A stretch of DNA of 46,215 nucleotides, from the IMG/VR virus record IMGVR_UViG_3300022853_001307, positions 1 through 46,215 of that record. One strand, 5' to 3'. The translations under genes and the position numbers were made by a program. This document shows, one piece after another, positions 1 through 46,215 of the stretch (positions are counted from its first letter, which is position 1; each line of letters opens with the position of its first letter). This stretch comes from a virus. The notes under the pieces were generated by a model. The model saw only the letters and a list, made by a program, of their open reading frames with translations, searched no databases and was not told where the DNA came from.

Positions 1-1147
1 GATTCTTTAACACGTCCGTTAATGCTCGTTGTTTTCGAGTTGCACGTGGTTCCATGTATGCCAGTGCTTCATCTATTATGGTGTGCAACAGTTCTCGAGG
101 CAACGACAACGGACTTAGTATTTCGTCGTTGGAGAATGTGAACATCACTTTGGTTAGTATTTCAGCATCTAATTCCTGACTCAGATCAAACATATTTTTA
201 AGCTCTAACAGTCCTGGCAAGGTGAGTGTGTAATCCAATCTCATTTCCCTGGCGGTCTTGGCCACGGCCAGACCTTCTTTAAAATTATTCATCCAATCTG
301 CATAGTTCAATCCGTCTCTGATGTATTCTCCCACTTCTGCTGTGCCATCCAAAGAAGCACACACCTGCCAGTCTTGAAACTGTGGCAGAAGATCAAACAG
401 TTTGATGCCTTTGAACGACGTCCTGCTTAGATTGGTATTGTATCGCACACACACATCTTTAGCGAATCCTAGTTCTATTATTCTCTGCATGGCCTGCCAG
501 TGTATATCCCACATCAGGGGTTCTCCCCCGCACCAATATATCTCTTTTATGGTCTTAGATTCTATGGCACTTAAGAACTCTTCCACAACCTGTGTGTCTT
601 GGAACTGTTTGATCTGCTCTCTCAGCGGTGATGCCATCCACGGCTGATTGTCCTTGTTCCAGGTGCCCTGCTTTCGTGATTCTGCTTCCCAACTGCTGGA
701 CAACATATCTCCGCACATCCTACATTTAAAATTACATAGATTGTTAAAACGATAATCAAAACTTATTGTGGGCATTGTGGTGGCGCCCGTGTCATCTGTG
801 CTGTCGTACGCTTCGTCGATCTTATCAGCAAACAGTTGATTCCAGTAGGATCTGTAAACATCAGTGTTCAATAATTTGTGTGTGCATACTTCACATTCAG
901 ACAATTCTTCTCCGGCCATCATACGCAGTCGTACAGATCGCATATGTTCTGAATTCCAGTGCTCTTTGAGTGTGAGAGGGTTGTATTTGTTTGCATCATT
1001 GCCTGCGTCTATGTACTGGCGGAAACTCTGTGCTGGTTCCCTGGATGCACAACACAGTCGTCTTTCTGTCTGTGGTGACAGGTAGGTGTGTGTCCATGGT
1101 GCCATACAGAACGTCTCGTTGCCCTCACTTGGCTTAATCTTTTTCAT
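1..1147 (-). CDS. N-terminal-twitch radical SAM protein (3' end outside window)
   Basis: Likely iron-sulfur enzyme that cleaves S-adenosylmethionine to start radical chemistry; the substrate is unknown. The 382 visible residues carry C138-x3-C142-x2-C145 (CNFKCRMC), the radical SAM 4Fe-4S motif, followed by a GGEP motif. Before the core lie C14 (FCMAPW), C32-C33 and C85-x2-C88, matching the twitch/SPASM-like half-domain that comes first in the N_twitch rSAM family. The start is ATG at 1147: a stop in the same frame lies just upstream, and the ATG sits inside the last codons of the preceding gene (14-base overlap), which suggests translational coupling. It has no clear Shine-Dalgarno of its own. 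It is closest in style to the next gene (both have CM-x-PW and a CC pair). It runs off the left edge, so the C-terminus is not visible. The family call is firm; the function is not known. Confidence 0.85.
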   Translation of the reverse strand, partial: MKKIKPSEGNETFCMAPWTHTYLSPQTERRLCCASREPAQSFRQYIDAGNDANKYNPLTLKEHWNSEHMRSVRLRMMAGEELSECEVCTHKLLNTDVYRSYWNQLFADKIDEAYDSTDDTGATTMPTISFDYRFNNLCNFKCRMCGDMLSSSWEAESRKQGTWNKDNQPWMASPLREQIKQFQDTQVVEEFLSAIESKTIKEIYWCGGEPLMWDIHWQAMQRIIELGFAKDVCVRYNTNLSRTSFKGIKLFDLLPQFQDWQVCASLDGTAEVGEYIRDGLNYADWMNNFKEGLAVAKTAREMRLDYTLTLPGLLELKNMFDLSQELDAEILTKVMFTFSNDEILSPLSLPRELLHTIIDEALAYMEPRATRKQRALTDVLKN

Positions 1148-2417
1148 ACAATTCTGCTAATTCTGGAAATACAGTTAATATGTTTTCATCTCTGATAGCA
1201 TCTATACGCTTCATGCTGTCTTTGAACTGCTGTAGGTCCTTGGAGTTGTCTCTCCTCATCATGTAATCTAGTCCTGATTCAAATCCCTTGGTTGCACGAG
1301 TTAGATTATCCTGTGGACGTAACCATTCTAGATGTTTTTCGTATTTTTCTTTTATTCGTTGTTTAAATGCGTCGGGCAATAGATCTATCCTCTGTGCATA
1401 CGGAAATTGTAATAGATTAAAATTAAAATCCTGGGGTTTTAACAGTCCTTGATCTACCCAATTGCGATGGAAGTCTGGAATGTGCAGAGCATTGATAAGT
1501 CCCACTGTGCTGGATATGTAGAAGTCCACTTTAGGACAGACTTCCAGCATACGTCGTCTGTTTGCTACCACATCCGACCACACAGTGCCTTTACGCATGA
1601 ACTCTCCTCTAGTTCCTTCAGCATCCAGACTGGCTCCTATGGACACAGAATCAAATTTGTTCCATAGTTCCAACACATCCATATCTTTGAATTTTAACTT
1701 TGTAAAGTTTGTGTTGTAGATCAATCTCACGTGATACATTTTACGTCTATCTAGTTCTTTTAGAATCCTATAATGCTCTTCCATGATAAGTGGTTCTCCA
1801 CCTGCAAAATAAAACTGCTCCACGTGATCAAACTGTTCCAACATCTGCTCCCATATATCATCAGAGCTTCTGCCTACTCGCATGATCTTTGCATGTTCAG
1901 GTGGTTTGCCTGTTAGTTTTTTATGATCTTCATACCAATTAGACGAGAACCATGTGCCACAACTCCTACAAGCAAGATTGCATAGGTTACTGAATCTTAT
2001 ATCCCAATACTTGATAACAAATTCCGCACTACCATCTGCTTGTGTGTTTTCTGTCATGCCGATGTTGTGTCCAAAATGTTTGTTTGAACTCAAACGCAAT
2101 GAGAAGAATCCTGACTTCTCTTGATCGTAACATTTAGTACACTGCTTACTTGGTTTGTTTGCCAACATGTTTGTTCGCATCTGTCGCATATCTGGCCCAT
2201 TAAACACAGTTTCCATAGAGTCTTTGTTTAAATCCCCTACAGGGTATCGGTCCAGGGCAAAACAGCAAGGATATGCACGACCGTCTGGAAAGGCATGCAG
2301 ATGTAGCCATGGCATCATACAGAAAGTATCTGACTCCAGCAGGAGTTCCTTCTCAGTAGGAGTCATGTCTTTTATCTTTAATTTTTCAGGCTCTTTAGCC
2401 CCGTATTCATAAGCCAT
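1134..2417 (-). CDS. N-terminal-twitch radical SAM protein
   Basis: This 427-residue radical SAM enzyme has C146-x3-C150-x2-C153 (CNLACRSC) binding the catalytic cluster, and a later GGEP motif that normally contacts SAM. The N-terminal half shows C33-x12-G46-x4-C51, the opening pattern of a SPASM domain, then C52 and C93-x2-C96. The auxiliary-cluster region therefore precedes the radical SAM core, as in the N_twitch family, whereas SPASM is usually C-terminal. The start ATG at 2417 is preceded by AGGAG at 9 bases and overlaps the end of the upstream gene by 11 bases. The product and substrate are unknown; related enzymes modify peptides, sugars or cofactors. It is one of four tandem paralogues, most similar to the gene on its left. 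Confidence 0.88.
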   Translation of the reverse strand: MAYEYGAKEPEKLKIKDMTPTEKELLLESDTFCMMPWLHLHAFPDGRAYPCCFALDRYPVGDLNKDSMETVFNGPDMRQMRTNMLANKPSKQCTKCYDQEKSGFFSLRLSSNKHFGHNIGMTENTQADGSAEFVIKYWDIRFSNLCNLACRSCGTWFSSNWYEDHKKLTGKPPEHAKIMRVGRSSDDIWEQMLEQFDHVEQFYFAGGEPLIMEEHYRILKELDRRKMYHVRLIYNTNFTKLKFKDMDVLELWNKFDSVSIGASLDAEGTRGEFMRKGTVWSDVVANRRRMLEVCPKVDFYISSTVGLINALHIPDFHRNWVDQGLLKPQDFNFNLLQFPYAQRIDLLPDAFKQRIKEKYEKHLEWLRPQDNLTRATKGFESGLDYMMRRDNSKDLQQFKDSMKRIDAIRDENILTVFPELAELYEKD

Positions 2418-3753
2418 TGTACCATGCTCCTATCTTTGGGAAAGTCTTGGCAAAATCCTTGCCTCGTCTCTCGTCGTATTGTTTATAGAAATTTTTAAAG
2501 TCTGACCTCAGTTTTGGTAAATCAAATGCTTCAGAATGCGGTGTTTTTACTGTGTCTAGATAGTCTATTAATCGTTGGGTGTGTGCCACTTCCATGGGTT
2601 CTAAATTCCCTATCTGTCGAGTTAACCATGCATCTAGATTGTTTTTAAACTCTGTTCTCAAGTGGTCTGGCAGTACCAGCGGTGATTGGAATGATGGGAA
2701 CCTTAAAATGTTTAGGGTGAAATTAACATCCACTCCGTAGACTCGCTTGGCATCAATCTTGTTTTGTACGATCTTGTCCAGGAACTCTGGCAATGATTCC
2801 AGGCACAGTGCATTCACCGTACACATGTTGTGCATACCTGCAGGTCGTAATTGATTGATCACATTGGCAAAATTCATGTACCATTCAGAGAAATTCATTC
2901 CGTCTCTGATGTAATCCGATTGAGCAAATGTGGCTTCGTTGGAAGTGTATATGTGTAGGTTGGGCACATTTTTACATTTCTCGATAAACTTGAGAAACAG
3001 ATCCCCTTTGGGTACAAGGTTAGAATTTATAGCAAATCTCATCTTAGGATTTACTCGGTGTTTCTCAGTTTCAAACCAATCTAGCAGTCTCCATAGGTGT
3101 GGGCTCATCATGGGCTCTCCGCCTGTGATTCTCAATTCTTCCAGTGTGCGATGTAGATCAGATTCCCACCATTTGAAAAATGCTTCCACATAGGGATTGG
3201 TCTCGTCCAACTTGTATGGCTGTGCAGATTCGTGTGAGTGTGTGAAATGATTTCTACCATCTGATACCAATTCAGTGTACGATCCTTTTTGTTTGATGTC
3301 TTTGGCCCAGGTGGTTGAGAATGCTGGATTACAATATGAACAAGCAAAGTTACAGGTCCTGTCAAAGGCAATCTCCAAAGTCTTAAGGTCAACGTCCTCT
3401 GTTATGGGCGTTTGGCTTGCTACCTCGAGGTCCACATCTGAATAAATTTTACTTTTATAAACTCTGTCACTCACAGCATCTTTGCCCATGTCCTCGATCT
3501 TCCAACAGTATTCACACCCCGCGGGTCTTTCTCCTGCAATCATTTTAGCACGATCCTGTTTTTTCTGAGGAGTGTTGTGCAGTTCTTTTGGGTTCTGCGT
3601 TACTTTAGCAAGATCAACTCGGTGTGCTGGAGGATGGTGACAGCTTGTGGTCATGCCTGATCCCAGCCATATTGTGGCATTGTACCATTTGGCTCCACAA
3701 AACGATGGAGAAATAGAATCTAGTATCTGTTTTTTATAGTCTATGTCTTTCAT
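2407..3753 (-). CDS. N-terminal-twitch radical SAM protein
   Basis: This 448-residue protein has radical SAM cysteines C134-x3-C138-x2-C141 (CNFACSYC) and a GGEP motif. Its N-terminal cysteines are C19 (FCGAKW), C38 (SCHHPP) and C80-x2-C83 inside AGERPAGCEYCWK. This layout is shared with the next gene to the right (3750-5123) but not with the two on the left, so the two right-hand genes form one subfamily. The ATG overlaps the upstream stop as ATGA, with AGGA about 8 bases before it. The expected reaction is reductive SAM cleavage; the auxiliary cysteines could hold a second iron-sulfur cluster. The substrate is unknown. No membrane segment or signal peptide is visible, so it should act in the host cytoplasm. 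Confidence 0.88.
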   Translation of the reverse strand: MKDIDYKKQILDSISPSFCGAKWYNATIWLGSGMTTSCHHPPAHRVDLAKVTQNPKELHNTPQKKQDRAKMIAGERPAGCEYCWKIEDMGKDAVSDRVYKSKIYSDVDLEVASQTPITEDVDLKTLEIAFDRTCNFACSYCNPAFSTTWAKDIKQKGSYTELVSDGRNHFTHSHESAQPYKLDETNPYVEAFFKWWESDLHRTLEELRITGGEPMMSPHLWRLLDWFETEKHRVNPKMRFAINSNLVPKGDLFLKFIEKCKNVPNLHIYTSNEATFAQSDYIRDGMNFSEWYMNFANVINQLRPAGMHNMCTVNALCLESLPEFLDKIVQNKIDAKRVYGVDVNFTLNILRFPSFQSPLVLPDHLRTEFKNNLDAWLTRQIGNLEPMEVAHTQRLIDYLDTVKTPHSEAFDLPKLRSDFKNFYKQYDERRGKDFAKTFPKIGAWYNGL

Positions 3754-5123
3754 TGTGTGTTCCTACACTCCTCCCAGAATTCTCTCATCTCCGGAAATGT
3801 TTTTAACAAACTAGTGCCACGTCTACGATCGTGTTCCGTAAAAAATGTGTAAAAATTCTTTTTTTGTTCTGTAGTGTTTGCGTAATTTTTTTGCCAGTAC
3901 GCTAAATTGCGTTGCATTTTTTGAATCTCAAAGTCTTTGAACAGTGTATAATCCGTTTGATCTTCTCCTGAATTTGCCTGCATCCACTCTATGTTCTCTT
4001 GATGTATCAGCTGGTACGACTCGGGTAGCAGTGTGATCTGTTGCCAAGCAGGCTGACGCAGTAGGGGGATATCGAACCATACTCGCTGATAGGTGGTGGA
4101 ATGTTTTCTCCTCAACTGCTGTATGTCCTCCAACAGTGCCCTCAACGAAGTGACAGATAGATTGTTGTAGGTTATTATGAAAGTGACGGAATTACGCACA
4201 GGGATCATGGTTAAAAAATCATCCACATTGGCCATCATTTTTTTATAATCTAACCCGTGTCGCATGTACTCTGCCTGTCGGCCCCATCCGTCCACTGAAA
4301 CAAACTGCATGAAATGTTCCACTTTCTTTTCGTGACATATACGACTCACAGCATTGAAGTATTTGGATTTCAGTTTGGGGTCTGGTGGGCACATGTTAGA
4401 TGTCACATTCAGGTGTAGATCTGGTTTGGGGTGATCTATGACATAATCAAACACTCGATACGTGTTCCGGTCCATCATGGGTTCTCCACCGGTCATACGG
4501 AAATGTTTCAATCCTTTGTACAGCTCCGGCCACCAACGCCAGAATGCATCCACATAAGCATTGGGATCTTTGTTGGGTATGGGTTTTCGACGACCCGCAA
4601 AGTGCTCAGGTGCATTATGCTGTGGAGAGGTGGGATATGCTCCGTATCGGTCGATCTCTTTGCCCCACGTGGTGGAAAACTGTGGGGAACAGTAGGAACA
4701 AGCAAAGTTACAAGCATTGTTGAAATTCACTTCCACATAACGAGGAGTGTGTGTGGCATCAAAGGGATCTAATTTTATCTTCTCTAGATCTTCCATGGCC
4801 CAGGGCTCACCAGAACGATAGTGACGATCTGACATCTCACCTGTGTCTTCCATTTTCCAACAGTAGGAACACCCTGCAGGTCGTTCGCCCGCAATCATCA
4901 GTTTTCTTTGTTTTAGTTTTTCCGCTGTGTTATGCAGTGCGGCTGGATTGGCGGCCAGCGAGTCAGCATCTATCTCGTGGAGAGGTGGATGATAACAAGA
5001 ATTTGTAAGTCCTGTGGGCAGATGCAGTGATACCTGATTCCATTTGGCCAGACACATGGTGGGAGATATTTTCTCTAACTCCTGTTTGGCTCGTTCTGCG
5101 TCTGCTTTGTAGTTACTACTCAC
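3750..5123 (-). CDS. N-terminal-twitch radical SAM protein (GTG start)
   Basis: This radical SAM enzyme has 457 residues when started at GTG 5123. An ATG at 5201 is also in frame but would overlap the upstream gene by 86 bases. The GTG has AGGAG (5133-5137) 9 bases upstream and overlaps the upstream stop by only 8 bases, like the other junctions here. From the GTG, cysteines are C24 (MCLAKW), C43 (SCYHPP), C85-x2-C88 (AGCSYCWK) and the catalytic C138-x3-C142-x2-C145 (CNFACSYC), followed by GGEP. It is a close paralogue of the gene to its left: shared blocks are AGERPAGC-x-YCWK, CNFACSYC and FSTTW. It is the first radical SAM gene of the cassette, directly after a glycosyltransferase. The substrate is unknown. 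Confidence 0.87.
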   Translation of the reverse strand: MSSNYKADAERAKQELEKISPTMCLAKWNQVSLHLPTGLTNSCYHPPLHEIDADSLAANPAALHNTAEKLKQRKLMIAGERPAGCSYCWKMEDTGEMSDRHYRSGEPWAMEDLEKIKLDPFDATHTPRYVEVNFNNACNFACSYCSPQFSTTWGKEIDRYGAYPTSPQHNAPEHFAGRRKPIPNKDPNAYVDAFWRWWPELYKGLKHFRMTGGEPMMDRNTYRVFDYVIDHPKPDLHLNVTSNMCPPDPKLKSKYFNAVSRICHEKKVEHFMQFVSVDGWGRQAEYMRHGLDYKKMMANVDDFLTMIPVRNSVTFIITYNNLSVTSLRALLEDIQQLRRKHSTTYQRVWFDIPLLRQPAWQQITLLPESYQLIHQENIEWMQANSGEDQTDYTLFKDFEIQKMQRNLAYWQKNYANTTEQKKNFYTFFTEHDRRRGTSLLKTFPEMREFWEECRNTQ

Positions 5124-6012
5124 GGTCTTGTACTCCTGTGTTCTTGTAGGATGGTTGGCAGAACTTGAAGAAACAACTGGCATCGGCATCGTAATCTGCA
5201 AGGGGTAATCCCAATCGTTGTCGCAGTGAGTTGCCGTACATTTTGATCAGTTCCTCGGTGTCTTTCTCTATAAAAAAGCTCATGCAATAATCTAAATCTC
5301 TAGTGCGTTCAATGTTGAATCCTGTGTTGTTGGCATCGCCGAGAGTGACATTGTAACAGCCCATCCTTGCACCCAACATGGCATACTTGCCGTTTTCCAC
5401 ATCTGCTCCCACACTCTGCCATGTGGCAAGTGTCTGTAAATTTTGTCGGTGTATCCGACTCATGAAATCTGCTGGCTGTATGCGTTCTCCCTGATCCAGA
5501 CTCATTTTGACACCTTCCCTGAATCCTGCCAGGAATGCCTGTTCTGGAGATGCATGGATCACGGTCTCTGAGTAGACATTGTGTAGGTTCTCGTGTGGCA
5601 CCGTCCAACAGAAATCTATCTTGGCCCGCTCGTCCACTGCGTTCTCATGGGTTCGCATTGTGAGGCAGGTTTCTCTGGGCCATCCTACCACGCCGCCGTT
5701 GCCATATATCAATCCGTTGATGGAATTCCTGGCTCTCCAACGATGCACTGCTTTCCTGTCAGTTTTAGACCAGTCCATTGTCTGTAGTAAAAACTTGGGA
5801 TCAATCACGTTGTCACCGTCCACGGATATAAAGAATTCTGTTTCCGCAATCTCTGCCGCGGCTTTGTGTGCTGAATCAAATCCCACCACACCGTCCACTC
5901 GTTTGGCCCATGGCACGATGTTTAATAGATCAGCATAATTGTATTCCTTGTTGGGTTCACGGAATGATATGAACACGAAATCTAGATCTGATATCCTTAC
6001 TTTTTCTGCCAT
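5116..6012 (-). CDS. GT-A-like glycosyltransferase
   Basis: Predicted nucleotide-sugar glycosyltransferase of 298 residues. The N-terminal part has alternating hydrophobic strands (DFVFISFREPN), then TEFFISVDGDN at about residues 58-68, where DGD fits the metal- and nucleotide-binding DxD of GT-A folds. The downstream aromatic, Gly-rich segment (INGLIYGNGGVVGW) resembles an acceptor-site region. The start was set at ATG 6012, with AGGA 8 bases before it, rather than an in-frame ATG at 6054 that would overlap the preceding gene further. It ends inside the GTG start of the first radical SAM gene, so sugar-transfer and radical SAM genes are translationally linked. Donor and acceptor are not predictable from the sequence. 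Confidence 0.7.
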   Translation of the reverse strand: MAEKVRISDLDFVFISFREPNKEYNYADLLNIVPWAKRVDGVVGFDSAHKAAAEIAETEFFISVDGDNVIDPKFLLQTMDWSKTDRKAVHRWRARNSINGLIYGNGGVVGWPRETCLTMRTHENAVDERAKIDFCWTVPHENLHNVYSETVIHASPEQAFLAGFREGVKMSLDQGERIQPADFMSRIHRQNLQTLATWQSVGADVENGKYAMLGARMGCYNVTLGDANNTGFNIERTRDLDYCMSFFIEKDTEELIKMYGNSLRQRLGLPLADYDADASCFFKFCQPSYKNTGVQDRE

Positions 6013-6341
6013 GAATACATCCTTTCTCCTTTGTCTATAAACGTTTCTGGCCAATATGGATTGCTTTGTAACAATTTATACCCTTTTTCGTCTGTGGGCA
6101 ATAATTCGTCTTCCAATGTTTTTAATTTTACAACAGGTCTAGGCAATATCTTTAAACCATTCCATATATAATTCTCTAAACCGCCGTCACGTAATTTAGC
6201 ATAAGTTTCTGAATTTATTTCTATTACTTTTTCTAATTCTTTGTGTCCTATATGGGTTATTTTTTCCCTTTCCACTTTCATAAAATATTTTAGTCTAGGT
6301 CTAGAGTTGAATTGTGAAAGGGCTTTAAAAAATTCGGTCAT
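5997..6341 (-). CDS. Small hypothetical protein between glycosyltransferases
   Basis: I do not recognise this 114-residue protein. It is a real gene by context: GGAGG lies 7 bases before ATG 6341, it overlaps its neighbours by 17 and 16 bases, and it is collinear with them. It is charged and soluble, without cysteines, signal peptide or membrane span. The C-terminal third contains a Trp/Tyr/Pro-rich segment (SNPYWPETFIDKGERMYSW). Being small and placed inside a glycosyltransferase and radical SAM operon, it could be an accessory subunit or a modification substrate; this is inference from position only. Confidence 0.6.
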   Translation of the reverse strand: MTEFFKALSQFNSRPRLKYFMKVEREKITHIGHKELEKVIEINSETYAKLRDGGLENYIWNGLKILPRPVVKLKTLEDELLPTDEKGYKLLQSNPYWPETFIDKGERMYSWQKK

Positions 6342-7134
6342 TTAAATCCTCCCTGATAGACTTTTCATAGTAGTGCCATAATCTGTTAGGTCTGTAACCG
6401 CCAATATAGTAGTCATCACCAATTTGATAAGGACTCACGTAATTATAGAGAGTTTTATCCTGATGTATATTTTTTTGTATGCCAATCTTGCCGTGTATAA
6501 AATTAAACCATTCGTATCTTACAGAATACTGTTGTGTTGGATCCTGTATCTTGCTGGCCAATCCGTACACCACATCGGTTGTGGGATTGTCGTCATGACA
6601 GTTGAGTAATATATTTTGTTTTACAAACTCCCAATGTTTGATTATTAGCTCGCATAATGTGTAGAACTCAAATGCTCGTTGACTGCGTCTAAAATAGTGT
6701 AATCCGTTGTACACATCAGGCAGTAGATTCTGTCTGTTAATGTTCCTGTATGGAGAATACTCAACAATGTTGTCTTGATAGTCTCTGCAATGATGTGAAA
6801 AGATCAAATCGTGTTGTTGTAGATGATTCCACCACCAATCTATATTTTCAGGAACGATAACATCTGCTTCCAATTTAATTGTGTGCGTGAATGGTGATAG
6901 ATTAAAAACTTTATATTCGTTGTTCAATTTCCACTCAATATCGTTGCTGTCATCGGTCTCCATCACAATCACGTGATCAAATACATCTGCCAGTACCGGT
7001 GTTTGCTTGTCTGTTATTACTGCCACTTGATTTATACTGCATTTACTTTTGATGTTCTTACATAGTTCAATACTCAGTTGCATATAATCCACTGTGGAGT
7101 TGTTCTGTGCTATCCATAGAAATCCTCTAGTCAT
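6325..7134 (-). CDS. GT-A-like glycosyltransferase (possible GT8-like)
   Basis: Predicted glycosyltransferase of 269 residues. It opens with a short strand (TRGFLWIAQN), has a second strand with a cluster of acidic residues (VIVMETDD), and reaches LEADVIV at about residues 88-94, where EAD is a plausible variant of the DxD metal motif. The rest is rich in Trp, Tyr and His, as often seen in acceptor sites. The start is ATG 7134, with AAGGAG at 7142-7147 seven bases upstream; an in-frame ATG at 7164 was rejected because it has a longer overlap and no such site. It overlaps its upstream neighbour by 8 bases. It is similar in layout, but not closely in sequence, to the next gene. The sugar and acceptor are unknown. 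Confidence 0.6.
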   Translation of the reverse strand: MTRGFLWIAQNNSTVDYMQLSIELCKNIKSKCSINQVAVITDKQTPVLADVFDHVIVMETDDSNDIEWKLNNEYKVFNLSPFTHTIKLEADVIVPENIDWWWNHLQQHDLIFSHHCRDYQDNIVEYSPYRNINRQNLLPDVYNGLHYFRRSQRAFEFYTLCELIIKHWEFVKQNILLNCHDDNPTTDVVYGLASKIQDPTQQYSVRYEWFNFIHGKIGIQKNIHQDKTLYNYVSPYQIGDDYYIGGYRPNRLWHYYEKSIREDLNDRIF

Positions 7135-7870
7135 TCCAATACTCCTTGTCAAAAACGTGTACATCTTGATTCTCTATAGTTGCTTGATATGTTTTCCAAT
7201 TATAAGTTAATGCATTATCAGTTATATCTAATATGTTAGCATCAGCACCCATCATAAACATAGGCTCTGGCAGACAATATTCTGTTGAGTTGAAACCGTA
7301 CATCTGATGTAGTGCTATAGCAAATGCATAATCATTCCTGTAATTTTTGTGTTTGATTCTGTACAAATTTCTATAGTGATGATAATAGTTTCTCACGTGT
7401 TTTATCATGTCAAACACCGATGACACCCGGTTGTTTTTTTTAAATATAACCACTGTGGCCCACACTAACGGAATCAAACTATCGCGAGGATCCCAAAGAT
7501 TACGTTGGTGAGTGATGTCGTACACTCGATCGTGTACTAGAATATCATCCACCGCGTTGCTCAGTTCTAACAACCGATCTGACATAACAAAATAATCACA
7601 ATCCATCAGTATGGTTGTGTCGTAGGGACTGTGCTCATAAACATTGGCTCTCTCATAGTTGTACCATGGTACCATCTTATCCTGGTAGCGTCTTTGATTG
7701 CCTGTGGTGGGCGAAACCTTTATGTTATTGACTCCGTCAAAACCTCCATCTCCCACCACAGTTATAGGCAGTCCCAAATGAGTATTAATGTGATGTATGC
7801 ATCTTTTGGTGATAGTGGAATATCGGTGTTGATCTGTATTGAAACTGTAGAGCAGAACCCCTGTGGTCAT
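7127..7870 (-). CDS. GT-A-like glycosyltransferase
   Basis: This 247-residue protein starts with a hydrophobic strand and HRYSTITKRCI, contains TVVGDGGFDG, and then TTILMDCDYFVMS at about residues 85-97. DCD at 90-92 is a good DxD motif at the end of a strand, typical of GT-A nucleotide-sugar transferases. A later aromatic region (NYRNDYAFAIALHQMYG) resembles the acceptor-side helix of glycosyltransferases of this type. The ATG overlaps the stop of the upstream gene as ATGA. It is the first of three glycosyltransferases in the cassette that follows the tail-fibre genes. The substrate is unknown; phage proteins of this kind may glycosylate DNA, virion proteins or host envelope. Confidence 0.65.
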   Translation of the reverse strand: MTTGVLLYSFNTDQHRYSTITKRCIHHINTHLGLPITVVGDGGFDGVNNIKVSPTTGNQRRYQDKMVPWYNYERANVYEHSPYDTTILMDCDYFVMSDRLLELSNAVDDILVHDRVYDITHQRNLWDPRDSLIPLVWATVVIFKKNNRVSSVFDMIKHVRNYYHHYRNLYRIKHKNYRNDYAFAIALHQMYGFNSTEYCLPEPMFMMGADANILDITDNALTYNWKTYQATIENQDVHVFDKEYWND

Positions 7871-8190
7871 TTTTTTGCTCGTGTTTTAAATTGTGAATAG
7901 ATCTGGTGATATCGATTAACAGTTTCTTGATTGCGTTCAATTAGTTTTTCTAAAAATTCTGCAGGATGTGTGATCGCACAAGGATTGTTGTTTGTGTCCA
8001 TCACGTAGACAGTGCCGTTGACTCGTTGGCTCAGCACAGCGACCAGATTAATGGTTTCGGCATTGGCTCGAAATAGGTGATGATTATAGACTAGTATCTG
8101 TCGGCTCTTTATTTTTTCCAGAGCATTTTGCTTGTCAACCGCGATCGAGTGAGCTAGATCAGATTTTTCTTTGAGTGTGTTGATATCCAT
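7867..8190 (-). CDS. Conserved-looking small protein at head of glycan/radical SAM cassette
   Basis: This 107-residue protein starts from ATG 8190; a GTG at 8205 in the same frame is an alternative, and neither has a strong Shine-Dalgarno. It is helical and charged: an N-terminal Lys/Glu-rich helix, a middle strand region (VNGTVYVMDTNNNPCAIT), then a C-terminal helix rich in Arg, Gln and Lys. There is no recognisable catalytic motif or membrane span. It is the first gene after the fibre cluster and overlaps the first glycosyltransferase by 4 bases. It looks like a general phage accessory protein, but I cannot assign a function. The 71 bases before it hold an AT-rich motif described separately. 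Confidence 0.6.
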   Translation of the reverse strand: MDINTLKEKSDLAHSIAVDKQNALEKIKSRQILVYNHHLFRANAETINLVAVLSQRVNGTVYVMDTNNNPCAITHPAEFLEKLIERNQETVNRYHQIYSQFKTRAKK

Positions 8191-8204
8191 AAAGATATTG
8201 TACA

Positions 8205-8220
8205 CTTAATTATCTGTAAA
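8205..8220 (-). promoter_or_regulatory. AT-rich ACAG-AATTAA motif upstream of 7867-8190
   Basis: The minus strand reads TTTACAGATAATTAAG here, 14 bases before ATG 8190. Similar strings (ACAG followed by TAATTAA) lie just before the gp55 gene and the histone-like gene. The match is by eye and the role is unknown. It is too close to the start codon for a promoter core, so a leader or operator element is more likely, if it is anything. Confidence 0.25.
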
Positions 8221-8261
8221 ATCAACGATGAAAATATTTTACCAAAACTATAATGGTTGGA

Positions 8262-9290
8262 TTATAAACTAGAGGCAGAACCGTCATCGTTTCTGGTGCT
8301 GGAAACTTTGGCCACAGTGATAGTGTTCATGCCATTGGTAACATCCAATCCACCGGAGTTGTTTGGATCCATTGTACCAAAAATTGAGGTGGTAGGTCCC
8401 ATGGAATTTTGTTGCACTCCATCTTGGCCTGTGCCTGTTTGTGTTGCATCTCCTGTGTCATAATCAGTAGTGACACCATCATCGGCATCGATGGTGAATC
8501 TCAGAGTGACTACTTCGCCGTTGTTGCCTGCTCCGTCCGCGTGTGCGGCACTGGTTTTAGCTTCAACTACCACACTCAATTGGTTGTTGTAGCTGGTGTT
8601 GTATGTGCCTGTGGTTTCTGTTAAAGTAAAAACATTCTGATATGAAGTGGTCAGATCGTAGTAGCCTATGTTGAGATCCCCGGACACTGTGTCTGCTGGT
8701 GTGCCTGTGACGGTGCTGGCGGTTGATCCCAGTCTAAACGATCCCATCTGTGTGAACAGATCTGTCATCACGGTGTCTTTACCTGTGGTGTGGGTCGCTG
8801 TGTTAGCGGCAGAGGTGATTCCCACTTTTCCTCCGGCATTGAAGAACCAACGAGCTTCATTCCCGCCAAGAAAAGTGTAAGACACTTCCATGACGTGCGA
8901 TTGGTCAAATACAGCTCCTGATGCCAGTGATAGATCTGATGTTATAGCATCGATGTTTGCTCCGGCGACTGTTCCGGCCGCTACTCCATTTTTCAAAGAC
9001 AATAGATTCGCCTCTAAAGTTGATTTGACTGCTATAGAATCCCCTGCTGACACATCAGTTGTTGAATCCACTGACACACCAGTGTGTGCGGCAATAAGAT
9101 CCATTTGATCAAAAAGATTGTTCCACTGTGATGCGGAGATAGTGTCACCTGCTGTGACTGCGGCAACGGCCGATTGTCCAAGGCCAAGATTTCCTGTGCC
9201 TGTGCTTGCTAGTGTGTTGACACCGTTGGTGCCGTTGATAAATGCCAAATACTCGTCGTCTAAAATTGCGTCACCTGCTTGATATGCCAT
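8262..9290 (-). CDS. Tail fibre / virion structural protein
   Basis: This 342-residue protein is rich in Thr, Ser, Ala, Gly, Asn and Asp and poor in Cys, the composition of a beta-rich fibre or adhesin. It begins MAYQAGDAILDDEY, a start style I associate with structural proteins of marine T4-like phages, followed by TISASQWNNLFDQMD. The middle part has beta-strand-like runs (EARWFFNAGGKVGITS, VVTLRFTIDADDG). It is the last gene of the fibre cluster. An AGGAG inside the end of the preceding gene serves as a distant ribosome site. No enzymatic motif is visible. It is probably exposed on the particle; the exact place is unknown. Confidence 0.6.
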   Translation of the reverse strand: MAYQAGDAILDDEYLAFINGTNGVNTLASTGTGNLGLGQSAVAAVTAGDTISASQWNNLFDQMDLIAAHTGVSVDSTTDVSAGDSIAVKSTLEANLLSLKNGVAAGTVAGANIDAITSDLSLASGAVFDQSHVMEVSYTFLGGNEARWFFNAGGKVGITSAANTATHTTGKDTVMTDLFTQMGSFRLGSTASTVTGTPADTVSGDLNIGYYDLTTSYQNVFTLTETTGTYNTSYNNQLSVVVEAKTSAAHADGAGNNGEVVTLRFTIDADDGVTTDYDTGDATQTGTGQDGVQQNSMGPTTSIFGTMDPNNSGGLDVTNGMNTITVAKVSSTRNDDGSASSL

Positions 9291-9294
9291 AAAA

Positions 9295-10920
9295 CTATTT
9301 AACTCCTATTACACACTCGTGTAGTTCTGTTTGTTCTGAGTATTTAGCCTGGATCAGTCTGCCCAGGGTGTTAAAAGCGGTACATTCGTCTAGGTTGGCC
9401 ACCCGTGCCTCACCATTGCCTGCGGAAACCACACGATCTCCTGCCTGTCCTGTGCCTGCTATCTTGACACTGACCCGTCCTTTGAGTGCTATCATGGGGT
9501 GTGAGTCATTGTTGCCTGCATCTGCGTTCATCAAGTAGGCTGGTTTGTCAGATACAACTCCAAACACAGCATCGTCCAATTCCCTGTTGCACAGTGTGAT
9601 CTCCTGTGTGCCGCCCAATATCACCACATCTCCCACTGACACAGGTACATCTGTGGCATAACGCTCGGCCAAGTCAGCGTACTGTGCTGATGTGGATGTT
9701 GCATGCACTATGTTGGCTCGTATGTCCACCAACGTGGGGGCGGACAGCTCATCCTGTCCTGCGGATTTGAATGCTGTCCAAGCACCGCCTGCGTTGCCGT
9801 ATATTGATGATCCATCATCTGCGAATGTCTCGTCCCACACCCAGTACAGGTCCTGCTCGGTGTCAACCGACGTGAACCCTCTGTTTACCTTTAGTCCTGA
9901 GTAGTTGGGCATCGCCGCCGCGGTGGAAACATTTCTGTTCACTTCAATGATGTTGTCTTCAACGGACAGGGTGGTTGTGTTGATGATGGTCTGTGTGCCA
10001 TCCACTGTGAGATTGCCTGACACTCTTAAATTGTTTATTGCTCCGTCTGTGAATGTAACCTGTCCATCACCGCCGTCCAGCGTCATTAATGTTTTGGTAA
10101 CTCCGCCATCGTTCACTGTGAAAAGTATATCACCATTGGATGATGTGTTGGCCACAGTGACGTCTGTGCCTGACACCGTAACAGTTAGATCCGATCCTGC
10201 ACCCACTGTCAATCCTGAATCGCTGAGGATACCCAGTGAGCCTGACGTGGTGTCATTTGCATTGCTTCTCAAGTAGTTTGCCGCGGCAACTCCGCCCAGT
10301 GCATCTGCATCTGTGGCAGTGCCTGTGAGTCTGTTGGAAGCGATTGCCGTGGACAGTGTGATACCTTTGGATATCGTGGCAAAACCTGATATGGCTGTGC
10401 CTGGTGTGAATTCTTCCGCGGACACTATGCCTACCACGGCGTCATTGGTTATGAATTTTAAAATGCTTTTGTTCACTCCCACGTTGTCTGCGACCACTTC
10501 TGCGGATGCCTGTGTCACTCCCGATCCTGCCACTGTGGTCGGACCAATCAAGGTCCATGCTGTGCTGTTGTACACGTAAAACTGTGAGTTGTTGGTGTCA
10601 AACCAAAAATCCCCTGTGTTGGCGTTGGTGGGTGCTGTGGTGGCATTGGTGGAAGATCCCACTGGTTTGAATTTGGATCCGTTCCACACCTTGAGTTGAT
10701 TGTTTAATGAATCATACCATAGCTGACCTTTTTGTTTGTTGGCCGGTGCGGACGTGTTTGAGAAATTCTCTAGGAGTTTGACAAGGTTTTCATTCAGTCT
10801 TTCACCGAATCCTGCATAGCCTTTACCAAACAGAGCAAGGTCCGTCGTGACAGTGTCGATGGTTCCGTCTGTCAGGGTGACCAGTGTTGCGCCGCTTGTG
10901 TTGTTAATGACGTATGCCAT
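9295..10920 (-). CDS. Tail fibre protein, paralogue 1 (YADLAE C-terminal domain)
   Basis: This 541-residue fibre-like protein has three parts. The N-terminus (about 1-120) contains LFGKGYAGFGERLNENLVKLLENF and GQLWYD, shared with the proteins at 12534-13937 and 13948-15438. The middle is Thr/Ser/Gly-rich with repeated NDGGVT and SGNLTVDG elements, typical of beta-structured fibre shafts. The C-terminal 128 residues begin YADLAERYATD and look like a compact domain, also found in the paralogue at 13948-15438. It resembles the trimerising or autoproteolytic end domains of phage fibres, but I see no proof of cleavage. TAAGGAG overlaps the stop of the preceding 58-residue gene and gives a good ribosome site. 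Expected role: host recognition at the tail tip. Confidence 0.75.
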   Translation of the reverse strand: MAYVINNTSGATLVTLTDGTIDTVTTDLALFGKGYAGFGERLNENLVKLLENFSNTSAPANKQKGQLWYDSLNNQLKVWNGSKFKPVGSSTNATTAPTNANTGDFWFDTNNSQFYVYNSTAWTLIGPTTVAGSGVTQASAEVVADNVGVNKSILKFITNDAVVGIVSAEEFTPGTAISGFATISKGITLSTAIASNRLTGTATDADALGGVAAANYLRSNANDTTSGSLGILSDSGLTVGAGSDLTVTVSGTDVTVANTSSNGDILFTVNDGGVTKTLMTLDGGDGQVTFTDGAINNLRVSGNLTVDGTQTIINTTTLSVEDNIIEVNRNVSTAAAMPNYSGLKVNRGFTSVDTEQDLYWVWDETFADDGSSIYGNAGGAWTAFKSAGQDELSAPTLVDIRANIVHATSTSAQYADLAERYATDVPVSVGDVVILGGTQEITLCNRELDDAVFGVVSDKPAYLMNADAGNNDSHPMIALKGRVSVKIAGTGQAGDRVVSAGNGEARVANLDECTAFNTLGRLIQAKYSEQTELHECVIGVK

Positions 10921-10928
10921 TATTCTCC

Positions 10929-11105
10929 TTAGTTAGGTCCGTTGTCTCTAATAAATGTTAAAATACTCACATCACCCAACAGTTTGATCAATATCTCTGC
11001 TGTTTCTGGTGTTAACACAGCATCAATCTGTGCTATCTCTGCGTCCGTTAACAAAGAATTGATGTTAGCGTTGATGTAATCTGCTACTTCTTGTTGTGTT
11101 GCCAT
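10929..11105 (-). CDS. 58-residue protein between fibre genes
   Basis: This short gene starts MATQQEVADYINANINS and ends FIRDNGPN. It has AAGGAG 10 bases before its ATG, and its own stop overlaps the AAGGAG of the next fibre gene. The sequence is acidic and amphipathic (TDAEIAQIDAVLTPETAEILIKLLG), suggesting two or three helices. It may be a small fibre-assembly factor or structural connector. The family is not recognised. Its spacing, ribosome site and lack of any overlap with better genes make it very likely real. Confidence 0.65.
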   Translation of the reverse strand: MATQQEVADYINANINSLLTDAEIAQIDAVLTPETAEILIKLLGDVSILTFIRDNGPN

Positions 11106-11126
11106 ATTGTTGTTCTCCTTATGTAA

Positions 11127-12527
11127 TTATCCTTTTTGTGGATCATAAATCTCTAACCATTTTGCAAATTTTTTCTCTACAAAAGGTGTTGCAATCGCTC
11201 CTACGATCCAACAGAAACTCTCACCTATTATTCTTGTTGCTATACCTAATGCATCTCTGTCCTTTTTCACTCCCATTGCATAGCATAATTCGTTTGCTCG
11301 AGCCTGTGCTAGAGCTCTGATCACTCGTATCACCAACTGGCCGAACCAACTGTTGTTCTTTTCTGATTGAGTCATGTACTGTACCAAAGGTACTGCCCAA
11401 AACCAATATCCAATTTTAACTGTCCTACTGATGTATTTTACACTATATTCGGTGTCAGTTGCAAGATCTTCTGCTGAAAATAAACCTCTTTGTTGTAGCC
11501 AAGTACAAATAACTCTACCTCCACCACCTCCACCTCCAGAACCTGGCGTGCCTGATGATGAATTACCCGATGAATCTCCAAAACCTGCGGCTGTGGATGC
11601 GAAATTTACTCCTGCGTTGAACATGGCTTTCCATGCTCCTGAAACTTTGGTGTATGCGGCTGTGACCTGCTTCCATGACCCTGAAACTTTGGTGTACATG
11701 TTTGTAGTGTCTTTCCATGCACCTGCCACTTTGTATTTCGCTTGTACTCCGATGTTGAATGTAATAACTGCTAGACCATTTGCACCTGTACTTGCGGCAC
11801 CGGCTCCTTGAGCCACACCTGCTTGATACACTGCATCTCCTGTGCCTCCGGGTGTTTGTCCTGAACCATTGTTCTCTGAACCACTCACAGCTAGATTGGA
11901 TCCTGAATAACCTCCTGTGCCTCCGTTGTCTCCTGAACCACCTGAACCTCCCTTGCCTCCGTCAGCGCCTCCTCCAGCGCCTCCTCCACCGCCACCGTCT
12001 CCAGAGTGATCGGCACCATTTTCTCCCAGTGTGCCTGGTGTTTCCGTTGTGGCTGAATTTGTGTTGATACCTGCTGTACCGTTTGAACCTTGGCCTGCTC
12101 CTGCGCCGCCGCCTCCGCCGCCTGCAATTGCAATCGCTGTGGAATCTATTAATACCACTGTGGCTCCTCCTCCAGCACCTCCACCTCCTGAATAAGGAGT
12201 AGGTCCTGCGTTACCACCTCTTCCGCCTGAATAACCTGTTAAACTTTTTCCGTTTGCACCACCTGGTGCTCCTCCCCCGGATCCTCCACCAGCTCCACCA
12301 CCGCCCACTCCCACTTTGAGAGTATCTCCAATGTTTGATGATAAACTGATAGATGACTTAGTGACATAATGTCCAGCGGCTCCTACGCCTCCTGGTCCAC
12401 CTGCATCACCACCGCCACCGCCTCCACCGCCTCCCCATAGAGAAACATCTATAGAAGTTGTGCCAGCTGGTACGACCACCTGTTGAGTTGTGCCTGTGTA
12501 GGTAAAAGTTTTAACGACTGTTGGCAT
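11127..12527 (-). CDS. Glycine-rich adhesin-like tail protein
   Basis: This 466-residue protein has a beta-like N-terminus (VKTFTYTGTTQQVVVPAG), then about 200 residues with many Gly runs (up to nine in a row). Polyglycine loops of this sort form the receptor-binding tip in adhesins such as T4-type gp38, and similar Gly-rich domains occur in other phage fibres. After this come three short repeats (KVAGAWK, KVSGSWK, KVSGAWK), another Gly run, and a helical C-terminus (CTWLQQRGLFSAEDLATD, WFWAVPLVQYM, ANELCYAMGVKK) of a kind found at the end of many phage tail adhesins. It sits among fibre genes. GGAGG 11 bases before the ATG supports the start. Likely exposed and variable. Confidence 0.7.
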   Translation of the reverse strand: MPTVVKTFTYTGTTQQVVVPAGTTSIDVSLWGGGGGGGGGDAGGPGGVGAAGHYVTKSSISLSSNIGDTLKVGVGGGGAGGGSGGGAPGGANGKSLTGYSGGRGGNAGPTPYSGGGGAGGGATVVLIDSTAIAIAGGGGGGAGAGQGSNGTAGINTNSATTETPGTLGENGADHSGDGGGGGGAGGGADGGKGGSGGSGDNGGTGGYSGSNLAVSGSENNGSGQTPGGTGDAVYQAGVAQGAGAASTGANGLAVITFNIGVQAKYKVAGAWKDTTNMYTKVSGSWKQVTAAYTKVSGAWKAMFNAGVNFASTAAGFGDSSGNSSSGTPGSGGGGGGGRVICTWLQQRGLFSAEDLATDTEYSVKYISRTVKIGYWFWAVPLVQYMTQSEKNNSWFGQLVIRVIRALAQARANELCYAMGVKKDRDALGIATRIIGESFCWIVGAIATPFVEKKFAKWLEIYDPQKG

Positions 12528-12533
12528 AGGAGA

Positions 12534-13937
12534 TTAAGCCTCCCTTACGAACCAAAAGTCTCCGTCAGCGCCGTCACCTGAAGTGGGTGCAGACGTGGAA
12601 ACTGTTTTTGCTGATGTACCCCAAAGAGGTTGTTGTGCGGCCATTAATGTTGCAACAGCACCTGTGGAAGGCACAGTGGCTACACTTGTGTCAGTGAGTG
12701 CAAAAGAGCCTACTGCTCCCAGTGTTAACGTGGTCACTTTAACTTGTCCTGAACCGTCTACTTTTAAAACTTTGCTAGCATTAGCATGACCGTCTGTGGT
12801 AGCATCTGCCAATCGTATAATCTGCGAATATGTTTGATTTTCACCTGCTGACCAATAGTTTTCTGATACATCGTAGAACATTCTAGCATCATCTGTGTCT
12901 GATGTTTCAACAATCATTCCTGAATCAGCTTCTGAGTTTCCTGAATTTACTTTAATAAAAGCATCATCATAGGTTGAGATGTTTGATACCGAAGAATTGT
13001 ATTCTCCCGAAATATTTAAATTTCCTGTGATTGTCACATCACCTGTTAGTGCAATATTGCCTGTGGATCCTGTGATTGCTATAGGAGTTTTTGTTACTCC
13101 TCCGTCATTGACTGTGACTGATAAATTTTTGTCTTCAGATGTTTGTGCAAGAGTTATGTTTCCTGTGCTTGCTGTGATTGAAAACTCCTGGCCGTCTCCA
13201 ACAACAATACCGCCGTCTGCATCTATTGTTAATGCTCCTGTTGTGGTGTCTGCCGCATCTGCTCGTAGGAAGTTACCACCAGCAATAACAGTGCCGGAGG
13301 TGTTTGTTGTTCCAGACACATCTAGTGTTGATGCCTGCGTTGAATTACCTGAGAATGATGCTCCCAGTGTTGAATTTAATGTGAGACCTGCACTAACCGA
13401 TGCAAAGCCTGTGATAGCAGAATCTGGTGTGAATGTTTCTTTTGAAAGTATAGCAACTCTGACGTTGCCCACGTACATGGATGAAATAACTTTGCTGACA
13501 CCTGATGCTGTGACTGTTTCAATTTTCCAACCGGACAGTGTTTGTCCTGCTGTGTATTGTGGTCCTACCAATATCCATGCAGACCCTGAATAAAAGTACA
13601 ATTGACTGTTGGTTGAGTCCTGCCAAAGATCTCCTGCTGAGGGTGATGTGGGTTGTGTGCTCTGCACTTTTGCTCCACCAGTGGGTTTGAAACTTGATCC
13701 ATCATACACTTTGATCTGTGCTGTGGATGTGTCAAACCATAATTCACCTTCTATCGGAGCAGACGGTGCTGATGTGGATGCTGAATTTTCTAATAATTTT
13801 ACAAGATTTTCGTTGAGTCCTTCACCAAATCCTGAGTATGATTTACCGAACAACTGCAATGTTGTGGTGTTATCCACTGTACCGTCAGTGATTGTGGTAA
13901 GTGCTGTGCCTCTTGTGTTGTTAATTACGTATGCCAT
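12534..13937 (-). CDS. Tail fibre protein, paralogue 2
   Basis: This 467-residue protein shares its N-terminus with two other proteins here (MAYVINNTRGTAL, LFGKSYSGFGEGLNENLVKLLEN, GELWFD). The middle has the same Thr/Ser/Gly-rich beta style with NDGGVTKTP. It lacks the YADLAE C-terminal domain and ends instead with SAPTSGDGADGDFWFVREA. So the attachment end is conserved while the distal end has been swapped, as expected for receptor-binding variation. A TATAAATA motif lies 7 bases before the ATG and overlaps the stop codon of the previous gene. Confidence 0.72.
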   Translation of the reverse strand: MAYVINNTRGTALTTITDGTVDNTTTLQLFGKSYSGFGEGLNENLVKLLENSASTSAPSAPIEGELWFDTSTAQIKVYDGSSFKPTGGAKVQSTQPTSPSAGDLWQDSTNSQLYFYSGSAWILVGPQYTAGQTLSGWKIETVTASGVSKVISSMYVGNVRVAILSKETFTPDSAITGFASVSAGLTLNSTLGASFSGNSTQASTLDVSGTTNTSGTVIAGGNFLRADAADTTTGALTIDADGGIVVGDGQEFSITASTGNITLAQTSEDKNLSVTVNDGGVTKTPIAITGSTGNIALTGDVTITGNLNISGEYNSSVSNISTYDDAFIKVNSGNSEADSGMIVETSDTDDARMFYDVSENYWSAGENQTYSQIIRLADATTDGHANASKVLKVDGSGQVKVTTLTLGAVGSFALTDTSVATVPSTGAVATLMAAQQPLWGTSAKTVSTSAPTSGDGADGDFWFVREA

Positions 13938-13944
13938 ATACCTA

Positions 13945-13952
13945 TATTTATA
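13945..13952 (-). promoter_or_regulatory. Late promoter motif TATAAATA
   Basis: The minus strand reads TATAAATA, an exact match to the T4-type late promoter element recognised by gp55. It overlaps the stop codon of the fibre gene at 13948-15438 and ends 7 bases before the ATG of the next fibre gene. With the usual start about six bases beyond the motif, the transcript would be nearly leaderless. The stop codon supplies part of the match, so coincidence is possible. Confidence 0.5.
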
Positions 13953-15438
13953 GTTTTCCTACAGATACAAAGATCATCCCTGTGCCTGCTGAACTATGAT
14001 TCTCCAATGCTTTACCTATTATAGTACCAGTTTTTGGATCTATTGCTTTCCTGGCATGACCCGCATTCTGTCCGTCTGTGGTTAATAGATCTCCTTTTGA
14101 AATCTGTCCAAACACTTTCACTGGCACTTTACCCAACAGTGCCACAGCAACTCCATCTGATGTACTATTCATTAGGTATGCTGGATTGGTGGATACCACT
14201 CCTGCTACTCGAGTGTCCTGTGCGAATGTGGATACTGTAACTTCTTTGTTGCCACCAAACACCAACACTGTGCCGGGTTCATAGTTATAGTCTGCAGTGT
14301 ACATCTCTGCCACGTCAGCGTACTGTGCTGATGTTGCTCTAGCATATACCATGCTGTAACCAAAACTGGATGTGCCTAAATCATATGTGTTGTTTGCTGA
14401 AGGTCTGATTGCTCGAGATATCAATGTGCCGGTCATGGTATCTCCAGCTTTTAATACGTTGGAGCTTGCCGCTCCTGTGACTGCTCCTGTCAACGGTCCT
14501 GCGAATGCTGTGGCTGTAAGTGTACCAGATACTTCTAATGCTGTGGATGGTGTTATAGTGCCAATACCTATTCGAGACGATGATGCATCGATGGTCATTA
14601 CTGTGTTGGTTACACCGCCATCATTCACTTTGAATGTGATGTCTGTGTCAGGAGTGATGTTAGAAATAACAGCACCTGTGCTGTCTACTTGTATTTTAAA
14701 ATCGTTGTCTGCACCAACAGTCAATCCAGAATCATTCACAATACCCAGTGTGCCTGATGTGGTGTCGTTGGCATTGCTTGTCAAGTAGTTTGCCGCGGCA
14801 ACTCCGCCCAGTGCATCTGTGTTTGTGGATGTGCCTGTGAGTTTATTACCTGACACATCAGTGGATAAATTAATACCTGCTGTGATTGAAGCGAACCCAG
14901 TGATAGAAGATTTTGGTGTGAAAGAATCCTCTGATATAATTGCAATTCTTGTGCCATCGTTGTACACATTTGTAACATTTTGGTCAGTGTCTGTGGAGTC
15001 TGCTATAACTTCAAATGTTAGACCGTTTGTGGTTCCCGAGGATGAAGGTGGTCCTACCAGTACGTTGGAAGAGCCGTTGTAAAAATATAATTGTCCCGTA
15101 CTGGAATTGATCCAGAAATCTCCCGAAATCTGTCCCAACGGAGCCTCTGTGGCATATGTGGCACCGCCCAGCGGTGAGAACACGCCGGACGAAGTGTAAA
15201 CTTTTAATCTGTCTTCTGACTTATCATACCATAGTTGGCCAATAATGGGTTTAGTGGGTTGCGTTTGATCTGCGAAATTTTCTAATATGTGTAGGAAGTT
15301 CTCAGCAATCTGTTCTCCATATCCTGCATAGCCTTTTCCTATGAGACTAATGTCTGTTTGATCATTGACCACAGAATCCTGCACAGTGTAACTGTTAGGT
15401 GTTGCCGATGTGTCTGTTTTGTTTACTGTGTACGCCAT
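13948..15438 (-). CDS. Tail fibre protein, paralogue 3 (YADVAE C-terminal domain)
   Basis: This 496-residue protein is built like the one at 9295-10920. The N-terminus has LIGKGYAGYGEQIAENFLHILENF and GQLWYD; the middle contains GGVAAANYL and SGLTVGADND; the C-terminal domain of about 123 residues starts YADVAEMY and ends VSVGKL. A 38-base stretch in the middle is identical to paralogue 1, which suggests recent duplication or recombination. AAGGA lies 5 bases before ATG 15438. Expected role: part of the host-recognition apparatus. Which fibre copy is used, and whether all three are in the particle, cannot be judged here. Confidence 0.75.
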   Translation of the reverse strand: MAYTVNKTDTSATPNSYTVQDSVVNDQTDISLIGKGYAGYGEQIAENFLHILENFADQTQPTKPIIGQLWYDKSEDRLKVYTSSGVFSPLGGATYATEAPLGQISGDFWINSSTGQLYFYNGSSNVLVGPPSSSGTTNGLTFEVIADSTDTDQNVTNVYNDGTRIAIISEDSFTPKSSITGFASITAGINLSTDVSGNKLTGTSTNTDALGGVAAANYLTSNANDTTSGTLGIVNDSGLTVGADNDFKIQVDSTGAVISNITPDTDITFKVNDGGVTNTVMTIDASSSRIGIGTITPSTALEVSGTLTATAFAGPLTGAVTGAASSNVLKAGDTMTGTLISRAIRPSANNTYDLGTSSFGYSMVYARATSAQYADVAEMYTADYNYEPGTVLVFGGNKEVTVSTFAQDTRVAGVVSTNPAYLMNSTSDGVAVALLGKVPVKVFGQISKGDLLTTDGQNAGHARKAIDPKTGTIIGKALENHSSAGTGMIFVSVGKL

Positions 15439-15445
15439 TTAATCC

Positions 15446-16105
15446 TTATTCAGTAAATGTGGTTAAACTCTGTATTCTTACTGTGTAGTCAATCTGTATC
15501 AATCTGTTCAAACTTTTTTGTACTGGATGAAAAATTACATGAGTTAACAATTTATTTGTTGCTCCATCTTCTGTACCTTCCCATGATTTCAACCCTAATT
15601 CATCAAACACATAGTTGCCATTAAAATCTGTTGTGTTATCGAATGCCGCTTGTCCTGCAGGTTCACCATAATCCAGTGTGCAGGTTACAACAATATCTGT
15701 GTACTTGTTGCCGGCTGTGTGTCGAACTTCCATTTTATTTCTTGTGGTGTCTTTGTTTGTGGCAGAATTATCATCGATCACTTTATAGTAAGTCTGATTG
15801 TACAAAGAAGCATTTGTACCTGTGGAGTTTGGAGTTAGGTATGTGATAATTCCTGTTGGATCCACTGTGGTTCCACCATTTCCAAAAGACATTTCATGCA
15901 CAAATCCTGTGCTCTTGTTTGCTAGGCTGTTGGCCAATGCAGAACTCATGTTCTCATAATGAATAGCATTACGCTTGTCCACAATTACTTCTCCCGTGGA
16001 AGGATCCCAAATTTTGATATGACCTTGCATAAACACTCCGTTTTTATCCTGTGGCTTGTTCATCTCAGTTTTCTCTGTTTCTGTCTCTTTAGATTGTTCT
16101 GTCAT
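15446..16105 (-). CDS. Virion structural protein downstream of the giant baseplate gene
   Basis: This 219-residue protein uses ATG 16105; an upstream in-frame start (16129) overlaps the giant gene. The first 25 residues are charged (SKETETEKTEM). Then comes a beta-rich body: FMQGHIKIWDPSTGEVIVD, followed by Gly/Thr/Asn-rich stretches and LLTHVIFHPVQKSLNRLIQIDYTVRI at the end. It contains no enzymatic motif. The position between the baseplate protein and the fibres suggests a linker or fibre-attachment protein. There is no Shine-Dalgarno before the ATG; a late promoter motif lies 7 bases upstream instead. Confidence 0.6.
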   Translation of the reverse strand: MTEQSKETETEKTEMNKPQDKNGVFMQGHIKIWDPSTGEVIVDKRNAIHYENMSSALANSLANKSTGFVHEMSFGNGGTTVDPTGIITYLTPNSTGTNASLYNQTYYKVIDDNSATNKDTTRNKMEVRHTAGNKYTDIVVTCTLDYGEPAGQAAFDNTTDFNGNYVFDELGLKSWEGTEDGATNKLLTHVIFHPVQKSLNRLIQIDYTVRIQSLTTFTE

Positions 16106-16112
16106 TGTATTG

Positions 16113-16120
16113 TATTTATT
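16113..16120 (-). promoter_or_regulatory. Late promoter motif AATAAATA
   Basis: The minus strand reads AATAAATA, matching the NATAAATA late promoter form reported for marine T4-like phages. It overlaps the TAA stop of the giant gene and ends 7 bases before ATG 16105, the same spacing as the motif at 13945-13952. The gene has no ribosome-binding site, which fits a near-leaderless late transcript, but chance is not excluded. Confidence 0.45.
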
Positions 16121-19100
16121 CAGGTGCATTTGTTGGCTCCTCTGCTATGAATTTACCTTGGTTAGTTGTTGATTTTTGTAGTCCTGCACCATTTGATGCA
16201 GTGCTGGCACCTGTTGTATACCAAACTTGTCCACGTTTTTGTAATATTTTCACTTGCACACCCGATGATGGCACTGTTGTGGTAAGAGTCACTGCTGTCG
16301 TTGACCCATCCACTGTGTAATTTACTGTGCTACCATCTTCTGCTGTGAGCAACAATCGTTGGCCACCAATGAATATGTCTAACTCGTCAGCAGAAGCTGG
16401 TGCATGGGTTGTGGTAAATGTGGCAGACGAACCATCACCAGTGTGTGTGCTGGTGTATACGGTATCTGCATAAGGTACAGTTTGATTGCCGCCAGCGTCT
16501 ACCACTTGTGCGCCTACAGCATGTGCCTTAATTCCTGTTCCAAGAGTTCCTCTTCTCAATTGTGAAAGAGTGTTGCCTGATTTTTGGAAAAATTCTATTC
16601 TCTCCTTGTCTATAAAAATTACACCCGGTGCATTGATTGATGCTACTGGTGTACTCACCAGTGTGCCATCTGCCACTGTCATCGCAGTGTCTGCTATATC
16701 TAAAGTCGCAGTCAATGTGGTGGTTTGCGTTTGAGAAATTCGTTTGTAGAATGTTCTGTTCAACATGTCTTTAAAAATTCTAAATCCTGTGGATTTCACA
16801 GCAGACTCTACTGCAAAATACATCACATCCAATCGGTCACTGCTCGTAAAAGTTTGACCTAATACTGTGATTTTATTACCTTCTAATACATAATCAAACC
16901 CTGCTACTAATGTTTCTGTAGAGTTTAATACCACATATACATAATCTGCGTTCAGAGGTTCATGAGCTAGATAGTATTCACCTGACGGTCTTCCTTCTAA
17001 TATTTCTCTTCGCTGTTTCATACCTAGAGCATTATTAAATGTTGTAACTGTTATTACATTATTAGCATTAAATGTTATGCTGTCCGCGGTCAATTGTGCA
17101 GTGTCAAATATAATGTCTGTGCCTTCCATTCTGTAGTGTTTGTCTACTAGTGTAGTAACAGCAATTATATCTCCTGCTGTGGGCACTGTTACAAATGATA
17201 CAGTCTGTGTGCCTATGTCCACTGTATAGTCAGTGCTTAAGAATTTTTTAGTACCATTAATATAAACTTCTATTTGTGCAGTACTGGTTATTGTTTTTGC
17301 AGGATCCACAGTAGAATCATCTGAAAGACCTGCAACCACACCATAAGAATATGTGGAACCATCTGCATAATAATAAGTGTTGTCAGGTCCTCTCAACAGA
17401 GCACCATTAACTTCTGCTAGAGTTAATCCTGCGTAAGGTCCTATCGCTCCTGGTGGATAGGTCAATGCGTATCTTGTTGTAGATCCGTCATACGTGATTG
17501 TGTTGGATCTTAATTCTGCATATGATCGTGCAGTGGAATCTTGATTGAATCCTGCAACCTGTATCGCTTGACCTGCTGTCGGTGCAGAGTTAAAATTCAC
17601 AGTGATTGTTTTATTAGATTCTGTTGTGGTATAAGCTGTGGTCGATACTCCATTCACTGTCACATATAGAGTTGGCAGAGCACTGTCTAACTGATAGGTG
17701 TCTCGGGCAGATGTTGTGAATGCAGTGGTGCTTCCATCACCTGTGAAATCATTTAGAACCACATAGTTAGATCCTGAAACTGCAAAACTCTTGATGTTGA
17801 TCACTGAATGCAGTGCTGGTGCTGAAGCAAATGTTACAGTTTTTGCCGCAACATCCACTGTGAATTCTGTACCTAGTGTTTGAGTGGTTCCATTTACTGA
17901 GACAAACACACCTGCTTGTGTGCCCGGTCGTTGACCTATCGAGAATGTGGTGGTCACTGCATCTCCTATAGCATTTCTGTTTACTATAAACGGCACACCC
18001 GACTCAGGAGTTGTGTAAACTTTTATGTCCAGTGTGTCAAACATAGATCCTGGTACATTTTCTTCTGGTGCGTAAGAAGTGTCTGGTGTAATAAAGCCGT
18101 CGCCTTCTACTAGAATATCCGACGGTGCAATACCCACAGCAGATGAAAACAATCCACCTGACATCAACGTATCGAGTGTTCTGTCATCTGTTGGTGTTAA
18201 TACTTTATCGTCATCAAAAGGAATTAATTCTACCTTAACTCCAGCTCCTGGCGCTGATGCTAGTGAAAATAATGTGGTGATACCGTCGCCTCTGAATACA
18301 TCTGCAATTTGTCTCACACCGCCATAATAAACTGTGTAAACATCTGTAGCACTCGGTGCAGAATCAAATGTGTAAGAAGCAGTAGATCCGTCTCCATAAA
18401 AAGTTTTTACTCGAGTAGTTCCGTATGTGTCCCAAGTTGCATCATACCAAGGTGAGCTATCCCATCCTTGATCATTTGTGAATGCAAGACCTGTTACCAT
18501 CACTCCGCCGTAATCAATACCCTGCATCAACTGTGCTAACTCGTTGCCTGGCATGCCTGTTTGTGGATTATAAAGTCCTAGTGTTCTTTCTGCGGCAGTG
18601 ATATAAGATTCGTCACCTCTCAATTTTGTTAGGTTATCTGTGTTGTCATCAAAATCTGTAGTGGATGTGTATGCTGTGACCACTTGATATAATTCATTGT
18701 TGTATCTTATAAGATCTGCTACTGCATAAGATGTAGATGCTGTCCATGTCAACACTGTGCCTGATCGTGCTACTCGGTCAAATTTCATTGTAACATCAAT
18801 GTCTCTTACCATTGCGTTCGTTAAATTAGCATATGCTCGAGACGGAGTGCTCGGTGCTGAACCTCCTGATTGTCCGCCTGATAGTATCACCGATGGTGTG
18901 GTGGTGTATCCTGATCCTGCTGATGTAACTGTGATGCTCTGTACAGAACCATTACTGATTTTTGCTACTGCTGTGGCTCCGGTGCCTCCACCGCCTGTGA
19001 TAGTAACTGTGGGAGCCAGTGTGTAATCTGCTCCTGCGTTGAATACTGTGACCGAACTCACTGTTTTTTTATAGTTGTCGTTCCACAGTTTGTACGGATA

Positions 19101-22100
19101 TGTTGCAATTAATGCTGTGTCTGTGTTAGGATTTACTGCTCGAATTGTTGCTGTTTCTGCGTCATAGAACACAGGTAGATCAAAGTCAGAGAACAATCCA
19201 TCTTGAACCTCTGTGTTGGTATAGCCTAATTTATAGTCTCTGATTTTTGTGTGGTACGGTTTAACTTCATTGATGTAACTCTCCACATATTCATCTGTGC
19301 CTGTGGTGTAGGTTTTTCTTTGGTCTAGTGCTCGAGCACTGTTGGTCACATTAATGAAACTGGTTTTAAACAACCAATCTACAAATATCTGTTCTTCTAA
19401 AACTTTTCTCAGACCTATAAAGAATAGATTATTGTATTCCACTTTAAGCTCGCCTACAAAGATATCATCTCTCAGTGCTGTTAAAATTTTACGAGTTTCT
19501 AAAACAGGTTCTGCATCAAAGAAGTTGCCATCGAACACATCCTCACCAGCAAATCCTGTGTTGTTTAACGCATAATCATACAGTGTGGTGCTGAGCTGTA
19601 TTGTGCCATTTTCTGTGGCAACGTTGTCCCATCCTGTGTTGGTGCGTACAAATAATTTCCACCCGCCTGTGTCTGCGGCAGTGACTTTGACCACTGTGCC
19701 CACTGCAACTGTTAAAGTGTCTAATTGATATTGATATACAACCTGACGATTTATTGCTGTAGCTGTGCTATAATCGCCCGCATACCAATCTGCTAATCGA
19801 TAGTAGGCTGATGTGTTATAAGTTTGTACTCGTGTTCTTGAAAATACTAATCCATCCCATTGATATATTGCCCAAAATCCGTTGCTGTTTTCTTCATCGG
19901 CTCGTACAAGATAGTTGGCATTGCCCGATATGTCTCGAGTATCAATATAGGTTAAATCAGCATGGGTGTCTACTGCGGCATCCCATATGCCTGATTGTGT
20001 TGTGGGTTCTGCTTCTGCAGAATTTAGATTTGTGTAACTGATAGTGTTGGCCAATTGGTTTTTAATCAGCACTGAGTTTGTGTAATCCACGATCTGTTTT
20101 AAAGCGGCAAATCTATCCACATACCAAGACTGACGTGGTCTAATGTTGTTGCCGTATCTCTGGTTCACTGGTAAATCAATGTCAGGCACTGCGTCACCTG
20201 TGCTGTTTATTCCGATCAAACTATCCCACCATTGCGATTCAATTTTTGTAGCTGGACGATCGTCCTTGTTGCCTTCTTGTATAATTTTCCATACACTGTG
20301 AGTTTTACCTTCATGTTCGTTGGCAGTGTAATCCACATCCAGCACCACATTGTAATTTGCTAGACTGTCTTTTAAATTGAATGTGATCAATTTGTTGGAG
20401 GCACTTACAGCAAAATATTTTAATCCACTCGCGAAAGGATTTGTGATAATGTTACTGACGTAAGCTGTGGTATTTTTTCTTGTGACCACAGATTTTAACG
20501 AATCCGGTATGAACACAGAATTTTTCACCCAATAATAATAGTAGTTCACAAATCCATCCACTGCGGAATCGTATTTTTGTTTCACTGTGAGCACAGTGTC
20601 ATTGTTTATTAATGGTTGTCCAGATATGTTGTTCGCTAATCCTGTGGCTGTGTTGGATCTCGACGACCATGCCGATGGCAGTAGTGTGGATTCTATCCAT
20701 TCATACACATCTATTGTGGATCCTGGAAACAGTCGACCCCAGTTGTTTGTTCTAAATTCTTGTGTGCCCTGCTCGTACCAGGTCCAACGAGCAGAAGAAA
20801 GATCCCACCACACTTCACCGATGTGTTCTTCTCCCCACGCTTGATTCTCATTAACATCTTTGTCTGTTGTGCCAACGTTGTATGTTGCTGGATCCCATTC
20901 TGTTTTATAATTTATTTCTCTGTCTGCAACACCTAGTATTCTGCCTTTGATAGGATCATAATAATCTATGTACTCTATGATAGCATTTTTAGATCTATCA
21001 AATATAAAAGCAGACTGAATTTTTGTATTGTCTATCAGCGGTTCTTCATTCACCAACAGACTCCAAGCATAAGTGCCTGGGGTAGTCACGTCAAACACTG
21101 CTAATGATCCTGTGTCTGTGGCAGAATTGTCATCGTTGGGTGACCCTATGTACACCTGATCATTGTTTATGAACACGCCTTTACCAAAATCATCATTGTC
21201 TGTGACTCTGTCTGTGATTAAGCGATCATCTATTACAAATTGTGTATCGTACATTGTGGCAGTAAACGCTCCACCTGATCCTGTGTTGAGATCACCGATG
21301 TTGGTGTCTCCCAGATCAAAAGTGGTCGTGCCTGAGTCAAACTGCATGGTTCTGAAATTGGCCGATCTCTCTGCTCCAATCACTATTCTTGTGCCTGCAT
21401 CATTTATATCCAGAGAAGATCCAAAACGCATGTTAGTCTGTGTGTCTGGACTTGTTATAGTCTGTTGCAGAGTAAATGCCTGTGTGGAATCCCCGTCGGC
21501 ATCCCATTTGTAGTAGTATACTGCACCGGCGTCTGCTTGTTCTCCGTTATCATAAGCAGGTGCACTGATTATTAATCGTGTGCCATCTTTGCTCATGGTT
21601 ACAGCTTCACCAAAACTTAAATTGTTTGTGCTACCATCCGAAGACACACCATTAATGGTCTGTCTGTGTACCCATTGAAATTGTGTGCTTCCATCATTGG
21701 TTGTGCCGCTTCTAGTAAATATTTCTACTTTTCCCGCATTGCCTGGCGCAAGAGAACTCACTGCAATTATGTCTCCGTTGTCGTTGACTGCGATTCTGTG
21801 GCCAAATCTCTGTCCTGCATCTGCATCATTGCTTCCAAAGCTCGATTCCTGTGTCCATGTGTCCACTCCGTCCCATGTGTACATATACACTGTACCTGTG
21901 TCACTGTCACTGCCTGGAGCTCCCACATACAGATAATTTGTAGCACCTGCTAGTGCATGACTCCATCCAAAATTTAAATCAACTGATGCTGACGACCCAT
22001 CTGTTGGTGGAACTATAGTGGTCGATTCTTGATAGTTCAATGCTGTTGTATTCCATTTGTACATTTTAATCAATCCAGCATTTGTGTACACTGTGCTGTC

Positions 22101-25100
22101 GCTTAATTCAGGGTTTGCATAAGGAGCACCAGCCATTACAAAATTTTCATCTGAACTGATTGATAGACTTTCTCCTAATCTTGCTGTGGAGTTTCCATCA
22201 ACAGTGATACTGTCGGTCATTGTTAAACTGTTTTGAATAGTGAATGCATCACCTGCTGTGTTCTGACGTCGAAAGAAGAAATGTATAGTGCCTTGTCCTG
22301 CGCCAGGAGCAGAAACGATCACTGTTCTTCCGTCATTCCTTGCTACAACCTTATGTCCAAACTCCTGCAGGCTCGTTGAATCAGGCGATGCTAGAGTGCG
22401 TGTGGTGTATGGATCACATTTTTCATAGATGTTCCATAGTCCTGCACTGTCTGTGTCTGCAAAAACTCGATCGCCGTTTCTATCATTCACTGGATCTATG
22501 TCTCGATAGTCCGCATATGATAACAGATCGTTTACATTGTTCATCGAAGACAGGCGAACACTGATAAATTTTAACACATTGCCGTACGTGGCCAACGTGG
22601 ATTCGTCTGCCAACAATCCCAACCCTGTCACCTGATCTGATTTTCCAAAATCAAAAATAATTGTACGGTAATCTACCACTGCGTACACTGTGTACACACC
22701 ATTCAATCCTGCAAATTGTGAATTAGATATAGCAAAATAATCTCCTGCTGTAAAACCGTGAGCACCTGTCAGCACAACTTCTAACTGTGAGCCGCTGTTG
22801 ATGGATCGTGTGCTCGCCACTTTAACATCAGGAGATGTCACTCTCTGCACGTCCCAATCTGTGTTGGATTTTTTTGCTATCCATATCAAATCGTTGGTTT
22901 CAAGCTGTGCAACATCTAAATTTAAAATATCGTCTACATCAAATGCTGTGTGCTGTACATCTTGCGATCTAACGTATCCTGCAGTTTTGTATGCCGTTAC
23001 AGTGTCTCTGGTGACTCCTTCTTTTGAATAATCATACTGAGGGAAAGCAGAAGCGGCTGTAAACTCTACAGGTTTGTTGTAAAGATCATTTTTAGACACT
23101 GTGGCAGAACGTGCCCAATCCACTGTGTCTGTGGAATTGTCTAAAAGCTCTATGCTCTGTATGTTGTCATTGAACGTGTTGTCATACAGTGTGACCTGAA
23201 TAGATTTATTGCCATCGGCATTTCCAAATTCGCCTGTGCGAATCATCCACTCTGGGTAAATGTCTAAAGAAATATCAGCATTGTTGTATTTGGATTTTAA
23301 CAATTTGTCTATGGCATTCTGTGTGCCTTTTTCTCTGATATATCCTTGATAGAATTTATATTGTGTGATATCATTGACAAAAAGATTTTCTAAATAATCT
23401 CTGCTTTGGTATCCTGTTAGATGCTGTGCTAATCTCTGTTGAGATTCATCAAAGTTGTTGGTCTCGAGATTATAGAAATCATTGAACTGTGCAATCTTGT
23501 AATCAAAGTTCGGTATCAGTTGAGGTGCTGGTTTATTGTCTTTCTTCTGCCATTGGTTGATATCAAACGTGTTGCCAGAATTATGGTTGGTTTTTGCCAC
23601 ATAAAATCCTGCTTGATACTCTACTGTGTCACCGTTTTGATAATCTGTGTTGGCCAACCATTTGGTCACCTGTGCGGCATCGAATACAAAACCTGGAGCG
23701 TAATAATCTCCGTTCCATTCTCCGGTCTTCCAACCCACCATTCGTAATCTCTGTTGACGGAATCCAGTGCTCAATTGAAATATAATGTCTGAGAACACTG
23801 TTTGATTGTCAAACAATAATATGTGCTCTTTCTGTACAGCATTCATTACAGCATTGTATATGCCCTGGTCTGGAGTTTTAGATGTTATTCCAAATGTTGT
23901 GCCTACTTTTTTTGTAGAAATATTGTTTTTATCAATGGTTCTTCCGCCGGCATCAGTTATGGTATATTCTCCTAGAAGGTTAGTGAGACGACTGATAATG
24001 CTGTTGTCTGTGGTAAGGTTAAATCCTGACGCTCCTGCTGACACAGTGATTGCAGATCCTGGTGCCCATCCTTGTCGTGTCCAGTATAAGAATTCTTTAG
24101 CCGCAGTATCCCAATTCATTACTTCTTTTAATTCATTGCTGAATGCATCGAAAGAAAAACCCTGTGATTCTAAATACTTGCCGTATCCTGTTAGGAAGTC
24201 TACCACGTCCTGTGAAGTTCGAAACACTGTACCGTATGTGACCACTGTTGCTGTTGTAGCAAACTGTTGATACAGAGTAGCACTAGCATTGCCCACTTGT
24301 AAGTTAGACGAACTACCATTCTTTAACGGAGCAAAGGTTTTAAAATATGGTCTTAGAGTATTATATCCAATCACTTTATAACCGCCTTCCAAAGAAGAGC
24401 CGTCTGCTGTAACATTCGTGTTCATCTCTATCAGTACACCTGAATAATCATAACGTGCTACTGGATTAGATGTTCTAAATAATAGTTTATAGTTCTCAGC
24501 TGGTATAAACTGTGAGCCCGAAGATGATCCTGGCGACACAGAATCTGTTAGAATTTTTAAATTGTCTTTGTCTGTGAATCCGCCCAACTTGTATGCCAAC
24601 TGCACATTTAAATTTTTCATCTTGTCGTAGTAGAATACTGACGGATCAAGATTGTTTTTAATCAAATAGTTCACTATCAGCGGTTGATACCCAGCTGTTT
24701 GGTATCGAGTGACTGTTCCTGTTTCTGTGTTTGTTACAGTTTCTAAATGGTATTTGGCTGTGTTTAATCTCTGTCTGGTGCCTGTGTCTGAGTCAATCAC
24801 ATTGCCTGCTGTGTTCGTTGTAAGACGAGAATTGTCTAAGAACAAGCCAAAAAATTTCGCAGGACGAGTTAATGCTAATAATTTAACGATGCTGTAAGCA
24901 TATGCAGTGCTTCTTCTCCATGCAGTTTCTGCTGGTGCTTGATCTCCAAAGTTCCATCTGCCTGAGATAGCTCTACCTTCATAACTGTGTATCACTCCCG
25001 CGGCTGTGGGATCTTTTAATTGGCCGTTGTCATCCACAGGAATGTAATTGCTCAATCCTGTTCTGATGTATCTCTCTATTGTGGTATTCTGTGTTCTGTC

Positions 25101-28100
25101 GTATCCTGCTTCAAGGTCTTCCCACAGCACAGCATTGCCTGACGAGTAAGGTGCTGGTCCATAATTGTCTTCCCACGCAACAGGTTTTTCTGAATAGCCT
25201 AGCATTTCCCATGGATGAGTGTGCGGTCGATCTGTATCATAGAACAATTTGTATATCGCTCTCCAATGTCCTGGCAATAGGGAATTGTCTATGATATTTC
25301 TAGACTTGTTGTAGTTGTACGTGAAAGGATCTGCAGATTTATAAGTGTTGTTGATCTGATAGTCTATGCTGTTCTTACCTGCCCACGCATAAAAATCTGT
25401 GCTCAATACATCGTTAATTTCTGCACTGGTATAATCTGTTGCTGTAAACACGGAAGGTCTTACTTCTGTCTCTGTTAGTAGTGTGGTGTCATACACAGTC
25501 TTGCAGTTGTTGTAGATTCTTTTCTCTAGTTCTAACAGTATGTCATCTCGGAAATCACCGTATGCCACTGTGCGTGATCCGTCATGTCCTACAATCACAT
25601 TGGTTGCAGTTCTATAGGTATTATCAGATACTAGCTCAGGTTTAAATTTAGGATACATTCCAAGTTTTGTTGGAGTAGGTGGTATGAAACTGCCTGTAGT
25701 ATCTGTGTAATCTTTAATTTTAATAATATCACCAGCAACAAGTGTGGCTGATACATTAACACTGTCATCTGCTGTGCTGAATGTATAATCCGTGTCTCTG
25801 ATTAATTGTACATCATTTAGATACACGTACACAGCTCTGTTGCTCACTGTGGTAATGTCAAATTGTGCGTCTATCGCATATTCTATTTCAGAAGCATCTT
25901 GTACTGTGTAGGTTCTTGTGGTAACATTTTCTCCCGTACCTATCATGTCTTCATAGTAGAATGGGAAACTGTTGTCTTTGTTTGCAGACATGTCAGCAAT
26001 AATCTCATCTACTCTGTCCGCTACTACACCATCGTATGTGGTGCCGGGTTGATAACCTAAAAATGACTGTCGGAAATTTTGATATTCTTGATTCACATAA
26101 TCAATTGCTGAGACTGCATTAGCTCTTTGATCGATCAAATTGAACATGGCGGCAGTCAGTGGTCCACGGTGTTGTAGTATGGTTCCGCCTTTTAATCGTA
26201 CATCTGGCAGGTCTCGAAGATTGGTAGATCCTGGAAATATACCTGTGATGTTTAAATTCTTTTCGTGAATGTCATGCACGTGTGTCATTACCTGGCCATA
26301 TGTAAATTCGTTTAACTGCTCGTTGAGAGGATTTATAGAAAGATTTTCTGGTACTTCGTATAAACCTTTTCCGTCTACTTTCTTAGCAGAACTATAACAT
26401 TCTAATTTTACAAGGTCTCCCACAGCAAGATTCAAATTAAACTTAACATATTTGTTTGTGGTTCCGTCCACCAATGTGTAGTTTGTGGTTAAGTCTTGTC
26501 TAATATGATTCACATCCACACTTACTGCTAGGTCAGAAAGATTGTTACTGTCTTTAAAAACGTCTACAGCAAAGTATTGCAACTCATCTTCTGTGACTGT
26601 GTAGGTTCTGATTACTCGTTGTTTGCTCTGCTCTGCTCGTTGTACCCAAGCAGATTTAGAATTGTGCGTGGTTCTACTAGTGGTATAATGCAGGTGTCCT
26701 GCTCCATAATTCTTTGTAAGGAAAGTGTTTCCGTTCTTGTATGTAAATGTGCCTGAGCTTAGATCTGATTCAAAAACAATATCTCCTACATTATTAATAG
26801 TGTTGTATTTTACTTGTAACCCTAACACAGTATCAATGGTTGATGTGTCTGATATTTTATAATTGAATACTTTTGCACCTGTGAATGAGCTGTTAGGATA
26901 TGCAGTAGTATCGTCAAAAGAAGTATGACTATTATCAAACATCGCAAATAGAGGCTGTTGATTTAATACTGTTTTAGTCTGTCCTGTTTTCCACGTGGTT
27001 GTACTGCTGTCATAGTAATATGTTTTACCTTGATTGTTGGTTCCTAATTCAACGAACACCGAATCACTATCTGCGGGTGTTGTGTCTGTGGTTTCTGTTA
27101 GTGCTATCACACTGTTGGCACCCACTGTAACAAAATTAACTGTGTAGATTTTATTTTTAACCAGAGCATCTGTGTCCGCTGTGAATAAAACTCGCATACC
27201 GTTCACAAGACTGATTCCGTCAATAATATAACCTGTGGCATTCACAATCGTAGAGAACACATCTGTGGTCACTGTGTCTATTAGAGCCACTGACTGTTTC
27301 GCAATCAATCCGTGATTGTACAGAGCCAATCCTGAATCAAACTCTATGATGGGTCTTTTTGCTCGATCACTCTCTAACAATTCTGGCGTGTAACCGTTGG
27401 CTACTCCGGCGGCTTCGATCACTGCTCGGTGAGTCCATCTGTTGTATCTTGACCAAGCGTTCCTGTCTAAACTGTCTTTCTTAATTGTGATATAGTCTGG
27501 AGTTACTGCTCTATAGTAACTGATGGAATATGGCCTGTCATCATAAGCAATTGAGTCATACAGTGTGGTGCTCTCTTCTGAATAAGATTCTGGCACAATT
27601 AATTCTGATGTGTCTGTGAGTGTGATACTGTCACCTACTCCTTCTACGTAGAATTCTTTACCAGCATATGTGGTTGTGTCTGTGACATTACTGCCAAATT
27701 TAATTTTCATTCCGTTGGAAAATTGTACTCCTGATGCAGAAGTATAGTTGTTGGCACCTACTATATTTTTTGCAACATCTATTGTTGTGGTTTCTGAAAC
27801 AGTTTTAATTTGGAAGATACCATGCATGGATGCGTGTGTGCTACACTGATAATATAGAACGTCTGGAGCCGTATCTGGCACTGTAAATGTAACAGTTCCT
27901 GTTCCTGTTCCGTTACCGGTTACTCCGTTGCTGTATATCACCGACGTGCTTCCGTCCACTGCTATGCCTGTTTTAAAAGGCTCAGTCATTATGTTGAAAG
28001 GATGCCCTGCTGAATTTAAAATAAATTTATAAGTGTTGCCTCTGTATAGAGTGACTGTGGGATTGTCAGTGGTGTTGTGTGTGCTGAACTGATAAGAGCT

Positions 28101-28667
28101 GGATCCACTGTTCACTACTTTTATTTCGCCAACAGCGCCTGTGCCCACTGTAGGAATTAGAATAGGATTTGGTCCTTCTGGTAACCAATAGTATTCTCTG
28201 TAATTGATTAGTTTGTCGTAATCTATCGCAGGATTCCAGGCATACACATTTTCTCTGTTCAATCTATCATGATTGTCGGTCTTACCACCAAAGTAGTTGA
28301 GTTGATTGATGTAATCATCGTAGGTGGCAGAAAATTTTACCTGGTCTTCTGGATTAATAGAACTGGTGTCTCGGTCTGTGTAGGTCACAGCAGGCTCTAA
28401 CTGATAGTCAGCACGAGCTTCGTTGGTAGCTGAAATGTATGAGTCTGTGGGTTTTGTTGTGTAGGCATACTGTCGTCCAACATAGCCATCTAATCTTTCT
28501 AGTGCACCAGGTTGAATTAATTGATCCAACGTGCTGGAAAGAAATCTTTCATTAGAATCTGTTCGATAGTATGATGGTAACTGTGCTACGGATCTACGTA
28601 TCTTAGCACCGTTCTTGTCAGTGACCACTTCGTAGTTTTTGGATGAGTTAAGAGGTGAATCTGCCAT
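16116..28667 (-). CDS. Giant baseplate/tail-fibre protein (gp7 position)
   Basis: One open frame of 4183 residues lies directly after gp6, where T4 has gp7 (1032 residues). Homology to gp7 is by position only. The N-terminal 170 residues are Tyr- and Asp-rich ([36 protein letters not shown]). Residues about 185-290 form a cupredoxin-like domain. Around residue 850-1000 lies a helical block ([19 protein letters not shown]). Residues about 2095-2530 contain seven FG-GAP-type repeats. Near 18900-19050 there are paired Gly-rich segments ([22 protein letters not shown]). The C-terminal 800 or so residues hold several copies of a beta unit (GDGST-x-F..., VNG, DYTVD, SAPTAGD) typical of fibre shafts. 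AGGA lies 9 bases before the ATG. Likely role: baseplate wedge fused to long adhesin-like arms. Confidence 0.7.
21070..22390 (-). other. Seven FG-GAP-like repeats (predicted beta-propeller) inside the giant protein
   Basis: Seven successive units follow the pattern FG (or LG), about ten residues, then a hydrophobic strand, small-residue turn and aromatic strand: [139 protein letters not shown]. Spacing is about 55-70 residues. FG-GAP units in integrin alpha chains form a seven-bladed propeller that binds ligands. The count of seven fits one closed propeller. Domain limits are estimated by eye. Confidence 0.65.
27798..28115 (-). other. Cupredoxin (blue copper)-like domain inside the giant protein
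   Basis: Residues about 185-290 of the giant protein show [20 protein letters not shown], then [20 protein letters not shown] and MHGIFQI. H222, C275, H278 and M281 match the four ligands of a type-1 copper site. The C-x2-H-x2-M spacing is that of amicyanin. Similar YYQC-x2-H segments occur in other marine phage structural proteins as far as I recall. Copper binding is not shown by the sequence alone; the fold could be purely structural. Confidence 0.6.
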
Positions 28668-28669
28668 CG

Positions 28670-31600
28670 TTAATATCCTGTGCCACTGCTACCTGTAGAA
28701 CTTGTGCTACCGTAAGTTGATGTGGTCACCGAGGATACTGCTGATGAAGATCGAGTATTTGCTGTTGTTGTCGTGGTTGATGTTACAACTGTGCCAGAAG
28801 CCGCAAGTTGATTTGCGCCTAGAGCATCAATTATTGTTACATCATCAACGGTGGCCCCACTGATGAAAATTTCGTCTGCCGCAGAACTGATCTGGAATAA
28901 AGATCCAAACGTCTGTCCTGATTGGTTCGGCACTATCACTACAGTGAGTAGATCTGGTGCTAATTGATTGTGTATGTAAGCGGCTAATTCTGTAAAATAA
29001 AAAGTGTCGCCGAAGTCAAAATTGTTCAGAGCAAAGAATTCGTTGATTGCCGCAATCGTTCTGGTTTTAATCACTGCTGTGGAAACATTACTAGATGAAT
29101 TCTTTACCACTTTAAATGTGGCTTGATATGTTTCGTCTGCTGTGGTTCCAAATAAAATTTTATACTTCACAGGATGATAAATGATTTGATCACTTAATCC
29201 TTTCAATGGATTGAGCGTGCCTGAATAACTGATTCTTAATTGATCAGATGTGCTAGACTGTGGTTTTGCTCCGCCTTCCTGTAACCAGGTTCTAAACAGA
29301 GAATCATATGTTCTTTCGAGCATATAGATATCAATAATGTTAGACACAGATGGATCAATACGAGTGTCCTGACCTGCATGATGACGATACTGGAAATCAA
29401 TGGAGGATCTTCCTCTTCTAGCAATGTAATCTGTGTTTGCTGTTAGAGCTATTGTGGATGAATTGTACTGCTTGATCACATTCTCTGCACCATCATAGAA
29501 ATAAAACAACTGCCCATTGGTGTATGTGCCTGGTAGAGTAATATCTGTTTCATTCTGCGTCACAATAAAGTTGCTGGACGCATAAGGCCTGTATCTCTGA
29601 ATGTTGTTGTAACTGTTGTAGGTTTCAAAGAACACAAATTTTGTAGTGACATTTGTGTCTGGTTCTACAATGATATCAAAAATTTCTGGATTGTCTACCA
29701 CACCGTCGTCATCGTTGTCATAAAATCCTATTTCCACTTTGCGATTGTCTTGATATCCATCTGATTCTGTCACTGTGTCTACCACCTGCCAATTGATTGG
29801 GTAGCCTACAGCAGAACCTGTAGAAGGCACAGTGTTGTTCTTGAGAATTTTTACAGAATCTTTTACCACTTGACCTGTTGTATAATCATATATTCTTTCA
29901 GTACGATCGTAATGAAATTTGTTCTGTCCCTCTGATTCAAACAGGTATTTCAATGACCTATAAGTCACTGTGTAGGTGTTACCATCATTGGTGAACTTGA
30001 ACCACCAGCTGGTGTCTAAATTGGTATTTGTGGCATCACCTGCGTAAGCAGTACTGAACAATGTGCTGTCACTGAGATTTGCTGAGGTTATCACTACCCA
30101 CTCTGCGTTTTCTTCGTCGTATCTCAATCCAAATGTGTCGTATGCTTCTATTCTATTCTGTAGATCAGTTTTTAAAGTTGTGGAAAATGTGTTGGCGAAG
30201 TTGGGCACTATAGCACTCAACACTGCGTTGGCTGGGATTGTATCATTCAGTGTGACCGGTCCTATGCCTGATTCTAGATTGCCTGCCCCACCATTGGCTC
30301 CATCGCCGGCCACTGCAGAAAGTTTTACCCAAGACCGATCTTCAGCATTGGTGGTGCCTGTGGTAACCAGTACTCCGTTTAAAAATTCTCTTGTGTCTGG
30401 TGATACAAATTTAACCAATGCGCCTGCTTGAGCATATTTCAAATTAGATGTGGCAAAATCTCCCAGTACTAAAGGACCGCCTGCTGTGAAATAACCTGTG
30501 TTGGTGTTGGTGCCTGTGGTAGTACTGACCCAGCTCGCTGACAGAGCTGATAGATCTTTTGTGCCATATTTTAAATAATAAAATTGTCTTGAGTATGATT
30601 CTTTTAATTTTGATTCTACCGAACTATTAATGGTATTCAAAATATCATTTTTATTTGAGAACGTAAATGTGAATGTAGGTTGAGATTCTTCTCTGTAGAT
30701 AATACCGTCATCTGCATACACAGAAACATTTGAGTATGCTCCTGTAGGATCTACAATATCTTTGGCTCGTGAAATGCCTGATGCTGTTCTGTTTACAGAT
30801 TTAATTTTTACAATCTCTTGTGACGCTGACAGAGGTACCACGTTGTAGTCTTCTGCAGTGATCATTCTGTTCTGTGAATAATATGTCTGTGGTGCTTTCT
30901 CTTGAATAGATGCGTTGGACTCTGTTGCCGCGGCATTGTACACTGATTGTTTAAGACTTGCTGTCACAGTTAATATCTGAGCGCCTCCGTTGATGTCAAC
31001 ATACGGAATATTAAATTGAATTCCCTGCATATCATTGGGCTGTATTGCATATTTTGCATTATCGCTGACTCTATGATACACTCTAAAAGAACCTGCAGGA
31101 ATGTTAGAAAAATTACCATCCCCAAACACAAGATCGATTGCATCATTATTTTTTGTTACTACATTGTAGATGTTTCTTACGTTCTTTGAAAGGCTGTTGT
31201 AGATGGTGTTGTTGCCTACGATGTCTGGAACCTGTGTCCAAGTATTTTGAATTTGGCCAAAATCGTCCAATCCGTACAACCAAACATCGGTGTCATTCAC
31301 ATCGTTTACATTAATGTTCTGCACATAGTTTGTAGTTGATTGAGTCACTGAAAAATCTGTAGAGGTTAATGATCCTTGTTTTGTTAAAAAAAAGAAACCG
31401 GTGTTGTTGCTGGAATCTCCGGAGCCATCTGTTCTGTAAAGATATGTAAATCCGCCTCCAGGTATTGGTGTTCTCTCATAGATAGAATCACTGCTAGATA
31501 TAGTTGCTGGTATTACCTCAAAATTTCTTTGTACACCACTCACTGCTCTTGAATATTTAAAGATAGGCAAATCTGTATTGGAGCTGTTTACTGTATATGT

Positions 31601-32155
31601 TTCTGTTTTTATGCCTCCGATGTTATCAGACTCCAACGGCTTTCCAAATTGTTGTCCATCAAAGCCAGCGGCATTTAAAATTTTTATAAATTGTTCTCTG
31701 TAATTGGAATTTGTGGCATCATTCCACACCACTGATACGTTAGATAAATTTTGCCCTGAACTGTCTGTGACATTCTGTGTCGTTGAAACAGAATCTAATT
31801 TTAATAATCCTGTGGCTGTTTTATTCCTTTTAACATTATAGTTGATCAATCGAGCCAGTCGTAGAATTGAGTTCCTTCTGGAAGCAGTTTCTAAGAAATT
31901 TTCTCGAGCATTTAGATCCACCCTGAAAGAAAGTGATTGTGCCACGTAAGCAATAAGATCGATTAAAGCCACATATTCAGAAGATTCTACAAAGTCGTTG
32001 AAATCGTCTGGATAGTTCTCGCGAAGATACGCCACCATGGTTCTTCTGAGTGTCTCAAAGTCGTAGGATTTGAAATCAGCCTGCTGGAAAGCAGTGTAGA
32101 TTTTGCGCCAATCCTCGGCGACTAATAATCGGTTTTGTCTATCTGTAGTGGCCAT
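28670..32155 (-). CDS. 6: Baseplate wedge protein gp6
   Basis: This 1161-residue protein is recognised as gp6, the wedge subunit that joins neighbouring wedges in the contractile-tail baseplate. The N-terminus ([68 protein letters not shown]) is typical of marine T4-like gp6. The C-terminal third has helical and beta parts ([23 protein letters not shown]) like the J/gp6 family. It is much longer than T4 gp6 (660 residues), with a Thr/Ser/Asn-rich middle and a Ser/Thr-rich tail. A NATAAATA motif lies 15 bases before ATG 32155. It is followed within 2 bases by the giant gene. Confidence 0.85.
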
Positions 32156-32170
32156 ACATTAATGTACGAG

Positions 32171-32178
32171 TATTTATT
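32171..32178 (-). promoter_or_regulatory. Late promoter motif AATAAATA before gp6
   Basis: The minus strand reads AATAAATA, a NATAAATA late promoter match, in the 43-base gap between gp25 and gp6. It ends 15 bases before the gp6 ATG. Lying in a true gap, it is more convincing than the copies that overlap stop codons. It would start late transcription of gp6 and the giant gene. Confidence 0.6.
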
Positions 32179-32198
32179 GTTTGTATAAACTGCGTATA

Positions 32199-32612
32199 TT
32201 AAGACAGGCCTAGAGAACTGTTCTCATCGAACCCAAAAATTAATTTTTCGGTGATATTGTAGGGTTTATAGGTCAGATCCACCTGCACGGAGATGCCGTA
32301 ATCTGATTGACTCACTGTAATGTTGTCTGAAGACAGCCTAGGATCTGCATTAACGTTGGCAGTGATGTCATCTAGTATGGCTTGTTTTAAGTCATCTGTG
32401 AGTGGTTCAAACAGTACATCATATATGATAGTACCAAAATCGGGATTCTCTAATCTTTCGCCTTTTCTAATGCTTAAACGATTGATTAGATTCTGTTTGA
32501 GCAGTTGGAAATCGTACAATTTATAATTGTTGTTGTCAGCACGAGAACTAAACCCTTTAAATGCTCTTGATGTCGTTGTTACTGCTGTTTTGCCTGTGTT
32601 GTTGTCTACCAT
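32199..32612 (-). CDS. 25: Baseplate wedge protein gp25
   Basis: This 137-residue protein is a clear gp25/GpW-family member, close in length to T4 gp25 (132). Conserved features are RAFKGFSSRADNNNYKLYD, INRLSIRKGERLENPDFGT, IYDVLFEPLTDD and the C-terminal DLTYKPYNITEKLIFGFD. gp25 sits in the baseplate core, where its shared fold contacts the sheath and helps start sheath assembly. The ATG overlaps the stop of gp5 (ATGGTAG), so translation is probably coupled. There is no sign of disruption. Confidence 0.92.
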   Translation of the reverse strand: MVDNNTGKTAVTTTSRAFKGFSSRADNNNYKLYDFQLLKQNLINRLSIRKGERLENPDFGTIIYDVLFEPLTDDLKQAILDDITANVNADPRLSSDNITVSQSDYGISVQVDLTYKPYNITEKLIFGFDENSSLGLS

Positions 32613-34510
32613 CCAAATATTTTTCCTATATTTTTCACTGTGGAACTAATTGTTTTTCCAACAGTACTTACCAGTGACACAGTCTGTGTCACTGAGGTTA
32701 CCTTGCCTCCCACAATATTTTTATATGTGTCTGTGACCTGCGTTGCTGTCCCTGGTATGTTCTGAGATAGATTACCCACCATGGTGGATGGGTTTGTAAT
32801 ATTTTGTATGGTTTGATTAACAATGTCTTTTACTGCTGTTGATGTTGGATTGATACCTATGTCAGCGGGAATTTTATAAGATGTATTATAGTTCTTTGAG
32901 AACGACTCTGCTATCGATCTAATCTTTGAGGATGTGGTAGCACCTTGCGATGTAATTTCATATTCTAGGTCGGCCTGATACTGGGCGGCTTGAACAGAGT
33001 TGATAGGACTTTGTCTGTTCTGATGAGCTATATATTCTGCTGTGCCAGGTATTCTGTCATTTGTACTCGGTCTGAAACCTTTAAGTTTATTTTCCTTATC
33101 ATAGTGATTATAAAAAGGTTCGTGTGTGGGCATTCGTGCAACTGTGGTAATGTTGCCTTGTGGATTGATTGTAAGCAACTGCGACTTTTTAAATTTTGGA
33201 TCCACATCAGGTACATATCGTCTCACTGTGGGTTGATAGGTAGCGACTATGTTTGGATCGATTGATACACTATTGAAATGCACCTGACTGCCTGTGAGAT
33301 CGTGTCTGCCACTGGTATGATGCGTTTGTCCTGACGCGGCATATGAAACTATCTGGCCTCCAACTGCTTTAGAACTGATTGATCCACTGACTGTCTGCGT
33401 TTTAATATCCTTATATGCATACTGTTGAATAGAACCATTTAGGGTGTCAACTATGATATCGCTTTCACTGGATATTTTAATATCTTTTTTGGCAAACATA
33501 TTAATGCCAGCATCGCTGTGGAAATTCATGTCTCCTGCCGACCTAATGTTCACTCCGCCCACTCCTGCATAGACATCAATAGATCCATTAGATGAGAATT
33601 CCATCCAGGCATTGCCTGTACCGTTGGCAATATACACCACACCTGCAGAATCATTCAATAGAATTTGATGTCCTGATGCTGATCGTAATCGAACGAGTTG
33701 GTTGTCACCGTTTGCGTCTCCGTCGTCCATCACAAAAGATTGCCCGGTTAATCTATCTACAATGTCTTTAAAATTACTATCAGTTCCTCCTAATGGCAAA
33801 GATTTACTTCTTGGGTTTTTTCTACCTGGTGTACTGATTCCATAAACCTGACTAGGAGATTCTCTACGAGCCGAGCTGGTGGTTGTACCTCTAACTGTGT
33901 CTTGTATTAATCCTTCCTGCCTAAGAGTTTCAGCAAATGGATGGATGGGTTGTTTGATTGATCCCGATGATTCAGATAATATTCTTCTGTTTACTTCTCC
34001 TGCGGGTAGATTATCTGTGCCATAAATCTGTTGTTTGGTTTGATCAAGATCTCCGCCTGATGTTGTCGCTCCTGTGTTGGTCGAGGCGCCAATGCCTGGT
34101 GTCATATGATTGACATACGGTTCTGGAATACAGCCCATCCAATAGGCCTGATTGGCATCGCCTTCCACAAATATTACCATAACTTTAGTGCCTATGTCTG
34201 GTGGTACCATCCACATTCCATATGAATGTTGAGACCCTTCGTACTCGTTGGCATTATCTCTGTTTAGATATCTGTTGGTTTTGGTTCCCCAAAATGGTGT
34301 CATATATCGACAAACAATTTCTTGTGATTGCGTGCCTAGTTCTGATCCTGTTATGCTGGGTATATTAACAGTTAGTCGACCCATTCTGCTGGGGTCTCTG
34401 TTATTAAGAACGTGACCCACATATGGACCAGAATTTTTTTGTACATATTTTTGAAACTCTGTGTTTGGTTTTGATATTGAACCGTCAATGAATCCTGTGT
34501 TTGTTCCCAT
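32606..34510 (-). CDS. 5: Baseplate hub/spike protein gp5 (no lysozyme domain)
   Basis: This 634-residue protein has the gp5 oligonucleotide-binding-fold domain at about residues 28-128 (GPYVGHVLNNRDPSRMGRL, YGMWMVPPDIGTKVMVIF, DANQAYWMGCI). From about 285 to 400 it carries short repeated beta units (GSIDVYAGVGGVNIRSAG, DINMF-like and KISSESDIIVDT segments) that fit the triple-stranded beta-helix of the membrane-piercing spike. T4 gp5 has a lysozyme domain between these; no lysozyme motif is visible here. The C-terminal 200 residues are Thr/Ser/Gln-rich. It lies between the hub protein and gp25. Confidence 0.83.
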   Translation of the reverse strand: MGTNTGFIDGSISKPNTEFQKYVQKNSGPYVGHVLNNRDPSRMGRLTVNIPSITGSELGTQSQEIVCRYMTPFWGTKTNRYLNRDNANEYEGSQHSYGMWMVPPDIGTKVMVIFVEGDANQAYWMGCIPEPYVNHMTPGIGASTNTGATTSGGDLDQTKQQIYGTDNLPAGEVNRRILSESSGSIKQPIHPFAETLRQEGLIQDTVRGTTTSSARRESPSQVYGISTPGRKNPRSKSLPLGGTDSNFKDIVDRLTGQSFVMDDGDANGDNQLVRLRSASGHQILLNDSAGVVYIANGTGNAWMEFSSNGSIDVYAGVGGVNIRSAGDMNFHSDAGINMFAKKDIKISSESDIIVDTLNGSIQQYAYKDIKTQTVSGSISSKAVGGQIVSYAASGQTHHTSGRHDLTGSQVHFNSVSIDPNIVATYQPTVRRYVPDVDPKFKKSQLLTINPQGNITTVARMPTHEPFYNHYDKENKLKGFRPSTNDRIPGTAEYIAHQNRQSPINSVQAAQYQADLEYEITSQGATTSSKIRSIAESFSKNYNTSYKIPADIGINPTSTAVKDIVNQTIQNITNPSTMVGNLSQNIPGTATQVTDTYKNIVGGKVTSVTQTVSLVSTVGKTISSTVKNIGKIFGW

Positions 34511-34518
34511 ACTATTGT

Positions 34519-36804
34519 TTATGCTCCATTCCCACCAAAGGGATTATTGTTAGAAAGTGCTTGGGCTTTTTTTATCTTTTGTTTTACCCAATTTAAAATG
34601 TTATCTAAAAATCCGTTACTGCCGTCATCAAGGAAGTCTGTGAAATCTTCTGCGGGGATGATTCCCAAGTACGTGTCATTTGTTTTCTCCCCTGTTGCTT
34701 TGGTAACTTTGTTTCCTTGGTTTTTCAACCTGATCAACCGTAATTGCTGAGTGAACGTTCCTCCATCGAATTTGTTTTCTATAGTTACAACTCTGTATAG
34801 ACCATTGAATACCACCTGGTCTCCTTGGTCGAACTTATACAGTCCTGTGTTTAAATCTATATCAACGGGTGATTTGAAATTAATCATAACGAACGGCTCA
34901 GCCAGGTTTAGATTGTACGACTGCGTCCTCACATCGTATGCTTCTCCGGTTCCCAATTTGGTTTTTGAAGCATTGACGTTCTGATAAACTCCTCCCTCTA
35001 AATTTTTGGGTTTTTCCATTATGTTAAACTGGTTGGCACTCAGATAGATCGGGTCACCTCTAATTTCCATGTCTATGGCAACCATGTCTGCGCCTGGATT
35101 GCTGAAAGAATCTAAAAACGAATCATACGCTTCATTTGCTCCATACAATCCCACATTGGTGGTTTTTCCTCCTCCGGGATAGGCCATCAACGGTAGATTC
35201 ACTTCCACTTGACCGTCTCTGCTGTACAGCACAGAGCTGTTGGAAAGATTGTTGACAGGCTGATCTGTTCGATTCTGTTGCTGTTGTAACCCTTTGTATT
35301 TAGAAGCGTAATAAGCAATATTGTAGTTGATGTCCAATGACAGTACTTCTGTGTTTTGTCCTGTGAATATATAATCGTAACGTTTTCTTGCCATGAATTG
35401 ACGGGTGTTTTCTAAAAACTCTTTTATGTTTGCTGACAGCCCTGGTTGTGCAAAATTTAAAATGTGTATTTTGTATGGCTCTATGTGGTAGTGCATCAAC
35501 GCTGTGTGTTTTTTGGTTATATTATCCACGGGGCCTGTCGTATGATGTATAGAGCTGTTTATTTTAAAAAAGTTCACATAGAACCTGTCTTCGTTCTCTT
35601 TGAGGAATTGTTCACGCTGTTCAGGAGTTTTTAGATCAGATATCTGGTTAGCCAGGTCTCCGTTGGCTTTTTCCGTCCACTGTTTGTAAAAAGAATCCAT
35701 GTCACTAAACGGGTCAACCACTTTCATTACCTGAGACAGTATTGCATGAATTCCTGTGCCTTTGGCAAATTGTCCAACCGGTGTTTTGGACTGATCTTTT
35801 TGAAAACTCTTTGCTTGAGTGTTTTGATCAATTGTCGACGGATTATTGGTATCTTGCATCAATATTGTTTCTTGTGTTTGCTTATCAGCAAACTCCTTGT
35901 CTAACTTGGGATCACAGGTGACAACATATTGATCTGCTCTTTCAAAAAATTTACCTTTTTGCTCTTCGCTGGTCTGTTCATTTAATTTTTTAGTGAAATC
36001 CTTACAGAAAGAAGATAATGTTCCTTCGGTGTTGACTGTGAATTGTGCTCTGGTGTAATTTAATCTATCAACGAATGCAAATTCAGACGTGGGTATTGCT
36101 CTGATCGTGTACACCGATCCGCCACCGGTCACATTCACAGCCACTTTTATAAATTTAATAGGTATTTTTCTAACATAGCTGTCCCCGGTTGAGAGAGACT
36201 CTCCATTTTCGTCAAATCCTCTGTAGTCTATGGTTAACAGGAAAGGTGCATCCACATGATCTAAAAAACCCGAATTGTATGCGGCGGCTCTAATACTCTG
36301 AATGAAACTTAACCCTAGCGGTTCAATTATTTCCATGTCTATTGTGGTCACAGATGTCATCATTCGGTCATTGCTGGCCGAAGGCAGTGTTTTAATGTTG
36401 ACACTCTGAAAATAAAAATCAAAGCCACGATTTAAAATGTTTCTAACGTCGGCCATCGCTTTGTCCAGACCTGCTTGTGTTTCTCTGACTGTATCTAATG
36501 TCTTGTCTGACGGAGCATCTCCGGTGTCTACTGCGCCGCCCACTGTTACTTTAAATGAGGCATTTTCTTTTGCGTTGGGGTCTCCAATACCGCCCGAACG
36601 TGCAATTATATTCTGTGGTTTATAACTGGTATCCCAGTATGAAAGTGTTTCTAATTCTAATCTAGTCAATGCACTCAATGTGAATATCGTGTTGAATGAT
36701 GCAAACTTATTCAACGGGTTTGGCTGGGTGGTGTCTAAATTTTGAACATCAGACTTTTCGTCGGTTTTGGTCTTGCCTTTATAGGCATCGTTATTCTTAT
36801 TCAT
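34519..36804 (-). CDS. Baseplate hub-like structural protein (possible gp27 equivalent)
   Basis: This 761-residue protein lies just upstream of gp5, where a hub partner is expected. The N-terminal part contains MEIIEPLGLSFIQSIRAAAYN and APFLLTIDYRGFDENG; the C-terminal part contains DQVVFNGLYRVVTIENKFDG and TFTQQLRLIRL, a strand pattern like that of tail hub proteins (gp27/GpD type). A charged, Gln/Lys-rich middle may be a marine-phage addition. It is about twice the length of T4 gp27 (391). AGGA lies 8 bases before the ATG. The hub assignment rests on position and pattern and not on a clear match. It could instead be another structural protein. Confidence 0.55.
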   Translation of the reverse strand: MNKNNDAYKGKTKTDEKSDVQNLDTTQPNPLNKFASFNTIFTLSALTRLELETLSYWDTSYKPQNIIARSGGIGDPNAKENASFKVTVGGAVDTGDAPSDKTLDTVRETQAGLDKAMADVRNILNRGFDFYFQSVNIKTLPSASNDRMMTSVTTIDMEIIEPLGLSFIQSIRAAAYNSGFLDHVDAPFLLTIDYRGFDENGESLSTGDSYVRKIPIKFIKVAVNVTGGGSVYTIRAIPTSEFAFVDRLNYTRAQFTVNTEGTLSSFCKDFTKKLNEQTSEEQKGKFFERADQYVVTCDPKLDKEFADKQTQETILMQDTNNPSTIDQNTQAKSFQKDQSKTPVGQFAKGTGIHAILSQVMKVVDPFSDMDSFYKQWTEKANGDLANQISDLKTPEQREQFLKENEDRFYVNFFKINSSIHHTTGPVDNITKKHTALMHYHIEPYKIHILNFAQPGLSANIKEFLENTRQFMARKRYDYIFTGQNTEVLSLDINYNIAYYASKYKGLQQQQNRTDQPVNNLSNSSVLYSRDGQVEVNLPLMAYPGGGKTTNVGLYGANEAYDSFLDSFSNPGADMVAIDMEIRGDPIYLSANQFNIMEKPKNLEGGVYQNVNASKTKLGTGEAYDVRTQSYNLNLAEPFVMINFKSPVDIDLNTGLYKFDQGDQVVFNGLYRVVTIENKFDGGTFTQQLRLIRLKNQGNKVTKATGEKTNDTYLGIIPAEDFTDFLDDGSNGFLDNILNWVKQKIKKAQALSNNNPFGGNGA

Positions 36805-36805
36805 A

Positions 36806-37105
36806 TTAAATTCCTAGATCGTTTTTGAGACTTGATAACTTGGGCAGTTGTATCACTCTGCCAGGTTCAAAATCATAGACAGGATCTTCAATGACATCTG
36901 GATTCCTCTGAGCAAACACCCACCATAGTCGAGGAGTGCCGTACAAGTCATACGCTAGAAGGTCTGGACGATAGGCATAGGTTCTGTTAATGGTGTATGA
37001 GATGTCGCTGTCAAATGCTGTTATTGTTCTTGGTTTTAAAAAATCCAAACTGATAGTATTTTCGGGGGTGGTAAAATACGGCGATGTGTTGGAATATTGA
37101 GCCAT
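36806..37105 (-). CDS. 53: Baseplate wedge protein gp53 (LysM-like)
   Basis: This 99-residue protein contains YAYRPDLLAYDLYGTPRLWW, VFAQRNPDVIEDPVYDFEPG and RVIQLPKL, the LysM-like fold typical of gp53 in T4-like phages. gp53 binds wedges together at the late stage of baseplate assembly. It is shorter than T4 gp53 (196 residues) but the core is complete. The ATG overlaps the stop of the upstream gene by one base (TAATG). The downstream hub gene follows at once. Confidence 0.8.
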   Translation of the reverse strand: MAQYSNTSPYFTTPENTISLDFLKPRTITAFDSDISYTINRTYAYRPDLLAYDLYGTPRLWWVFAQRNPDVIEDPVYDFEPGRVIQLPKLSSLKNDLGI

Positions 37106-37938
37106 TAGATGAATTCAAATCCTTTGTTGGTGGACTCCCCGTTGACAAACTTCTGCATGCTGAAATCTTTCATTGCAGATCTTGAATACACTGGTTGTAA
37201 CTGTATATTGAACATACTCATTGCAGGAGCCCAGGATGTCGGAAGTGATGAGTTTGGGTCTACTTCCCCTGCGGCAAATTCTTCGTCTGGTCCTCTGACG
37301 TTGGCAAATGCTGGATCTTGTCCTTGTTTGGTGCAAATGTAATCCACGCTGTTGGTCAACTCCACTGAGAAATTGGTCACAACCACTGGCACGTTGTTAA
37401 ACACGTTATCACCGTATGCATTAAATTTTAATATTGGTGGCGGATTCCCTTTCAACCCTGTGCCGTCATCTTGACCAAAGAACATTTTGGTCACTGCTCT
37501 CAGGAAATGCAGTGTGGCTATCCAATGACGAGCATCTGACTGATTTTGTACTGGAAAATCTCCTACCACTGTGAAACTAGAAACTTCTGAATGTTGGTAG
37601 GCATAGAAAGGATGATTGTTGTGTGTCGTTGCCAATGGATTGTAACTGGCCTGATGCTGTAGGATAATAGACGGTGTTAGAGGAAATACTATACCTCCTG
37701 TTTCACTCAACGGTTTTAACAGATCGCCTGTAAAAAATGTAGGTCGTAGATCGCTGGCCGCCGGTAATGTTAATTTCACTCGAAAATCTGAGACATCAGT
37801 TCTACTGCTCCAGCGAGCTTGGCCGGCTGTGTTTAGAGGTGATTCTGCTCCTTTGTTTAATCCTGCACTAAACAATCGTCCTAGTGTTTTATTAATCACA
37901 CTGCCGCCTGCTTTACCTAGTGTATCTATCAGTGTCAT
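37105..37938 (-). CDS. Tail structural protein (baseplate/tube junction candidate)
   Basis: This 277-residue protein is the first gene of the minus-strand structural block. It begins with a helical Gly/Leu-rich stretch, has a beta-rich core (FRVKLTLPAASDL, FPLTPSIILQHQASYNPL, EVSSFTVVGDFPVQNQSDA), then RHWIATLHFLRAVTKMFFG and NVPVVVTNFSVELTNSVDYI. Patterns of this kind appear in tube-type or tube-cap (gp48/gp54) proteins, but I cannot name it. AGGA precedes the ATG, and a late promoter motif is 46 bases upstream. Its neighbour gp53 supports a baseplate role. Confidence 0.6.
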   Translation of the reverse strand: MTLIDTLGKAGGSVINKTLGRLFSAGLNKGAESPLNTAGQARWSSRTDVSDFRVKLTLPAASDLRPTFFTGDLLKPLSETGGIVFPLTPSIILQHQASYNPLATTHNNHPFYAYQHSEVSSFTVVGDFPVQNQSDARHWIATLHFLRAVTKMFFGQDDGTGLKGNPPPILKFNAYGDNVFNNVPVVVTNFSVELTNSVDYICTKQGQDPAFANVRGPDEEFAAGEVDPNSSLPTSWAPAMSMFNIQLQPVYSRSAMKDFSMQKFVNGESTNKGFEFI

Positions 37939-37984
37939 TTGTTCCTGGTTGCTTTCCCGTTAAAATTTGTGTATACTTAAACAA

Positions 37985-37992
37985 TATTTATA
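37985..37992 (-). promoter_or_regulatory. Late promoter motif TATAAATA before the structural block
   Basis: TATAAATA on the minus strand, an exact T4-type late promoter element, in the gap between the divergent units. It lies 46 bases before the ATG at 37938, leaving a normal-length leader with an AGGA ribosome site. It probably drives late expression of the baseplate genes. Confidence 0.7.
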
Positions 37993-38031
37993 GGCATTTT
38001 AATAGGCGCACTTTATTCACTTACGACACGG

Positions 38032-38056
38032 TTTTTACACAGTAATTAATTAGGAG
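38032..38056 (+). promoter_or_regulatory. AT-rich ACAG-TAATTAA motif and Shine-Dalgarno before gp55
   Basis: The stretch TTTTTACACAGTAATTAATT runs into AGGAG, 6 bases before ATG 38063. The ACAGTAATTAA part resembles strings before the histone-like gene and at 8205-8220. It overlaps the ribosome site, so a translational or operator role is possible. Confidence 0.3.
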
Positions 38057-38062
38057 AAACAA

Positions 38063-39067
38063 ATGGCTAAACGAGTAAATTATTTAAACAACAAGGATCT
38101 ACTAGCAGAGATCCACAAGAGCAAGAACAGCTATTGTTCATATGTGAGCGAAGAAGACGCACAATACGATTACATCGTTACAGATGTTAAGAAAATTAAT
38201 GCTACCGCAGTGGCTCAAGCTAGAAAATTAAAAGCCAAGAGATTAACACAGGAAGCATGGGAGGCCGCAAAAGCATCAGGCAACAAACGTCAAAAGATGA
38301 GTGACTTCACTGTGTCAGCTCGTAAAATTGAAAAAACTGATCTAGTATTTCGAGTCATGATGTTTGATCATGTGCCCACTGACAATGAAAGAAAGAAGAA
38401 TCCAAAAACTGTTGCAGACCATCATACAAAATGTAATTTTCCTCCGTTCCAGCACTACAGAATTAACGAAAAAAATGAAAATGTTTGCGTGGGTAAAAGT
38501 CACTGGACAGGTGGCATGAAGAACGGTCACTTCTCTGTGGATCACGGCAAGATGACGAACAAGCTCGCACTCATGTACATGAAACTGTGTGAGAGATACG
38601 GCACTCGAAGCAACTGGAGAGGTTACACCTACAATGACGAAATGCAATCACAGGCACTGATGCAACTGTCACAGATAGGTCTACAGTTTGATGAATCCAA
38701 ATCAGACAATCCGTTTGCCTACTACACTGCGGCCATCACCAACTCATTCACTCGTATCCTGAACATTGAGAAAAAGAATCAAAACATCAGAGATGATATC
38801 ATGGAAATGAACGGTATGTTGCCCTCTTACACTCGACAGAATAAAAACGAGGAACAGGCCAAAGCGGAAGGAGTGGACCGACGTAACAAATTAAAAAAAA
38901 TAGTCATTGAAAAATCACACTACATCGACAGAAAAGGCGAAAAGGTCGAAAGAACCATTGCAGTTGCACCTGTTAAAGTGTACACTAAGAAAGCCATAAA
39001 AGAGCTGAACCGAACACTGAAGAAAGACGGTTCAGTAACTGCTGAAGATTTTGAAAAGGTAAAATAA
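38063..39067 (+). CDS. 55: Late-transcription sigma factor gp55-like
   Basis: This 334-residue protein is recognised as a gp55-type sigma factor. It starts MAKRVNYLNNKDLLAEI, like the T4 gp55 N-terminus, and has a sigma region-2-like block at about 165-240 (TNKLALMYMKLCERYG, DEMQSQALMQLSQIGLQFDE, NPFAYYTAAITNSFTRIL). gp55 directs host RNA polymerase to TATAAATA late promoters, several of which lie in this window. It is larger than T4 gp55 (185 residues) because about 140 residues, including CNFPPFQHYRINEK and KSHWTGGMKNGHFSVDHGK, lie between the N-terminal motif and region 2. AGGAG precedes the ATG. The next gene is gp47, 3 bases downstream. Confidence 0.82.
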   Translation: MAKRVNYLNNKDLLAEIHKSKNSYCSYVSEEDAQYDYIVTDVKKINATAVAQARKLKAKRLTQEAWEAAKASGNKRQKMSDFTVSARKIEKTDLVFRVMMFDHVPTDNERKKNPKTVADHHTKCNFPPFQHYRINEKNENVCVGKSHWTGGMKNGHFSVDHGKMTNKLALMYMKLCERYGTRSNWRGYTYNDEMQSQALMQLSQIGLQFDESKSDNPFAYYTAAITNSFTRILNIEKKNQNIRDDIMEMNGMLPSYTRQNKNEEQAKAEGVDRRNKLKKIVIEKSHYIDRKGEKVERTIAVAPVKVYTKKAIKELNRTLKKDGSVTAEDFEKVK

Positions 39068-39070
39068 CAA

Positions 39071-40093
39071 ATGCCAATGTTTAAGAAAGCGGCGTGCTTC
39101 ACTGACATCCATTTTGGATTGAAAGGCAATTCGCGAGTACACAATGACGATTCGGAGTTGTTTATCACTTGGTTTATTGAACAGGCCAAAAAGGACGGCT
39201 GTGAAACCTGCATATTTCTAGGCGATTGGCATCATCATAGATCTTCTGTGAACGTTTCCACAATGAACTACACAGTTTCCAACATGGAACGACTGGGCAA
39301 AGCATTTGACAATGTGTATGTGCTGATGGGCAATCACGATCTATTCTACAGAGAAAAAAGAGAAATCAACTCTATGGAATTTGTGAGATACATTCCTAAT
39401 GTGCATATCGTCAACGAATGGATGCTGATGGACGACGTGGCACTGATCCCATGGTTGGAGCCAGACGAATATAAGAAAATTCCAGACCTAAAACAGAAAT
39501 ATATTTTTGGACACTTTGAATTGCCTTATTTTAAAATGAATGCCATGGTGGATATGCCGGATGTGGGACAGATCAAAGCAGAACATTTTGTTAATCAAGA
39601 GTATGTGTTCACAGGACACTTCCACAAACGTCAAATTCGAAAAAATATTCATTACATGGGCAATGCATTTCCACACAACTATGCAGATGCCGGCGATGAT
39701 GCTCGAGGTATGATGATCCTGGAGTGGGGTGGCAAACCCAAATACATCGATTGGCCAGATATGCCAGTGTATCGTCATTATAAAATTTCACAACTGTTGG
39801 AAAACGCAGACAACCTGTTGCAGGAAAAAATGTATGTGCGAGTGGGATTGGACATAAAGATATCCTACGAAGAAGCAAATTTTATTCGAGAAACGTTCAT
39901 GGAAAAATACAAATTGAGAGAGTTACAACTGATCCCCGAACAACTGGATGCCGCGGAACAGCCCCGGGTGACCATTGAAAAATTTGATTCCGTGGATCAG
40001 ATCGTGATCAAACAATTGGAAGGCGTGGATTCCAAGACCTACGACAAACAAATATTAATGGCAATATATAATAATTTAGATGTTAACAATTAA
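39071..40093 (+). CDS. 47: Recombination endonuclease subunit gp47 (Mre11/SbcD-like)
   Basis: This 340-residue metallophosphatase nuclease is close in length to T4 gp47 (339). Motifs in order: DIHFG (12-16), GDWHHHRSS (51-59), GNHD (87-90), GHFE (147-150) and GHFHKRQ (182-188), together forming the di-metal site of the Mre11/SbcD family. With gp46 it resects DNA ends for recombination-dependent replication and host DNA breakdown. Its stop overlaps the gp46 start by 14 bases, so the two subunits are probably made in step. No missing catalytic residue is visible. Confidence 0.92.
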   Translation: MPMFKKAACFTDIHFGLKGNSRVHNDDSELFITWFIEQAKKDGCETCIFLGDWHHHRSSVNVSTMNYTVSNMERLGKAFDNVYVLMGNHDLFYREKREINSMEFVRYIPNVHIVNEWMLMDDVALIPWLEPDEYKKIPDLKQKYIFGHFELPYFKMNAMVDMPDVGQIKAEHFVNQEYVFTGHFHKRQIRKNIHYMGNAFPHNYADAGDDARGMMILEWGGKPKYIDWPDMPVYRHYKISQLLENADNLLQEKMYVRVGLDIKISYEEANFIRETFMEKYKLRELQLIPEQLDAAEQPRVTIEKFDSVDQIVIKQLEGVDSKTYDKQILMAIYNNLDVNN

Positions 40094-41855
40094 AACTTTA
40101 TCAGTAAAAAACTTCCTATCTGTGGGCAATCAAACCCAAGCCATCAACTTTGAAGGTAAAAACCTTGTGCTGGTCATAGGGGAGAACATGGACCTGGGTG
40201 GTGATGACGCAGGTGCTCGAAATGGCACAGGTAAAACCACCATTATAAATGCAATCAGTTATGCATTCTTTGGTGATGCACTCACCAACATACGTAAAGA
40301 TAATCTTGTGAACAAAACCAATGCCAAAGACATGGTGGTTGGTATAGAATTTGAAAAGAACGGCATACAATACAAAATAGAACGAGGCAGAAAGCCCCAG
40401 GTGCTGAGATTTTATGCAGACGACATCGAGCAGGAGAGCAACGAAGCTCAAGGAGAGAACAGAGAAACACAACAAGAAATTAACAAGTTGTTAGGCATGA
40501 CTCATTCCATGTTCAAGAACATAATGGCGCTGAACACGTATTCTCAACCATTCTTGAGCACTAAACAATCAGAACAGCGAGAGATCATAGAACAGTTGTT
40601 GGGTATTACCATTCTAAGTCAGAAATCAGACCTACTAAAAGAACAAATGAAAGCCACCAAAGAAGAAGCTGTGGCAGAAAAACTTAAATTAGATTCTATT
40701 ATAAACTCCAATGAAAAAATAGAAGAGTCGATTAAAAATTTAAAATTGAGGAACTCTGCGTGGCAGACACAACAGCGACAGGACGTAGAAAAATTTAAAA
40801 GTGCTATAGAAGATCTAGAACGAGTGGACATTGAACAGGAATTGTCTGCACACAAACAGATACAAAAAAAGCAGGAAGACATGACGGCACTGCGAAGTCT
40901 TCAAAAAGAAAAAGCCTATCACGAAGACAGCCTGACCAAAACCACTCGACAGATCAGTCTAAAGAACAAAGACATCGAATATGCCGAAGATGCTCGTTGT
41001 CCAACCTGTGAGCAGGCTCTGCATGATGAGAAACATCAACAGCTATTAACAAAATTACAAAAAGATCTTGCAGAACTACAGCAGGACGATGACAAATTAA
41101 ACACAGAATTAAAGACCATCAATGAAAACATTGAGAACATTGGTGACATTGGCAGTTTACCAGACACGTACTATGACGACATAGATGATGCGTACAACCA
41201 CAAAGGATCCGTGGCAGATCTGAAACGACAATCAGAACAGACCAAGAAAAAAGACAATCCTTATCAGGAACAGATCAAAGAGTTGACCGAAACGGCCATA
41301 CAGAAAGTGGATTACGAAAAGGTCAACGAGCTAGAGGATCTGTATCGACATCAAGAGTTCCTGTACAAACTGTTGACAGCAAAGGATTCTTTCATACGGA
41401 CCAGAATCATAGAACAGAATTTGACATACCTAAATCAAAGACTGGCTTGGTATCTCGGACAGGTCAAACTGCCGCACACTGTGGTGTTCCAACCAGATCT
41501 CTCTGTACAGATAGAAGAGCTGGGCAGGGAATTGGACTTTGACAACTTGAGCAGGGGTGAAAGGAACAGACTGATCCTGAGCCTGAGTTGGGCGTTCAGA
41601 GATGTTTGGGAAGGGCTGTATCAACAGATCAATCTACTGTTCATCGATGAGTTGATAGACGCTGGCATGGACGCCTCTGGTGTGGAATCTGCAATGGCGG
41701 TGCTCAAAGACATGGCACGAACACAGCAGAAAAACATATTCTTGATATCACACAAGGACGAATTGGTAAGCAGGGTGAATAGTGTGCTGAAAGTGGTAAA
41801 GGTAAATGGCTTCACATCATACAGTACAGATTTAGAATTCAATAATATCGTATAA
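40080..41855 (+). CDS. 46: Recombination endonuclease ATPase subunit gp46 (Rad50/SbcC-like)
   Basis: This 591-residue SMC-type ATPase is close to T4 gp46 (560). Features in order: Walker A GARNGTGKTT (45-54), Gln-containing region after it, long charged coiled coil (about 175-300), zinc-hook CPTC (C307, C310), second coiled coil (about 315-420), signature LSRGERNRL (490-498), Walker B LLFIDE (519-524) and the His-switch LISHKDE (555-561). It forms the head and arms of the gp46/gp47 complex, which binds DNA ends and drives resection. Its stop codon lies in the first copy of a tandem late-promoter repeat before the HNH gene. Confidence 0.93.
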   Translation: MLTIKTLSVKNFLSVGNQTQAINFEGKNLVLVIGENMDLGGDDAGARNGTGKTTIINAISYAFFGDALTNIRKDNLVNKTNAKDMVVGIEFEKNGIQYKIERGRKPQVLRFYADDIEQESNEAQGENRETQQEINKLLGMTHSMFKNIMALNTYSQPFLSTKQSEQREIIEQLLGITILSQKSDLLKEQMKATKEEAVAEKLKLDSIINSNEKIEESIKNLKLRNSAWQTQQRQDVEKFKSAIEDLERVDIEQELSAHKQIQKKQEDMTALRSLQKEKAYHEDSLTKTTRQISLKNKDIEYAEDARCPTCEQALHDEKHQQLLTKLQKDLAELQQDDDKLNTELKTINENIENIGDIGSLPDTYYDDIDDAYNHKGSVADLKRQSEQTKKKDNPYQEQIKELTETAIQKVDYEKVNELEDLYRHQEFLYKLLTAKDSFIRTRIIEQNLTYLNQRLAWYLGQVKLPHTVVFQPDLSVQIEELGRELDFDNLSRGERNRLILSLSWAFRDVWEGLYQQINLLFIDELIDAGMDASGVESAMAVLKDMARTQQKNIFLISHKDELVSRVNSVLKVVKVNGFTSYSTDLEFNNIV

Positions 41856-41872
41856 ATACATCGTATAAATAC
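41847..41872 (+). promoter_or_regulatory. Tandem duplicated late promoter (2 x 13 bp)
   Basis: The 13-base unit ATCGTATAAATAC occurs twice in direct tandem, at 41847-41859 and 41860-41872. Each copy contains TATAAATA, an exact late promoter element (41851-41858 and 41864-41871). The second ends 25 bases before the HNH ATG, leaving room for a leader. The first overlaps the gp46 stop codon. Two perfect motifs in tandem are unlikely by chance. Confidence 0.7.
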
Positions 41873-41896
41873 CAAGTAAATTCAAGAGATACTATT

Positions 41897-42676
41897 ATGT
41901 TTTTAAAAAATTCTTTTTCTAAAAAATATTTTGATATTATTAAAAATAATGAAATAGTTGATATAGAATCTGTTTATTGTGAAAGGCATCACATTATACC
42001 AAAATCGTTGGGCGGCTCTAATAAAAAAGAAAATACTGTATATATTACTGCTAAAGATCATTTTAGATGTCATAAACTATTAGTTAATTTTACCAAAGGT
42101 GCTGATAAAGGAAAAATGTGGAGTGCATTATGGAGAATGATGAATAAACAAAGTTATAATCAATTAAGAAATTATAATTTTACAGAAAAAGATTATGAAA
42201 TATCTAGAATCAAACACGCATTAGCACATTCTAAACGTATGAGTGGTGAAAAAAATCCATTTTTTGGAAAACAGCATACAGACGAAACTAAACAAAAAAT
42301 GTCAAAAAGAAAAAAAGGGAAATCTTACGAAGAAATTTATGGAAAAGAACTTGCTGATAAGATGAGAGAACGTCGAAAAATTGAGGCAACAGGAAAAAAA
42401 CTTAGTGATGTTACCAAAGAAAAAATTAGACAGAAAAAATTAGGCAGATCTAGAGATCCTTTATTAATGAAAGCTATAGGAGAAAAACTTTGTGGTCGAA
42501 AACAATCTAAAGAAACTTTAGAAAAAAAAAGAATAAGCAGAGAAGCAAATAAAAAAAAATGTGGGCATTGTGGGAAAATACTGGTATCTTTCAATTATAC
42601 TAGATGGCACGGTGTTAATTGTAAATTTAAGAATCGTATTACCAACTACGCCAATGATGTGGACATAATTGTATGA
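41897..42676 (+). CDS. HNH homing endonuclease with NUMOD3-type repeats
   Basis: This 259-residue protein contains an HNH nuclease domain at about 28-62 (ERHHIIPKSLGG, KKENTVYITAKDHFRCHKLL), where H31-H32, the Asn and H55/H59 fit the metal and catalytic residues. Next come Lys-rich helical DNA-binding units of the NUMOD3 kind (NPFFGKQHTDETKQKMSKRKKGK and later repeats), and a C-terminal zinc-finger-like C222-x2-C225, H238, C242. The gene is far more AT-rich than gp46 before it, and uses Lys/Asn/Ile codons heavily, which suggests a separate origin. It probably cuts DNA of related phages at this site and spreads itself; it is not inside a visible intron. It is preceded by two late promoters. 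Confidence 0.88.
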   Translation: MFLKNSFSKKYFDIIKNNEIVDIESVYCERHHIIPKSLGGSNKKENTVYITAKDHFRCHKLLVNFTKGADKGKMWSALWRMMNKQSYNQLRNYNFTEKDYEISRIKHALAHSKRMSGEKNPFFGKQHTDETKQKMSKRKKGKSYEEIYGKELADKMRERRKIEATGKKLSDVTKEKIRQKKLGRSRDPLLMKAIGEKLCGRKQSKETLEKKRISREANKKKCGHCGKILVSFNYTRWHGVNCKFKNRITNYANDVDIIV

Positions 42677-43245
42677 CGACTCTGATAACTGGTGGTAACG
42701 GATTCTTAGCAAATAGTTTAAAACAGTACATCGACGGAGATTATTATGGAAAAGACATGCTGGATATCACAAGTAGAAATTGTGTACGTAATCTACCAAC
42801 ATATGACGTGCTGATACACACAGCAACAGGCAACGGTAATATTAAACTCAACAACAATCTGCCTTTACTTTTTTCCAAAGCAAAAAAAATATTCGTGTTC
42901 ACAAGCAAACAAGGAACATTCATGAATTGGAAAAAAACAGGACCAATTGATTACGGATTAGAGAAGTTGAATTTAAACTTCATCGTGTACAGGCACAATA
43001 TGGAACACCACAACGCACAGATATTTGAACCAGGGCATATGGAAACAGTAGATCAATACAACAATATTGCTAAAAAAATCAGTGACCTCTATATAGACTG
43101 GAAGTTTGAAAAGAACATGATTTACGATCTATCAGCCGATAGATACCTTGCTTACCGATACCTAACGTATATACTTTTTCTACCATTTTGTTTCACTGGA
43201 TACTCCAGTCCGTGGAAAGTCTTACCATTCAACAACATGGCGTAG
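42673..43245 (+). CDS. Short NAD(P)-binding SDR-type protein (possibly truncated)
   Basis: This 190-residue protein has the Rossmann glycine motif TGGNGFLA (residues 6-13), a strand ending in DVLIHTATG, a Ser/Thr (FTSK, 77-79) and YGLEK (Y94-x3-K98), the SDR catalytic pair. It resembles small nucleotide-sugar epimerases or dehydratases, which usually exceed 280 residues, so it is short. Its ATG overlaps the HNH stop (ATGA). The last 30 or so residues are encoded opposite the conserved end of the oxygenase gene and look unlike an SDR tail, so the 3' part may have been lost and the frame extended into the next gene. Confidence 0.6.
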   Translation: MTTLITGGNGFLANSLKQYIDGDYYGKDMLDITSRNCVRNLPTYDVLIHTATGNGNIKLNNNLPLLFSKAKKIFVFTSKQGTFMNWKKTGPIDYGLEKLNLNFIVYRHNMEHHNAQIFEPGHMETVDQYNNIAKKISDLYIDWKFEKNMIYDLSADRYLAYRYLTYILFLPFCFTGYSSPWKVLPFNNMA

Positions 43246-43703
43246 CCACAATCATTTTTAAAGTTAAAAGTCTTAAATGGTTTATTATCACTGTGATATA
43301 ACACAGTTCCTGGCTGTTCCTCTCCTAGATATATTTGTAACGATAGTTTTATAGAGTCATTGTCCACATGTGGTGATAAGAAATAATCCTTGTTGTCTAC
43401 CCAGTAGTCGGCACCGGAGAATTTTAATTTTGTAGAAAATTGTTCTTGCAGTGCATTGGTTATGTTCTTGTTCATGAAAAAGATGTGTAACTGTTTTGAG
43501 AAAAGTTCATTGTACGATATCCTCTTCCTGGGAAGGTGTGCTTGATCATCTAATTGGTCAAAAATAACATCATCAAAATTCAAATCAAAAGTATCAGTAT
43601 TACCAAAGAAACTGTGGTAATGTTGATAAACATGATTATATTCCTTCTGCACCTTTGTGTTTTTTATTGACAGAACCACATCTTGTGTGTTTAAATTAAA
43701 CAT
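43152..43703 (-). CDS. 2-oxoglutarate/Fe(II)-dependent oxygenase
   Basis: This 183-residue protein has the double-stranded beta-helix motif of 2OG-Fe(II) oxygenases: H112-x-D114 (PHVDND) and H164 (TFHG) to bind iron, and R175 (GRKS) eleven residues later to bind 2-oxoglutarate. Between them lie LSLQIYLGEE and GYAMLLNG, typical strands of the prolyl-hydroxylase-like group. Small oxygenases of this kind are common in marine T4-like phages. Likely reaction: hydroxylation of an amino acid, nucleobase or small molecule; the substrate is unknown. It runs toward the SDR gene and overlaps its 3' end by 94 bases. The start is ATG 43703 beside an inverted repeat. Confidence 0.8.
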   Translation of the reverse strand: MFNLNTQDVVLSIKNTKVQKEYNHVYQHYHSFFGNTDTFDLNFDDVIFDQLDDQAHLPRKRISYNELFSKQLHIFFMNKNITNALQEQFSTKLKFSGADYWVDNKDYFLSPHVDNDSIKLSLQIYLGEEQPGTVLYHSDNKPFKTFNFKNDCGYAMLLNGKTFHGLEYPVKQNGRKSIYVRYR

Positions 43704-43705
43704 AT

Positions 43706-43731
43706 GTTAATTAATTATACAGTTAATTAAC
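43706..43731. repeat. 9-bp inverted repeat in divergent region
   Basis: GTTAATTAA (43706-43714), an 8-base spacer (TTATACAG) and TTAATTAAC (43723-43731) form a perfect 9-base inverted repeat between the minus-strand oxygenase and the plus-strand histone-like gene. A near-consensus minus-strand -10 (TATAAT) falls inside it. It could be a dimeric repressor site or a divergent promoter element. AT-rich sequence makes chance palindromes more likely. Confidence 0.4.
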
Positions 43732-43754
43732 TAACGTAAACAAAGGAGACAACA

Positions 43755-43946
43755 ATGTCACAAACACATGAATCAATCATAGCCGCGGTTCAGACCTATT
43801 CTGAAGAGAACTCTAAGTTCACTGAAAAAGGTGTCAAGGCATCTGCAACTCGAGCAAGAAAAGCTCTGGCAGAACTTGGCAAATTGATCAAAGCAAGAAG
43901 AAAAGAGATTCAAGAAACTAAGAACGCAGAAAAAGCGGCTTCTTAA
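43755..43946 (+). CDS. Histone H1-like (Hc1-like) small DNA-binding protein
   Basis: This 63-residue, Lys/Arg/Ala-rich protein (KGVKASATRARKALAELGKL, IKARRKEIQETKNAEKAAS) resembles the Hc1 histone H1-like family found in some marine T4-like phages: a short helix, then a basic helix with AxRARKAL. It probably coats or compacts DNA, or acts on the host nucleoid. AAAGGAG lies 7 bases before the ATG, and a strong terminator follows. With its own start region and terminator, it looks like a single-gene transcript. The family call is by pattern; it could be another small basic protein. Confidence 0.7.
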   Translation: MSQTHESIIAAVQTYSEENSKFTEKGVKASATRARKALAELGKLIKARRKEIQETKNAEKAAS

Positions 43947-43966
43947 TTTTTTAATTTTGGATATCC

Positions 43967-43998
43967 AAAAGCCCGTGTAGCAGTATGCGGGCTTTTTT
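43967..43998 (+). terminator. Rho-independent terminator
   Basis: AAAAGCCCG (43967-43975), a 12-base loop and CGGGCTTTT (43988-43996) form a 9-base-pair stem, followed by Ts. It lies 20 bases after the histone-like gene and ends at the stop codon of the converging minus-strand gene. It should stop plus-strand transcription; the minus-strand direction has a shorter T run. Confidence 0.85.
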
Positions 43999-45040
43999 AT
44001 TTTAAAGAATTCAAATATTCTTTGATAAAATTAGGCAATCTATCAAATTGTGCCAATCTTTCAGCGTCCCAATCAGTGTTGACCAATCTATTATAATTGT
44101 GTTCTATCACTCGTTGATTTTGGTCGTATAATTCTTTCACTCGTTCCCTGTCTTTGAAAATATGCTCATTGTCTTCCAACAGAGACTTCCATCGTAGCAC
44201 AGGATTATTAATACCGTCACTCTTTAAATCAAATCCCATATAGGGTAAGAATCCTAATAACTCCACACCGGTTTTGTTGCTGTTTTTTTCACACAGCATA
44301 AACGGAACAGTTTTACACAGTATTGTATCAAAATATTTCTCATCGTCTTTGTCTTTTAACCAATCTGTGTTTGGGAAAGTTGTTACAAAATTTATGTAAG
44401 AGTCACTTAATAGTGCTATCTGTTTTTCGTTAAACTCGGGTTGAGTCAAATAATTTTTAAATATTCTTCGTTCCTCGAACTCGTTGGGTAATTGCATTGG
44501 TATATTGAGACATTGACCAATCTGATATTCATAGTCTTTACTGACATTATACGAGATTGCTGGAAAATAGAAATCATATCCTTTGTCCTGCCCTTCTTTG
44601 ATCAGGATGTATCTGTTCAATCTCACGGTTGCCGTGGAAGAATAAATGTTGTTTTTTCTTTCACGTTGTACAGGTGATGGTAATAATGTTTTATTAATCA
44701 ATGACATGTTTAACATTGTCAAATTATAATACAGGTTATACTGATAATAATGTATCTTTACATTAATGAATTTTTTCTGGCAGTAATGAAAAAACTCTGT
44801 GAGATCTCCTATTAAACACACAATGTTGATCTCTTTTAATTTTTCTAATTTTTCTTGTTCAAACTCCATCCAAATGCTGGGCTTCCATTCCAGGCTATCC
44901 CCGATCAAGCACAGTGAATTGCTGTTACAATTATCTTCAAAGAACAAATTAAGTGTTTCGATATCGTGCTCTATCATACCACCACCTGTGGTATTGAAAT
45001 CTAACGAATTATCAAAAAAGATGTTCTGTTGTTTAATCAT
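43997..45040 (-). CDS. Hypothetical protein, possible glycosyltransferase-like C-terminus
   Basis: I do not firmly recognise this 347-residue protein. It has a Gly-rich start (TTGGGMIEHD), an early strand with SLCLIGDSLEW, a second one INIVCLIGDL, and a Tyr/Asn-rich middle. The segment TDWLKDKDDEKYFDTILCKT followed by VPFMLCE and VELLGFLPYMGFDL resembles the end of some marine phage and bacterial proteins placed near glycosyltransferases. No DxD motif is clear. The ATG overlaps the upstream gene by 8 bases. It is the last of four genes headed by the GIY-YIG nuclease. It is distinctly more AT-rich than the genes before it. Confidence 0.5.
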   Translation of the reverse strand: MIKQQNIFFDNSLDFNTTGGGMIEHDIETLNLFFEDNCNSNSLCLIGDSLEWKPSIWMEFEQEKLEKLKEINIVCLIGDLTEFFHYCQKKFINVKIHYYQYNLYYNLTMLNMSLINKTLLPSPVQRERKNNIYSSTATVRLNRYILIKEGQDKGYDFYFPAISYNVSKDYEYQIGQCLNIPMQLPNEFEERRIFKNYLTQPEFNEKQIALLSDSYINFVTTFPNTDWLKDKDDEKYFDTILCKTVPFMLCEKNSNKTGVELLGFLPYMGFDLKSDGINNPVLRWKSLLEDNEHIFKDRERVKELYDQNQRVIEHNYNRLVNTDWDAERLAQFDRLPNFIKEYLNSLK

Positions 45041-45407
45041 AGTAGTGTTGTTCCACTCGAAGATCCAGATGTCCTCCTAGTGCCCAGGCTCGCTCCACAG
45101 CACACTGATAGTGCTGTTGATCTTCATAGGTGTAAAACCACACCTCTTTGACCAATAATTGATCCGACTCTTGCAGACTCCATTCTATTTTAGGTAGTCG
45201 CCCGGATTCCGCGGGTATGAAAACACTGTTGATGTTTTTAACAGCATCTGTTATATTTAAAAAAGCAACATAATTAAATTTTTCACACGGGTTGGCCATT
45301 TTTTTAACCTGATAACAATCATCATTATACTGACGCATTTCTTCCAAGGAACAGTCAAACATCTTGTAGCCGTATTTTTTATAAGTTTCAGGCAACACTG
45401 TTTTCAT
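45033..45407 (-). CDS. Hypothetical 124-residue protein
   Basis: This soluble protein of 124 residues has no recognised family. It is aromatic-rich (WFYTYEDQQHYQCAVERAW), has a beta-like middle (NYVAFLNITDAVKNINSVFIP) and no obvious catalytic triad. Its ATG overlaps the stop of the preceding gene (ATGA), and its end overlaps the next gene by 8 bases, so it belongs to a coupled operon. It may be a small phage-specific protein; function unknown. Confidence 0.55.
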   Translation of the reverse strand: MKTVLPETYKKYGYKMFDCSLEEMRQYNDDCYQVKKMANPCEKFNYVAFLNITDAVKNINSVFIPAESGRLPKIEWSLQESDQLLVKEVWFYTYEDQQHYQCAVERAWALGGHLDLRVEQHYYD

Positions 45408-45652
45408 GCATTCCCCCCATTACCCGCGGGTGTGTTGGGATATCGTAATAACCACAGTGTCCAGTGCTTGTCAGACATGACAGTTTCCACTGTCACGTTC
45501 TCATCCTTGTCAAATTTAATAGTCAATCGTTTGCGATCGTACAGCTCTTTGATGTGTGGGAAACGTTGTACCCAGGCCTCGAAACGGATCTGCAGATCCA
45601 TGTCATCCATTCTATGGTAGGCAGGCATTGTGCCCAGCAAGCGAGTCTTCAT
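45404..45652 (-). CDS. Hypothetical 82-residue protein
   Basis: This small protein begins MKTRLLGTMPAYHRMDD. A longer in-frame reading exists, but the ATG at 45652 overlaps the nuclease stop as ATGA and is a natural coupled start. It is mixed helix and strand, with RFEAWVQRFPHIKELYDR and WTLWLLRYPNTP, and resembles small conserved T4-like proteins without known role. It lies between the GIY-YIG nuclease and a second hypothetical gene. No cysteine or membrane span is visible. Confidence 0.55.
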   Translation of the reverse strand: MKTRLLGTMPAYHRMDDMDLQIRFEAWVQRFPHIKELYDRKRLTIKFDKDENVTVETVMSDKHWTLWLLRYPNTPAGNGGNA

Positions 45653-46086
45653 CGTTGTATGTCCTCGTTGATAATAAGAGAACCGTGTACTCGTACTCGA
45701 ATGTGTCCGTTGTAGTACTGATCGGACTCCAACACTCTGCGTGAGAACTGTTCTCGGGCTTCCACATAATTGCATTCTGCTTTGCTTCGGCAGTAATAAA
45801 GTATCTCTCTTCGGAATTGGTCTCTGCCCAATCGTTCAATGTCCTTTGAGAGTGCATCACTTGACCCATAGTAGTCTGCCCAGTCACTTGCGACAGCCCC
45901 GCGAATTTTTTTGCGTACTTTTTTTCCGTTTTTTTGCGTGTGCATTCGGTATCGCGTGGTTTTGAATCGGGCCAGCTTCTTGCCTATGTACATCCTGCCT
46001 GACTCTGTGTTGGTAATAAGATACACAATGCCTGCACAGTCCTCTGGCAACTCAGTGACCGGCTCGTTTTGGTAGATCCATTGCAT
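45649..46086 (-). CDS. GIY-YIG nuclease
   Basis: This 145-residue protein contains GIVYLITN (GIV-Y at 19-22) and RMYIGKK (MYIG at 32-35), the two halves of the GIY-YIG motif, an Arg/Lys-rich stretch, then SDWADYYGSSDAL and NYVEAREQ with E109 as likely metal-binding Glu. The start is uncertain: an in-frame ATG at 46110 also exists but has no ribosome site and would abut the plus-strand gene; ATG 46086 is preferred. GIY-YIG proteins in T4-like phages are often homing endonucleases (Seg type) or repair-type nucleases; which applies is not clear. Confidence 0.75.
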   Translation of the reverse strand: MQWIYQNEPVTELPEDCAGIVYLITNTESGRMYIGKKLARFKTTRYRMHTQKNGKKVRKKIRGAVASDWADYYGSSDALSKDIERLGRDQFRREILYYCRSKAECNYVEAREQFSRRVLESDQYYNGHIRVRVHGSLIINEDIQR

Positions 46087-46128
46087 GTTGGTATTTAAAC
46101 TCAAGATCATATGGAGGAATTTCTTTTG

Positions 46129-46215
46129 ATGTTATATACACACGATGGGCAACCTTATCCATCCAACAGGCACAAACCACAATTTCAAACAGGCACATAT
46201 AGCATCTTCGCAGTG
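46129..46215 (+). CDS. Start of a plus-strand gene (3' end outside window)
   Basis: An open frame runs from ATG 46129 to the right edge (29 codons: MLYTHDGQPYPSNRHKPQFQ and on). GGAGG (46114-46118) lies about 10 bases upstream of this ATG. An in-frame ATG at 46111 overlaps that GGAGG and lacks its own ribosome site. The gene is divergent from the GIY-YIG gene. Too little is visible to name it; it could be spurious, but the ribosome site and open frame support it. Confidence 0.5.
   Translation, partial: MLYTHDGQPYPSNRHKPQFQTGTYSIFAV

Follow-up and report, generated by a model that had tools for sequence, protein, structure and literature searches.

A fixed array of five N-twitch radical SAM enzymes beside tail fiber genes in an uncultured lineage of aquatic tailed phages

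Genes of the Array and Its Surroundings

The DNA analyzed here (the window) is a stretch of 46,215 nucleotides, IMGVR_UViG_3300022853_001307, which represents a fragment of a T4-like myovirus with a late sigma factor, an SbcCD pair and baseplate wedge genes. A preliminary description had claimed four tandem radical SAM genes with overlaps of 4–14 bases, and this was confirmed with four minus-strand open reading frames at positions 2–5123 (R1–R4), for which the overlaps of R1/R2, R2/R3 and R3/R4 are 4, 11, and 14 nt, respectively. The array and its neighboring genes are as follows:

2–1147, minus strand: R4, N-twitch radical SAM enzyme, 3' end lost at the window edge (NF033640, 303 bits)
1134–2417, minus strand: R3, N-twitch radical SAM enzyme with a canonical SPASM-half N-domain (NF033640, 417 bits; Pfam SPASM, 46 bits at 33–97)
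2407–3753, minus strand: R2, N-twitch radical SAM enzyme (NF033640, 297 bits)
3750–5123, minus strand: R1, N-twitch radical SAM enzyme, first in the array (NF033640, 318 bits; GTG start)
5116–6012, minus strand: GTA, predicted GT-A-fold glycosyltransferase with an SVDGDN motif (AlphaFold pLDDT 92; family in 65 of 66 loci)
5997–6341, minus strand: conserved 114-aa gene (family in 53 loci)
6325–7134, minus strand: GTB, putative glycosyltransferase with invariant E-x-D and LEAD (alignment; 61 loci)
7127–7870, minus strand: GTC, putative glycosyltransferase with invariant D90-x-D92 (alignment; 59 loci)
7867–8190, minus strand: conserved gene of ~107–112 aa between the tail proteins and GTC (52 loci; also in a 338-kb contig and L102)
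8262–9290, minus strand: TF5, tail-fiber-locus protein directly upstream, candidate acceptor (57 loci; same-place homologs in L287 and L102)
9295–10920, minus strand: TF4, virion/tail-fiber-like protein (PHROG tail-fiber/virion matches; 57 loci)
11127–15438, minus strand: three more tail-fiber-like genes at 11127–12527, 12534–13937, and 13948–15438 (PHROG matches)

If R1 began instead at the TTG at 5201, it would run 86 nt into the upstream gene. R4 is found as a whole gene (11271–12554) on contig L005, which is 99.99% identical to the window across 12.4 kb. Because this near-identical contig continues with a fifth member, R5 (L005, 12536–13702), the array is one of five enzymes, and the "four in a row" of the preliminary description holds for the window but not for the array itself. 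Beyond R5, L005 carries SGNH-like, carbamoyltransferase, cupin, epimerase, and aminotransferase (PseC/DegT-type) genes.

The array belongs to tailed phages that form an uncultured aquatic lineage. The nearest homologs of the window's baseplate protein belong to Atu_ph07/SCTP-2/PA5oct-like large phages (36–38% identity) and, given this level of identity and that such phages infect several Proteobacteria, no host is claimed. Bdellovibrionota were considered as hosts on the relatedness of R1–R5 and set aside, as nothing further supports them. A tblastn search of R1–R4 against 50,697 phage records found no close isolate relatives, the only matches (22–26%) being to Vibrio phages K566/K567 and to a single-cell contig of marine origin, and a search for GTA among phage records gave no match. 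Among gp6-bearing contigs whose downstream side reaches the locus, N_Twi genes lie there in eight of eight; they are absent downstream of gp6 in G262 (which stops at ~27 kb) and G268 (~21 kb), both of which may be too short.

Family Membership, Cysteine Motifs, and Predicted Structure

The N-twitch order had been described as that of a known family, and such a family does exist: N_Twi_rSAM (NCBIfam NF033640, twitch domain-containing radical SAM protein), with a curated whole-protein cut-off of 170 bits. R1–R4 score 297–417 bits and R5 374 bits, making all five members. The proposed likeness to a SPASM half-domain held in part, with R3 and R4 exceeding the Pfam SPASM cut-off at their N-termini, R5 exceeding it too, and R1 and R2 staying below it at theirs.

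Each of the four open reading frames shows the C-x3-C-x2-C and GGEP motifs and the preceding auxiliary cysteines that had been reported for them. The N-terminal pattern upstream of the core, C-x17/18-C(C)-x40..51-C-x2-C, is conserved across R1–R5 and would resemble the C-x17-C-x~44-C-x2-C spacing of BtrN. The N-terminal and core cysteines are invariant among 45–51 unique orthologs each of R1, R3, R4, and R5 (in R1, Cys24, 43, 85, and 88 together with C138-x3-C142-x2-C145 in 50 of 50), while those of R2 are kept in 52–53 of 53. Judged by these cysteines, R1–R5 would be enzymes of the twitch/SPASM type with one auxiliary cluster. Their assignment as radical SAM proteins is supported by the invariant motif cysteines, the barrel being predicted for R3 only.

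The AlphaFold model of R3 (pLDDT 86) contains a radical SAM barrel which aligns with known barrels at Z 12–13, and its N-terminal half is confidently predicted, yet structural matches barely cover it. The closest solved folds tie at Z 12–13 between the peptide modifiers anSME, CteB, and SkfB and the sugar/nucleotide enzymes BlsE, DesII, and viperin, with SuiB also among the solved SPASM/twitch structures nearest to the model. The presence of anSME, CteB, SkfB, and SuiB among these neighbors favors an alternative which we consider rather improbable, namely that R1–R5 modify the adjoining tail fiber proteins themselves (by crosslinks, epimerised residues, or side-chain oxidation), while the glycosyltransferases would act on these proteins independently; the equal scores of BlsE, DesII, and viperin count against it.

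Conservation of Gene Order and Selection

Synteny was assessed in 66 IMG/VR loci. The order R1–R5 is intact in 50 of these, and most of the remainder are either truncated by contig ends or have R5 placed before R4. In a deeper branch, where R1 is 55–60% identical, the arrangement is tail fibers, the 112-aa gene, GTC-GTB-GTA, R1-R2-R3-R5-R4 and then sugar genes, and a 338-kb contig of this branch keeps the tail fiber gene, 112-aa gene, glycosyltransferases, radical SAM enzymes, DegT, and SDR in order. Thus the marine and deeper-branch contigs carry the cluster itself, contrary to the scattered single copies that the preliminary description had named as the finding which would speak against it. 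One further phage contig has TF-GTC-GTB-GTA with just one N_Twi enzyme, together with an SGNH-like gene and, by eye, a gene resembling UDP-sugar dehydrogenase, and in Vibrio phage K566 N_Twi genes are interleaved with GT8/GT4-like genes. A chance arrangement was excluded because the order is conserved in dozens of contigs. Relatives have 5–12 radical SAM matches per genome, and their extra N_Twi copies also occur in replication regions.

The tandem placement of the genes, and the pairing of R1 with R2 as mutually closest paralogs (33% identity), could point to recent local duplications with redundant function. This is hardly credible, as it is contradicted by a mutual identity of only 22–33% among R1–R5 vs. 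50–92% among most orthologs within each line, by the separate clades that the lines form in a tree, and by strong purifying selection on each of the five (dN/dS 0.03–0.08). On sequence comparison, R1–R5 are distinct ancient paralogs.

The array might also reflect a general Fe-S demand or a set of redox auxiliary metabolic genes, forming an Fe-S metabolic program and not one pathway. The T4-like genome TARA_ERS488813_N000010, in which 12 radical SAM genes accompany an A-type Fe-S carrier, was read in such terms (Nishimura et al., 2017, PMC5332604), and such a carrier (PF01521) is present in 4 of 13 records in this study. IscU (PF01592), also considered and rejected as a fixed partner of the array, was found in none of the 13. 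Carriers would moreover serve the enzymes and not replace their function, and the fixed five-member order with five separate orthologous lines indicates a specific pathway, which leaves this explanation very improbable. The dedicated multistep pathway proposed in the preliminary description gains support from the fixed order, the purifying selection and a tandem bacterial counterpart (see below), and we infer that the R1–R5 genes form one pathway.

Bacterial Counterparts

A Bacteriovoracaceae UBA6144 chromosome (L076/G013) contains relatives of each of R1–R5 within a tandem array of eight. It resembles the phage array in this tandem arrangement and differs in its extra copies and gene order; no glycosyltransferase genes, GTA/GTB/GTC included, and no tail genes were recognized beside it, and a GTA match is absent genome-wide. 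Across 241 Bdellovibrionota genomes GTA was found in 15, of which 13 also encode an R1-family member (Fisher p 2e-7, a value which ignores shared ancestry). In the two clusters inspected, L285 and L286, GTA and the R1 family occur amid GT2 and FAD/UDP-galactopyranose-mutase-like genes. MAG contigs L072–L075 (76–83% matches to the R5 + R3 alignment) and L090 (array genes at 87–88%) were set aside, as they look like phage contamination.

A Proposed Glycan-Tailoring Role

Of the three glycosyltransferase-like proteins, GTA is predicted to have a GT-A fold. Its model matches B4GALNT1 at Z 9.9 over 141 residues and WrtF at Z 8.9, while the Pfam GT2 match stays below cut-off; the DxD-type motif SVDGDN is present in GTA proper and absent from its long form. 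As nucleotidyltransferases reach similar Z-scores, the match supports the fold, and the activity is a proposal. GTB and GTC are putative glycosyltransferases on motif and position, GTC having no match among PDB sequences, and glycosyltransferase activity of all three would be expected from these features.

The reading we favor, with moderate confidence, is that the array forms the oxidative core of a module, encoded by the phage and tied to the tail fiber locus, which builds and tailors a glycan. GTC, GTB, and GTA would build a short glycan, and each of R1–R5 would use its [4Fe-4S]-SAM cluster to generate a 5'-deoxyadenosyl radical, with the N-terminal twitch cluster relaying electrons or ligating the substrate. 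The five enzymes may then perform successive, differing C-H chemistries on sugar or glycan intermediates, such as BtrN-type alcohol oxidation, epimerisation, or deoxygenation, after which the downstream SGNH-like and carbamoyltransferase proteins would decorate the product, with amino sugars supplied by SDR and DegT enzymes. The sugar substrates, reactions, order of steps, and acceptor are all conjectural. Because the module is linked to tail fiber genes, the glycan would be destined for tail fibers or the host surface, which suggests an unusual radically modified sugar at one of these sites.

This proposal is supported by the synteny GTC-GTB-GTA-R1-R2-R3-(R4/R5) in marine contigs and in those 55–60% identical for R1, by the predicted GT-A fold of GTA, and by the carbamoyltransferase, cupin, epimerase, and aminotransferase genes that follow the array. 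The co-occurrence of GTA and the R1 family in Bdellovibrionota, the setting of L285/L286, the contig with one N_Twi enzyme beside TF-GTC-GTB-GTA, the interleaving in K566, and the low dN/dS also favor it; it is weakened by the tie of the R3 folds with peptide modifiers, by the lack of GTA in G013 and of recognized glycosyltransferase or tail genes next to its array, and by the N_Twi copies in replication regions.

The peptide alternative draws on the adjacency of TF4/TF5 in marine, 338-kb, and L102 contigs. However, the R1 family of L285/L286 lies in polysaccharide clusters without recognized tail genes, and inspection by eye of the conserved neighbors, among ORFs of ≥60 aa and leaving aside the 112- and 114-aa genes, revealed no obvious short precursor peptide of the RiPP type. 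Remodeling of the host envelope, in which altered LPS/O-antigen blocks superinfection, is a narrower, overlapping form of the glycan-tailoring proposal with a host acceptor, and we consider it unlikely. It is favored by the surface-glycan clusters in which the bacterial relatives sit and by the occurrence of both LPS genes and radical SAM cassettes within the pelagimyophage host recognition cluster (PMC7029224), but it leaves the tail fiber linkage across deep divergence unexplained, and an unsystematic look noted no wzx/wzy transport/polymerase genes in the inspected loci. The boldest form of the glycan-tailoring proposal, a complete five-step radical pathway by which large phages equip their own tail fibers with a sugar not seen before, with a dedicated glycosyltransferase trio and an enzyme set common to predatory Bdellovibrionota, is doubtful.

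Although radical SAM chemistry comes at a high cost and is sensitive to oxygen, five such enzymes are kept as a fixed set in an uncultured phage lineage from many aquatic metagenomes. Should these enzymes tailor glycans, they would offer one of the few sources of novel sugar chemistry, and virions (or infected cells) would have a new means of altering their surface.

Comparison with Known Systems

That marine T4-like phages carry radical SAM genes is already known from reports of 2017 (PMC5332604) and 2020 (PMC7029224). These reports, the fifth enzyme, and the glycosyltransferase, tail fiber, and sugar context were missing from the preliminary description. No description of this array was found in open-access papers; within that literature, the five enzymes in fixed order, their link to glycosyltransferases, and the bacterial counterpart all seem to be undescribed.

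TARA_ERS488813_N000010 has a radical SAM number similar to that in relatives here, and its type of carrier occurs in some of the present records; an array or glycan context is not described for it in the portion considered. Pelagimyophages are closer in setting, having radical SAM cassettes in a tail fiber/glycosyltransferase island, the host recognition cluster of T4-like marine phages, which is flanked by VrlC and gp14 genes and where glycosyltransferases were proposed to alter LPS/O-antigen and block superinfection (Zaragoza-Solas et al., 2020, PMC7029224). In the part of that paper considered, the cassettes are named without gene order, number, or orthology, and the present baseplate is nearest to that of Atu_ph07/SCTP-2/PA5oct-like phages.

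BtrN, which oxidizes an aminocyclitol alcohol (PMC9012708), has, like anSME, CteB, SkfB, and MoaA, a radical SAM barrel and an auxiliary cluster, features that R1–R5 would share, but the auxiliary domain of R1–R5 precedes the core whereas in the others it follows it.

We know of no reaction assigned to the N_Twi family; concrete, expressible candidates for probing its function come from the five lines of orthologs, from GTA as a partner, and from the bacterial chromosomal array. R1–R5 all lie far above the NF033640 cut-off, and what sets them apart from the family at large is that a single operon unites five fixed orthologous subfamilies and a conserved trio of glycosyltransferases.

A five-member array of radical SAM genes

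The first 5.1 kb of the window, a 46-kb IMG/VR record of a T4-like myovirus, is filled by four genes for N-twitch radical SAM enzymes (R1–R4), which overlap by 4, 11 and 14 nt:

3750–5123, minus strand, R1, N_Twi_rSAM
2407–3753, minus strand, R2, N_Twi_rSAM
1134–2417, minus strand, R3, N_Twi_rSAM with SPASM at the N-terminus
2–1147 (cut by the window edge), minus strand, R4, N_Twi_rSAM with SPASM at the N-terminus

Each of the four far exceeded the cut-off of the NCBIfam model N_Twi_rSAM, an assignment with which Pfam Radical_SAM agrees, and the N_twitch character proposed in the preliminary description was confirmed; the SPASM-like half-domain that it had read ahead of every core was matched by Pfam at the N-terminus of R3 and R4. 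The tandem arrangement was also as described, but the number of genes was not. Contig L005, which is 99.99% identical to the window over 12.4 kb and extends beyond its edge, holds R4 complete, followed with a 19-nt overlap by R5 (388 aa, 374 bits against N_Twi_rSAM), and the array has five members rather than four. After R5, this contig encodes in order an SGNH-like protein (with a GGCSFT block, N53, H239-P and H245), a NodU-type carbamoyltransferase, a cupin, an SDR epimerase, a PseC/DegT-type aminotransferase and a long GTA-like protein.

The window also contains a late sigma factor, an SbcCD-like pair, genes of the baseplate wedge and hub, and a row of tail-fibre-like genes. Two of the latter, TF1 and TF4, have a common 134-bp stretch of 87% identity (14709–14842 against about 10197–10330). 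An ORF of unusual length (4183 aa, 16116–28667) is situated in the baseplate/tail region. The SbcC-like gene is followed by a homing-endonuclease-like gene (41897–42676). Another ORF (45649–46110) gave weaker homing-endonuclease matches, with NAD synthetase as its top PHROG label.

Conservation and linkage of the array

Across 66 loci, the array members belong to five orthologous groups, with identities of 22–33% between paralogs and mostly 50–92% between orthologs, falling as low as 41% for R5. The order R1-R2-R3-R4-R5 was present in 50 loci and R3-R5-R4 in five, the remainder being truncated or having extra copies, and in many loci R1 and R2 are separated by a second SGNH-like gene. The N-terminal and core cysteines of R1–R5 are essentially invariant, and the median dN/dS of 0.03–0.08 indicates purifying selection on the array. 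The family of GTA, a predicted GT-A-fold glycosyltransferase, flanks the array in 65 of the 66 loci, and those of GTB and GTC, putative glycosyltransferases by motif and position, in 61 and 59. The families of the tail-fibre-locus proteins TF4 and TF5, upstream of GTC, were found at 57 loci, the SGNH-like protein at 54, the carbamoyltransferase at 52, the SDR at 46 and the aminotransferase at 40.

More distant relatives retain much of this organization. Contigs with 56–60% R1 identity in R1 scans keep GTC-GTB-GTA-R1-R2-R3-R5, and a 338-kb contig retains the entire block, with three TF4-like genes, TF5, the conserved gene of about 107–112 aa (112-aa gene), GTC, GTB and GTA, then R1, R2, R3, R5 and R4, followed by a 368-aa gene, a long GTA, an aminotransferase and an SDR. 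A phage-like contig within a Rickettsiales MAG (L102) has TF4, TF5, the 112-aa gene, GTC, GTB and GTA with a single N_Twi enzyme, a 735-aa protein (L102:7038–9245) whose N_Twi radical SAM half precedes a second, fused radical SAM domain; the rest of the cassette parallels that of the window. The large relatives have 5–12 N_Twi matches in total, the extra ones lying elsewhere in the genome and some adjoining GalE-type epimerase or glycosyltransferase-like genes.

In two of these large genomes (G004 and G001; L107–L109), more single N_Twi genes are dispersed through the replication region near queE-like, GalE-type and glycosyltransferase-like genes. Phage contigs with a complete or partial array were also encountered in bacterial MAG bins (L072–L075, L090 and others) of Rickettsiales, Pelagibacter, Betaproteobacteria, Flavobacterium and Verrucomicrobia, where they are likely contamination.

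Bacterial counterparts

The Bacteriovoracaceae (Bdellovibrionota) genome UBA6144 has an 84-kb contig with eight N_Twi genes, flanked, as read by eye, by rpmA/obgE-like genes on one side and an lgt-like gene on the other. In a quick maximum-likelihood tree search with SH-aLRT as the only support measure, phage R1, R3 and R4 each formed a single clade. R2 and R5 did so too, except that each had one divergent extra copy and that R2 was also interrupted by the bacterial pair. UBA6144 genes were sister to, or beside, each of R1–R5, with supports of 80–100 and some forks open. R1/R2-like proteins were identified in 58 of 241 Bdellovibrionota and GTA in 15 of the 241, 13 of which have the R1 family; a search of the UBA6144 genome returned no GTA match. 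At two Bdellovibrionota loci (L285, L286), GTA and the R1 family occur amid GT2 genes and FAD oxidoreductase genes similar to UDP-galactopyranose-mutase.

The 2.9-Mb genome of Elusimicrobia bin-0981 gave 46 matches to R1. On two of its contigs (L082 and L088), N_Twi radical SAM domains are fused C-terminal to long TPR arrays, with six such genes in tandem on each.

Structure models and proposed role

The model of GTA (pLDDT 92) predicts a GT-A fold, residues 6–154 matching the GT-A enzymes B4GALNT1 (Z 9.9) and WrtF (Z 8.9), and also nucleotidyltransferases with similar Z. The GTC-GTB-GTA trio may build a glycan on which R1–R5 would each carry out a different radical step, with the SGNH-like and carbamoyltransferase proteins possibly decorating it. 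The main rival explanation is that R1–R5 are peptide modifiers of the tail fibres. The barrel of the R3 model (pLDDT 86) aligns with BlsE, CteB, anSME, SkfB, DesII and viperin at tied Z of 12–13, and because this tie spans both enzyme types, the fold alone cannot decide between a sugar and a peptide substrate. For the proposed glycan, an acceptor on the virion is favoured, since the tail-fibre linkage persists over deep divergence; an acceptor in the host envelope is possible.

Comparison with known phages

In our search of the open-access literature, the five-enzyme array, its glycosyltransferase linkage and its bacterial counterpart were described in the consulted sections of neither of two related reports (PMC5332604, PMC7029224). 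According to those sections, pelagimyophages have radical SAM cassettes within their host recognition cluster (Zaragoza-Solas et al., 2020, PMC7029224), and one T4-like genome has 12 radical SAM genes together with an A-type carrier (Nishimura et al., 2017, PMC5332604). Among the 13 records searched here, IscU was found in none and an A-type carrier, as in that T4-like genome, in four.
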